Positions 1 to 44,840 of a stretch of DNA of 44,840 nt are shown one piece after another. The stretch covers positions 1 through 44,840 of the forward strand of contig PMIW01000162.1 of assembly GCA_003158365.1 (NCBI GenBank), written 5' to 3'. The translations under genes and the position numbers were made by a program. The notes beneath the pieces were generated by a model. The model was not told the DNA's origin, did not search any database, and worked only from the letters and a program-made list of their open reading frames with translations. Position 1 is the stretch's first letter. Every line of letters begins with the position of its first letter. The DNA comes from Ignavibacteriota bacterium. GTDB lineage: Bacteria; Bacteroidota; Ignavibacteria; Tepidaquicellales; Tepidaquicellaceae.

Positions 1-1167
1 GACATCGAGTCGCTGCCGTTTCTCGAAGCTTTAAGGCAGTTTATGCACGAAGTAGGAAAAACCAATTCTCTGTGTGTTCATCTGACTTTAGTACCGTTTA
101 TCAAAGCCGCGGGTGAACTTAAAACCAAACCCACACAGCATTCTGTAAAAACATTGCTTGAAATCGGAATCCAGCCAGATATTCTGCTTTGCAGAAGTGA
201 AAAAACACTTTCAAAAGAGATGAAAGCAAAGATTGGATTGTTCTGTAACGTGGAAACTGATTCAGTTATGCAGGCACTTGATGCAAAATCGATATACAGT
301 GTCCCGATTAATCTGCACAATGAAAAATTCGATGATGTAATACTTAAAAAATTAAATTTAAAATGCAGTAAGCCGAATATAATTAACTGGAAAAAAGCAG
401 TAAATAAAATTCTATTCCCGAAAAAAGAAGTGGTAATCGGAATATGCGGAAAATACAATCTCGTGCCCGATGCATATAAAAGTATTATGGAATCATTTAT
501 TCACGCAGGTGCTTTTAATGAAGTAAGCGTAAAATTAAAATGGATAGACGCAGAAGATATCGAAAAGAGCCCTAAGAACACAAAAGAGATTATGAAAGAT
601 ATAAAAGGTCTGCTGGTATGCCCGGGATTCGGAGAACGAGGTATTGAAGGAAAAATTGCGGCAATTAAATATGTAAGGGAAAATAATTTACCGTTCCTTG
701 GAATATGCCTGGGGCTTCAGTGTGCAGTGATTGATTTTGCAAGAAATGTTTGCGGCCTGAAGAGTGCGAACTCGACGGAGTTTAAAAACTCACGGTATAA
801 TGTTATCGATATTATGGAATACCAGAAATCGGTTGTTCTTAAAGGCGCTTCCATGAGACTTGGCTCTTATCCCTGCATTATAGAAAAAGGCACACTTGCA
901 TATAAGTGCTATAAAAAGGAATTTATTAATGAAAGACACAGGCACAGATACGAAGTAAATAATAATTTCAGGAGAATCTTAACCGATAATAATCTTATTC
1001 TGTCCGGATTATCCCCTGACGGCTCTTTGGTTGAGATAATCGAATTACCTCAGAAAATTCATCCGTTTTTCATTGCAAGCCAGTTTCATCCCGAATTTAA
1101 ATCGAGGTTAATCAATCCGCAGCCTTTGTTCAGGGAATTTGTGAAAGCTTGCAGTTTAATTAATTAA
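1..1167 (+). CDS. pyrG: CTP synthase, 3' part (5' end outside window)
   Basis: The reading frame is open from base 1, so the gene starts before the window; about 388 codons of a protein usually near 540 residues are visible. CTP synthase makes CTP from UTP and ATP with ammonia released from glutamine. The visible part begins with the synthase-domain motif DIESLPFLEALRQF and holds HLTLVPF, KTKPTQHSV and GIQPDILLCRS. From about visible residue 142 follows the class I glutamine amidotransferase domain, with the nucleophile Cys in GICLGLQ (about residue 236) and the His-Glu pair in FHPEF. NERHRHRYEVNN is also typical of the family. One oddity: the usual PGGFG oxyanion loop reads CPGFG. A methionine codon at 43 lies inside the conserved domain and is not the true start. 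The stop is seven bases before the next gene's start. Confidence 0.97.
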   Translation, partial: DIESLPFLEALRQFMHEVGKTNSLCVHLTLVPFIKAAGELKTKPTQHSVKTLLEIGIQPDILLCRSEKTLSKEMKAKIGLFCNVETDSVMQALDAKSIYSVPINLHNEKFDDVILKKLNLKCSKPNIINWKKAVNKILFPKKEVVIGICGKYNLVPDAYKSIMESFIHAGAFNEVSVKLKWIDAEDIEKSPKNTKEIMKDIKGLLVCPGFGERGIEGKIAAIKYVRENNLPFLGICLGLQCAVIDFARNVCGLKSANSTEFKNSRYNVIDIMEYQKSVVLKGASMRLGSYPCIIEKGTLAYKCYKKEFINERHRHRYEVNNNFRRILTDNNLILSGLSPDGSLVEIIELPQKIHPFFIASQFHPEFKSRLINPQPLFREFVKACSLIN

Positions 1168-1174
1168 TATTTTT

Positions 1175-3592
1175 TTGGAATTCACAGGACTTACATCTAA
1201 AGAAGTAAAAGAAAGAAAGGATAAAGGGTTAAGCAACCGCTCTTCAAAACCCAAAACAAAAACCGTTAGCGAGATTTTTGTAAATGATATCTTTTCGCTT
1301 TTCAATTTTATTATTTTCGGGATAATTGCCTTCGTACTGTATTTCTATATAAAAAACAAAGACGAACGTCTGCTTCTCGACTCCATCGGTATTCTCAGTA
1401 TTGCCTTTACAAATACCTTCATTGCTATATACCAGGAAATCAAATCCAAAAAAGCACTCGATAAAGTAAACCTGCTCTTAAAAAAACAAATTAATGTACT
1501 GCGTGACGGAGAAGCAAAAAAAATCGATGTAACCGAAATTGTGGTCGATGATTTAATCCGGATTAAAAGAGGCGACCAGATTGTAGTGGACGGAAAAGTG
1601 GTTAAAGCAAAAATTCTCGATATCGACGAATCTTTATTGACGGGTGAATCCGTTCCGGTAGAAAAATTCGAAGAAGATAAAGTGCTTTCGGGAAGTTTTT
1701 GCGTCTCAGGTTCGGGAATCTATAAAGCGGAAAAAGTCGGAGATAAGAGTCATGCCAATTCAATAACAGCACTTGCAAAAAGGATGAATTTGTCCACAAG
1801 CCCTTTGCAAAAAAAAATAAACCTTATATTAAAGGTTTTATTCGGGTTTGCATTAATTTTAACGTTAGTGGAAGTCATCGTATGGAATGCCAATCCAAAA
1901 ATAGAATTTGTTGAATTCATCAGAAAGATTGCCACTATACTGATATCCCTTGTTCCCCAGGGACTTGTATTGATGGCATCTGTCACTTATGCAGTGGGGG
2001 TTTACAGGATTAGTAAAATTGGCGCAATTGTCCAGAAACTCAATGCGATAGAATCTTTTTCCAATGTCAAAGTGGTCTGCATGGATAAGACAGGCACGCT
2101 TACGGAAAACAAATTAAGGATTCATTCATTCACAAATTTAAGCAAAACCATTCCCGAAGAGGAAATAAAACTTCTGCTTGGAAGTTATTCTCACAATTCA
2201 AGCGATAAGAATACAACAATTATGGCTCTCGATGAATTCGACTATTATAAAACGGCTGAATGCATCGAAGAATTTCCTTTTAACTCATCAAATAAACTGA
2301 GCATACTGAAACTTAAAATAAAGGAGCAATCTGATTTTTACATCCTGGGAGGTTTCGATGTTTTAACCGAAAAACTGGCGGAAGAGCATAAAAATATTTC
2401 TCTGAAAGTGTACAATGAAAATAATCTGAATATATACAGGAATCTTCTGTTCGGGAAAGTCCTGAATATAGATTCCATTAGTGACGCAAGAAATAAATTA
2501 AATGAATTAAATATTGAACCAATATGTATAGTATCCATCACGGATACAGTACGAAAAGATGTTTATGATGCACTGGATTTATTCAATAAAAACGGAATTG
2601 GTTTTAAGATTCTCTCGGGCGATTCAGGCGAAGCCGTTATGGCAATTTTAAATGAAATCGGATGGAAGATAAATCTTGAACAGATCGTAAGCGGCAGAGA
2701 ACTTGATTTGGTTTCAAAAGAGGAATTTAAAAATATTGTTCTTACGAAACAGGTTTTTGCAAGACTGAATCCGGAGCATAAACTTGATATAATAAAAGCT
2801 CTTAAGAAAGAAAAAATATATACGGCGATGATAGGAGACGGTGTTAATGACCTGCCTGCAATAAAACAATCAGATATGGGAATCGCAATGGAAGAAGGAA
2901 GTGCAATTACAAAGGAAGTTGCAGATATAATTTTACTTAAAAACAAATTTTCACTGCTGCCCGAGATTTTTAACGAAGGTAACAAGATTATCAACACTGT
3001 AAATTCCGTTTCAAAATTGTTTTTAACAAAAAACTTCCTTGTCATATATCTGAGCCTGCTATCTTTGATATTTATGCTCGATTTCCCATTAACTCCCAGG
3101 CGTGTATCTCTGTTAAATGTTTTCGCAATCGGTCTGCCGGCATTAATAATTACACTTAGAAATCAAAATATTGAAAAATGCTTAAATTTCATCAAGGATA
3201 CTTTTTCGTTTGTTCTGGTATCTTCAACAATAATAATTGCGGGAGGATATGCGGGATATTACCTGACATCAAGAATGTATAATTCTTTGAAATCAGAACT
3301 CGATATGGTAATGGTAACCATTATCATTTTTATTTCCGTCATGAACTTCATAATTGTTGCGCTTGAATCCAACGAGAAAAATGTAATTTACTTTTTGTAC
3401 GGTATATTGCTTCTTGTAATTTATGTGTTTCTTGCTACCACTGAAATACCTTTTTCATTTATCAAGCTGATGAAAATATTTTATGAAATAAGATTTATTA
3501 ACCCTGAACACTGGTGGATTATTATTTTAATCAGTTTTCTCAGTTCTGCACTGCTGTTTATAATTCATAAAATAAGGGAAAGACTCGTTTAA
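1175..3592 (+). CDS. P-type cation-transporting ATPase (CtpE-like)
   Basis: An inner-membrane ion pump of 805 residues. The order of parts is typical: two membrane helices near residues 38-85, the actuator loop TGES (about 156-159), helices near 215-280, the phosphorylation motif DKTGT with Asp304, the hinge GDGVND near 554, and a C-terminal membrane block from about 620 to 800. There is no N-terminal heavy-metal domain and no CPC motif, which argues against copper or zinc pumps. The M4 motif, PEGL in calcium and magnesium pumps, here reads VPQGL. The overall pattern resembles the mycobacterial CtpE group, for which calcium uptake has been proposed, but the ion cannot be read from sequence. 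The start is TTG, only seven bases after pyrG, so the two are probably co-transcribed. No Shine-Dalgarno sequence is seen. Confidence 0.88.
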   Translation: MEFTGLTSKEVKERKDKGLSNRSSKPKTKTVSEIFVNDIFSLFNFIIFGIIAFVLYFYIKNKDERLLLDSIGILSIAFTNTFIAIYQEIKSKKALDKVNLLLKKQINVLRDGEAKKIDVTEIVVDDLIRIKRGDQIVVDGKVVKAKILDIDESLLTGESVPVEKFEEDKVLSGSFCVSGSGIYKAEKVGDKSHANSITALAKRMNLSTSPLQKKINLILKVLFGFALILTLVEVIVWNANPKIEFVEFIRKIATILISLVPQGLVLMASVTYAVGVYRISKIGAIVQKLNAIESFSNVKVVCMDKTGTLTENKLRIHSFTNLSKTIPEEEIKLLLGSYSHNSSDKNTTIMALDEFDYYKTAECIEEFPFNSSNKLSILKLKIKEQSDFYILGGFDVLTEKLAEEHKNISLKVYNENNLNIYRNLLFGKVLNIDSISDARNKLNELNIEPICIVSITDTVRKDVYDALDLFNKNGIGFKILSGDSGEAVMAILNEIGWKINLEQIVSGRELDLVSKEEFKNIVLTKQVFARLNPEHKLDIIKALKKEKIYTAMIGDGVNDLPAIKQSDMGIAMEEGSAITKEVADIILLKNKFSLLPEIFNEGNKIINTVNSVSKLFLTKNFLVIYLSLLSLIFMLDFPLTPRRVSLLNVFAIGLPALIITLRNQNIEKCLNFIKDTFSFVLVSSTIIIAGGYAGYYLTSRMYNSLKSELDMVMVTIIIFISVMNFIIVALESNEKNVIYFLYGILLLVIYVFLATTEIPFSFIKLMKIFYEIRFINPEHWWIIILISFLSSALLFIIHKIRERLV

Positions 3593-3653
3593 TAAACTTT
3601 TTAATATATGGAGTTTTAATATAGCCTTATTTGTTTAATAGGAAAAAAGACAT

Positions 3654-4217
3654 ATGAAAAACTCAATATTTTTAATTTTAATTATTGTATTTTTAGGTTT
3701 TAGCAGTTTCACAATTTTGAAGGAAATGACAGATAAAAATATAAATATATTAGATATTACCGTTAAAACAATTGACGGAACAGATAAATCTTTATCGGAT
3801 TATAAAGGTAAAGTGTTGCTGATTGTAAATGTAGCTTCATTTTGCGGGAATACACCGCAATACGACGGACTTGAAAAAATTTATGAAAAATATAAGGATA
3901 AAGGCTTTGAAATTCTGGCTTTCCCGTGCAATGATTTCGGGAAACAGGAACCGGGAACAAACGATGAAATTAAAACTTTCTGCTCGACAAATTACCACGT
4001 GACATTCCAGCTTTTTGATAAAATTAAAGTGCTGGGTGATGATAAAAGTCCTTTGTATGAAAAGCTGACAAAGTTTGACCCTGTAGGAGATATAAAATGG
4101 AATTTCGAAAAATTTATAGTGGATAAAAACGGGAATGTAGTCGGAAGATTTAATCCGAAAGTTGTTCCTGAAAGTAATGAAGTAGTATCGTTAATAGAGC
4201 AGGAAATCCAGAAATAA
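3654..4217 (+). CDS. glutathione-peroxidase-like protein, exported or membrane-anchored
   Basis: A thioredoxin-fold peroxidase of the GPx/BsaA family, reducing hydrogen peroxide or lipid peroxides, in bacteria usually with thioredoxin. The family tetrad is visible: Cys64 in NVASFCGNT, Gln98 in FGKQEPG, and Trp149-Asn150 in KWNFEKF. A possible resolving Cys92 sits in FPCNDFG. At 187 residues it is longer than the usual cytosolic form (about 160), because the first 22 or so residues are a hydrophobic signal segment. There is no lipobox Cys, so the protein is probably a signal-anchored or cleaved periplasmic form. The purine-rich stretch AGGAAAAAAG just before ATG could serve as a ribosome site. 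Only 14 bases separate it from the MetH-like gene, which suggests co-transcription. Confidence 0.9.
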   Translation: MKNSIFLILIIVFLGFSSFTILKEMTDKNINILDITVKTIDGTDKSLSDYKGKVLLIVNVASFCGNTPQYDGLEKIYEKYKDKGFEILAFPCNDFGKQEPGTNDEIKTFCSTNYHVTFQLFDKIKVLGDDKSPLYEKLTKFDPVGDIKWNFEKFIVDKNGNVVGRFNPKVVPESNEVVSLIEQEIQK

Positions 4218-4231
4218 ACTAAATATAATTA

Positions 4232-5965
4232 ATGCAGAAAAACGCAAAGTGTGTTTATGACCCGCTATCTGAACTGATGGCATATTATTCAAAAGAGAAA
4301 ATTGAAAAAGCCGTTATCACCGAAAAGAAAAAGTTATCTGTCGAAGATACTTTAAAAGAAAGAATTGTGGACGGAGATAAAATTGGAATCGAGAAAGATC
4401 TCGAAACTGCACTGAAAAAATATCCTGCGCTGGAAATAATAAACAATATACTGCTCGATGGTATGAAAACCGTCGGTGATTTATTCGGCTCCGGACAGAT
4501 GCAGCTGCCGTTTGTACTGCAGTCTGCCGAATGCATGAAAGCTGCGGTGGGATACCTCGAACCATATATGGAGAAAGTGGAAGGAGAATCGTCTAAAGGT
4601 GTAATGGTTCTGGCTACAGTTAAAGGAGATGTCCACGATATCGGGAAAAATCTTGTCGATATTATACTTACAAATAACGGATACAGGGTGATAAATCTTG
4701 GCATTAAATGCCCTCTTGAAAATATTCTGAATGCTTACACGGAAAACAACGCAGACGTAATAGGAATGAGCGGATTGCTTGTTAAATCAACTGCTATAAT
4801 GAAGGAAAATCTGGAATTGATGAATGAAAGAGAATACGAATACCCTGTAATTTTAGGGGGAGCGGCATTGAATAAGAGATTCGTCGAAGGTGATTTAAGA
4901 AGCATGTATAAGGGAGATGTATATTATGCAAATGATGCTTTTGACGGTCTGAAATTTATGGAGTTTATAATAGAGCATAAAAAGAAAGGCGAAAGGCCGA
5001 AACTTGATGTTTATCTTGATCCAAGATTAAAAGAAAAGAAGATACCTGAAAAAAAGAAAGATTTCGAAATAATAAAATCAGACGTTACGGCTTTAAATCC
5101 CGTACCTTTACCGCCATTTTGGGGCAGTAAAACAGTTGAGGATATTTCTTTAGATAAAGTATATGAATACATCAATGAAATTGCATTATTCCGCGGAAGC
5201 TGGAATGTATATAAAGACAGGTCGAAACCAGATGAAGAATACGACGAATTAATTAATACTGAAATTATCCCTGTGTTTAATGAATTTAAACTGAAAGCTA
5301 AAAGAGAAAGATTATTAATCCCTAAAGTTATTTACGGATATTTTCCCTGCCAGTCTGAAGGTAATGATTTAATAATTTACAAACCGAAGAATATCAGTGA
5401 TTCTGATTTATATGATGTGTGGGAAAATACAAACTGCAATAAATTTAATATGAATAATCTCACAGAATGGATGCGTTTTTCATTTCCAAGACAGAATACC
5501 GAAAGACATTTATGTATAAGTGATTTCTTTAAAGCCAAAGAAACCGGAATATTTGATGTTGCTGCATTTCAGATTGTAACAGTAGGGAGCAGGGCGACAG
5601 AATACGCACAGTCGCTCTATTACGAAAACAAATATCAGGAATATTTGTATTTTCACGGACTATCAGTCGAAACGGCCGAGGCACTGGCGGAATACTGGCA
5701 TAAAATCATCCGTAGAGAACTTGCAATTGATGATAAAGATTCTGACGATATAAAGAAGATATTCCAGCAGGGCTATCAGGGGTCAAGATATTCGTTCGGT
5801 TATCCCGCCTGTCCCGAACTTGAAGACAATAAAATATTATTCGAACTGCTTAATCCTGAAAGGATAGGAATTATTCTGACCGAGGAATGGCAGATGGTCC
5901 CCGAACAATCAACAAATGCAATAGTTTGCTATCATCCGGAAGCAAGATACTTTTTTATTAAATAA
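4232..5965 (+). CDS. MetH C-terminal half: cap, B12-binding and reactivation domains only
   Basis: This 577-residue protein matches only the C-terminal half of cobalamin-dependent methionine synthase (normally about 1,200 residues). Residues 30-115 are the four-helix cap (GSGQMQLPFVLQSAE). Residues about 115-250 are the Rossmann B12 domain, with the axial-ligand motif DVHDIG (Asp133, His135, Gly138) and IGMSGLLVKS. From about 290 to the end is the AdoMet-binding reactivation domain, with RYSFGYPACPE and HPEARYF. The homocysteine and methyltetrahydrofolate domains are absent, and no upstream gene here supplies them. The protein begins just where the pterin domain would end (YDPLSELMAYYS), a clean domain boundary, so it is probably a split MetH and not a random truncation. 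By itself it cannot complete the reaction. Start ATG, without a clear ribosome site. Confidence 0.9.
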   Translation: MQKNAKCVYDPLSELMAYYSKEKIEKAVITEKKKLSVEDTLKERIVDGDKIGIEKDLETALKKYPALEIINNILLDGMKTVGDLFGSGQMQLPFVLQSAECMKAAVGYLEPYMEKVEGESSKGVMVLATVKGDVHDIGKNLVDIILTNNGYRVINLGIKCPLENILNAYTENNADVIGMSGLLVKSTAIMKENLELMNEREYEYPVILGGAALNKRFVEGDLRSMYKGDVYYANDAFDGLKFMEFIIEHKKKGERPKLDVYLDPRLKEKKIPEKKKDFEIIKSDVTALNPVPLPPFWGSKTVEDISLDKVYEYINEIALFRGSWNVYKDRSKPDEEYDELINTEIIPVFNEFKLKAKRERLLIPKVIYGYFPCQSEGNDLIIYKPKNISDSDLYDVWENTNCNKFNMNNLTEWMRFSFPRQNTERHLCISDFFKAKETGIFDVAAFQIVTVGSRATEYAQSLYYENKYQEYLYFHGLSVETAEALAEYWHKIIRRELAIDDKDSDDIKKIFQQGYQGSRYSFGYPACPELEDNKILFELLNPERIGIILTEEWQMVPEQSTNAIVCYHPEARYFFIK

Positions 5966-5968
5966 AAA

Positions 5969-5998
5969 AAATCCTGTTAAACATAATTAACAGGATTT
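5969..5998. terminator. bidirectional intrinsic terminator between convergent genes
   Basis: A perfect 12-bp inverted repeat (arms 5969-5980 and 5987-5998, around AATCCTGTTAA) encloses a 6-base loop. An A-run precedes it on the plus strand, which is a U-run for the minus transcript, and a shorter T-rich stretch follows it. It sits 3 bases after the MetH-like stop and 28 bases after the end of the minus-strand barrel gene, as expected for a shared terminator. Confidence 0.8.
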
Positions 5999-6025
5999 AT
6001 CTAAAAATCTTATAAAGAAAATCTA

Positions 6026-6775
6026 TTATTTTATGCCCTTATATGGCTGAACTTCCGTATAAAAATTAAACCCAACATTAATAGTTAATATTCCTATCCT
6101 TCTCCAAAACGTAGCTGAAGATGTACCGGCTGGAGGATTTGGTCCATCGTTTAAATCCTTTCCTATTTCACCATTTGATTTACCAATAATATTTTCTAAA
6201 TTATATTTTAATCCGACAGTTAAACCATATTGAAAATTTTTGTCGAGAACAAATTCATATCCCGAGGAAACTTGTGCCCCAATTCTGAATGCAGGTTCAA
6301 AAAATTTAGGCGCATAAGAACCTTGTGTACAGGTTAAATAATTTCCTGTAACCGCAAAACCAATATATTGTTTACTTCTGCATCTTGGATTAAAAGCATA
6401 TTCATATCCTAATGCTCCTGACCAAATATTATAATTTGTATATTGTGTACCATCGGTTGTTGCAAAGGTAAAAAACGGAAAATTATTTTGTTCCGTATTA
6501 ATCATTTTATTATAAGTCGCACTTATTGTAAAACGATGATTTCTTCTTATACCAAATCCATATTTTGAATATATCGAGATACCTCTGCCCCAAATCATTC
6601 CGTAAACATTTTGGTCAGTCGTAAAATTGGTTCCATGGGCATCATTTGTAGCAAAATTACCGTCAAAAGAAATTCCAAATATTAATTTTGGAGGTGTGAA
6701 CCCCTGAGCGAGTGTGTCTTTGGTCAAAAATGAAGACACCAATAATATAACAAAAAGTATAATTACTTTTTTCAT
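6026..6775 (-). CDS. predicted outer-membrane beta-barrel protein, unknown function
   Basis: A 249-residue protein with a clear signal peptide (about 23 residues, hydrophobic core VIILFVILLV, cleavage probably after TLAQ). The mature part has alternating polar and aromatic residues, repeated glycines and many Tyr/Phe, the usual look of an 8- to 12-stranded outer-membrane barrel. I recognise no specific family or catalytic motif. It is the last gene of the minus-strand locus and is separated from the Wzi-like gene by 76 bases that may hold its own promoter, so it may not belong to the polysaccharide operon. Start is ATG with no Shine-Dalgarno sequence. Confidence 0.65.
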   Translation of the reverse strand: MKKVIILFVILLVSSFLTKDTLAQGFTPPKLIFGISFDGNFATNDAHGTNFTTDQNVYGMIWGRGISIYSKYGFGIRRNHRFTISATYNKMINTEQNNFPFFTFATTDGTQYTNYNIWSGALGYEYAFNPRCRSKQYIGFAVTGNYLTCTQGSYAPKFFEPAFRIGAQVSSGYEFVLDKNFQYGLTVGLKYNLENIIGKSNGEIGKDLNDGPNPPAGTSSATFWRRIGILTINVGFNFYTEVQPYKGIK

Positions 6776-6790
6776 AACATATTGGTATTT

Positions 6791-6810
6791 AATTAAATTA
6801 AATTAAATTA
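6791..6810. repeat. four tandem copies of AATTA
   Basis: A perfect run of four 5-base units lies in the AT-rich spacer before the barrel gene. It overlaps the place where a -10 box would lie: TTGATT at 6828-6833 and TAATTT at 6805-6810, read on the minus strand, are spaced 17 bases. Both boxes are easy to find by chance in such AT-rich DNA. Confidence 0.4.
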
Positions 6811-6851
6811 GTTTTTTTTTATAAAAAAATCAAGAGTTTATTGATTACTAA

Positions 6852-8552
6852 TCAAAGAAATGCTTTTAATGATGCATATAAATAAGATTCATGGCTTATT
6901 TGTGATAAATATATAAAATTTTGAAACTTATACTGGTATTGAATTTCAAGGAAATATTGCTTTATTGGCTCGAAAAAAACGTTAATAGTAAAAATATTTC
7001 TGTTAATTCTATCCCCCAGAAGAAATTTGCTGTTTATTTGATTATCACCCACCCCAATATTAATATTTCCTCCGTAATTGATAATTACATTTTTTGAGGA
7101 ATCATAATAAATTCCTTCTGCAGAACGCTGAAACTGATACAGCAAATTTATATTTAAGCGGGAAGTAATTTGATATTTCAATTTTAATGCGATTTCATCT
7201 GAATTTGGTGGCAAATCGTGTCCTAAAGATAAACCCCAGTTTGTATAAGAATCTTTATTCGAACGATGCGAGTAAATAAATGGATTCAACCTAGTATATT
7301 CCAGATTCAGATTAATATCGGGAATATTAAATGCACTAGCCCACATTGTACCGATTTGATATCCTATTTTATTGTCGAATGAAGTAATATCATTTTTAAA
7401 AATTGTCGAAAAATTTATATCATCAATTAAAAGCGATCCTTGTAACGCCAAATTTTTAACAGGATTAATTTCAAAATCCACTCCAATAAGTGTATTGTTA
7501 TCCGTTGTTTCTTTTGCGCCTGTATTCAAATCCGCAGAAGTAATAAAACTAATGGGATTAAAAAAGATAAAACTGAAAGGATTATTACTCATTATAACGC
7601 TCTCAAAATAACCGGCTTTAAAAATATCACTGAACTGAACCTTTAACCTGTGAAAAGCAATATTTTTTGATTTTAAAGGCGTACCAACTGAATCACCGTT
7701 AATAGAACCGTAAGTAAATGTGTATTTTATTTTTTTATAACTCAAATCCAGCATCATAAAATCAAATGGTGTCGTATTATTTGACAGAAATAATTTATCA
7801 ATATATCCATATCCGCAATTTAGTGCTTCCCTGCCAAGAGTTAATGAAAACCAGTTTGTTTTTGTTTGGTATCTCAGGCTTCCAGTAAAAAAATCATAAT
7901 TGTGGTATCCGTTAATGAAATCCGGATTTGCTTTTAAAACCGGGTCATTATCAACAGCAAATTGCAATCCTGAATTATTATCCCCTAATTTTTTTCCGGA
8001 AAAAAGATTTAATGAATAACCAATTCTGTTGTATAGTGTTCCTCTTATACCCATTCCAAAATCCCCTAAAAATATTGAATTGTCCCCCATATCACCTTTC
8101 TCATTTAGTGAGTACAAATTCCCTGTCAATCCCCAAAAAAATGTTGCATTTGTATCTGAGTAATTATATAAATACTTTTGTTTTTTATTCCCAAAAAGCG
8201 ATAATTCATTAAATTCTTTTAAAACAGAGACAGAATTATTTAAAGAATTATATAATTCATATTCGAATTCGATTTTAAAATCTTCAAGTTGATTTTTTTC
8301 TGTTCGAGTCAAATTTCTACTCTCACCAATTCTATTTATATATGCTGCAACTTCTCTCCTTGAAATTGGAGTCATTCCGGAATTGTAATCCGGAATTATT
8401 CTTTTTATTTGCATGATTTTCAAATATTCATAAATAGGGTGCGATACGGGAACAATTTCATTCTGGGAATATACATCTCCCCAAATTAAAATAATTGCAA
8501 TTAAATTAAGGGAAAAAACTGAAAATAAAATATTGTTAATCGTTTTAAACAA
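6852..8552 (-). CDS. Wzi-like outer-membrane beta-barrel (capsule assembly family)
   Basis: A 566-residue protein with an N-terminal hydrophobic signal (about 30 residues, ending near VYSQ). A small helical part follows (residues 35-110: VPVSHPIYEYLKIMQ, then PISRREVAAYINRIGE), and then a long barrel region rich in Tyr, Asn and Phe strands to the C terminus. The HPIYEYL and SRRE opening followed by a barrel is what I associate with Wzi-type capsule-assembly proteins of Bacteroidota and Ignavibacteria. Wzi in E. coli anchors capsule at the outer membrane. The place, at the end of a polysaccharide locus, agrees. The start is TTG, with DUF354 ending 7 bases before it, so it is probably co-transcribed. 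A general outer-membrane porin-like role is the alternative. Confidence 0.6.
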   Translation of the reverse strand: MFKTINNILFSVFSLNLIAIILIWGDVYSQNEIVPVSHPIYEYLKIMQIKRIIPDYNSGMTPISRREVAAYINRIGESRNLTRTEKNQLEDFKIEFEYELYNSLNNSVSVLKEFNELSLFGNKKQKYLYNYSDTNATFFWGLTGNLYSLNEKGDMGDNSIFLGDFGMGIRGTLYNRIGYSLNLFSGKKLGDNNSGLQFAVDNDPVLKANPDFINGYHNYDFFTGSLRYQTKTNWFSLTLGREALNCGYGYIDKLFLSNNTTPFDFMMLDLSYKKIKYTFTYGSINGDSVGTPLKSKNIAFHRLKVQFSDIFKAGYFESVIMSNNPFSFIFFNPISFITSADLNTGAKETTDNNTLIGVDFEINPVKNLALQGSLLIDDINFSTIFKNDITSFDNKIGYQIGTMWASAFNIPDINLNLEYTRLNPFIYSHRSNKDSYTNWGLSLGHDLPPNSDEIALKLKYQITSRLNINLLYQFQRSAEGIYYDSSKNVIINYGGNINIGVGDNQINSKFLLGDRINRNIFTINVFFEPIKQYFLEIQYQYKFQNFIYLSQISHESYLYASLKAFL

Positions 8553-8558
8553 AAAAAA

Positions 8559-9569
8559 TTAAGATTTGCTTTTATGATGTATTTTTAAATCGATAAGTTT
8601 TTCGGCTTTGTCTAATATGCCGAATGGGTGGTCAAAATTTTCCAATTCTAATTTATTAGGTTTTTTACTTATTTCCTTTTTCCAGTTAAGCTTTAAAATA
8701 TCCGAACCCGGAAACTGTCTTAGAATTTTTTTGTTTATTAAATATTGATCTACAGCAAGATTTTTTTCGAAATACGAAATTGCATTTGCCCCAAGCAGCG
8801 CGGCTTCACGCGTCAGTGTTCCACCTCCGGATAACACAATATCTGCATAACAACATAAAGAGCGGGCATCAAAAACAGGTAATTCTTTATGCCTTATTTC
8901 ACCTTCCCTGTTAATCCAAACTATCTGTGCATCAGGTACTTGCGATTTTATTTTTTCTATTAATATTTTTACTATACTTTCCTTGGAATGGTAAGACGCT
9001 AAAATCGGTTCCCCTCTTATTAATATTATCGGTTTTGTAGTTTTAAGATTTAATATTTTCAATATACTTTCATCAGGTTTGTAATCATATACATTCGCAA
9101 TCTCGCAAACCCCATCAAACTGCAGGATACTTACATGTGACGGAGTAAAGTCTCTTAGAATACTTTGTTCGATACAAATCGGGGCAATTAAGACGTTTGA
9201 AAGCGGACATACAAGCATGTTCTGAGGAACCATCAATTCATTATCAATATATGATACACTTGGTATTCCAAATCCCCAAGCTACCCTGGCAGCCTCAACA
9301 CTGTGCTTGTGAAGTAATACATCAATTTTTTGATCTTTGAAATAATCAGCAAGTTCAATTACCCTGACAGAACTTGTAATAATTTTACTGTAATGACTTT
9401 TTCCTCCGTGCTTTCCTATGATATCGGCATTAATTTTGTAGAGTTTTATTAATTCGGGAATCGGCTTGTAGTCGCGGGCAGTGTAAAAATATTCTTTAAT
9501 AAAATTTCCTACGTGCTGGAAAAAATGAACGTGGGGGCCATTGAAAATATCAATCCAGTATTTTTTCAT
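8559..9569 (-). CDS. DUF354 family protein (GT-B-like)
   Basis: A 336-residue protein whose start (KYWIDIFNGPHVHFF, then YTARDYKPIPEL and IGKHGGKSH) is the signature of DUF354, a family with a GT-B glycosyltransferase-like fold related to UDP-GlcNAc 2-epimerase and found in archaeal and bacterial polysaccharide loci. Later parts also fit: a Rossmann-like half with IILIRGEPILASY and the GGGTLTREAALLG loop, which in GT-B proteins contacts the nucleotide. Its activity is not established. It follows the MraY-like gene by 15 bases, so it probably acts early in lipid-linked glycan assembly or on the nucleotide-sugar supply. Confidence 0.75.
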   Translation of the reverse strand: MKKYWIDIFNGPHVHFFQHVGNFIKEYFYTARDYKPIPELIKLYKINADIIGKHGGKSHYSKIITSSVRVIELADYFKDQKIDVLLHKHSVEAARVAWGFGIPSVSYIDNELMVPQNMLVCPLSNVLIAPICIEQSILRDFTPSHVSILQFDGVCEIANVYDYKPDESILKILNLKTTKPIILIRGEPILASYHSKESIVKILIEKIKSQVPDAQIVWINREGEIRHKELPVFDARSLCCYADIVLSGGGTLTREAALLGANAISYFEKNLAVDQYLINKKILRQFPGSDILKLNWKKEISKKPNKLELENFDHPFGILDKAEKLIDLKIHHKSKS

Positions 9570-9584
9570 AATAAAATAATTTTT

Positions 9585-10523
9585 CTAAAATATAATAAAT
9601 AAAGATATGCAAAAAATTAATTCTATTGCATATACAAAATAAACAATATGTTTTTCGTGTTTGGGACCGTTAATTAAAACTAAGCGTATAAGAGAATAGT
9701 ATTTTTGTTCGGGAAAATGCAAAAGTCCGTCTTTAAGTATCAGAGGTTTTAATTCTGAACGAGATTTTACACCAATGCTTATATATTTAATCACTATATT
9801 CAATAAATGGGGAAGCATAACAAAAACAACAGGAAGTACATGGCCCGTCAGAAGACCCAATCCGAAAAATACCGACGGAGGGACAAGGGTTCCGGAATCT
9901 CCTATAAATATCTTCGCAGGATATTTATTTAAATACCAGAATATTGAATATCCCGTAAGAAGCAAAATACAAATACCGGCTTCCACATGATGACCATTAA
10001 TATAAAAATATATAGTCAACGCAAAACTTGATATTATCGTAACTCCTGATTCCAATCCATTGAAACCTGCTAAAAGATTATATGCATTCACAAGAATTGC
10101 ATAAGATATGCTAATAACCAAAACAAGCATAAGATCCGTTATTATGGAATTAGATATCATTCGAATATAATATATTGAATATACCGAACCAATAACAGCT
10201 GTATATACAAATTTTGGATATGGTTTTATATTCCTGAAATGGTCAATAAAACCAAGCATGCAAATTAAAGGAGTTGTAATCAGAAGTGGTGCAACATTCT
10301 GAAAATTAAAATAATACCAGTATAATATCATAGAAAACATAAAACTAATAGTAATAGACAAACCACCTTCCTCAGGAATTTTCGGTTTATCGGATTTATT
10401 TATATCTATTCCGTATATTCCTTTATCCATTAAATAATAGTTAAAATTCTGAAGCAGGATTCTTGTAAGCGCAGCATTTAACATTACAACGATAATGAAA
10501 ACAATGATATTATTTTCAGACAT
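9585..10523 (-). CDS. MraY/WecA-like polyprenyl-phosphate sugar-1-phosphate transferase
   Basis: A 312-residue protein with about ten membrane helices. It matches the archaeal/eukaryotic-like (GPT/AglH) branch of the MraY superfamily, which moves a HexNAc-1-phosphate from UDP-sugar to a polyprenyl phosphate and so starts the repeat unit. Motifs visible: KPKIPEEGG (residues 46-54), NAYNLLAGFNGLESG (about 146-160) and FIGDSGTL with Asp209. The conserved Asp-Asp pair after the third helix reads FIDHFRN (Asp94-His95), so the second Asp is replaced by His. No other initiating transferase is seen in the window, which makes this the best candidate. Its start overlaps the end of the toroid gene by 8 bases, indicating translational coupling. 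Confidence 0.82.
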   Translation of the reverse strand: MSENNIIVFIIVVMLNAALTRILLQNFNYYLMDKGIYGIDINKSDKPKIPEEGGLSITISFMFSMILYWYYFNFQNVAPLLITTPLICMLGFIDHFRNIKPYPKFVYTAVIGSVYSIYYIRMISNSIITDLMLVLVISISYAILVNAYNLLAGFNGLESGVTIISSFALTIYFYINGHHVEAGICILLLTGYSIFWYLNKYPAKIFIGDSGTLVPPSVFFGLGLLTGHVLPVVFVMLPHLLNIVIKYISIGVKSRSELKPLILKDGLLHFPEQKYYSLIRLVLINGPKHEKHIVYFVYAIELIFCISLFIIF

Positions 10524-11679
10524 TTTTTGAAACTTTTATTTTAAATAATAAATACGATAGAGCCGTGAACATCCATGCGTTTACCCATCTCATGTACGGA
10601 GTTTTATTTATGTACATTCTGGTCTTCTGGAAGAAATAATAGCCTTTTTTACTCTTCATATTTTCAATTCCCCACAAAGCTGATTTTACCGCAAGGTCGA
10701 GGTTACCAAATCTTGTCAGGGTCAGTATTGATTGTGCAATTGCCGTTGAATCGACAGGATTAAGTCTGTGCTCATAATATTTCGGAATTTCGTTATTATG
10801 AAAAAAATTCGTTAAATAAAATTTATAACCTTCTTCAAGGTTAGAAATATAAACATTTGAATTGGAATAGTAAATAAAATCATTTAAAGCATCAAGGATA
10901 TATCCTGTATGAAAATTATCAACCCATTTCCGGGCATCTCCTCTGGAATATGACCAGCTCCCGTTTTCATTTTGATTTCTCATTACATAGTCAACGGTTT
11001 TTTTCGCCTCATTAATAAGATTATCATCTTTCGTAACTGAATATACCTGGCTCAATAACCTTGCACCTTTCATTGTTGCATTTAAGACTTTTTGCTTATC
11101 ATTTGGAGAATATGAATAACAGAATGTCTCCCCATCGAAACTTTTATTCAAATCTTTCAAAGCAAAATTAGCAGCATCTTGACATAAATCAAACGATTTG
11201 GAATTATTTAACAGAGAATAATTAATAAACAAAGAATTCGTTATTATCCCGGTTGCCACAATTGTCGGATAGAATGCAGGAATTCTTGCATAACGGGCTT
11301 CCCAGTCAAAATCATATCCCCAGCATGCTCCGCTAAAATCTTTTGATTTCAAATCAATCAACTTGTTCAATAATTTATCTATCTCAGATATATAAAAACT
11401 TTTTCTGTCCACAAATATTACAGATAAATAAGAGTAAGCTTGAATACATAATCCTAAAGTTACGGGATTTAATCCTTTTTCTATGCCAAGCAAACTTCTA
11501 GTATTAAATGGTATTCTCCTGTAAACCTGCTGGCAGCCAAATCTAATAAATTTATTTGACCTTAATACTGGAAGTTTAAAAACAGGTGACATAAGTGAAT
11601 CATAGGGATCATACCCTCTGTAATCCTCTGATATTATGTACTTTTCGAGTTGTAATATACTTTCTTCTAATTCTTTCAC
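10516..11679 (-). CDS. alpha/alpha-toroid protein of a polysaccharide locus, unknown activity
   Basis: A 387-residue soluble protein of repeated helical hairpins containing short motifs such as WGYDFDWEAR, NENGSWSY, DNFHTGYILDAL and MRWVNAWMF. This is the pattern of (alpha/alpha)6 toroids (prenyltransferase/squalene-cyclase-like and six-hairpin glycosidase or lyase folds). Related proteins in databases often carry the misleading name delta-aminolevulinic acid dehydratase, which the sequence does not support. Conserved Trp, Asp, His and Arg residues suggest binding of a sugar polymer or lipid-linked sugar, but I cannot assign a reaction. It starts with GTG two bases after the bi-domain oxidoreductase stop and overlaps the MraY-like gene, so it belongs tightly to this module. 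Confidence 0.65.
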   Translation of the reverse strand: MKELEESILQLEKYIISEDYRGYDPYDSLMSPVFKLPVLRSNKFIRFGCQQVYRRIPFNTRSLLGIEKGLNPVTLGLCIQAYSYLSVIFVDRKSFYISEIDKLLNKLIDLKSKDFSGACWGYDFDWEARYARIPAFYPTIVATGIITNSLFINYSLLNNSKSFDLCQDAANFALKDLNKSFDGETFCYSYSPNDKQKVLNATMKGARLLSQVYSVTKDDNLINEAKKTVDYVMRNQNENGSWSYSRGDARKWVDNFHTGYILDALNDFIYYSNSNVYISNLEEGYKFYLTNFFHNNEIPKYYEHRLNPVDSTAIAQSILTLTRFGNLDLAVKSALWGIENMKSKKGYYFFQKTRMYINKTPYMRWVNAWMFTALSYLLFKIKVSKNV

Positions 11680-11681
11680 AT

Positions 11682-13814
11682 CTATATCTGTCCTGGACTT
11701 CCTGTTTTTATTGATTCTAAAATTTTTAAAGTGACTAAAGAAGTATCAAAAATAGAATCAACGGATAAATTTTCTTTTTCTTTTCCTTCAAGCAATTTAA
11801 TAAAATGCAATACTTCTTCTTTATGTCCCTTGCTTCCGGAATAAGATTTTTTTATTTTCCTGCTGTTATTATAAAAAGTAACATCCCTGAAATTATTCAT
11901 TACGGCTGTTTTACCGCCGGAGAAAACTTCACAGTATTCTTTCGGCTGGGAACTGTCACCGCTTGCAACATAAAGAATATTTACAACGGAACCATTTTCG
12001 TATTTGATTGTGATGTTAACATTATCATTTTCAACCAATTTCGAATTATCTGTGTCTAATGATTCAGCGAAAACCTTAATCGGTCTGGAATCCGTTAAGT
12101 AAGAAATTGTATCAATAAAATGGCATACCTCACCGATAATTCGTCCTCCCTGCTCCGGAGACTGTATCCAGTGAGTCTTCGGGATCAATCCTGCATTAAT
12201 CCTGTAGTTAATTACATAAGGTTCGAGATTGTTACTATAGAATTTCTTAATATCGTTGAAAGGTTCAGAGAATCTTCTGTTAAATCCGACGAATAAAATC
12301 TTTTCCGGATTATACAGATTTTCTATTTCATCAAGTTCATCTGCATTTATTGCAATCGGCTTTTCAACAAAAACATTCTTCCCTTTTTTAATTGCTTGAG
12401 CTACATATTTTCCGTGAGAATCGTGACGCGAGGCTATAAATACAGTATCAATTTTTTCATCATTCAGAATCTCATCGTAATCAGTAGTGAAATACTCAAA
12501 ACCGAATTTATCTGAAACCGATTTCGAATTTACCGGCGTACCAGTACAAACTCCCCGTAAAGATACTTTATTTTTTATAAGATGAGGCAGTAGATTTGAC
12601 TGTGCAAAATTACCTGCACCTATAAAACCAACAACAGGTTTTGATGACAGAATTATTTTAGAATTTGAATTATAGAATTTCTTAACCGATAAATTCTCGT
12701 TTTCGGGATATCCAATCAATATTGCAATATATTTTTCACTTTTTTTGTCTGTTATTATATCATAAGCATTAAGAGCATTTTCAATTTCGAATCTGTGAGT
12801 AATTAGAGATTTTACATCAATCCTATTCTGTGAAATTAAGTCCAACACAGACTGCATATTCCTGTTTTCAGTCCATCTTACATAACCCATAGGATAATCT
12901 ATTCCTGCATCTTCATATTGTTTATCATACCTTCCCGGTCCATAACTGCAGGATATTTTCACATCCAGTTCTTTCTCATAAAAAGGTGACCGCGGAATAT
13001 CCGTTTTCACAGCACCAACTATTACAATGCACGATTTTTTTCTTGCATATTCTAGAGCAAACTCTACAGGTTCATTCGATTTTGTTCCCGCGGTAATAAT
13101 CACAGCATCAGTGCCATATCCATTAGTAAACGATTCAACAGTCTTAATAGAGTCTGAATCAGATAAACAGCATATATCACATCCCAGCTTTTCAGCCAGT
13201 TCAAAATTTGATTTATTAATATCGATTCCTATAACTTTACATCCATTCGCTTTAAGAATTTGAACTGTTATAAGTCCTATTAATCCCAGACCTATCACCG
13301 CTGCAGATTCTCCTATATTAATTTTTGCCTGTCTTACACCCTGCATGGCTATCGAACCCAATGTTGTAAAACTTGCCTCTTCGAATGAAACATTATCAGG
13401 AATTTTAGCAATTAAATTTTTGGGAACACTTATTACTTCGGAGTGATTTGCCGAAGAGCCTGCACACGCAACCCTGTCACCCGGTTTAAATTCATCAACA
13501 GATGATTCAATTACAACTCCTGCACAGCTGTATCCTAACTCCTTATAATTATCGAGACGATTTTGTACTTTGCTATAAGTAGCGGTCAGTCCTTCCTTCT
13601 TAACATTCTCCAATACCTGTTTGACTAGGTCGGGACGCGATTTCACTTTACCAAGCATTGATGCCTGTGCTGTTTCTACCGATGTCTTCTCAGTTCCGGA
13701 ACTAATTACCGAGTTTACATTTTTAACAAGAACATACCCCTTTTTTAAAACCGGTGCAGGTAAATCTTCAATTTTCATTTCCCCTGATTTCTGATACTGT
13801 ATAATTTGTTTCAT
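11682..13814 (-). CDS. bi-domain oxidoreductase (MDR + Gfo/Idh/MocA fusion)
   Basis: A 710-residue fusion of two NAD(P)-dependent enzymes. Residues 1-365 are a medium-chain dehydrogenase (alcohol-dehydrogenase type) with GYSCAGVV and the Rossmann turn GLGLIG (175-180). The catalytic-zinc Cys region reads SVISSGTEK, so the usual zinc ligand is missing. Residues from about 392 to 705 are a Gfo/Idh/MocA domain with GFIGAGNFAQ, FVEKPIAIN and GGRIIGEVCHFID, where the His may be catalytic. This fusion is known from exopolysaccharide loci, often next to heparinase-like or methyltransferase genes, and is thought to oxidise or rearrange a sugar in the repeat. The substrate is unknown. The methyltransferase gene ends 6 bases before its ATG. 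Confidence 0.88.
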   Translation of the reverse strand: MKQIIQYQKSGEMKIEDLPAPVLKKGYVLVKNVNSVISSGTEKTSVETAQASMLGKVKSRPDLVKQVLENVKKEGLTATYSKVQNRLDNYKELGYSCAGVVIESSVDEFKPGDRVACAGSSANHSEVISVPKNLIAKIPDNVSFEEASFTTLGSIAMQGVRQAKINIGESAAVIGLGLIGLITVQILKANGCKVIGIDINKSNFELAEKLGCDICCLSDSDSIKTVESFTNGYGTDAVIITAGTKSNEPVEFALEYARKKSCIVIVGAVKTDIPRSPFYEKELDVKISCSYGPGRYDKQYEDAGIDYPMGYVRWTENRNMQSVLDLISQNRIDVKSLITHRFEIENALNAYDIITDKKSEKYIAILIGYPENENLSVKKFYNSNSKIILSSKPVVGFIGAGNFAQSNLLPHLIKNKVSLRGVCTGTPVNSKSVSDKFGFEYFTTDYDEILNDEKIDTVFIASRHDSHGKYVAQAIKKGKNVFVEKPIAINADELDEIENLYNPEKILFVGFNRRFSEPFNDIKKFYSNNLEPYVINYRINAGLIPKTHWIQSPEQGGRIIGEVCHFIDTISYLTDSRPIKVFAESLDTDNSKLVENDNVNITIKYENGSVVNILYVASGDSSQPKEYCEVFSGGKTAVMNNFRDVTFYNNSRKIKKSYSGSKGHKEEVLHFIKLLEGKEKENLSVDSIFDTSLVTLKILESIKTGSPGQI

Positions 13815-13820
13815 AATTAA

Positions 13821-14516
13821 TTATTTTTTCAGAACTAAAAAAATAAGGGAGCTAAAATATTTATTTAATGCAGTTCTTTTTCCAAAATCATATTTGCCGT
13901 AATATGCCATTTCCTGAATTGTAAAGCCGTATTTTAGAAATAATTGCTTGATTTGCTTTTCATTCATATAGTTTATTATAAAATGAAAATTATTTTTACT
14001 GAATAATCCGAGCTTTTTAAAAATTATTTCAATTTTTCTAAAAAAGGAAACTTTATTTGGTATGGATATAAACAAATATCCACCGGGACGCAATAAATTA
14101 TAACACTGCTCCGTTAATTTTTCTTTTTCACTCACGTATTCAAACACACTTGAAAGTAATATAATCGAAGCTGTATTACTTTTGGAAGAAATATAATCCT
14201 CTTCCATTGGAAGCATTTTATTGTGTATGCATATATTTCCGGTATCATTTCCAATTTTGTCAGACAACAAACGAATCATTTTGGATGATGAGTCTATGCT
14301 TATTGTTTTATATCCTTTTGAAACGCAATAAACGGAAAGAATTCCATTGCCACAACCTAAATCATAAATAAGATTATCACAGAATTCAATAGAATATTTA
14401 TCAATATTTCTTTCCCATAAATTATATCGAGATAAATAATCTTTCTTCTCCATAGTTTCGATTTCATATACTTCGGAAATATTATCAAAATATTCAGATA
14501 TATTTTTTCTATACAT
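13821..14516 (-). CDS. class I SAM-dependent methyltransferase
   Basis: A 231-residue enzyme with the AdoMet-binding motif I DLGCGNG (residues 52-58), a following acidic turn ISIDSSSKM and the motif LLRPGGYLFISIPN. It most probably methylates a sugar hydroxyl of the glycan, but the acceptor cannot be read. It stands between the GT4 glycosyltransferase (65 bases upstream) and the bi-domain oxidoreductase (6 bases downstream). The C-terminal part is short, so no extra domain is present. Confidence 0.85.
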   Translation of the reverse strand: MYRKNISEYFDNISEVYEIETMEKKDYLSRYNLWERNIDKYSIEFCDNLIYDLGCGNGILSVYCVSKGYKTISIDSSSKMIRLLSDKIGNDTGNICIHNKMLPMEEDYISSKSNTASIILLSSVFEYVSEKEKLTEQCYNLLRPGGYLFISIPNKVSFFRKIEIIFKKLGLFSKNNFHFIINYMNEKQIKQLFLKYGFTIQEMAYYGKYDFGKRTALNKYFSSLIFLVLKK

Positions 14517-14581
14517 ATATTATATAAAATTTATTTATCAATATTGACTAAAATTCATCAATGCAAGTTTAATAACTTTGT

Positions 14582-15745
14582 TTAAATAACCTCTTTATTC
14601 CACGAATTATTAATAACTCCATTAAATATTGATACAATATTTCTAATATTAATATCCAAAGTGTATTTTTCTTCAAATCGTTTTCTTGCATTTAAAGACA
14701 TATAGTAAAATAGTTTTCGGTCTTTTAATATTTTTATAACAGCTTCCGCATAATTTTTTGCGATATAATTATTAATTAAAAAACCTGTTTCCCCGTCAAC
14801 AACCACTTCGGGAATCGCGCCTACCGTTCCTGCCGAAACAATTGGACATCCCGCTGACATTGCATCAAGTAAAACCAACGGAAAACCGTCTATATATGTT
14901 GGGTATAGAAGTATATCCGAGTTTTCTAATAAATTTATTTTATTTTCATGATAAACAGATCCTATAAAATTTACATTACTGTTTAAATTTTTTTCATCAA
15001 CCATTCTGTAAAATTCTTCCTTAACTTTTTCCTGTGACAAATTGAAATACCAGTCATGTCCCCATTTACCGGCAACATTTAATTTAATATCCGGATAATC
15101 TTTTTTTATTATTTCCAGAACCTCCAGTGATAAGAAAAGGCCTTTGAATTTTAATAAATTTCCAAAGAAAAATAGAATAGGTAGTCTATTGTTTACATTC
15201 CTTCCTTTATAAGTAACTTCGGACTGAATACCATTTGGTAATGAAATAATATTTTCCGACTTTTGCCATTTTATAAAAATGTGCTTTAATTTTTCACCCA
15301 GGACTATAGAATAATCAATTTTCTTTTGAGATATACTGATAAAATACCGCATAAATATATTTGCTTTGCTGTAGAAATTTAAAAATTCCGAACCGTGAAG
15401 ATGTTGAATAATTCTGGACTTAAAAAATAGCTTAGAAATTAAAACGAAAAGGCCTTCCCTTATGTAGGCAATTCCCTGCGGTGTGTTAATATATATTAAG
15501 TCGGGTTTCTGCTTCCTGCATATTTTATAAAATTGAAATAAATTTTTGACAGCTGTTTTCACATTCATATAATCGAATCTTCCTAAATTATCCAGATCTG
15601 ACCTTGAGTCACTTGTGTTAAGAGAAAATACAGAAAATTCGCTTTTTATTAAAGGATGATTAATTAAGTTTTCGAAATATACACTCGATCCGTGATACGG
15701 AGGAGGCAAAGAACCGATAAAAAGTATTTTGTTTTTTTTATTCAC
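14582..15745 (-). CDS. glycosyltransferase family 4 (GT-B)
   Basis: A 387-residue retaining GT-B enzyme. The N-terminal half has the glycine loop LFIGSLPPPYHGSS. The C-terminal half has the donor-binding region with LFFFGNLLKFKG, LNVAGKWG and DGFPLVLLDAMSAGCPIV, then GAIPEVV and GETGFL. The usual E-x7-E signature is conservatively changed to D286-x7-D294. It transfers one sugar of the repeat unit at the cytoplasmic face of the membrane. The start codon is GTG, about 100 bases downstream of the methyltransferase remnant. Donor and linkage are unknown. Confidence 0.9.
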   Translation of the reverse strand: MNKKNKILFIGSLPPPYHGSSVYFENLINHPLIKSEFSVFSLNTSDSRSDLDNLGRFDYMNVKTAVKNLFQFYKICRKQKPDLIYINTPQGIAYIREGLFVLISKLFFKSRIIQHLHGSEFLNFYSKANIFMRYFISISQKKIDYSIVLGEKLKHIFIKWQKSENIISLPNGIQSEVTYKGRNVNNRLPILFFFGNLLKFKGLFLSLEVLEIIKKDYPDIKLNVAGKWGHDWYFNLSQEKVKEEFYRMVDEKNLNSNVNFIGSVYHENKINLLENSDILLYPTYIDGFPLVLLDAMSAGCPIVSAGTVGAIPEVVVDGETGFLINNYIAKNYAEAVIKILKDRKLFYYMSLNARKRFEEKYTLDINIRNIVSIFNGVINNSWNKEVI

Positions 15746-15842
15746 AAAGATAGGTAACCATAATATTATTTAATTAAAAATCCGGGAAGTCTGAGAAATC
15801 TTAATATAGAATTTATTTTTAATATTACATAATATCCGACAT

Positions 15843-16262
15843 TTATAATAATCCAATTAATTTTTTTATATTGATTTTTGGATTCCGATGTTCATGCTCT
15901 GTTTTTCCGGTAATAAAAGCAGTTGTTTCTTCTTTTATTTTTTTCTTAATGACTAAAACACTGTCATAAAAATGCAGTGAATTTACCGTTTAAGTATAAC
16001 GGTTAGGTTTAAACTTTTTTTGTTCAGAATATAATGCATTTAAATAATCAATTAATTTTTTACTGAATTCGATAAAAGTATTATATCTTCGAAAGCCACC
16101 TCCGAATTTAAGGTAGTATGATGTATGTAAATCTTCGCATAAATAGACTCCATCAGGTTTAATATGTTCAAATAAATATTTAAATGAAATTTTCTGGTGC
16201 GAAACCATATGACTGCCGTCATCAATCAGAGAATATTGTTTATCATTTAATAAATTAGTCAT
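15843..16262 (-). pseudogene. remnant of a TylF/CmcI-type methyltransferase with an in-frame stop
   Basis: The first 90 codons (16262 down to 15993) match the C-terminal half of a SAM-dependent methyltransferase of the macrocin O-methyltransferase/cephalosporin-hydroxylase type: SLIDDGSHMVSHQ, PDGVYLCEDLHTSYYLKFGGG, then SKKLIDYLNALY. The N-terminal half with AdoMet motif I is absent, since the preceding glycosyltransferase ends 6 bases before the ATG. The frame stops at TAA (15990-15992), but the same frame continues for 48 codons with family-like sequence (NSLHFYDSVLVIKKK) to a second TAA at 15843-15845. Loss of the front half plus an internal stop indicates a decaying gene. The 97 bases after it, up to the GT4 start at 15745, show nothing else. 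Confidence 0.8.
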
Positions 16263-16268
16263 TTATTT

Positions 16269-17291
16269 TCAGTTTGGAGTTTTTCTGAATATTCTCTTGG
16301 TAAGGAATAATAACGAGTCGCATATTTTTGTACCGAAAATTAATAAAGCAATAAAATAAATATAGTAATAAATAGTATTGTTAATTTTAACTCTGTCGTT
16401 TAATTGCCTGAAATAAAAAATAAAATCTATTGTTCCGACTCTCTGCCGTTGAATTGCAAGGACTCTGTATGAATATTTTGAAAGATTTTTTCTTAATTTC
16501 TCCGAAAAATTAATCTTATACTTCTCATCTAAATAATCTGAAATTCTAAAAAAAGACATCATAAAATTAACGGAGTTTCTTATGGTTATAATACCCGGGT
16601 CATAAAGATGCTTTTCGTTTTCCGAATTACCAAAAAACGGGACTTCCGTTTTTTCTTTCATGGAATAAACGATAGGTATATCACAATATCCGCAAGGGTA
16701 CTTTAAGACAACTTCCGAAAGCAAATAAATCTGATATAGCAAGGTTCCGTTAAATATATCTGTTGAAAGTCCGGTTAGATATTCCCTTTTGATATTAAAT
16801 CCCGACATTGCAACACTAATTCGGAATAATTTCAATAAAGTATCGACTCCCGGCTCAAATAACTGTGACTTCGAAAAATAATTCATTGGTTCTTCCCAGC
16901 CCGAACTATGCAAGTATTTCCAGTTTTTCAGAATGTAACCTAAATTTCTATTTTTCTTTACAAATTCAATGTAGCTGCATAAATTATTTTTAATAAAAAA
17001 ATCATCATCACCCATTAGCATCATATATTCCCCTTCACCCTTCTCGACTAACTTTTTTATGTTTCCATCAAACCCGAGATTTTCTTCATTTTCAATATAC
17101 TTTACGTCAAATAGTCCTTTATCCCTGAACTGAACGATGACTTTTCTAATCTCCAATCTCTTCGGACTATTATCCTCTATCACTAAAATGTCTATATCAT
17201 CTGAACATTCGGAAGGAATACTGTTAAGTAATCTCGATAATGTTTCAGGTCTGTTATAAGCCGGAATGCTTATTGTGATAATTTTATTCAA
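16269..17291 (-). CDS. glycosyltransferase family 2 (GT-A)
   Basis: A 340-residue enzyme with the GT2 opening ITISIPAYNRPETLSRLL, the nucleotide-binding VIEDNS (about residues 37-42) and the metal-binding MGDDDFF (Asp95-97). A hydrophobic segment near residues 305-325 probably ties it to the inner membrane. It adds one residue to the lipid-linked repeat; donor and linkage are unknown. The start is TTG: no ATG lies before the first beta strand, so TTG is forced. The stop is TGA, which shows TGA is a normal terminator in this genome. Confidence 0.88.
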   Translation of the reverse strand: MNKIITISIPAYNRPETLSRLLNSIPSECSDDIDILVIEDNSPKRLEIRKVIVQFRDKGLFDVKYIENEENLGFDGNIKKLVEKGEGEYMMLMGDDDFFIKNNLCSYIEFVKKNRNLGYILKNWKYLHSSGWEEPMNYFSKSQLFEPGVDTLLKLFRISVAMSGFNIKREYLTGLSTDIFNGTLLYQIYLLSEVVLKYPCGYCDIPIVYSMKEKTEVPFFGNSENEKHLYDPGIITIRNSVNFMMSFFRISDYLDEKYKINFSEKLRKNLSKYSYRVLAIQRQRVGTIDFIFYFRQLNDRVKINNTIYYYIYFIALLIFGTKICDSLLFLTKRIFRKTPN

Positions 17292-17322
17292 TCTATTTCG
17301 AAATATTTCTCTTTATTATTGT

Positions 17323-18177
17323 TTATTCGCTAAGTCTTTTAAATAATCCGTTTATATTTATTGCAACCAGATTCCAGTTTTTCTCTCGCAATTTTTCATC
17401 CAATATTCCATTCTTTGAAAGACGGAAAATTTTATAATCTCTACCCAGTTCTTCATATACATTTTCTATTTCGAAATACTGTTTTGTAACATAATTGTAT
17501 TCAAAAATAATCAAAGGAATCTCTCTTTGAATTAAATTTCTTGCACCTTTCATTATTTTTAATTCTGCTCCTTCGGCATCAATAAGCATTATTATGTTTT
17601 TCTGATTTATATTTATTGTATCAATAGTAACAGTTTCAACTTTTAAATCCGAATTCCCGTTTGTATCTATGTGTGAACCGCTGAAACTTTCTGTTTTTTT
17701 AAATGACACAAATCCATTAGTATCATATGCGGCTTTTGGTACAATCAAAACATTTTTAAAATTGTTTTTTTCAACTGTCTTATTCAGAGATAATACACAT
17801 TCGATCTGCGGTTCAAAAATATAAAACTTATCTATTTGATTATCACCTCCGAAATCAATTAAAAACTCTCCTACATTACCCCCTACTTCCACTAAAGTAA
17901 AATTCATATTGCTAAATGTGTTCAAAATATGTCTTAAAAAAATATGCGTTTCCGTCTCATTATATTTCCCATTAATTAACCTGGCATAAGAACCTCTTAC
18001 CTTTGGATTGTAAAAAAGAAATTTATTTCCGAACCGAAAATAATCTTCGTAATTTAAAAATTTATAGAAAAAGCTGACACCTTTTATATTAATATTAAAT
18101 ACAGAATGTAAAAATTCATGTATATGCATAAATAGTTTAACAATGTATACTATAATTCTGCTATTTTTCTTTATCAT
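17323..18177 (-). CDS. FkbM family methyltransferase
   Basis: A 284-residue FkbM-type SAM-dependent O-methyltransferase. Motif I is VEVGGNVGEF (97-106), followed by the family-typical FEPQ near residue 121, IVPKAAYD, the Ser-rich SGSH and the late motif LIDAEGAELKIMKGA. Such enzymes methylate hydroxyls of sugars or polyketides. Before the domain lies an extra helical stretch of about 90 residues. It is one of two FkbM genes in this locus; the second (22001-22669) is shorter and quite different, so they probably have different acceptors. Confidence 0.88.
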   Translation of the reverse strand: MIKKNSRIIVYIVKLFMHIHEFLHSVFNINIKGVSFFYKFLNYEDYFRFGNKFLFYNPKVRGSYARLINGKYNETETHIFLRHILNTFSNMNFTLVEVGGNVGEFLIDFGGDNQIDKFYIFEPQIECVLSLNKTVEKNNFKNVLIVPKAAYDTNGFVSFKKTESFSGSHIDTNGNSDLKVETVTIDTININQKNIIMLIDAEGAELKIMKGARNLIQREIPLIIFEYNYVTKQYFEIENVYEELGRDYKIFRLSKNGILDEKLREKNWNLVAININGLFKRLSE

Positions 18178-18194
18178 AACATATTATTTCAAAT

Positions 18195-19100
18195 TCAAAT
18201 GTGTGTAAAATATATATCTGTAACATATTTGGATATGGTTTCTTTAAACTTATCGAAATTATAATTATCCTTTTCTATTTTTTTAGTCAGACCTTTTTTG
18301 TATGCTCTAATTGTAAAAATAAATCCATAATTATATGTAAAATAAATAAAATTCCTAAATTCCCTTGCTATACTTTGCAAAGAAAAATATTTTCTTAAAA
18401 AGACTCCCCTCCCTTTAATAACATGCTCCGTTTTTTCACGAGAATTTTTCACATTCCGTTTTTGAATATGATATACCTCGCAATCATTTACATACGCTAA
18501 TTTAGCCCCGTTTTTTGTTGCTCTCATGCCCCATTCAAGGTCCTCGATGCTTATTGGCGAAAGGTCATTATCATAAACACCATATTTTTTAAAAGTTGAA
18601 CTCTTTACAAACTGTGCACAGCCGGGTAATGAGTTTACGAAAATGTTATTATCCAAAACCGAAACATTTTTAAACCAATTCTTTCTTACCTCTCTTGTAC
18701 CTAATGTTTGAATACTCTCGTCATCAAACCATCTGACTATAGGGCAGCAACCGGCTAACTCAGGGTGACTTTGCATAAATTTTCCCAACTTATTTAACGT
18801 TTCAGAATCCTTAAAAACAATATCATTATCTGAAATGAATATATAATTAGATTCCAATTTTATTAACTCAAGTATTCCTATATTTCTTCCTGTAACGCAA
18901 CCGTAATTACCGTTTAGTTTTCTAATATCAATTTCCGGAAACTCTTCTTTTATTTTTTCAAAAGTCATATCAGATGAATTATTATCAAGAATCAACAATT
19001 TGTATTTTTCCAATGGGAAGCATTGTATATAATTCAATATGAATTTTTTCGTAATATCATATTGATTATAAGTAACTAAAAGTACTCCTATTGAAGACAT
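18195..19100 (-). CDS. glycosyltransferase family 2 (GT-A)
   Basis: A 301-residue GT2 enzyme with the opening GVLLVTYNQYDIT, nucleotide motif LILDNNSSD (about 36-44), GNYGCVTGRNIGI and the DxD-like SDND (90-93). LSPISIEDLEWGMRA carries the ED pair expected near the catalytic base. This is the rhamnosyltransferase/WcaA-like subgroup, but the donor is not certain. It ends with TGA 17 bases before the FkbM start and begins 19 bases after the fucosyltransferase end. Confidence 0.9.
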   Translation of the reverse strand: MSSIGVLLVTYNQYDITKKFILNYIQCFPLEKYKLLILDNNSSDMTFEKIKEEFPEIDIRKLNGNYGCVTGRNIGILELIKLESNYIFISDNDIVFKDSETLNKLGKFMQSHPELAGCCPIVRWFDDESIQTLGTREVRKNWFKNVSVLDNNIFVNSLPGCAQFVKSSTFKKYGVYDNDLSPISIEDLEWGMRATKNGAKLAYVNDCEVYHIQKRNVKNSREKTEHVIKGRGVFLRKYFSLQSIAREFRNFIYFTYNYGFIFTIRAYKKGLTKKIEKDNYNFDKFKETISKYVTDIYFTHI

Positions 19101-19119
19101 TTTATATTCTGATATTTAA

Positions 19120-20004
19120 TTACAAACGAAACCATTTTTCGGGGACTATATTATCATATTTAATATCACTTACGTACCATTTTTTGGGAGCAATGACAAT
19201 GGTTTCCTTACTATCTGCAATCCAGGCAGCCCACCATGGAAAAGTGCTGTTTGGGATTATAAAGTGCTTACAGGAATACATGAGTTTAAATTTATTTTTA
19301 AATTTATATCCTGAATGCTCGTCTCCGATAAAAACATGCTTTTTATCAATCTTCACATTCTTTCGGCACCACTCTATATCATCTGAAAAAATATAAAATA
19401 CTGGATCGGATGTTTTTGAACACAATAATTCAATTGCGTTTTTGTAGTAATAATCAAAGTAAGAACCTGTGAGTGTACCCAGATATTTATCCTGAAGATA
19501 TTCTTTCCTCCTGTAGCTCAAACAAACCGAATTAGTATTTGCAATTTCTCGGAATATATTTTCGGATTCCGATAAAGAATCATTTATCAAAAACCCCTTT
19601 TTAATTATTCCAGATATTTCGGAAAAGTATTTATGGTTTTGCCAGTATCCTATTAAATAGCAATTGTCTTTCGCTTTTAAATATTCTTCGTTGAAACCAT
19701 TGCCATTTTCCGATACAATATTTTTATACCTGTGAAATTTATTTAATAAATTATAAATGGTATAAGTTGTATTTCCTTTTGGCATAATAAATTGAGATAT
19801 TTCCTCTTTAGATGCAATTTTCAAATCAAGATTAAAAATATCGAGGTCGTAATTTCTGAAAATCATAGATTTGGTGTTATATCTTGAATTTAAGTGAGTT
19901 ATATCCACTTTCAATTCCGTATTATTTCTGACAGATATAGCTTTTCCAAATGCATACTGAAACATCTGGTTACCCAAACCGCCAATTAACCTTGAGATAA
20001 TCAT
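19120..20004 (-). CDS. GT11 family (alpha-1,2-fucosyltransferase-like)
   Basis: A 294-residue GT11 protein. The family start RLIGGLGNQMFQYAFGKA is present, with GYWQNHKYF, YIFSDDIEWC and the C-terminal FIIPNSTFPWWAAWI. GT11 enzymes transfer fucose, or related 6-deoxyhexoses, from GDP. Gmd in the same locus makes the GDP-4-keto-6-deoxymannose precursor, in line with this; the second enzyme, Fcl, or a reductase giving GDP-rhamnose is not in the window. The donor motif HxRRGDY reads SYRRKEY (163-169), keeping the two Arg but losing His, Gly and Asp. The start ATG shares one base with the polymerase stop (TAATG). Confidence 0.87.
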   Translation of the reverse strand: MIISRLIGGLGNQMFQYAFGKAISVRNNTELKVDITHLNSRYNTKSMIFRNYDLDIFNLDLKIASKEEISQFIMPKGNTTYTIYNLLNKFHRYKNIVSENGNGFNEEYLKAKDNCYLIGYWQNHKYFSEISGIIKKGFLINDSLSESENIFREIANTNSVCLSYRRKEYLQDKYLGTLTGSYFDYYYKNAIELLCSKTSDPVFYIFSDDIEWCRKNVKIDKKHVFIGDEHSGYKFKNKFKLMYSCKHFIIPNSTFPWWAAWIADSKETIVIAPKKWYVSDIKYDNIVPEKWFRL

Positions 20005-21254
20005 TAATAATATATTTTACCTTCCACTGACAATTCTTTGGATTCTTCTGTTTCCAAAACTTCATATTCATCTCTCTCTTCAATCAATGTTATTGTTATA
20101 AAGAAATAAAATAGAAAAAATACATCAAAATATATAAATACGTTATCGGTAATAAATAAAACATTTGTATAGATTACATATAATAGCGTCTTTAAATTCC
20201 TGGCATTAATTTTATAAAGAAAGTATACCCACAAACAAAAAACGACTGGACCGAACTCAAGAAAGTTTTTTAAAATATCCGAATGAAAATTATAATTCAT
20301 TCCAACTATATCCGATATAGTCTTTGTCACGAACCCAATCCCATCTCCCATCCAGTCAAAAACATGTTTATCCATGTACATGTTATAAATCCAGAAACGC
20401 CCTGTCGTAATATCTCCTGCATTGGTACCCGTTAAAAGGAAAATAAAATCATCATAATCCCCAAGTGTATAATGATACAAAAAATATACAATTATCAAAT
20501 TGATTAATACCATAATCACTGAAATTGTGACTTTTTTCATTTGTGACCACTCTTTTTTACCTGATAATTTATAGATAACAAAGACTAATAGTAAAGCACC
20601 CATGGCAATTCTTTTTGAAGACAAAAGACTTACGAATAATGCGTAAATAAAATATCTGTAATTTTTCTTTAATGCAAAATATATCATAAAATATCCCATG
20701 TAAAGTCCGTGGGATGCTATTCCCATAGTTTTTTCCGCTTTCAAAAATAAATTTATCGGATTCACAAAAATCGGATCTGTAAAACCTCTTTCCGGTGAAA
20801 GCAAGTGAATGGCATAAGTAAATACAATACCCCAAAAAAGAAATTTGATATAAAAATCTTTATTGTTATGATTATAATATTTAAACAGAAAAAAAGTAAA
20901 TAATAATGGTGTTGTAAAAAACAGTGTTTCCCCAAAAAAGTTCATATACAAAGGTTTGCTAATATACACAACAAACAATGACTGAACAACTATAATGAAA
21001 TACATTATCATATTTTTATAATACAGCTCATCAAACAGATTAAAATAACTTCTTCTCGGTAAAAGAAAGAATGGTGACAAAAACGGAACTATATATTTTA
21101 TGTATCTCAATTCTCTGAAATACGGTATCATAGTGAATGTCATAGAGATAAGAAATAATACCAATAAAACCATAAATGGTAAGTGGTTTGTCTTTTTATC
21201 AACTTCTGTATCGGCTTCTATATTGTATTCTATGTCAGCTTCCTTGTATCTCAA
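20004..21254 (-). CDS. Wzy-like O-antigen/polysaccharide polymerase
   Basis: A 416-residue membrane protein with about 10-12 helices and a larger loop before the last ones (about residues 265-320, containing TGRFWIYNMYMDKH and GFVTKTISD). This layout, with TGR-W in the loop, is that of the O-antigen ligase/polymerase family. It is the only such protein in the window and most likely the polymerase joining repeats on the periplasmic side. Primary sequence is poorly conserved in Wzy proteins, so the call rests on topology and place. The start given is TTG; an ATG at residue 29, at the first helix, is also possible. Confidence 0.8.
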   Translation of the reverse strand: MRYKEADIEYNIEADTEVDKKTNHLPFMVLLVLFLISMTFTMIPYFRELRYIKYIVPFLSPFFLLPRRSYFNLFDELYYKNMIMYFIIVVQSLFVVYISKPLYMNFFGETLFFTTPLLFTFFLFKYYNHNNKDFYIKFLFWGIVFTYAIHLLSPERGFTDPIFVNPINLFLKAEKTMGIASHGLYMGYFMIYFALKKNYRYFIYALFVSLLSSKRIAMGALLLVFVIYKLSGKKEWSQMKKVTISVIMVLINLIIVYFLYHYTLGDYDDFIFLLTGTNAGDITTGRFWIYNMYMDKHVFDWMGDGIGFVTKTISDIVGMNYNFHSDILKNFLEFGPVVFCLWVYFLYKINARNLKTLLYVIYTNVLFITDNVFIYFDVFFLFYFFITITLIEERDEYEVLETEESKELSVEGKIYY

Positions 21255-21333
21255 ATAATTATTTATTAATGTAAATTAGAAATCATAATTTGTTTTGCCT
21301 GACTTATCTAATTTCTTATTTAAGCCATAATAT

Positions 21334-21999
21334 CTAATCTTTATTTATCTTTAGACAGATAACGTCTTCATTTACTTTTAATTCATAATCCTTTGTGTAT
21401 TTTAAAACAATTTCATTTAATTCGTTTATAGTCGGATAGTCATTTGAACCATTAAAACATCTCGCATCATCTATTAAAATAATGTGATTAAAAAAAGAAT
21501 TTTCCAATATGCTTCTTAATTCATCCGCAATTGGAGTGTCTTTATTTCCTTTAACAGTATTTCCTCCCGAATAATGACTGTCTAGCCAAAAAATTACCGG
21601 TTTTTTAATTTCTTTCAGGATACTACTAATCATTTCGCCACTGTCTCCATTCAAAAGTATGACATTTTTATTTTTCCTGAATCTTTTTTGGCATTTACCG
21701 AATAATTCTTTTGATAATTCGATTGAATATATTTTATCAAAAACATTTTTCATTGCATATACCATGTCTCCCATATATGTTCCGGTTTCTATTAAAATTT
21801 TTATTCCTGTTTTTTTTTGATAACTTTTTATCAAATTTTGTTTAAATACATGCGGTGGAGGCAACTGTTTACCGTTCTTTTCCCATTTTACAATAATATT
21901 ATTTCCAAAATACTTGGTTTTACTCATTCTGTATATATTATGCACGGATTCAGGAACAATATTCAGCACTAAGTTTTTTGTTTTATTAATAATTTTCAT
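21334..21999 (-). CDS. methyltransferase-like protein (class I Rossmann), unknown acceptor
   Basis: A 221-residue protein with a methyltransferase-like core: IETGTYMGDMVYA (about 70-82) at motif I, then IYSIELSKELF, VILLNGDSGEM and FWLDSHYSGGNT (137-148), ending with ILIDDARCF. The acidic-His pair in LDSH and the later DDAR are typical of a small uncharacterised group in O-antigen loci. Whether it binds AdoMet is not certain because motif I is ETGTYMGD and not the classic DxGxGxG. It ends with TAG and lies 2 bases after the second FkbM gene starts its neighbour's spacing, so the two are likely coupled. Confidence 0.65.
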   Translation of the reverse strand: MKIINKTKNLVLNIVPESVHNIYRMSKTKYFGNNIIVKWEKNGKQLPPPHVFKQNLIKSYQKKTGIKILIETGTYMGDMVYAMKNVFDKIYSIELSKELFGKCQKRFRKNKNVILLNGDSGEMISSILKEIKKPVIFWLDSHYSGGNTVKGNKDTPIADELRSILENSFFNHIILIDDARCFNGSNDYPTINELNEIVLKYTKDYELKVNEDVICLKINKD

Positions 22000-22000
22000 A

Positions 22001-22669
22001 TTATTTTAATCTCCAGTTTTCCCAAACAAAAGGATATTCATACGTTGGATAGTGAGTTATAGCAAGCCTGCTTCTTATTTTATCTCTTAACAAATCATCT
22101 CCATAATTAAAATTGTGAAATTGAACTTGAATATTTTTAAAAAAATTAATTCTATTATTTGCTAAAACCTTATCAAGTAACTCATATTCCATGCCTTCGA
22201 TATTAATCTTAATTAAATCAACATCCCTAATATTATTTTCATCCATAAATTCAACAATTGATTTTATAAAAATATTTCTTGATTCTGAGCTTTTTTTTAT
22301 TGCACTCGACGCAGCTCCATCTAAGGTAATAAGCTCAGTTCTTGTTTCCGAGCCTAATCCTGATTTGTATAATTTTATATTATTTCTTCCTTTGAATTTA
22401 TTTAGGGCAATTTCAAAAAACTCATCTATTGGTTCAAAAAAATAAATCTGCGATTTATATTTTCTGTCAATATTATTTGTAAACTCTCCCACATATCCCC
22501 CTACATCAAAAACTATACTTTTTCCATTCAAAGGATAATTATATCGTAATTTTCTTTCCCCTTTAGCGAGATACCATTTATATAGAAAATAGTTTTTTTT
22601 ATCTCTAAGAATATATATTTTAATAAATGCTTTTAATTGGAGTATAATTTCACCTAAATAATTGCTCAT
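22001..22669 (-). CDS. FkbM family methyltransferase (short form)
   Basis: A 222-residue FkbM-type methyltransferase: motif I FDVGGYVGEF (54-63), FFEPIDEFFE, the Ser-rich region around SSAIKKSSE, and LIKINIEGMEYELLDK where the Asp-Glu pair of the family reads INIEG. It is shorter than the other FkbM gene by about 60 residues at the N terminus. It lies 8 bases downstream of the Wzx gene, so it is probably co-translated. The acceptor is unknown; a sugar O-methyl group is the usual product in such loci. Confidence 0.85.
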   Translation of the reverse strand: MSNYLGEIILQLKAFIKIYILRDKKNYFLYKWYLAKGERKLRYNYPLNGKSIVFDVGGYVGEFTNNIDRKYKSQIYFFEPIDEFFEIALNKFKGRNNIKLYKSGLGSETRTELITLDGAASSAIKKSSESRNIFIKSIVEFMDENNIRDVDLIKINIEGMEYELLDKVLANNRINFFKNIQVQFHNFNYGDDLLRDKIRSRLAITHYPTYEYPFVWENWRLK

Positions 22670-22677
22670 AAAAAATA

Positions 22678-24084
22678 TTATGTGGTTTTAAATATTACAG
22701 GCTTGTAACTGAAAATAAGAAAAATCAAAAATCCGGAAACGATAAGATTAAGAATAAGTTCCAATGCAAAATTAATTACAAAAAGATTTATTAAATAAAA
22801 ATAAGCAAAACCTGCAAGCAAAATTAAAAACCTAAAGAAAAATTTACTTAACGGAATGAGATTGGATTTTTTCACATAATTTCTAACGTCAATATATTGT
22901 ATAAGAAACAAAATCAGGAATGCAATCATAGTTGAAACAGAAGCAAACTTATAGCCATAAACGGGTATGAAAATAATATTCAATGCAATATTGATAGCAG
23001 CCGAAATCATAGAAAATAGGGATATTCTCAGGTTCCGTTTGTAATAAAAAGCGTAATTTGCAAAAAGAAGATAAAGGAATATAAAGACATAGCCCAATAC
23101 AACAAAAGGTATAATTTCAAAAGACGAATAATATCTCTTCTCTCCGAGAATTATTACAAGCTCACGGGAGAATACAATAAGCAGTAATGCTATTGAAAAA
23201 ATTATACTTATAAACTTAGGAGATAGGTTTATAATATCTCTGTATTTTTCATCTCTCAATTTTCCATAAAAAATAGGTGCCCAGGATTGATTCATTCCCA
23301 TTATCACAACATTAATAACCATGCCAATATTATATGCAAATGCATACAAACCCACATCGTTTTCCCCCGAATTTATGTTTATAATTATTCTATCCGAAAA
23401 ATTCAGTATAATTTGTGTAAGTGCATGTGGAATCAAAGGAAAACCGACAATAAATGTATATTTTATATACTTAATATTGAAATTAAATTTAGTCAACTTT
23501 AATAACTGCGGTAGCAAAACTACAAATAATATTGCGGATACACATAATTCAGCATACAATCTTCCGAGATATTTTGAATTCTCTAAATTTACAATAAGAA
23601 TAATAGAAAGAATTGTTATACACGAATATTTCAAGATATTATATATAGAATATTTTCTGCTGTTTTGTGTCATTTGAAAATAACTCGATATCAAAGTAAT
23701 CGGGATACTCAGTATACATGAAATGAGTGCATACACTATTATTGACTTATCAACAGAAATTAAACCCGCAAGAGGATTTAGAAAAAGCAAAATTAGAACA
23801 GTAATAACCGAACCGGTAACAGAAATAAAAATAATATTCGATCCAAGAAATTCATCATAAACTTTATCTTTTTCAAAAAAATACAAATTAATTGAACTAT
23901 CTAAACCCATCATAAAAAATATAGAAAAAAATCCGACAAATGTCGTAAATATTGAAATCACTCCGTAATCCGAAGGAGAAAGCAAACGGGTGAATATTGG
24001 CATCGTAAGGAAAGTTAATCCTTTTAGAAAAAAATTTGCTGATATATAATTTTTTGAATGACCTAGAAAACTTTTTAATTCCAA
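22678..24084 (-). CDS. Wzx-type oligosaccharide flippase
   Basis: A 468-residue inner-membrane protein with about 12-14 helices, of the MOP/PST superfamily that moves lipid-linked repeat units to the periplasm. The opening (ISANFFLKGLTFLTMPIF and TRLLSPSDYGVISIF) is typical of polysaccharide flippases. It is the only flippase in the window and pairs with the polymerase at 20004-21254. The TTG at 24084 is the start as called. The frame is open further upstream with plausible sequence but no ATG or GTG, so the true start may be a few codons earlier. Confidence 0.92.
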   Translation of the reverse strand: MELKSFLGHSKNYISANFFLKGLTFLTMPIFTRLLSPSDYGVISIFTTFVGFFSIFFMMGLDSSINLYFFEKDKVYDEFLGSNIIFISVTGSVITVLILLFLNPLAGLISVDKSIIVYALISCILSIPITLISSYFQMTQNSRKYSIYNILKYSCITILSIILIVNLENSKYLGRLYAELCVSAILFVVLLPQLLKLTKFNFNIKYIKYTFIVGFPLIPHALTQIILNFSDRIIININSGENDVGLYAFAYNIGMVINVVIMGMNQSWAPIFYGKLRDEKYRDIINLSPKFISIIFSIALLLIVFSRELVIILGEKRYYSSFEIIPFVVLGYVFIFLYLLFANYAFYYKRNLRISLFSMISAAINIALNIIFIPVYGYKFASVSTMIAFLILFLIQYIDVRNYVKKSNLIPLSKFFFRFLILLAGFAYFYLINLFVINFALELILNLIVSGFLIFLIFSYKPVIFKTT

Positions 24085-24133
24085 ATCATTTTTTAATGCA
24101 CTTAATTTATTTTGAACAAAATTACGAATAAGA

Positions 24134-25198
24134 TTATTTTTCTTTTTGTACTAACGAATTTAATTCTTCGAATGAATTCAGTACTTTCACCTGATTTTCA
24201 AAGAGTTTATTAATATAATCTTTATGCGGAGTCAGGCTTACATTGAATTCATTTAATAATATATTACTTAAATCAATTGAATATGTATTATAAAGCAAAT
24301 TTGCATTTACAAGAGCAGTTGAAAGAAATCCAAATAAGTAATCGGGTTTAAAGAAATCGAGCAATGACTCAATGGGTAAATCGTGGGGCAATACATCTAC
24401 ACCATAAATATCATATTGATCGAGAATATCACACTGATGCGGTTTTATATAAACTTTTATATTTTCTTTTTTCAAAATTTTGATAAGCTTATCAAGAAAC
24501 CCCATATATTCTGCATGATGATTTAAGATAGGATATGATGCAATAAATGCGGATCCTGTTAAATCCTTGTTTCTGTATTTATTCAGCGTTTCTCCAACAG
24601 AATTATAAATAGAATTTGAATATTTAGCAAGAAATTCCCTGTAATTTGCAATGACATCAGTATTTGGTATTAAATTATATTTCCCTTTTTTTGTAAAGAA
24701 TGTAAAATCTTCGCTTTTGTATAACATCATTTTAATCAGAATCCTTTTTATTTTGCTTTTCAGGGCAAACACATATCCCTTTTCGTTATAATATGTAGAA
24801 ATACCTTCTTCTATAACCACACACTTTATAAGAGAATTAAACATTGATAAAGTAAAAAAAATCAAATTGAGACTTGCATTTCTTACATTAACAATATGTA
24901 TAGATTTATCATATCCACGAAATATAAAATGCTTTAGTATTATAAAATACTTACTCGGAAGTATTTTAAAGTAACTATAATTTTTAACAATCCTAATATT
25001 TACATTTTCTATTTCAAATACCTGTTCTTTTATCGGGTCGTTTCTCAACCAGTTTTTTCCGACATATATTACTCCATTAACTTTTTCCGATTTCGAAATC
25101 CTATAAGCGTATGTTATAGCACCAAGCAGGTGATATATATCACCAACAAAGGCAATTAGGTTTGTATCTCTTGATAGCAAGCTGTATTTATTTCTCAT
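24134..25198 (-). CDS. sialyltransferase/polysialyltransferase-like GT-B protein (putative nonulosonic acid transferase)
   Basis: A 354-residue protein without an obvious common glycosyltransferase signature. Three short motifs in order resemble those of bacterial sialyltransferases of the GT38/GT52/GT97 type: VIEEGIS (E130-E131-G132, the D/E-D/E-G motif), IKPHQ (residues 251-255, in place of the HP motif), and FLSTAL (Ser293-Thr294, the S/T motif). LPHDLPIESLL lies between the last two, as in that group. It follows the pseudaminic-acid genes and overlaps the GNAT gene by 11 bases, which suits a transferase for CMP-activated nonulosonic acid. The assignment rests on short motifs and context only. 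Confidence 0.55.
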   Translation of the reverse strand: MRNKYSLLSRDTNLIAFVGDIYHLLGAITYAYRISKSEKVNGVIYVGKNWLRNDPIKEQVFEIENVNIRIVKNYSYFKILPSKYFIILKHFIFRGYDKSIHIVNVRNASLNLIFFTLSMFNSLIKCVVIEEGISTYYNEKGYVFALKSKIKRILIKMMLYKSEDFTFFTKKGKYNLIPNTDVIANYREFLAKYSNSIYNSVGETLNKYRNKDLTGSAFIASYPILNHHAEYMGFLDKLIKILKKENIKVYIKPHQCDILDQYDIYGVDVLPHDLPIESLLDFFKPDYLFGFLSTALVNANLLYNTYSIDLSNILLNEFNVSLTPHKDYINKLFENQVKVLNSFEELNSLVQKEK

Positions 25199-25724
25199 TG
25201 AAAATTGTAAGTGAAAAAATATTTACATATTTACTGTTAAACATATACTGTTTATTAAAAACCGATTCGACTCCATAACCTGCTTTTTCGAAAGCCTTTT
25301 TCGATGCTACATTCTGCTCGTAGCACCCGGCTCTAAGTTTATGCAGGTTCAAAACAGTAAAAGCATAATTGGTAATCAACTTTATTGCTTCAGTGGCAAT
25401 TCCCTTTCCCCAGTAATTTTTATCACCCAATATAAGACTTACATCAGAGAATCTATGTATCCAGTTAATTGGTCCTAATTTGATATTCCCTATATGTTTA
25501 TCATTTTCCTTTAAACAAATAGCTAAAAATATCTCATTCATACTTCCGTCAAATTTTTCCACATACTTTCTTATACTTTCGATTGACTGCGGAATGAATC
25601 TTGTTTCCAAATACTGATTGACTTCGGAATCGTTCATCCATTGATAATACTCTTCATTTACGTCTGTAATTCTCACCTCACGTAAATAAATTTTTTCCCC
25701 TTCTATGTAATGTTTATATTCCAT
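25188..25724 (-). CDS. GNAT N-acetyltransferase (RimJ/RimL-like)
   Basis: A 178-residue GNAT domain: IYLREVRITDVNEEYYQWMND at the start, the acetyl-CoA loop YWGKGIATEAI and the late strand-helix KLRAGCYEQNVASKKAFEKAGY. This is the RimJ/RimL branch, which in nonulosonic-acid loci often acetylates amino sugars. It could acetylate an amino group added by the class III aminotransferase just upstream (10 bases), or take the PseH role. The other GNAT at 34727-35206 is an equal candidate for PseH. Its end overlaps the next gene by 11 bases. Confidence 0.85.
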   Translation of the reverse strand: MEYKHYIEGEKIYLREVRITDVNEEYYQWMNDSEVNQYLETRFIPQSIESIRKYVEKFDGSMNEIFLAICLKENDKHIGNIKLGPINWIHRFSDVSLILGDKNYWGKGIATEAIKLITNYAFTVLNLHKLRAGCYEQNVASKKAFEKAGYGVESVFNKQYMFNSKYVNIFSLTIFNEK

Positions 25725-25734
25725 GTTTTTATAA

Positions 25735-27045
25735 TTAAGTTAACCTTTTAAAGCCTGAATGACAAACTGGAGTTTTTAAAAAATTTTCCGGATTTCCGGA
25801 TTGTATGGCTTTGTAAATAATTTCAAATGCTTCATTAGCAGAAAACTCATATTTATTTAAAGCTATATCATCATGTGCATATGAAGAATAAAAGGCATTT
25901 GTTGCAAGCACTCCTCGTTCAAGCATCTCCTGTGTGTACAAGGTTTTTAGTGACAAAGCATTCGTGTAATTAAAAGCAAAATGTGCAAGAGGATCAATAC
26001 CTGAAACTTCTATTTCAATATTATTGTTTTTTGCAACTCTTAACCAAATATCTTTCATTTTTTTCCCGGTATTAATTAAATGAGTTGGAACATCTTTCGC
26101 TATAATTTTTTTCACAGTAGCAATGGCAGATACGGGACCAATCCTTTCTGTCCAGTAAGTACTGCTTATAAACGAATCCTGTGCCGCTTGCATCACATTC
26201 CCGTTTCCGATTATAGCTGCCATTGGGTACCCGTTACTCATTCCTTTGGCAAACACAGCAATATCCGGTTCAAAATTAAAAAGTAAATGTGCCCCGCCTT
26301 TGTTTAATCGCCACCCTGCAGTTATTTCGTCAACAACCAATGGGATTTTTTCTTTTAACGAAGTCTCTTTTATTATTTGCAAAAACTCGATATTTGGATT
26401 TGTATTTCGGATTGATTCAAGTACTATAGCTCCAATGTTATCCTTATGTTTTTTTACAAGAGATAAAAATCCTTTTGCATCATTATAATTAAAAGGAAAA
26501 GTTAATCCTGTAAGACCTCGAGGAACACCAAGCGGATCTAAACCGGGTAACAAATGCCCATCGAGAGATTTTTCGTCAGATAGATTTGCGGATAGATACC
26601 AATCGTGCCATCCGTGATATCCACAAAATAGTACTTTATCTTTTTTTGAATATGCTCTTGCGATTCTAACTGCAATGGACATTGCTTCTCCGCCGGAACG
26701 TGCATATCTTACCATTTCCGCCCATGGATGTAAAGAAACGATTAACTCTGCAAATCCGACCTCCTCCGGTGCATTAAGTGTGCTCATTGTACCATTCGAT
26801 ATTGCTTCTTTTACAGCATTGTTAACATCTTTATCAGCATAACCTAATATACAGGAACCAATTCCCATATAACTCATATCAATGTATTCTTTACCGTCTA
26901 AGTCCCATATTTTATACCCTTCTGCTTTTTCATAATACGCCGGCCACAAACCAGGTAAAAACATTTCAGGTCTTTTGGAAAGCAGCTGTGTTCCACCCGG
27001 GATAATTTTTTTTGCTTTTTCGTACAAATCCAATGTTTTACTCAT
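25735..27045 (-). CDS. class III PLP aminotransferase (GSA-aminomutase-like) in a Pse module
   Basis: A 436-residue fold-type I, class III aminotransferase related to glutamate-1-semialdehyde 2,1-aminomutase (HemL). Features: YARSGGEAMSIAVRIARAY, the CGYHGWHDWY region, VVDEITAGWR with Asp239, and the PLP lysine in FAKGMSNG (Lys267). The context, between an SpsF-like cytidylyltransferase and a GNAT, shows it is not the tetrapyrrole enzyme. Homologues in nonulosonic-acid loci are thought to aminate a sugar or nonulosonate carbonyl, but the substrate is unproven. It overlaps the cytidylyltransferase gene by 8 bases. Confidence 0.87.
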   Translation of the reverse strand: MSKTLDLYEKAKKIIPGGTQLLSKRPEMFLPGLWPAYYEKAEGYKIWDLDGKEYIDMSYMGIGSCILGYADKDVNNAVKEAISNGTMSTLNAPEEVGFAELIVSLHPWAEMVRYARSGGEAMSIAVRIARAYSKKDKVLFCGYHGWHDWYLSANLSDEKSLDGHLLPGLDPLGVPRGLTGLTFPFNYNDAKGFLSLVKKHKDNIGAIVLESIRNTNPNIEFLQIIKETSLKEKIPLVVDEITAGWRLNKGGAHLLFNFEPDIAVFAKGMSNGYPMAAIIGNGNVMQAAQDSFISSTYWTERIGPVSAIATVKKIIAKDVPTHLINTGKKMKDIWLRVAKNNNIEIEVSGIDPLAHFAFNYTNALSLKTLYTQEMLERGVLATNAFYSSYAHDDIALNKYEFSANEAFEIIYKAIQSGNPENFLKTPVCHSGFKRLT

Positions 27046-27829
27046 TTTTTAGTTTTTTATCAAGTTCTAAAGATTTTGTATATCCTAAATTTCTTTGAAT
27101 ATGTTTATTAACATCTAAGACTTTTGAATTTTCAGAAAGAAAATTCAGAAGTTTATCGAGACTTATATAAGATTTTTCATCATATAGTTTTTCATAAATT
27201 AAGGAAATCAGTTCGTAATCTTCTTCGTTATCTAATGTTAGTCTTATATGTTCAAGATTTTTATCCGATTCGTAATTTCCGATATTAAATATTTCCTTGT
27301 GATTTCTTATATAAGGTGTAACATGTTCCCTTTCGGAATTAAGATTCGCATTTTTCCATGCTTTTTCTAAAGATTCAAAATTAAACACTTCAACATCATA
27401 TCCATCGGGAAAAGTCGGTGGGTCAACATTTGAAGTATAATCGAATTTATTTATCAAATGTAAATCAATTACATTATCAATTATTTTCGGATCAATTAAT
27501 GGACAATCACCTGTCACCCTTATTAATATATCTGCTTTTGAATTTTTTGCAGCCTGATAAAACCTGTCAAGAACATCATCAAGACTTCCTCTGAAACATT
27601 TTATGTTAAAACCTTTAGCCCATTGAAATAATATATCGTCGGTTAAATCTACACTTGTTGCTAATATGTATTCATTAATTTTTTTTGAAAACGATAATTG
27701 CCTGAAAACTTGTTCTAAATTGGGTTTCCCTGCTAATGGTTTCATCATTTTTTCCGGTAAACGTGATGATGACATCCTCGCTTGAACAATACATACAATT
27801 TTTTTCTCGGATGTTTTCATTTCTTCCAT
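27038..27829 (-). CDS. spsF: SpsF-like cytidylyltransferase (putative CMP-nonulosonate synthetase)
   Basis: A 263-residue nucleotidyltransferase of the SpsF/acylneuraminate cytidylyltransferase family. The glycine-poor P-loop IVQARMSSSRLPEKMMKP (about 14-31) binds CTP, and IRVTGDCPLIDP carries the metal-binding Asp. In the Bacillus sps operon, SpsF stands with SpsC (PseC), SpsE (PseI) and SpsG (PseG), exactly the set found here, so the likely job is CMP activation of the nonulosonic acid (PseF role). It overlaps both neighbours (13 bases with the aldo/keto reductase, 8 with the aminotransferase). The start may be the ATG at 27829 or the one three codons later. Confidence 0.88.
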   Translation of the reverse strand: MEEMKTSEKKIVCIVQARMSSSRLPEKMMKPLAGKPNLEQVFRQLSFSKKINEYILATSVDLTDDILFQWAKGFNIKCFRGSLDDVLDRFYQAAKNSKADILIRVTGDCPLIDPKIIDNVIDLHLINKFDYTSNVDPPTFPDGYDVEVFNFESLEKAWKNANLNSEREHVTPYIRNHKEIFNIGNYESDKNLEHIRLTLDNEEDYELISLIYEKLYDEKSYISLDKLLNFLSENSKVLDVNKHIQRNLGYTKSLELDKKLKNE

Positions 27830-28683
27830 TTATAAGGTAATAAAATATTTATATCTTCTACTTTTAATTTTTTTAATTCATCGTAATACTCAAAAGCATT
27901 TTCTATTTGATTTTCATTTTCTATTAATTCCAAACACTGTTTTTTATTATCTATTCCAATAACAATTTTATCGATATTTTTATTTTTCATAACAAAGGAA
28001 AGACACAAAGCCTGAATTCGGATCCCCAATCTATCTGATAGTTTACGTAATAAATCGAGTTTGTCTTTTATACTATTAAAATAAATATTTAATTCTTCAG
28101 GGTTAATAAAAAACAATCCCTGTAAATATACAGACCGGGTATGTATTTCCACATTTTTTTCTTTTAATGTATCAAAATATGGCTCAAACCTTCTGTCAAA
28201 TATATTATAAGGAAACTGAATTAAATCAAAATTAAAATCAATATCAAATAACATTTGAAGTTCATCTGCATTATATAAAGAAAATCCGATTTTTTTTATT
28301 TTCCCTGCTTCTTTCTTTTTTCTTAATTTATTGAATATCTCGGGATTTTTTCTGAATGAATTGATATTATGTATTAAATAACCATATACATTATCTGTTT
28401 TTAACCTCAAAAGAGAATCATTGAATATTTTATCGAATTCGTTAATATTGCAATCGGGCAATTTCGTTATAATGCTAAAATACCGTTTATTTTCTTCACA
28501 ATACTTCCCGATTCTTTTTTCACTGTCCCCGTAAACATATGCTGTATCGAGAAAAGATATATCGTTAACCGAACAAATATTCAAAACTTGATTAATTTCT
28601 TCATCGGAAAGTCTACCTGTTTTATTGTTAATACCATAATCAGAACCGAATTGAGCTGTTCCTATTGCTACTCTTTTTTTCAT
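27817..28683 (-). CDS. aldo/keto reductase in a Pse module
   Basis: A 288-residue AKR barrel with the full catalytic set: Asp46 and Tyr51 in FLDTAYVYGDSE, Lys74 in IITKLP and His105 in YLIHN. The cofactor would be NADPH or NADH. It sits between pseI and the cytidylyltransferase, overlapping both, so a role in making or altering the nonulosonic acid is likely; together with the class III aminotransferase it could change a hydroxyl to a keto or amino group. I know of no settled reaction for this gene in such loci. The stop is TGA, and the pseI stop overlaps its ATG (ATGA arrangement). Confidence 0.87.
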   Translation of the reverse strand: MKKRVAIGTAQFGSDYGINNKTGRLSDEEINQVLNICSVNDISFLDTAYVYGDSEKRIGKYCEENKRYFSIITKLPDCNINEFDKIFNDSLLRLKTDNVYGYLIHNINSFRKNPEIFNKLRKKKEAGKIKKIGFSLYNADELQMLFDIDFNFDLIQFPYNIFDRRFEPYFDTLKEKNVEIHTRSVYLQGLFFINPEELNIYFNSIKDKLDLLRKLSDRLGIRIQALCLSFVMKNKNIDKIVIGIDNKKQCLELIENENQIENAFEYYDELKKLKVEDINILLPYKWKK

Positions 28684-29717
28684 TTGTTTTCTATGAACTC
28701 CCAGTTTAACGGGGTTCCTCTTTTAATGTTTGTATTGGATTTTTTGCCTAAAACATCATAATAATATTTGGGATGCAATCCATACCCGGGTCTGATTGAC
28801 TTAATATTTTCTTTTGTGAAAACTTCACCTGTTTTTATATCTTTAACGACAAAAAGTGAACGCGCAAATACTTTATTCTTTTTTCCCTTTTCACCTAACA
28901 CATAAGTTATTTTTCCTGTAGCTTTTTCTGTTTCCCTGATTAACTTTGTCATTTGCGAAAACTCTGATGGCTCTATGGAAAATACCCAGTCTGTTCCCCC
29001 AAGTTTTCAATCTAGTATAAAATGTTTTTCGATAATCTTTGCTCCTAAAGCAGCTGCTGCTATAGGGACACCAATCCCTGTTGTATGATCTGATAAACCT
29101 GCTATACAACTAAATCTTTTTGCCATATCAGGTATGGTAAGCAGATTCGCTTCTTCAATTGGAGCGGGATATTCCGATGTACACTTTAGTAAAGCTATTT
29201 GATTATTACCTACATCTTTACAAGCATTTACCGCTTCTTCAATATCATTAAGTTCTGCCAAACCTGTGGAAATTACTATTGGTTTTCCTTTCGATGCAAT
29301 ATATTTAATAAGGGGAATATCAAATATTTCAAAAGATGCAACTTTATACATAGGGACATCAAGCTCTTCGAGAAAATCTACCGCTGTAAAATCAAAAGGT
29401 GTGGAAAAGAATATTAAATCTAAACTTTCTGCATGCTTCTTTAATTTACTGTGCCACTCCCATGGCGTATATGACTGCCTATATAGCTCATACAGTGTTT
29501 TACCGTCCCAAAGTGAACCGTTATTAATCCTAAAATATTCATTATTACAATCTATTGTCAGCGTATCTGCTGTGTAAGTCTGAATTTTAATTGCATCAGC
29601 GCCGGATTCTTTTGCAGCGGAAATAGTTTTCAATGCTAAATCGATACTTTGATTGTGATTAGCAGAGAGTTCTGCTACAATAAATATTTTTTTAAAATCA
29701 AAATTATTTTTCATCAT
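28680..29717 (-). pseudogene. pseI: pseudaminic acid synthase gene (NeuB family) broken by an in-frame TGA
   Basis: Two frames, 29717-29007 (236 codons) and 29006-28680, are in the same reading frame, with one TGA at 29007-29009 between them. Together they give a normal-length NeuB-family enzyme of about 345 residues: a TIM barrel and a C-terminal SAF (antifreeze-like) domain. NeuB enzymes condense phosphoenolpyruvate with a 6-carbon sugar. SLWDGKTLYELY, SYTPWEWH and KGKPIVISTG match the PseI type more than sialic or legionaminic synthases. The TGA lies in EKHFILD-[stop]-KLGGTDW, where homologues have Arg, so a single change from CGA or AGA explains it. The SAF domain keeps SIRPGYGLHPKYY. TGA ends several neighbouring genes, so recoding is unlikely. 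A nonsense mutation or a sequence error are the two explanations. Confidence 0.88.
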
Positions 29718-29718
29718 T

Positions 29719-30753
29719 TCAACCTTTTAAATTACTGCAAATCTCAGGAATAACCGATAGCATCTTATGTTTGATAAATATATTTTTTACGGTCATAAAT
29801 AATTTTTCCCTGATTCCTGAATCAGATATTACGTTTATTAATTTATTTGATAATTCTTCAATTTCAATATTATTAATATCTCCGATAGAATACGCTAATT
29901 CTTTTTCTTTTAACTGTTCATTAATAGCTATCTGATTTTCCACAGTAAAACCTGTTACAATCGGGGTATTTAATTTCAGCAATTCCCAAACGGTACTTCC
30001 TGAAGCACTGACAGCTAAATCGCACCACTTAATTAATGAAACGACATTATTAGAATTTTGAACTACTTCTATTGAATGCTTGCTTTCCTTCATATAATTT
30101 AAAATCGAATCTATATATACGTTAGTAAAGCCCAATAGAGTTTTAATACTTAATTTTGTATCGTTTTTTTCAAAGGCTTTAAGAACTTTTAGCGTATTAT
30201 TATTTTCATCACTTCCACCCATTGTAATTAAAATATTTTTGCACTCATTTTTCAGACTCCTTCTCCACCCTCTCAATTCTCTAAATTCTCTTCTTAATAA
30301 TACATACCGCAAGCCTAGAAATAGTTTTGTGTAATTTTCACAGGAATATTTGAATATTTTTTCCGCATTTATATTCTGATTCAAAATGTAATCACTGACA
30401 TAATGACATTTTGCTATATCATCTATACACATCAATTTAAGCCCGTAATTTTTTATAATTGTTTGATATTCGGTTTCAAATTTATAACCATCCGTGATTA
30501 CCAAATCTATTTCATTATTCTTTGCATATTTTGCAGTATATTCTGAATCTTTCAATAAATTATCATATTCTGTAATTTTTATAACTTTGAACTTTTCATT
30601 TGCTATTCTGTCTATTACTTTTTGTTGACTGGAATTTGTAACAAAAATAACATTATGCTTTTCTTCACTCAACATTTGTCCGAGAGCAATGCATCGTATA
30701 ACATGACCGGTACCAATTTCAAATGAAGCATCCGCCCTTATAAGAAAATTCAT
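29719..30753 (-). CDS. pseG: UDP-2,4-diacetamido-2,4,6-trideoxy-beta-L-altropyranose hydrolase
   Basis: A 344-residue GT-B-fold hydrolase that removes UDP from the pseudaminic acid precursor, giving the free sugar for PseI. The start IRADASFEIGTGHVIRCIALG holds the catalytic His (His17). The second half has ITMGGSDENN and ASGSTVWELLKLNTP, where the nucleotide binds, and ENQIAINEQLKEKEL. Length and motif order match PseG/SpsG without a fused acetyltransferase. Two bases separate it from pseI and four from the upstream methyltransferase, so it is firmly part of the Pse module. Confidence 0.92.
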   Translation of the reverse strand: MNFLIRADASFEIGTGHVIRCIALGQMLSEEKHNVIFVTNSSQQKVIDRIANEKFKVIKITEYDNLLKDSEYTAKYAKNNEIDLVITDGYKFETEYQTIIKNYGLKLMCIDDIAKCHYVSDYILNQNINAEKIFKYSCENYTKLFLGLRYVLLRREFRELRGWRRSLKNECKNILITMGGSDENNNTLKVLKAFEKNDTKLSIKTLLGFTNVYIDSILNYMKESKHSIEVVQNSNNVVSLIKWCDLAVSASGSTVWELLKLNTPIVTGFTVENQIAINEQLKEKELAYSIGDINNIEIEELSNKLINVISDSGIREKLFMTVKNIFIKHKMLSVIPEICSNLKG

Positions 30754-30756
30754 AAG

Positions 30757-31620
30757 CTATTTTGCGGAATTTATATTTTTATTTCCAATAAACATTCCCG
30801 ATTTGGTTTGTACTTTAAATATTTTGTTTTCTCTGATTTCATTAATAACATATTCTTTTACAGATTTAAATAATTTTTCCCACATATTAACCGGAATATC
30901 TTTATACAAGTAAATTTGAGATTTTAAATAAATCAAATAATAATCCAAAAACGGTTCCGGTGACTCAAACAACAATTCATTATCAAGTGTATAACCCGTA
31001 ACATTTGAAAAATATTTACTCAGAACAGATTCTCCTTCTTCCAGATTAAACCCAGTACACCTTTCTGGATTTCCTGTTGTGTATTCAGGAAACTTTAATG
31101 ATTTCATAAAATTGAAATGTAAATCATATAATTGGTGCATATAATCAGATGAATTGGTTGTCGCAATAAAAACTCCCTGTAATGTCATTGAATTGGATAA
31201 TCTTTTTAAAAATTTCTCTTTATCTTTTATATGCCACAACATATGATTACACATAATTAAATCATAACTGTTAGATTCATAATCTATTACTTCAACATCT
31301 GCAACTTCATATTTTACTTTTTCCTTATTTTCTATTGTTTGTTCACTTGCGGTTTGAATATTTGATTTGGAAAGATCATAACCCGAATAATAATTTCCTA
31401 TACTTTTTTGCAACAGATATTTTATAAACCTGCCTTCACCGCATCCTAAATCCAAAACTTTATTAATGTTTTCCTCATTTGGTAATTTATCAAGAACCCA
31501 TGCATCCCACATCACCCTGATTTTACTAAAGTTTTTATGAACATTTATTCTTTTCATCAAATCAGTACTATCGCTATAATATTCCTTAATATTATTTAAA
31601 AATGTTAATTCACTATTCAT
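30757..31620 (-). CDS. class I SAM-dependent methyltransferase
   Basis: A 287-residue methyltransferase with motif I VLDLGCGEGRF (about 55-65), YSGYDLSKSNIQ for the ribose-binding acid, and DLIMCNHMLWHI. The first 40 residues look helical, and the C-terminal third carries a family-specific lid. It stands between pseC and pseG, so it may methylate a nonulosonic acid precursor or its product; methylated forms occur in nature. The position inside the module is the only hint for the substrate. Confidence 0.85.
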   Translation of the reverse strand: MNSELTFLNNIKEYYSDSTDLMKRINVHKNFSKIRVMWDAWVLDKLPNEENINKVLDLGCGEGRFIKYLLQKSIGNYYSGYDLSKSNIQTASEQTIENKEKVKYEVADVEVIDYESNSYDLIMCNHMLWHIKDKEKFLKRLSNSMTLQGVFIATTNSSDYMHQLYDLHFNFMKSLKFPEYTTGNPERCTGFNLEEGESVLSKYFSNVTGYTLDNELLFESPEPFLDYYLIYLKSQIYLYKDIPVNMWEKLFKSVKEYVINEIRENKIFKVQTKSGMFIGNKNINSAK

Positions 31621-31629
31621 CTTTTGTGT

Positions 31630-32829
31630 TTATTTTGTTAACAAATGCTTTATTTTATCTGTTACATATTCAATTTCTACATCACTTAAATCCGGAAACA
31701 TTGGAATACTCAGACAGTTCTTATAATAATTTTCCGAATTTGGAAAATCACCCTGCTTGTAGCCATATTTTTGAGCATAATAAGGTTGTAGATGAACCGG
31801 GATATACAGGACCTGCGATCCGATTTTATTCTCCCTCAATTCTTTCATGACTGAATTTCTTGACCTTCCAAGTTTTTCGAAATCGATTTGCAAAGTATAT
31901 AAATGGTAAGATGATTTTACATATTCTTTTTCTACCGGTGTAGTTACTATATTAATTTCTGAAAATCGGGAATTATAATACTCCGCAATCTTTCTTCTTC
32001 TCTCCACAAACTTATCTATCTTTTTCAATTGACTCAATCCAAGTGCACACTGAATATCGGTGATTCTGTAATTGTGGCTTACTTCATTCATTTCATAATA
32101 CCACATATTCGGTTCCTTTTTTTCATCATAAGCCAAATTTTTGTTTACAAACTTATCCGCATTTTTATGCATCCCGTGATTTCTGTAAATTATCAATCTT
32201 TTATATAATTCTTCATCATTTGTCGTCGCAATTCCGCCTTCACCTGTAGTAATATGCTTGACTGGATGGAAACTAAAGACCGCAATGTCTGAAAATTCAC
32301 ATGAACCAACTTTGTTATTTTTGTAACTGCTGCCAAAAGCATGACAAGCATCTTCTATAATTTTAAAATTATATTTTTTCTTTAAATCATAGATTTCTTC
32401 CATATCACAGGAATGACCTCCCAGATGAACAGGTATAACAAAATCAATTTTTTGCTTTTGTAATTTATTTTCGAATTCTTCAACGGATAAATCGAATGTA
32501 TCGGGTGTAACATCTGAAAAAACAACATCGGCACCAACAAATTGTGTACAGTTTGCTGAAGCAAGAAAAGTTACAGTTGACGTTACTGCATTCATTCCTT
32601 TTTTTAAACCTAATGCAAGACTGGCAATATGCAACGCAGATGTACCGCTCGAGCAGGCTACCGCATATTTTACATTCAAATACTTTGCAACCTCCTCTTC
32701 AAATTTATTTATCGCCGGACCTTGCGTAATAAAATCGCTCCTCAGCACTTCCACAACTGATTGAATGTCTTCTTCGCTTATCTTTTGTCTGCCATACGGT
32801 ATAAATCTGTTAGGACTTTGAATTTTCAT
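31630..32829 (-). CDS. pseC: UDP-4-amino-4,6-dideoxy-N-acetyl-beta-L-altrosamine transaminase
   Basis: A 399-residue DegT/DnrJ/EryC1-type PLP aminotransferase, second step of pseudaminic acid synthesis. The PseC-typical pattern is clear: FIPYGRQKISEEDIQSV, VLRSDFITQGP, TSTVTFLASANCTQF, IPVHLGGHSCDM, then SFHPVKHITTGEGG with the PLP lysine Lys191. PseC is normally paired with PseB (UDP-GlcNAc 4,6-dehydratase), which is not found in this window. Its start overlaps the end of the CBS-SDR gene by 20 bases. Confidence 0.92.
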   Translation of the reverse strand: MKIQSPNRFIPYGRQKISEEDIQSVVEVLRSDFITQGPAINKFEEEVAKYLNVKYAVACSSGTSALHIASLALGLKKGMNAVTSTVTFLASANCTQFVGADVVFSDVTPDTFDLSVEEFENKLQKQKIDFVIPVHLGGHSCDMEEIYDLKKKYNFKIIEDACHAFGSSYKNNKVGSCEFSDIAVFSFHPVKHITTGEGGIATTNDEELYKRLIIYRNHGMHKNADKFVNKNLAYDEKKEPNMWYYEMNEVSHNYRITDIQCALGLSQLKKIDKFVERRRKIAEYYNSRFSEINIVTTPVEKEYVKSSYHLYTLQIDFEKLGRSRNSVMKELRENKIGSQVLYIPVHLQPYYAQKYGYKQGDFPNSENYYKNCLSIPMFPDLSDVEIEYVTDKIKHLLTK

Positions 32830-34237
32830 TATTATATTCTTCCCAAAATTTTATATTGTAATAAATTTTGTTTTCAGGATTTTTTATTAATTTATTTTTA
32901 AAAAAATTATACAATTCCCTGTACCCTTCTTTTACGGATATATAATTAAAAGAATCCACTTCTTTTTCATATTTGTCAAATGATACTTTGTAATTTCTAT
33001 TGTCTTTCTCAGATTTATTAATATTTATTTTTACTTTAGGGAATATCTCTTTCGCTAAATAAGCAACATCAATTATTTTAAGATTGTTTTTCTTATTTCC
33101 GATATTATAGATTCGGTTACCAACAATCTCCAACTTTGAATTTAATACAGAAATTATTGCTTTTGAAACATCTTTCACGTGAACATTTGGTCTCCACTGC
33201 TCTCCGCCAAATACGTTAAGTTCTTTATAAAAATATGCATTCTTAGCAAACAAATTCACGACCAAATCAAACCTTGATCTATTTGAAACTCCAAATACTG
33301 TAGATAACCTCAAAATGGTAGGTGAAAAATTCTGGCTTACTTGGTTTAAAATAGCATGTTCCGACATCAATTTCATTCGTCCATAATGTGAAACAGGATT
33401 AACGGATGATGATTCCGTTAAGAAGTTATCTGGGTCTTTGCTTGCTCCATATACACTGCAGGAAGAAGTATATATAAATCTGTTAATATTTAAATATGAA
33501 CATAATGATGCCATCGAATTTACAGACAGGAAATTTGTTTTGAAAGCGGTTTCAGGAATTAGCGCACATGCGGGATCACCTACAATCTCCGCCAAATAAA
33601 CGACTGCATCTACATTGGAAATCGCTTTAATCAAGGTATTCGTATCTATAGCATCACCTTTTATCCTCTTAAAATAATCGGAATTAATTTTGTCCAAAGA
33701 ATCCTGGTTATAAACAAAATTATCGAGAACTTTTACCATATAACCTTTTTTTAATAATGCTCTAACCAAAACCGAACCAATATATCCTGCACCGCCTACA
33801 ACCAAAATCTTTGCTGGTATTTTATTTTTTTTGATTTTATATAAATAAGTCCCTGAAATTAATTCATCAAAACTAATTGCGCCTTTCACAATCATTTTAT
33901 CGTCAACAATGGGTATTAAAATATATTTTCTTGAATAGCTGTCATCCGGATAAAGTTTATTCAGCCTGTTTATTATATCGTTCTTATTACCTTCGTTATT
34001 TAGTTGATTTGATGTTATATACACGGGTACTTTGTTCATTACAATTTTGAGTTGCGTTTCAAGACTATATCCTTTTAGTAATGACCTTCTTAAATCACCT
34101 TCAGTTATAACACCTTTTAATTTTCCCGATTTATCGATAATAGTAATAAGAATTCCGAATTTGCTTTTGATTTTTTCAAAAGCATATCTTATTGTCTTTT
34201 CTTCATTTATATTAATATATAAATTTGAATCGTGCAT
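32810..34237 (-). CDS. CBS-domain pair fused to an extended SDR sugar epimerase/dehydratase
   Basis: One unbroken 475-residue frame holds two unlike parts. Residues 5-130 are a CBS pair (GVITEGDLRRSLL in the first, ILIPIVDDKMIVKGAISFDEL in the second), a module that senses adenosyl nucleotides. Residues 143-475 are an extended short-chain dehydrogenase: NAD loop GGAGYIGS (148-155), TSSCSVYG, and the active-site pair Tyr285 and Lys289 in HYGRMK. The SDR resembles epimerases/dehydratases for nucleotide sugars, close to CDP- or dTDP-sugar enzymes; it lacks the features I expect of PseB. Fusion of CBS to a nucleotidyltransferase is known; to an SDR it is unusual. The cupin gene ends 4 bases before, so both may act on one nucleotide sugar. 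Confidence 0.87.
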   Translation of the reverse strand: MHDSNLYININEEKTIRYAFEKIKSKFGILITIIDKSGKLKGVITEGDLRRSLLKGYSLETQLKIVMNKVPVYITSNQLNNEGNKNDIINRLNKLYPDDSYSRKYILIPIVDDKMIVKGAISFDELISGTYLYKIKKNKIPAKILVVGGAGYIGSVLVRALLKKGYMVKVLDNFVYNQDSLDKINSDYFKRIKGDAIDTNTLIKAISNVDAVVYLAEIVGDPACALIPETAFKTNFLSVNSMASLCSYLNINRFIYTSSCSVYGASKDPDNFLTESSSVNPVSHYGRMKLMSEHAILNQVSQNFSPTILRLSTVFGVSNRSRFDLVVNLFAKNAYFYKELNVFGGEQWRPNVHVKDVSKAIISVLNSKLEIVGNRIYNIGNKKNNLKIIDVAYLAKEIFPKVKININKSEKDNRNYKVSFDKYEKEVDSFNYISVKEGYRELYNFFKNKLIKNPENKIYYNIKFWEEYNNENSKS

Positions 34238-34241
34238 TATT

Positions 34242-34694
34242 TTATCTTTTTAAAATTTCCCATGGATTCCAGTAATAGGCTTCATACCTGAAATCATCGT
34301 TCTTGCTTTCTTCAAGGGTTGAAGTAGAAAAGAATATCAAATTAGTGTCTTCTTTTAAAGTCATAAAACCATTTGCAAATCCTTTTGGAATATATAAAAT
34401 CGAAGGTGATTTATCACTCACAACATACCTGTTTATTTTTAAATCTTTTGAAGGTTTTTTCCAATTATCGATTTTTACGGCTGCAACTACTGCCGCACCC
34501 GTTACTACGTAAACATATTTTGATTCGTTTTTATGTGCATGCCATGCTCTGACAAAATTATTTTGGTAATTGGATACTTGGTAAAATCTTTTAATTGAAT
34601 TCATATCAAAATCATTACAAAATCTTACTTCGCCTCTGTCATCTACAGACACTCCGCCTTTGATTAAACCGATTTCATTTTCTGATTGATTCAT
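34242..34694 (-). CDS. RmlC-like cupin (dTDP-4-keto-sugar 3,5-epimerase family)
   Basis: A 150-residue cupin. SVDDRGEVRFCNDF, RAWHAHKNESKYVYVVTGAA and ILYIPKGFANGFMTL match the RmlC family, including the active-site His in WHAHK. It is shorter than RmlC proper (about 180 residues). It lies directly before the CBS-SDR gene, 4 bases apart, so it probably epimerises or isomerises the same keto-sugar nucleotide. No RmlA or RmlB is in the window, so the dTDP link is an assumption. Confidence 0.8.
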   Translation of the reverse strand: MNQSENEIGLIKGGVSVDDRGEVRFCNDFDMNSIKRFYQVSNYQNNFVRAWHAHKNESKYVYVVTGAAVVAAVKIDNWKKPSKDLKINRYVVSDKSPSILYIPKGFANGFMTLKEDTNLIFFSTSTLEESKNDDFRYEAYYWNPWEILKR

Positions 34695-34726
34695 AATAAT
34701 TTATGTTTTAATAATTAGTTTGTATA

Positions 34727-35206
34727 CTACAAATATAAATAAAAATCAAAATATTTTTGTTTGTTTATGATATAAGATTTTTTAAATAAATATCCGGCAT
34801 TCAAGAAAATTTTTTGAGATGCTTCATTAAAATCCTTTACTGTTGCTTTGATTTTTGAAACGTTTGGATATTCCTTTATAATTACTTTTTGTGAAAGTGA
34901 AAGCATTTTCCCCGATATTTTTTTTCCTCTGAATCTTTTATGAACACTTATACTTATTTCCGCTTCATTATTTTTTACAATGTATCTAACCTGTCCTATT
35001 AATTTATCTCTAAAATGAAATAACAAGAATAGATGATTTATATCTTTTAATTTTTTTGTAAACCAATTTTTATGTTCTTCCCATTTTATAACTGTGCTGA
35101 CAGATGAGTTCAATCTAACAAGCGGATCATTGGATAGATAAAATATTTTTCTAATATCGGAAGGTACTGCATTTCTGAGCGATATTTTAATATTGTTTTT
35201 CACCAA
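34727..35206 (-). CDS. GNAT N-acetyltransferase (PseH candidate)
   Basis: A 159-residue GNAT: ISLRNAVPSDIRKIFYLSND at the start, WEEHKNWFTKKLKD, and the acetyl-CoA loop HKRFRGKKISGKML. The SLRNA-x-LSND and NHLFLLF pattern resembles the acetyltransferases of nonulosonic-acid loci (PseH, or the domain fused to some PseG). It would then acetylate the 4-amino group made by PseC. The start is TTG at 35206 or GTG one codon later. A gap of 32 bases separates it from the cupin gene and 35 bases from wbpE. Confidence 0.75.
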   Translation of the reverse strand: MVKNNIKISLRNAVPSDIRKIFYLSNDPLVRLNSSVSTVIKWEEHKNWFTKKLKDINHLFLLFHFRDKLIGQVRYIVKNNEAEISISVHKRFRGKKISGKMLSLSQKVIIKEYPNVSKIKATVKDFNEASQKIFLNAGYLFKKSYIINKQKYFDFYLYL

Positions 35207-35241
35207 AATATTCTTTTGTTAAGTTTAAATTTTAATTAATG

Positions 35242-36420
35242 TCATTTAATAAAGCTAATGAACTGAATGATTGTTTCCACCACAAATTCAATTTGTTCGT
35301 CCCTTAGTTCCGGATAAATAGGAAGAGCTATTGTTTCGTTAGAAGCCCTTTCTGAATTTACAAAACTTGTATTCTCAAATCTTGATTTCAGGCTTGCGAA
35401 ACATTCCTGCTTGTGAAAAGGAACGGGATAATATATTTCCGTACTGACTTCTTTTTCTGTCAGATGCTTTCTTACATCATCGCGATTCTGCACCCTGATT
35501 ACATACTGATTGTAAATGTGATAGTTTTTAAACCCGCTGTCTTTATATATTGCTCCGGGCAATAATACTTTTTCCTTACTGCTGAATTCGGTTATGCCCT
35601 CTTTACCTGCTACACCCGATTCCATAAATAATTTTGTATAAAGACCTGCATTTTTTCTGCGTTTTTCGGACCAGCTGTCGAGATGTGGAAGTTTTACGTT
35701 TAATACTGCTGCCTGAATTGCATCGAGCCTGAAGTTACCTCCGATGATTTTGTGATAATATTTTGGCTTACCCCCGTGCACTCTCATAATCCTTAACTTT
35801 GCACCAAGCTCATCATTATTAGTGATTACAAGTCCGCCGTCACCAAAGCATCCAAGATTCTTACTCGGGAAAAATGAGAAACAGCCTATATCTCCGTGGT
35901 TACCTACTTTTCTTCCGTCTTTATACTGCACTCCTATTGCCTGTGCTCCGTCTTCGATTACTTTCAGGTTATGTTTCTTTGCAAGAGCTGTTATTTCATC
36001 CATTTCAGCGGATTGACCGTAAAGATGAACAGGAATAATTGCTTTTGTTTTACTTGTTATTTTGTTCTCAATAGATTTTACATCTATGTTGTATGTCACA
36101 GGATTCGAATCAACAAAAATAGGTATCGCATTCATTCTCGAAACAACACCTGCAGTCGCGAAGAATGAATAAGTCGGTACAATAATTTCGTCACCGGGTT
36201 TTATGTCTATTGCCATTAAAGCGATAAGTAATGCATCCGTTCCAGAGGAGACCCCGATTGCATACTTGCAGTCAAGATATTCACACATTGATTTTTCCAG
36301 TTTTTCTACTTCCGGACCAAGAATAAAATATTGTGACTCAGCTGTCCTAATTAACGCTTCATCAAGTTCATTCTTCAAGGTTTTATATTGCGCTTTTAAA
36401 TCAAGTAATGGTACTTTCAT
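35242..36420 (-). CDS. wbpE: DegT/DnrJ/EryC1 aminotransferase, UDP-3-keto-GlcNAcA type
   Basis: A 392-residue sugar aminotransferase with VPLLDLKAQYKTLKNEL, the YFILGPEVEKLE opening, GVSSGTDALLIAL, VPTYSFFATAGV and the PLP lysine Lys187 in FFPSKNLG. This matches WbpE/WlbC, which puts an amino group at C3 of UDP-GlcNAc-3-keto-uronate. The neighbours support this use: acetyltransferase WbpD and oxidoreductase WbpB are the next two genes upstream, and WbpA lies three genes upstream. It is clearly different from the PseC aminotransferase at 31630. Confidence 0.88.
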   Translation of the reverse strand: MKVPLLDLKAQYKTLKNELDEALIRTAESQYFILGPEVEKLEKSMCEYLDCKYAIGVSSGTDALLIALMAIDIKPGDEIIVPTYSFFATAGVVSRMNAIPIFVDSNPVTYNIDVKSIENKITSKTKAIIPVHLYGQSAEMDEITALAKKHNLKVIEDGAQAIGVQYKDGRKVGNHGDIGCFSFFPSKNLGCFGDGGLVITNNDELGAKLRIMRVHGGKPKYYHKIIGGNFRLDAIQAAVLNVKLPHLDSWSEKRRKNAGLYTKLFMESGVAGKEGITEFSSKEKVLLPGAIYKDSGFKNYHIYNQYVIRVQNRDDVRKHLTEKEVSTEIYYPVPFHKQECFASLKSRFENTSFVNSERASNETIALPIYPELRDEQIEFVVETIIQFISFIK

Positions 36421-36469
36421 GTTTATTAAAATTTATGTTCAGAAAAATCATTCAGTAATTATTTTCAAA

Positions 36470-37045
36470 TTATATTTCTTTAACAAGATTATTTTCCAAC
36501 TTGTACTTTTTCTGTGATTTATCACAAAAAGCAATTCCGTCTTTATCGAATTTTAATTTTTTACCTGCTTCGCTCAGCCACCCTACAACTCTGGCAGGAT
36601 TACCCACTGCAAGTGCAAAATCCGGAATATCTCTGGTAACTACAGCCCCTGCTCCGATAAATGCGAACCTGCCGATTGTATGTCCGCATACTATCGTGCT
36701 GTTCGCACCCAGCGACGCACCTTCTTTTACTAAAGTCTTTAAATAATATTGCGCACCTACCTGGGGATACTTGCTTCTCGGATCAATTATATTTGTAAAA
36801 ACCATCGATGGACCGCAAAATACGTAATCTTCCAGCTCGACACCTTCGTAAACAGATACGTTGTTTTGTATCTTTACAAAATTTCCGATTTTTACGTTAT
36901 TACCGATATTTACATTTTGTCCCAGAACACATTTGCTCCCTATTTTAGAACCGGATTGAACGTGGGAGAAATGCCACACTTTGGTACCTTCGCCAATTTC
37001 GACATTTTCATCAACAACGGCGAATTCATTTACATAATAATTCAT
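36470..37045 (-). CDS. wbpD: left-handed beta-helix N-acetyltransferase, WbpD/WlbB type
   Basis: A 191-residue hexapeptide-repeat protein with repeats such as VDENVEIGEG, IGSKCVLGQN and VNIGNNVKIGNFVKIQN, and the end VVTRDIPDFALAVGNPARVVG that marks the family. It would acetylate the 3-amino group of UDP-2-acetamido-3-amino-2,3-dideoxyglucuronate to give the diacetamido form. It stands between wbpE (49 bases) and wbpB (48 bases), completing the WbpA-B-E-D set. A general serine or sugar acetyltransferase is the less likely reading. Confidence 0.87.
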   Translation of the reverse strand: MNYYVNEFAVVDENVEIGEGTKVWHFSHVQSGSKIGSKCVLGQNVNIGNNVKIGNFVKIQNNVSVYEGVELEDYVFCGPSMVFTNIIDPRSKYPQVGAQYYLKTLVKEGASLGANSTIVCGHTIGRFAFIGAGAVVTRDIPDFALAVGNPARVVGWLSEAGKKLKFDKDGIAFCDKSQKKYKLENNLVKEI

Positions 37046-37093
37046 AATATTGTGAGTTTATTGATTATTTTTGAAAAGTACTTACAATTACTA

Positions 37094-38062
37094 TTATTCA
37101 TTTAATTTGACCTGCGAAATTTCCAGAACATCAAGTACATCCTTGGCGTGAACACCGTCCGTCCTCGGAGTTTTATCATTTATTATGCAGTCAAAGAAAT
37201 GTTTTTGCTCTTCTTCAAGCGGAGCTTTTTCCGGATAACTTATAACTTCATAATCCGAATCGAATTTTTCTATCGACCCGTTCACTATGCTGAATCCCTT
37301 TTTATAAAATTTAAGCTTTTCATTTTTCGAACTGTCCTGGAATACAAGCATCCCCTTGTCTCCTATTACTACTACACGGTGCTCTTTGAACGGATGAAGC
37401 CAGCTTACGAAAATGTGTGCGTGTACATTGTTCGGATATTTCAGGTATGTCAGAGTAGTATCTTCAATTTTTTCCTGCACAAATGCAGCCCCTTTAGCTC
37501 CGATATAAACAGGTTTGCTTCCTGTCAGGAACTGAATTATAGAAATATCGTGCGGGGCAAAACTCCATAATATGTTTTCTTCACTTCTTATCGTACCTAA
37601 ATTCAGCCTGTTGCTGTAAATATACTGAAGATTACCTATCAACCCTTCATCTATCATATCTTTCATTGTAAGTACAGCCGGATGATATAACAATACGTGC
37701 CCTACCATCAATTTTAATTTCCTTTCGTTCGAAATATTTATTAATTCAAAGGCTTCAGCTGAAAGCAAAGTAATCGGTTTTTCAACAAGTACATTTTTAT
37801 TTGCAAGAAGACATTTTTTTGCAACATCAAAATGAGTTTCTGCTGAGGTTGAAACAATTACTGCATTTATTCCGGAATCGTTTAAAACGTCATCCAGGTT
37901 AGAAGTAAATTTAATTTCTTTCGAAACCTGCTCAACCTTGCTTATGGCTGAGGAATTTATGTCACAAACAGATATTAAATTTTTATTTAAGATTTTGTAT
38001 GCGGTCTTAACATGATTCATTCCCCATTTCCCGCAACCTATAACTGCTAATTTTATTTCCAA
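37094..38062 (-). CDS. wbpB: Gfo/Idh/MocA oxidoreductase, WbpB/WlbA type
   Basis: A 322-residue NAD-dependent oxidoreductase: Rossmann motif VIGCGKWGMNH (about 7-17), NVLVEKPITLL with Lys95, and WSFAPHDISIIQFL with the catalytic His. It matches enzymes that oxidise C3 of UDP-GlcNAcA, the step before WbpE. The start is TTG: the first beta strand begins at residue 3, so no later start fits. Another Gfo/Idh/MocA domain in the window is in the bi-domain protein (11682-13814), but it is fused and differently placed. Confidence 0.85.
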   Translation of the reverse strand: MEIKLAVIGCGKWGMNHVKTAYKILNKNLISVCDINSSAISKVEQVSKEIKFTSNLDDVLNDSGINAVIVSTSAETHFDVAKKCLLANKNVLVEKPITLLSAEAFELINISNERKLKLMVGHVLLYHPAVLTMKDMIDEGLIGNLQYIYSNRLNLGTIRSEENILWSFAPHDISIIQFLTGSKPVYIGAKGAAFVQEKIEDTTLTYLKYPNNVHAHIFVSWLHPFKEHRVVVIGDKGMLVFQDSSKNEKLKFYKKGFSIVNGSIEKFDSDYEVISYPEKAPLEEEQKHFFDCIINDKTPRTDGVHAKDVLDVLEISQVKLNE

Positions 38063-38092
38063 TTTTTATTAATTTTATTTATTAAATGTGTT

Positions 38093-39187
38093 TTAATAGC
38101 CGCGTTTTAAAACTTTCCTGTAATCCGATTCAATCATTATCTTTACTAATTCATTGAATTTGGTTTTCGTCTGCCAGCCGAGTTTTTCTTTTGCTTTTGC
38201 AGAATTGCCGATTAATATATCGACTTCAGTCGGACGGTAATAGCCCTTATCCACTTCTACAACTACATCACCGATTTTCGGAATAATGTTTTTTTTATCG
38301 CCAACAATAGCACATTCGGATATTTTCTTTATTAATCCCTTTTCATCCTGCTCTTTACCTTTCCATTCCAGTTCTATTCCCAGCTCTTTAAAAGTCAGGT
38401 CCGTAAACTCCCTGACAGTATGTGTTTCACCTGTTGCAAGAACAAAATCCTCGGGATTTTTTTGCTGTAACATTAGCCACATACCCTCGCAGAATTCAGG
38501 TGCGTAACCCCAATCACGTTTTGCATTTAAATTACCCAGATACAATTTACTTTGCTTACCGAGTAAAATTCTTGAAACAGCTCTCGTAATTTTTCTTGTT
38601 ACGAATGTTTCCCCCCTTCTTGGCGATTCGTGATTGAACAAAATACCGTTGCACGCAAACAGATTATATGCTTCACGGTAATTTATCACAATCCAGTATC
38701 CGTAGATTTTTGCTGCTCCGTAAGGACTGCGGGGATAAAATGGGGTTTTTTCGTCTTGCGGAATCTCCTGTACTTTACCGAATAATTCGCTTGTCGAGGC
38801 CTGGTAAAATTTTGTCCTGATACCTGTTTCCCTTATAGCATCAAGAAATCTCAAAGTCCCTATTGCATCTACTTCAGCAGTATATTCGGGAATCTCGAAT
38901 GATACTTTTACATGGCTTTGTGCGGCAAGATTGTATATTTCATCGGGCTGGGTCTTCTCAATCAGCCTGTTCAGGTTGCTCGTATCTGTTACATCTCCGT
39001 AATGCAGGAATAATTTTTTATTCAGTATATCCGGATTATTATACAAATGGTCAATTCTACCGGTATTAAATGAACTGCTTCTTCTGATAATACCGTGAAC
39101 TTCATAATCTTTACCAAGCAAAATTTCGGTAAGGTAGCTTCCATCCTGTCCGGTTATTCCGGTTATTAATGCTATTTTCTTTTTCAA
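38093..39187 (-). CDS. gmd: GDP-mannose 4,6-dehydratase
   Basis: A 364-residue extended SDR that makes GDP-4-keto-6-deoxy-D-mannose, precursor of GDP-fucose, GDP-rhamnose and others. Diagnostic motifs: [39 protein letters not shown] (131-137), and the active pair Tyr156 and Lys160 in [23 protein letters not shown] is a hallmark of Gmd. Fcl or Rmd is not in the window, but the GT11 gene (19120) suggests fucose or a similar deoxyhexose. The start is TTG; an in-frame TAA five codons upstream and no ATG between leave no better choice. It is preceded by a 214-base spacer. Confidence 0.93.
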
Positions 39188-39277
39188 ATTTTGAAAATAT
39201 TAAATTTTTAATAAAATATTGCGACTTTTTGAATATAGCTCCGCCTAATTACTCACATTTAAGCAAAAAATCACAAA

Positions 39278-39299
39278 AAATTCAGATTTTACTGAATTT
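39278..39299 (-). terminator. weak hairpin with U-run in the gmd leader
   Basis: Arms AAATTCAG (39278-39285) and CTGAATTT (39292-39299) form an 8-bp stem with a 6-base loop. On the minus strand it is followed by a U-run (about TTTTTTG). It lies about 100 bases after the wbpA stop and before gmd. It could terminate the upstream transcript or act as a leader signal for the NusG-like protein. The stem has only two G-C pairs, so it may not work. Confidence 0.35.
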
Positions 39300-39310
39300 C
39301 TGTAATCTTA

Positions 39311-39339
39311 AATATACTTTTATTCAATACTTTTATCAA
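39311..39339 (-). promoter_or_regulatory. possible sigma-70-like promoter before gmd
   Basis: Read on the minus strand, TTGATA (39334-39339) and TATATT (39311-39316) are spaced 17 bases, close to the TTGACA/TATAAT pattern. It stands in the 214-base spacer (39188-39401) between wbpA and gmd, upstream of the hairpin at 39278-39299. If used, the leader would be about 115-125 bases long and carry that hairpin plus a short GGCGG patch (39241-39245). Such boxes are common by chance in AT-rich DNA, and the organism may use other promoter types. Confidence 0.3.
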
Positions 39340-39401
39340 TATAAAAAAAGGAATTCAAAAACCCACAATTCATTTATAATTACCGCAAAAATAAATACTT
39401 A

Positions 39402-40709
39402 CTAAGCTTTGAATATTTTTGAACTTTTAAATTTACCAAACGCATTCCTGGTATCAACTATAATCCTGGAATTCCGTAAAATAAATTCATAATCATAATA
39501 AGTATGATCAGTAGATAATAATACTAAATCATATTTTGAAAGATTGGATTTGGTAATTTTTGTTGATTTTTTATTAAACTTATATTTTCTTAATTTCGGA
39601 ATTTCCGTTACATAATCATCGTTATAATCCACAATCGCACCCCTGTCCTGAAGTAATTCAATTAATTTTAAGGACGGTGATTCACGTATGTCATCGATGT
39701 CTTTCTTGTATGCCAGTCCAAGTATTAGAATTTTTGCTCCGTTAATATGCTTGAAGTTTTTGTTAAATGCATGCATTACTTTTTCTACTACATAATACGG
39801 CATGGAAGTATTTACTTCACCTGCAAGCTCTATAAACTTCGTGGATATCTCAAATTCACGTGCTTTCCATGTTAAATAAAAAGGATCTATCGGTATGCAA
39901 TGCCCACCCAAACCAGGTCCGGGGTAAAACGGCGTGAACCCGAACGGTTTTGTAGATGCTGCACTTATTACTTCCCAAATATCTATGTCCATTCTGTCGA
40001 ACACTGTTTTTAATTCATTTACCAGAGCTATATTTATCGAGCGGTATATATTTTCAAGCAATTTAGTGGCTTCTGCTGCACGTGCGCTCGATACTGTTAC
40101 TACTGTATCAATTACTTTGCTGTAAATCATCTTTCCTATCATTGTGCATTTTTCAGTAACCCCGCCGACTACTTTGGGAATTGTAGACGTAGAATAGTGC
40201 GGATTATTCGGGTCTTCCCTTTCAGGCGAAAAACACAACCAGAAATCTTTTCCTACTTTTAAACCGGTTTTTTCAAGTATGCGTAGTATATCCTCATCAG
40301 TTGTTCCGGGATATGTTGTGCTTTCAAGCGATATCAACTGCCCTTTTCGCATATACTTTGCAATCTCCTCGGTGGAATTCAATACATAACTCAAATCAGG
40401 CTCCCTGTTTGCATTTAATGGTGTCGGGACACAAATAATAACTGCATCTGTTTCTTTTATCCTCGAAAAATCCGTTGTCGCTAAAAATGTCTTTCTGTTC
40501 ACTTCTTTCTTTATTTTTTCAGAAGGGATATGTTTTATGTAAGATTTTTTTTCTTTATTTATTTTTCTGACTTTCCCGGCATCTAAATCAAATCCTATTA
40601 CCTGAATATTCTTAATGGAAAATTCCAAAGCAAGAGGCAAACCCACATATCCTAACCCGATTATTCCTACCTTAAATTTATTTTTTTTAATTTTTTGTAC
40701 TAAATCCAT
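39402..40709 (-). CDS. wbpA: UDP-N-acetylglucosamine 6-dehydrogenase
   Basis: A 435-residue UDP-glucose/GDP-mannose dehydrogenase family enzyme, oxidising C6 twice to a uronic acid. GLGYVGLP (18-25) binds NAD, CVPTPLNANREPDLS and SLESTTYPGTTDED are family motifs, and the catalytic Cys271 lies in GLGGHCIPIDPFY. Length and motifs match WbpA, which makes UDP-GlcNAcA, the substrate of WbpB. It is 21 bases after the NusG-like gene. Together with WbpB, WbpE and WbpD it gives UDP-GlcNAc(3NAc)A; no epimerase like WbpI is here, so the sugar may be used in the gluco form. Confidence 0.92.
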   Translation of the reverse strand: MDLVQKIKKNKFKVGIIGLGYVGLPLALEFSIKNIQVIGFDLDAGKVRKINKEKKSYIKHIPSEKIKKEVNRKTFLATTDFSRIKETDAVIICVPTPLNANREPDLSYVLNSTEEIAKYMRKGQLISLESTTYPGTTDEDILRILEKTGLKVGKDFWLCFSPEREDPNNPHYSTSTIPKVVGGVTEKCTMIGKMIYSKVIDTVVTVSSARAAEATKLLENIYRSINIALVNELKTVFDRMDIDIWEVISAASTKPFGFTPFYPGPGLGGHCIPIDPFYLTWKAREFEISTKFIELAGEVNTSMPYYVVEKVMHAFNKNFKHINGAKILILGLAYKKDIDDIRESPSLKLIELLQDRGAIVDYNDDYVTEIPKLRKYKFNKKSTKITKSNLSKYDLVLLSTDHTYYDYEFILRNSRIIVDTRNAFGKFKSSKIFKA

Positions 40710-40730
40710 AGAGGTTTTTTGATTTATTAA

Positions 40731-41258
40731 TTAATGATTGGTATTTATTAATGGTTTGAACAGTTTTACTTCTGAACTGCTTAATTGTACACTGAACGTG
40801 GAATTTAATTCGATTATATTTACTATCAACTTATAATGACCCCTGATTTCTTTTATGTAACCGGTCAATCCCCTGAATATTCCCCCTGTTATTTCCACTA
40901 AATCTCCTTCCATTATGCTTTTTTCCTCAATCCTGATTTTTTCAGGCGCCTGAAGAGATAATTTAATATTCAGAATCTCTTTTTCAGATACTATTGCAGG
41001 CCTTTTTTGATACATTAAGTATCTCAGAGCTCCGTATGTATTTGATATAGCCCTGATTCTCTCACCCTCGTCAGAATTCACAAAAACATATCCGGGAAAT
41101 AAAGGTACCATTAACTTTTTCTTTCTGTCCGACCAATACCTTACCGTCTGTATCATTGGCAGAAAAACTTCAATGTCTTTGCTGATTATCTGCTCAAATA
41201 CTTTCTTTTCATTTTTAGGTTTGGTATGAATTACATACCAGTTCTTTGCATCGCTCAA
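40731..41258 (-). CDS. NusG-paralogue transcription antiterminator (UpxY/RfaH type)
   Basis: A 175-residue protein with an N-terminal NGN domain (NWYVIHTKPKNEKKVFEQI, FPGYVFVN) and a C-terminal KOW domain (MEGDLVEITGGIFRGLTGYI, about residues 114-135). Such specialised NusG relatives bind RNA polymerase and let it read through long polysaccharide operons; UpxY does so in Bacteroides capsule loci. Here it stands near the head of a minus-strand locus of about 38 kb, as expected. The start is TTG; the NGN domain begins at residue 6, so no ATG fits. The housekeeping nusG would be elsewhere, beside secE. Confidence 0.9.
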   Translation of the reverse strand: MSDAKNWYVIHTKPKNEKKVFEQIISKDIEVFLPMIQTVRYWSDRKKKLMVPLFPGYVFVNSDEGERIRAISNTYGALRYLMYQKRPAIVSEKEILNIKLSLQAPEKIRIEEKSIMEGDLVEITGGIFRGLTGYIKEIRGHYKLIVNIIELNSTFSVQLSSSEVKLFKPLINTNH

Positions 41259-41295
41259 AATATCCGTACTGGTTTAACTTGTAAATGGTATTTTC

Positions 41296-41577
41296 TTAAT
41301 CAAAATAACTTTTTAAAAACTTCTGGACTATGTATGCAGATAATATCATCAGTACAATGTACATTAAAACAAGTTGAAAGAAATTCTTGCTGATTTTATA
41401 TGAGAAAATTTTCCCTCTCCATCCGCATGACTGGCAGAAATAAGGACTTAACTTTATCTTCCTTAGTATTTTTTCAATAACATTACGCGTCCTGCTTCTT
41501 CTTAAAGCAGCAATTTTACCGCAATTCGGACATCTTGCCAGCTGAACATTCTTCCTTACAAATAATCTTAAGTTCAA
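41296..41577 (-). CDS. small zinc-ribbon membrane protein, unknown
   Basis: A 93-residue protein with a Cys4 ribbon: Cys16 and Cys19 in CPNCGK, Cys48 and Cys51 in CQSCGW, separated by a basic stretch with eight or more Arg/Lys. Near residues 66-87 is one hydrophobic helix (LVLMYIVLMILSAYIV) and the protein ends after a short tail. It lies 16 bases after the BY-kinase gene and 37 before the NusG-like gene, so it is part of the head of the operon. I do not recognise a characterised family. A regulatory, RNA-binding or assembly role is only a guess from the basic ribbon and the membrane anchor. Confidence 0.7.
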   Translation of the reverse strand: MNLRLFVRKNVQLARCPNCGKIAALRRSRTRNVIEKILRKIKLSPYFCQSCGWRGKIFSYKISKNFFQLVLMYIVLMILSAYIVQKFLKSYFD

Positions 41578-41593
41578 TTTCTGTTGTTTTTAA

Positions 41594-43867
41594 TTAAGAT
41601 TTTTTTACCTGTTTACTTCTTCTTTTATCCAATCCATCCGGTCTTGAATAATAATAATAATAATTGTAATAATATCCGTAAGCACTCTTCAGACTAAAAT
41701 TATTAAGCACGGAGCCAAGAAACTTATGAGAATCGATCTGATTTATTCTTTGATACGTTTTCAAAAATGCATCCATCGGTGTCTTATTTGCCTGAACAAT
41801 CAGGATTGTTCCGTCTGATATTCTTGATAAAATTTCCGGGTCGGTAACAGAAATAAAAGGAGGAGAATCAAGTATTATCATATCATAAATACCTCTTAAC
41901 TTTTCAAGAAAATCTACCATTTGTTTTGAACCCAGTAACTCAGATGGATTTGGCGGTATAGTTCCGCTCGTTATGTAAAATAAATTATCCAGTTTCGTCG
42001 AACGCGTTATCTCTTCGAGAGAAACATTGGAAAACAAATAATCGCTTAACCCCGGAAATCTTTCCGCTTCAAATACAGCGTGAATTCTCGGCTTTCTCAA
42101 ATCGCAATCCATTAACAAAACTTTTTTATCGGCAAGGGCAAAACTTCCTGAAAGATTCAGGGCAACTGTGGTCTTTCCTTCTCCCGGAACGGAACTTGTA
42201 ACTAATATAGTTTTTAATTCGGACTCCAGCTTTGAATAAAGTACCCGCGTTCTTAATGCCTTAAAAGATTCAGATGCGATTGCATTCGGCTTGTTGGCAA
42301 CAATGAACTCAAGCTGGGATGAACCGAGCTCCTTTAACTCTTCAATTGACGGTACCCAGGCTAATACAGATACTCCTTTCTGTTCAATCTCTTCGGGATT
42401 CTTTATTGACCTGTCGAGATAATTTCTGAGGAATGCAAAACCGATTCCAAGTATCAGTCCCAATACCGAACCAATCAATACTATCAACTGGCGGTTTGGT
42501 TTGGAAGGGCTTGTAGGAAATAAAGCTTTATCGATAATATTTACGTTCCCAAGCTGGGCTCTTTCATTAATAAGTGCTTCCTGGTATTTTTCTTCCAGTG
42601 CCAGAAATAATTTCTCGTTTGATTTTCTTGCTCGCTCTAATCTTGCTAATTCCATACTCTGTGAAGGTAACTTTCCAAAATCTAATTCATATTTGGATAA
42701 TAACCTGTTTAACGAATTTACTTTCGCCTTATTGGATTGTACCTCGATACTTTCTTCTATAAATTTCTGGTAAATTGTGGATTTGTCTGAAGGTGTATTT
42801 GATAATAATCCCGTTTTAATTGCTTTGATTCTGTCTTCATAATCCTTTTTTAAAGGTGCTAACTTTTTATCGTAATCCGACTTTACTTTATCAATTAATT
42901 TTTGATCAGCTGATACAGTTATATCCAGATTTTTCTGTATCTCAATTTCCGCAATTTTCTTCTGAAGCTCATTTACATACGGCTGGTTCAATTGTCCTTC
43001 TATATAACCGGGAATGCTGTTATCGATTTTTTCAAGTTCGTTTTTTAATTCGGAATACGCCTTCTCCTTTGAGGTTAAATCGACATCAGCCGCATTTTTA
43101 GCGGCTTCGAACGAGGAAATCTGGTCAACGAGTTTTCTTGCCTGGTCATCCAGAAACATAATGCCGCCTTTTTGCTGGTAGTCCTGCAACGCGGCTTCGG
43201 AATTTGATAAATCGTTAATCCTCTTGCTTTTTTCTTCTTCCAAAAAGTTTTTTATTGTTGTCAGCTCGCGTCTTGCAAAGTCAATACTGTATTTTAAATA
43301 AGTTTCCGCATAAACATTTGCAATCAACTGCGTTTCATAACTCGAAGGACTTTGAACTTCTATTTCTGCTATATCAAGACCTCTCTTCTGATTTATGGCT
43401 ACAATGCTTCCCAATATTGATGTCAAAGAAGATGCGGGAATTACATCAACTTTTACTTCCGGATTCCTGTTTACCAGATAAAAATAAAGGCTCTTATTCG
43501 GATTGACTCTGAAACTATCAAGTAGTGTGGCTGCGACCTTTCCCCTTATTGTATAACTTTTCAGAATTTCTATTTCATTCGAAATATATCTGTCTGTCTG
43601 AAAATCCTGAAACTCGGGAATTAATTGCGTGGATAATATGCTTCCCTGCGGCCTTACAATTTTTAAACTTGTTGTTGTCTTGTAAATATTAACTGCGTTC
43701 ATTACATATATAACTGTCACTAAAACACTGGCAGAAAAAATCAATAAGATTGGCAATATATTTGACCTTAAAACATTTAAATACTCTTTAAGGTTATTCG
43801 AAGGATGCGGGGAAGTGATTATCGGTTTGGTTCCTTGTCCACCCTGTATTTTTACACCTTGATTCAA
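41594..43867 (-). CDS. polysaccharide co-polymerase with BY-kinase domain (Wzc-like)
   Basis: A 757-residue inner-membrane protein that controls chain length and export by cycles of tyrosine phosphorylation. Order: Wzz domain with a first membrane helix near residues 33-55; a long coiled-coil periplasmic region (about 190-420) ending with the GNVR-like part; a second helix near 460; then a BY-kinase. Kinase motifs are Walker A PGEGKTT (Gly562-Thr567), A' LLMDCDLRKPR and B MIILDSPP. The tail is very rich in tyrosines (YGYYYNYYYYY), the autophosphorylation cluster. The start is TTG; the next ATG is at residue 53, inside the first helix. A stop lies six codons upstream. Confidence 0.93.
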   Translation of the reverse strand: MNQGVKIQGGQGTKPIITSPHPSNNLKEYLNVLRSNILPILLIFSASVLVTVIYVMNAVNIYKTTTSLKIVRPQGSILSTQLIPEFQDFQTDRYISNEIEILKSYTIRGKVAATLLDSFRVNPNKSLYFYLVNRNPEVKVDVIPASSLTSILGSIVAINQKRGLDIAEIEVQSPSSYETQLIANVYAETYLKYSIDFARRELTTIKNFLEEEKSKRINDLSNSEAALQDYQQKGGIMFLDDQARKLVDQISSFEAAKNAADVDLTSKEKAYSELKNELEKIDNSIPGYIEGQLNQPYVNELQKKIAEIEIQKNLDITVSADQKLIDKVKSDYDKKLAPLKKDYEDRIKAIKTGLLSNTPSDKSTIYQKFIEESIEVQSNKAKVNSLNRLLSKYELDFGKLPSQSMELARLERARKSNEKLFLALEEKYQEALINERAQLGNVNIIDKALFPTSPSKPNRQLIVLIGSVLGLILGIGFAFLRNYLDRSIKNPEEIEQKGVSVLAWVPSIEELKELGSSQLEFIVANKPNAIASESFKALRTRVLYSKLESELKTILVTSSVPGEGKTTVALNLSGSFALADKKVLLMDCDLRKPRIHAVFEAERFPGLSDYLFSNVSLEEITRSTKLDNLFYITSGTIPPNPSELLGSKQMVDFLEKLRGIYDMIILDSPPFISVTDPEILSRISDGTILIVQANKTPMDAFLKTYQRINQIDSHKFLGSVLNNFSLKSAYGYYYNYYYYYSRPDGLDKRRSKQVKKS

Positions 43868-43901
43868 AAACTGAAAATTAATTTATTAAATTGAAGGATT
43901 C

Positions 43902-44435
43902 TTAATTTTTTCTTGTAATCGATATTACTAAAATAGCTAATGATAATAGAACCGATGCTACTGAAACAACAATTGATAAATTATCTTTGAAAAACATTCT
44001 TGGTTCGCCCGGGAATACAATAATATCGTTCGGTTTTAAAGATATATTTCTTTTATAATTTTGAACAACTTTTTCACCCCAGAAAACATCATTATAATCA
44101 AAAACCATCATTTCGTCCTTAGTTATATTTAATGTATCATTCTTTGGTCTGAACAAACGTATATTCTCCAGTTTAGCATCTACAACAGGTCCTCCGGCAT
44201 ATGAAACTAAATCTACTAACGTTGAACCTTGCGGAATTATGTACTTTCCCGGATATTTGACGTAACCCCAAATACTGACTTCTATGTTAACTTTATCCTT
44301 TTCCCCGTAATTATAAAACCCGCCCTGCTGCGAAAATACCTGGTTCATCCCCACTCTTTCTTTATCCTGAGCTTGTGTAATTCCCGAAATGATAAAAAAT
44401 GAAAGTGTGATTAAAAAAAAGCTAATTTTATTCAA
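43902..44435 (-). CDS. short SLBB-domain protein with C-terminal membrane helix
   Basis: A 177-residue protein: signal peptide (about 22 residues, ending near TQAQ), one SLBB domain (residues 51-125: VSIWGYVKYPGKYIIPQGS, TLVDLVSYAGGP, IRLFRPKND) and a C-terminal membrane helix (about 151-172). SLBB domains occur in Wza-type export proteins, but the polysaccharide-export (PES) domain of Wza is missing and the protein is less than half of Wza's length. It may be a connector or periplasmic adaptor of the export channel, with the real Wza elsewhere. It is first in the locus; the start is TTG, forced by an upstream stop. Confidence 0.8.
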   Translation of the reverse strand: MNKISFFLITLSFFIISGITQAQDKERVGMNQVFSQQGGFYNYGEKDKVNIEVSIWGYVKYPGKYIIPQGSTLVDLVSYAGGPVVDAKLENIRLFRPKNDTLNITKDEMMVFDYNDVFWGEKVVQNYKRNISLKPNDIIVFPGEPRMFFKDNLSIVVSVASVLLSLAILVISITRKN

Positions 44436-44520
44436 TTGTGATAAAAATTTTAATCTTTAATATATTGTTTTAATACTTAAAACTAAATGATAAAATTACT
44501 GTTGTGTTATTTGCTATCAT

Positions 44521-44538
44521 ACTGATTTTTCAATCAGT
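44521..44538 (-). terminator. hairpin with GAAA loop after the MFS gene
   Basis: Arms ACTGATT (44521-44527) and AATCAGT (44532-44538) form a perfect 7-bp stem with a 4-base loop. Read on the minus strand, the loop is GAAA, a stable tetraloop, and it begins 5 bases after the MFS stop. No clear U-run follows, so it is at best a weak terminator or a 3'-end RNA stabiliser. The rest of the 108-base spacer (44436-44543) shows no obvious promoter. Confidence 0.4.
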
Positions 44539-44543
44539 TCTGT

Positions 44544-44840
44544 TTAATGACCTGATTTTTCTTTTGGCATTGCGTTCCATAAAAACATCATTACTATTGC
44601 CCCTATAATTGCAAAAGGTATCGGCCATAGTTTCCAGGCCTGCCATCCGTAAGTTGTAGTGATATACCCGACTGCCTGACCGACAAATGCACCGGCTAAA
44701 TACTGGAATCCGTCAATTAACCCTGCCGCTGTAGCAGCCGCTTTTCTCCCTCCGAAATCCATAGAAGCAGCCCCGCCAATCATTCCGTGCGCACCATTTA
44801 CAAAAAATGATAAAAACATTATCATTACTGCTGCCATTAT
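44544..44840 (-). CDS. MFS transporter, C-terminal part (5' end outside window)
   Basis: The last 99 codons of a Major Facilitator Superfamily protein; the frame is open to the window edge. Three or four membrane helices are visible. GGAASMDFGGRKAAATAAGLIDGFQYLAGAF and GYITTTYGW resemble the second half of the GlpT/UhpT organophosphate:phosphate antiporter group and related sugar-acid carriers. The substrate cannot be told from this part. It reads in the same direction as the polysaccharide locus and lies 108 bases upstream of it, so it may or may not be in the same transcript. Confidence 0.8.
   Translation of the reverse strand: MMAAVMIMFLSFFVNGAHGMIGGAASMDFGGRKAAATAAGLIDGFQYLAGAFVGQAVGYITTTYGWQAWKLWPIPFAIIGAIVMMFLWNAMPKEKSGH

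Follow-up and report, generated by a model that had tools for sequence, protein, structure and literature searches.

Rare-sugar synthesis has known examples of CBS-domain pairs at its isomerase (KpsF/GutQ) and nucleotidyltransferase steps, and adenylates are common ligands of such pairs. Cj1427 of Campylobacter, the nearest solved relative of one half of the protein described below, oxidises C4 of GDP-heptose; its NADH is tightly bound and recycled by alpha-ketoglutarate, and its product passes to the C3/C5 epimerase Cj1430 (PMC10680097). Cj1430 is an RmlC-like cupin (PMC7949155).

The DNA considered here, to which I will refer as the window, is a stretch of 44,840 nucleotides from an Ignavibacteriota bacterium. 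An earlier reading, made from the letters alone (the sequence-only reading), had placed in it an open reading frame joining a CBS pair to an SDR, and the placement was correct: the frame lies at 32810-34237 on the minus strand, runs unbroken from an ATG start, and encodes 475 aa. The CBS pair and linker occupy residues 1-141 (33815..34237, minus strand) and the extended SDR domain residues 142-475 (32810..33814, minus strand). The gene starts 4 bp past that of an RmlC/FdtA-like cupin upstream (34242..34694, minus strand; PF00908 at 48.6 bits, and synteny) and overlaps by 20 bp the gene for a DegT aminotransferase, a PseC equivalog (31630..32829, minus strand; TIGR03588, 498.5 bits against a cut-off of 423.5). 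The CBS-SDR protein is a real, recurrent architecture assembled from known parts, and the fusion is a testable control point, not a new type of system. My overall reading, to which I give a probability of roughly 0.5, is that a dehydrogenase resembling Cj1427 carries a CBS module as its regulator and supplies an aminotransferase with substrate. I am surer of the domains and of the pairing with the aminotransferase than of the mechanism as a whole.

The CBS half divides into CBS1 (about residues 7-54), a degenerate CBS2 (about 74-128) and the linker (129-141). PF00571, whose gathering cut-off is 24 bits, matches residues 9-54; the score is 27.5 bits for the whole protein and rises to 33.2 bits when the N-terminal 141 aa are taken alone. 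Only CBS1 passes, CBS2 lying below Pfam detection. Both halves are seen in the fold predicted by AlphaFold, the first as strand 7-11, helix 16-22, strands 30-34 and 39-44, and helix 46-54, the second as helix 82-95, strands 107-111 and 116-122, and helix 123-128. In the model of the full protein, pLDDT in the CBS blocks is mostly 77-97 and the linker is disordered at 132-138. The structure prediction that the sequence-only reading had proposed as a check, with residues 1-141 modelled alone, gave the standard tandem CBS fold again (mean pLDDT 84). Two beta-alpha-beta-beta-alpha units in tandem are thus found in both models and by Foldseek, which aligned about 130 columns with solved CBS pairs at E values of about 1e-8. 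Homologues point the same way: a profile built on the CBS pairs of seven fusions recovered haloarchaeal fusions left out of its construction, most at E values of 1e-10 to 1e-13, and the CBS assignment is therefore beyond chance.

The same profile scored 76 bits with a CBS-NTP-transferase, 58 with a CBS-UDP-sugar dehydrogenase, 26-49 with the haloarchaeal fusions, about 42-49 with most KpsF/GutQ-type proteins and 26 with IMPDH. By this kinship, the CBS half belongs with the CBS pairs carried by sugar-nucleotide enzymes, which form a portable module. The protein is not itself of the KpsF/GutQ type (SIS + CBS), since TIGR00393 reached 26.7 bits against a cut-off of 203.7 and covered the CBS region only. 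Another uncommon fusion came to light in locus L010 (271-1989, minus strand; 572 aa), where a similar CBS pair is joined to a UDP-sugar/GDP-mannose dehydrogenase; L010 was considered as a CBS-epimerase and set aside, since the enzyme that bears its CBS pair is a UDP-sugar dehydrogenase.

The SDR half is complete, as had been claimed. PF01370 (Epimerase) matches residues 144-380 with 152 bits (cut-off 20.9), and the extended SDR marks GxxGxxG and Tyr-x-x-x-Lys are both present, with GGAGYIGS at 148-155, S-S-C-S at 258-261, Tyr285 and Lys289, the Tyr and Lys being invariant in 41 aligned relatives. In the PDB, Cj1427 matches it best both in sequence (E value 1e-41) and in fold, where the TM score on the target is 0.92 and the identity 34%. 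Positions matching the Asp-Glu acid/base pair of RmlB hold Cys in 40 of 41 relatives and Ser in all 41 (Cys260-Ser261 here), and this Cys-Ser in place of Asp-Glu makes dehydration unlikely. The role of an NDP-sugar 4,6-dehydratase (RmlB/LegB/PseB) was rejected, its acid-base pair (acidic/Lys, following the Ser/Thr) being absent and the equivalog models scoring far below their cut-offs, the PseB model TIGR03589 reaching 34.4 bits of the 407.75 required. The GalE model TIGR01179 likewise falls short (106.7 bits against 262.3), and the label of epimerase given by the sequence-only reading yields to a nearest solved relative that is a C4-dehydrogenase. The best reading, judged from these likenesses, is that the SDR half is a Cj1427-type former of NDP-sugar ketones. 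Its specificity for C4 would be carried over by homology, as Cj1427 is about 34% identical and has N-T-N-S in place of the S-C-S stretch.

The fusion occurs in at least 12 further loci besides the window, a count to be read as a lower bound from a biased sample, since the patterns used to scan assembled genomes were derived from CBS-SDR sequences. The carriers are Pelagibacteraceae (48% in the best segment, among the matches listed), Thermoplasmata, Peregrinibacteria, Aenigmatarchaeota, two Bacteroidetes MAGs, and haloarchaea including Natronococcus. Of 396 genomes of the window's phylum, 49 (the window's own included) have an SDR relative at an E value of 1e-32 or better, and among these 49, with few candidates scored per genome, only the match of the window's own genome covered the CBS part; within the phylum the fusion is best called rare rather than absent. 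Among plasmids, five haloarchaeal records align with 93% of the length; the CBS part alone found no plasmid match at 1e-5, though the full-length alignment spans it. Close-match patterns gave no relative in viral contigs, and phages matched the SDR part only. The idea that the fusion is unique to the window genome is ruled out by the plasmid and assembled-genome matches. The sequence-only reading had thought such fusions with SDRs not common: they are uncommon, but they recur across several phyla. No description of the fusion was found in the searchable, open-licence literature, nor any characterised example, so that the architecture is not the common and already characterised one that would have undone the earlier proposal.

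In a tree of 58 SDR rows, the 13 fusions form one set with two relatives that lack the CBS part, L031 and L032 (support 84/86), a topology compatible with a history for which one gain and one loss suffice. The window and Pelagibacteraceae proteins are sisters (100/99), and their loci have in common the order cupin, CBS-SDR, PseC, continued by PseF in the partial Pelagibacteraceae genome. Among the matches listed, 12 of the 13 CBS-SDR loci have a DegT gene no more than 1 kb from the fusion, the exception being Natrinema (L050), and most of the closest CBS-less relatives also adjoin DegT. The sister set of stand-alone SDRs has instead a cupin of the same family directly adjacent; the cupin is thus a conserved neighbour both in Pelagibacteraceae and of stand-alone relatives. 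A recurrent pair of this kind, a stand-alone SDR directly beside a homologue of the cupin at 34242-34694, was seen in many phyla (many loci among L102-L126).

The neighbours bear on whether the SDR half might be an ordinary 4-epimerase or reductase that releases no ketone. Its Ser/Tyr/Lys active site is common to GalE-type enzymes, and several of the sequence and fold matches are 4-epimerases; but Cj1427 is clearly the best match on both counts, the GalE model is missed by the margin given above, and the frequent partners, aminotransferase and cupin, are both enzymes of keto sugars. I consider this alternative unlikely. Because both types of neighbour act on keto sugars, the gene order supports a ketone-forming dehydrogenase.

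Members of the SDR family bear other N-terminal modules as well. A membrane-spanning module precedes the SDR in L069, L071, L072 and L074-L084, from Acidobacteria, Planctomycetes, Verrucomicrobia and Chloroflexi; these proteins occupy one side of a branch (97/90) and their genes lie mostly beside DegT. In the window's own phylum, L029 (1117-2532) and L030 (1096-2514) have a Rossmann-like module before the SDR, and a UDP-sugar dehydrogenase gene follows them. With CBS, membrane and Rossmann-like versions in existence, N-terminal modules have been swapped repeatedly on this SDR family.

Such swapping, together with the two CBS-less proteins inside the clade, raises the alternative that the CBS pair is structural, serving oligomerisation or the docking of a partner, and has lost any sensing. 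The ribose-type motif reads T45-E-G-D48 (T-x-x-D) in CBS1 and S-x-x-E in CBS2. CBS2 is degenerate in nearly all members, and CBS1 no longer has its motif in haloarchaea or in L070, as a structural role would have it. On the other side, T/S-x-x-D is kept in CBS1 of the window, L064, L065, L067 and L068, and the pair has been retained across distant phyla. I hold a purely structural role to be rather unlikely, if the least so of the rival readings considered here.

If the pair does sense a ligand, its identity can be proposed with low confidence. The fold matches include CBS pairs that bind ATP, AMP, ADP, SAM and c-di-AMP, and since pairs with differing ligands all match, the fold search was discarded as a guide to the ligand. 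An energy sensor, in which binding of AMP, ADP or ATP would link the synthesis of capsule precursors to adenylate charge, draws on the frequency of adenylates among CBS ligands in general, on the likeness in fold to ATP- and AMP-binding pairs (MgtE, AcuB, IMPDH) and on the T-E-G-D retained in CBS1. Against it, likeness in fold does not separate ligands, and the relatives by sequence are sugar-nucleotide enzymes, with IMPDH among the weakest. Adenylate sensing is to my mind improbable.

AdoMet sensing, the proposal of the sequence-only reading, took its appeal from methyltransferases in the same locus. Four methyltransferase-like genes are indeed in the window (30757-31620, 13821-14516, and those of FkbM type at 22001-22669 and 17323-18177), and the fold search places the AdoMet-binding CBS pair MJ0100 (3kpb) 45th among its matches. 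The sequence kinship to MJ0100 does not exceed a generic one, however (E value 0.077), and none of the four has a homologue at any other listed CBS-SDR locus, for which reason the link through neighbouring methyltransferases was dropped. AdoMet sensing is accordingly very improbable; of the earlier regulatory proposal the general idea, still a prediction, is what survives. A nucleotide sugar of the pathway is a more natural ligand than AdoMet, given that the nearest kin of the CBS half are on sugar-nucleotide enzymes.

The surrounding genes suggest what that pathway may be. The locus looks like a Wzx/Wzy-type cluster for a capsule or surface polysaccharide, with Wzz/Wzc-like and SLBB export genes, a NusG-like factor, a flippase, glycosyltransferases and Wzi, besides an aldo/keto reductase and a class III aminotransferase. 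Downstream of the fusion on the minus strand are genes for a PseG-type UDP-sugar hydrolase (29719..30753; TIGR03590, 227.8 bits, cut-off 153.6), the pseudaminic acid synthase PseI (28707..29717; TIGR03586, 506.3 bits when read through one stop, above the cut-off) and a cytidylyltransferase, the candidate CMP-nonulosonate synthetase (27038..27829; PF02348, 117.8 bits). The pseI gene, the sole PseI match in the genome, is intact apart from a single in-frame TGA at 29007-29009 (HFILD*KLGG), for which a pseudogene, a sequencing error and strain variation cannot be told apart. Upstream of the cupin is a GNAT acetyltransferase gene (34727..35206, minus strand; PF13302, 39.3 bits) that possibly provides a PseH-like step. 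Another gene of the cluster is that for an alpha-2,8-polysialyltransferase-like protein (24134-25198; PF07388, 33.7 bits). At 11682-13814 the window encodes a 710-aa protein that combines a zinc-binding alcohol dehydrogenase domain with a Gfo/Idh/MocA domain. Genes at 35242-40709 for a UDP-sugar dehydrogenase, a Gfo/Idh oxidoreductase, a hexapeptide acyltransferase and a DegT protein look, by their Pfam families, like a WbpA/B/D/E set that would make a 2,3-diamino uronic acid.

The member of the pseudaminic set that the searches did not recover is PseB. No PseB above the cut-off was found in the window genome (best 54 bits; the assembly is 88.6% complete) or in the partial Pelagibacteraceae genome, and a search of the window genome for an alternative dehydratase with PF02719 and the LegB models gave below-par matches only. 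Since both genomes have the order cupin, CBS-SDR, PseC, the SDR and cupin may stand in for PseB. In the alignment the cupin keeps the His and Lys of the RmlC type and the catalytic Tyr is not evident (residue roles are those of PMC7949155), which leaves its epimerisation putative. A fully specified version of the route would have the CBS-SDR form a UDP-4-keto-HexNAc without dehydration, the cupin invert C5 and PseC aminate the product, leading to a nonulosonate with a 9-hydroxyl (not 9-deoxy) whose CMP-product feeds back on the CBS pair, with the archaeal and CPR loci that have NeuB and NeuC and no cupin following a D-series counterpart. Taken in all its parts, that scheme is a long shot. In L065, L066 and L067 the fusion is grouped with NeuB, NeuC and DegT and there is no cupin match, a setting that would fit a D-series route needing no C5 inversion.

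Read from the observed domains, predicted fold, missing dehydratase residues, conserved DegT neighbour and recurrence, the fusion would be an allosterically controlled NDP-sugar dehydrogenase. Its SDR half would turn a nucleotide sugar into a ketone by oxidising a ring hydroxyl, most likely the one at C4, without loss of water, the bound NADH probably being re-oxidised by alpha-ketoglutarate from the adjoining glutamate-dependent transaminase. In the window the RmlC-like cupin may then invert a neighbouring centre, SDR and cupin together filling the place of PseB, before the DegT/PseC aminotransferase presumably turns the ketone into an amino sugar. The CBS pair probably tunes this early oxidation according to how much of a nucleotide or nucleotide-sugar ligand is present, and the favoured candidate, speculatively, is the pathway end product, CMP-nonulosonate in NulO loci. 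NeuB is present in the window, L065, L066, L067 and L068 genomes, and no NeuB-family gene was found in the L070 or L073 genomes or the partial L064 genome, which makes CMP-nonulosonate unlikely as the ligand everywhere and weakens the notion of a universal one.

The fusion places a CBS pair on what is probably the ketone-forming oxidation just before transamination, from haloarchaea to SAR11, and its presence on that step in lineages so widely separated points to the oxidation as a control point. It also offers one purifiable protein in which to seek the ligand. Replacement of PseB, if true, would give nonulosonic acid synthesis a further, new branch, and surveys based on PseB or LegB would miss such pathways.

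Of the known proteins, PseB (the UDP-GlcNAc 4,6-dehydratase/5-epimerase) resembles the fusion in its place ahead of pseC in the gene order, but it belongs to another SDR family, and its dehydratase residues are absent from the CBS-SDR. The haloarchaeal proteins annotated as NAD-dependent epimerase/dehydratase (for example WP_226777392.1) have the same architecture and an adjoining DegT gene; they differ in being 32-36% identical, in their decayed CBS motifs and in the absence of nonulosonate genes nearby. The arabinose-5-phosphate isomerases KpsF/GutQ (4o9k, 3k2v) likewise carry a CBS pair of the TDGDLRR type on an enzyme of a sugar pathway, although the pair is C-terminal and the catalytic part is a SIS isomerase; 4o9k, a KpsF-type CBS pair in complex with CMP-Kdo, provides a lead to the ligand rather than a test of it, and no paper on it was found in the searchable literature. 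Cj1427 (6vo6, 6vo8) is the top match of the SDR half in both sequence and fold and acts ahead of an RmlC-like cupin, as the CBS-SDR may here, but it is without a CBS pair, its substrate is a heptose, a reductase rather than an aminotransferase follows, and the S-C-S stretch is not shared. The closest relatives of the CBS half in the profile search (76 bits) are the CBS-nucleotidyltransferases of nonulosonate loci (for example L017, beside a NeuC-like gene; PtmE type), which share with the fusion the N-terminal CBS pair and the NulO setting and differ in that their catalytic part is a sugar-1-phosphate nucleotidyltransferase.
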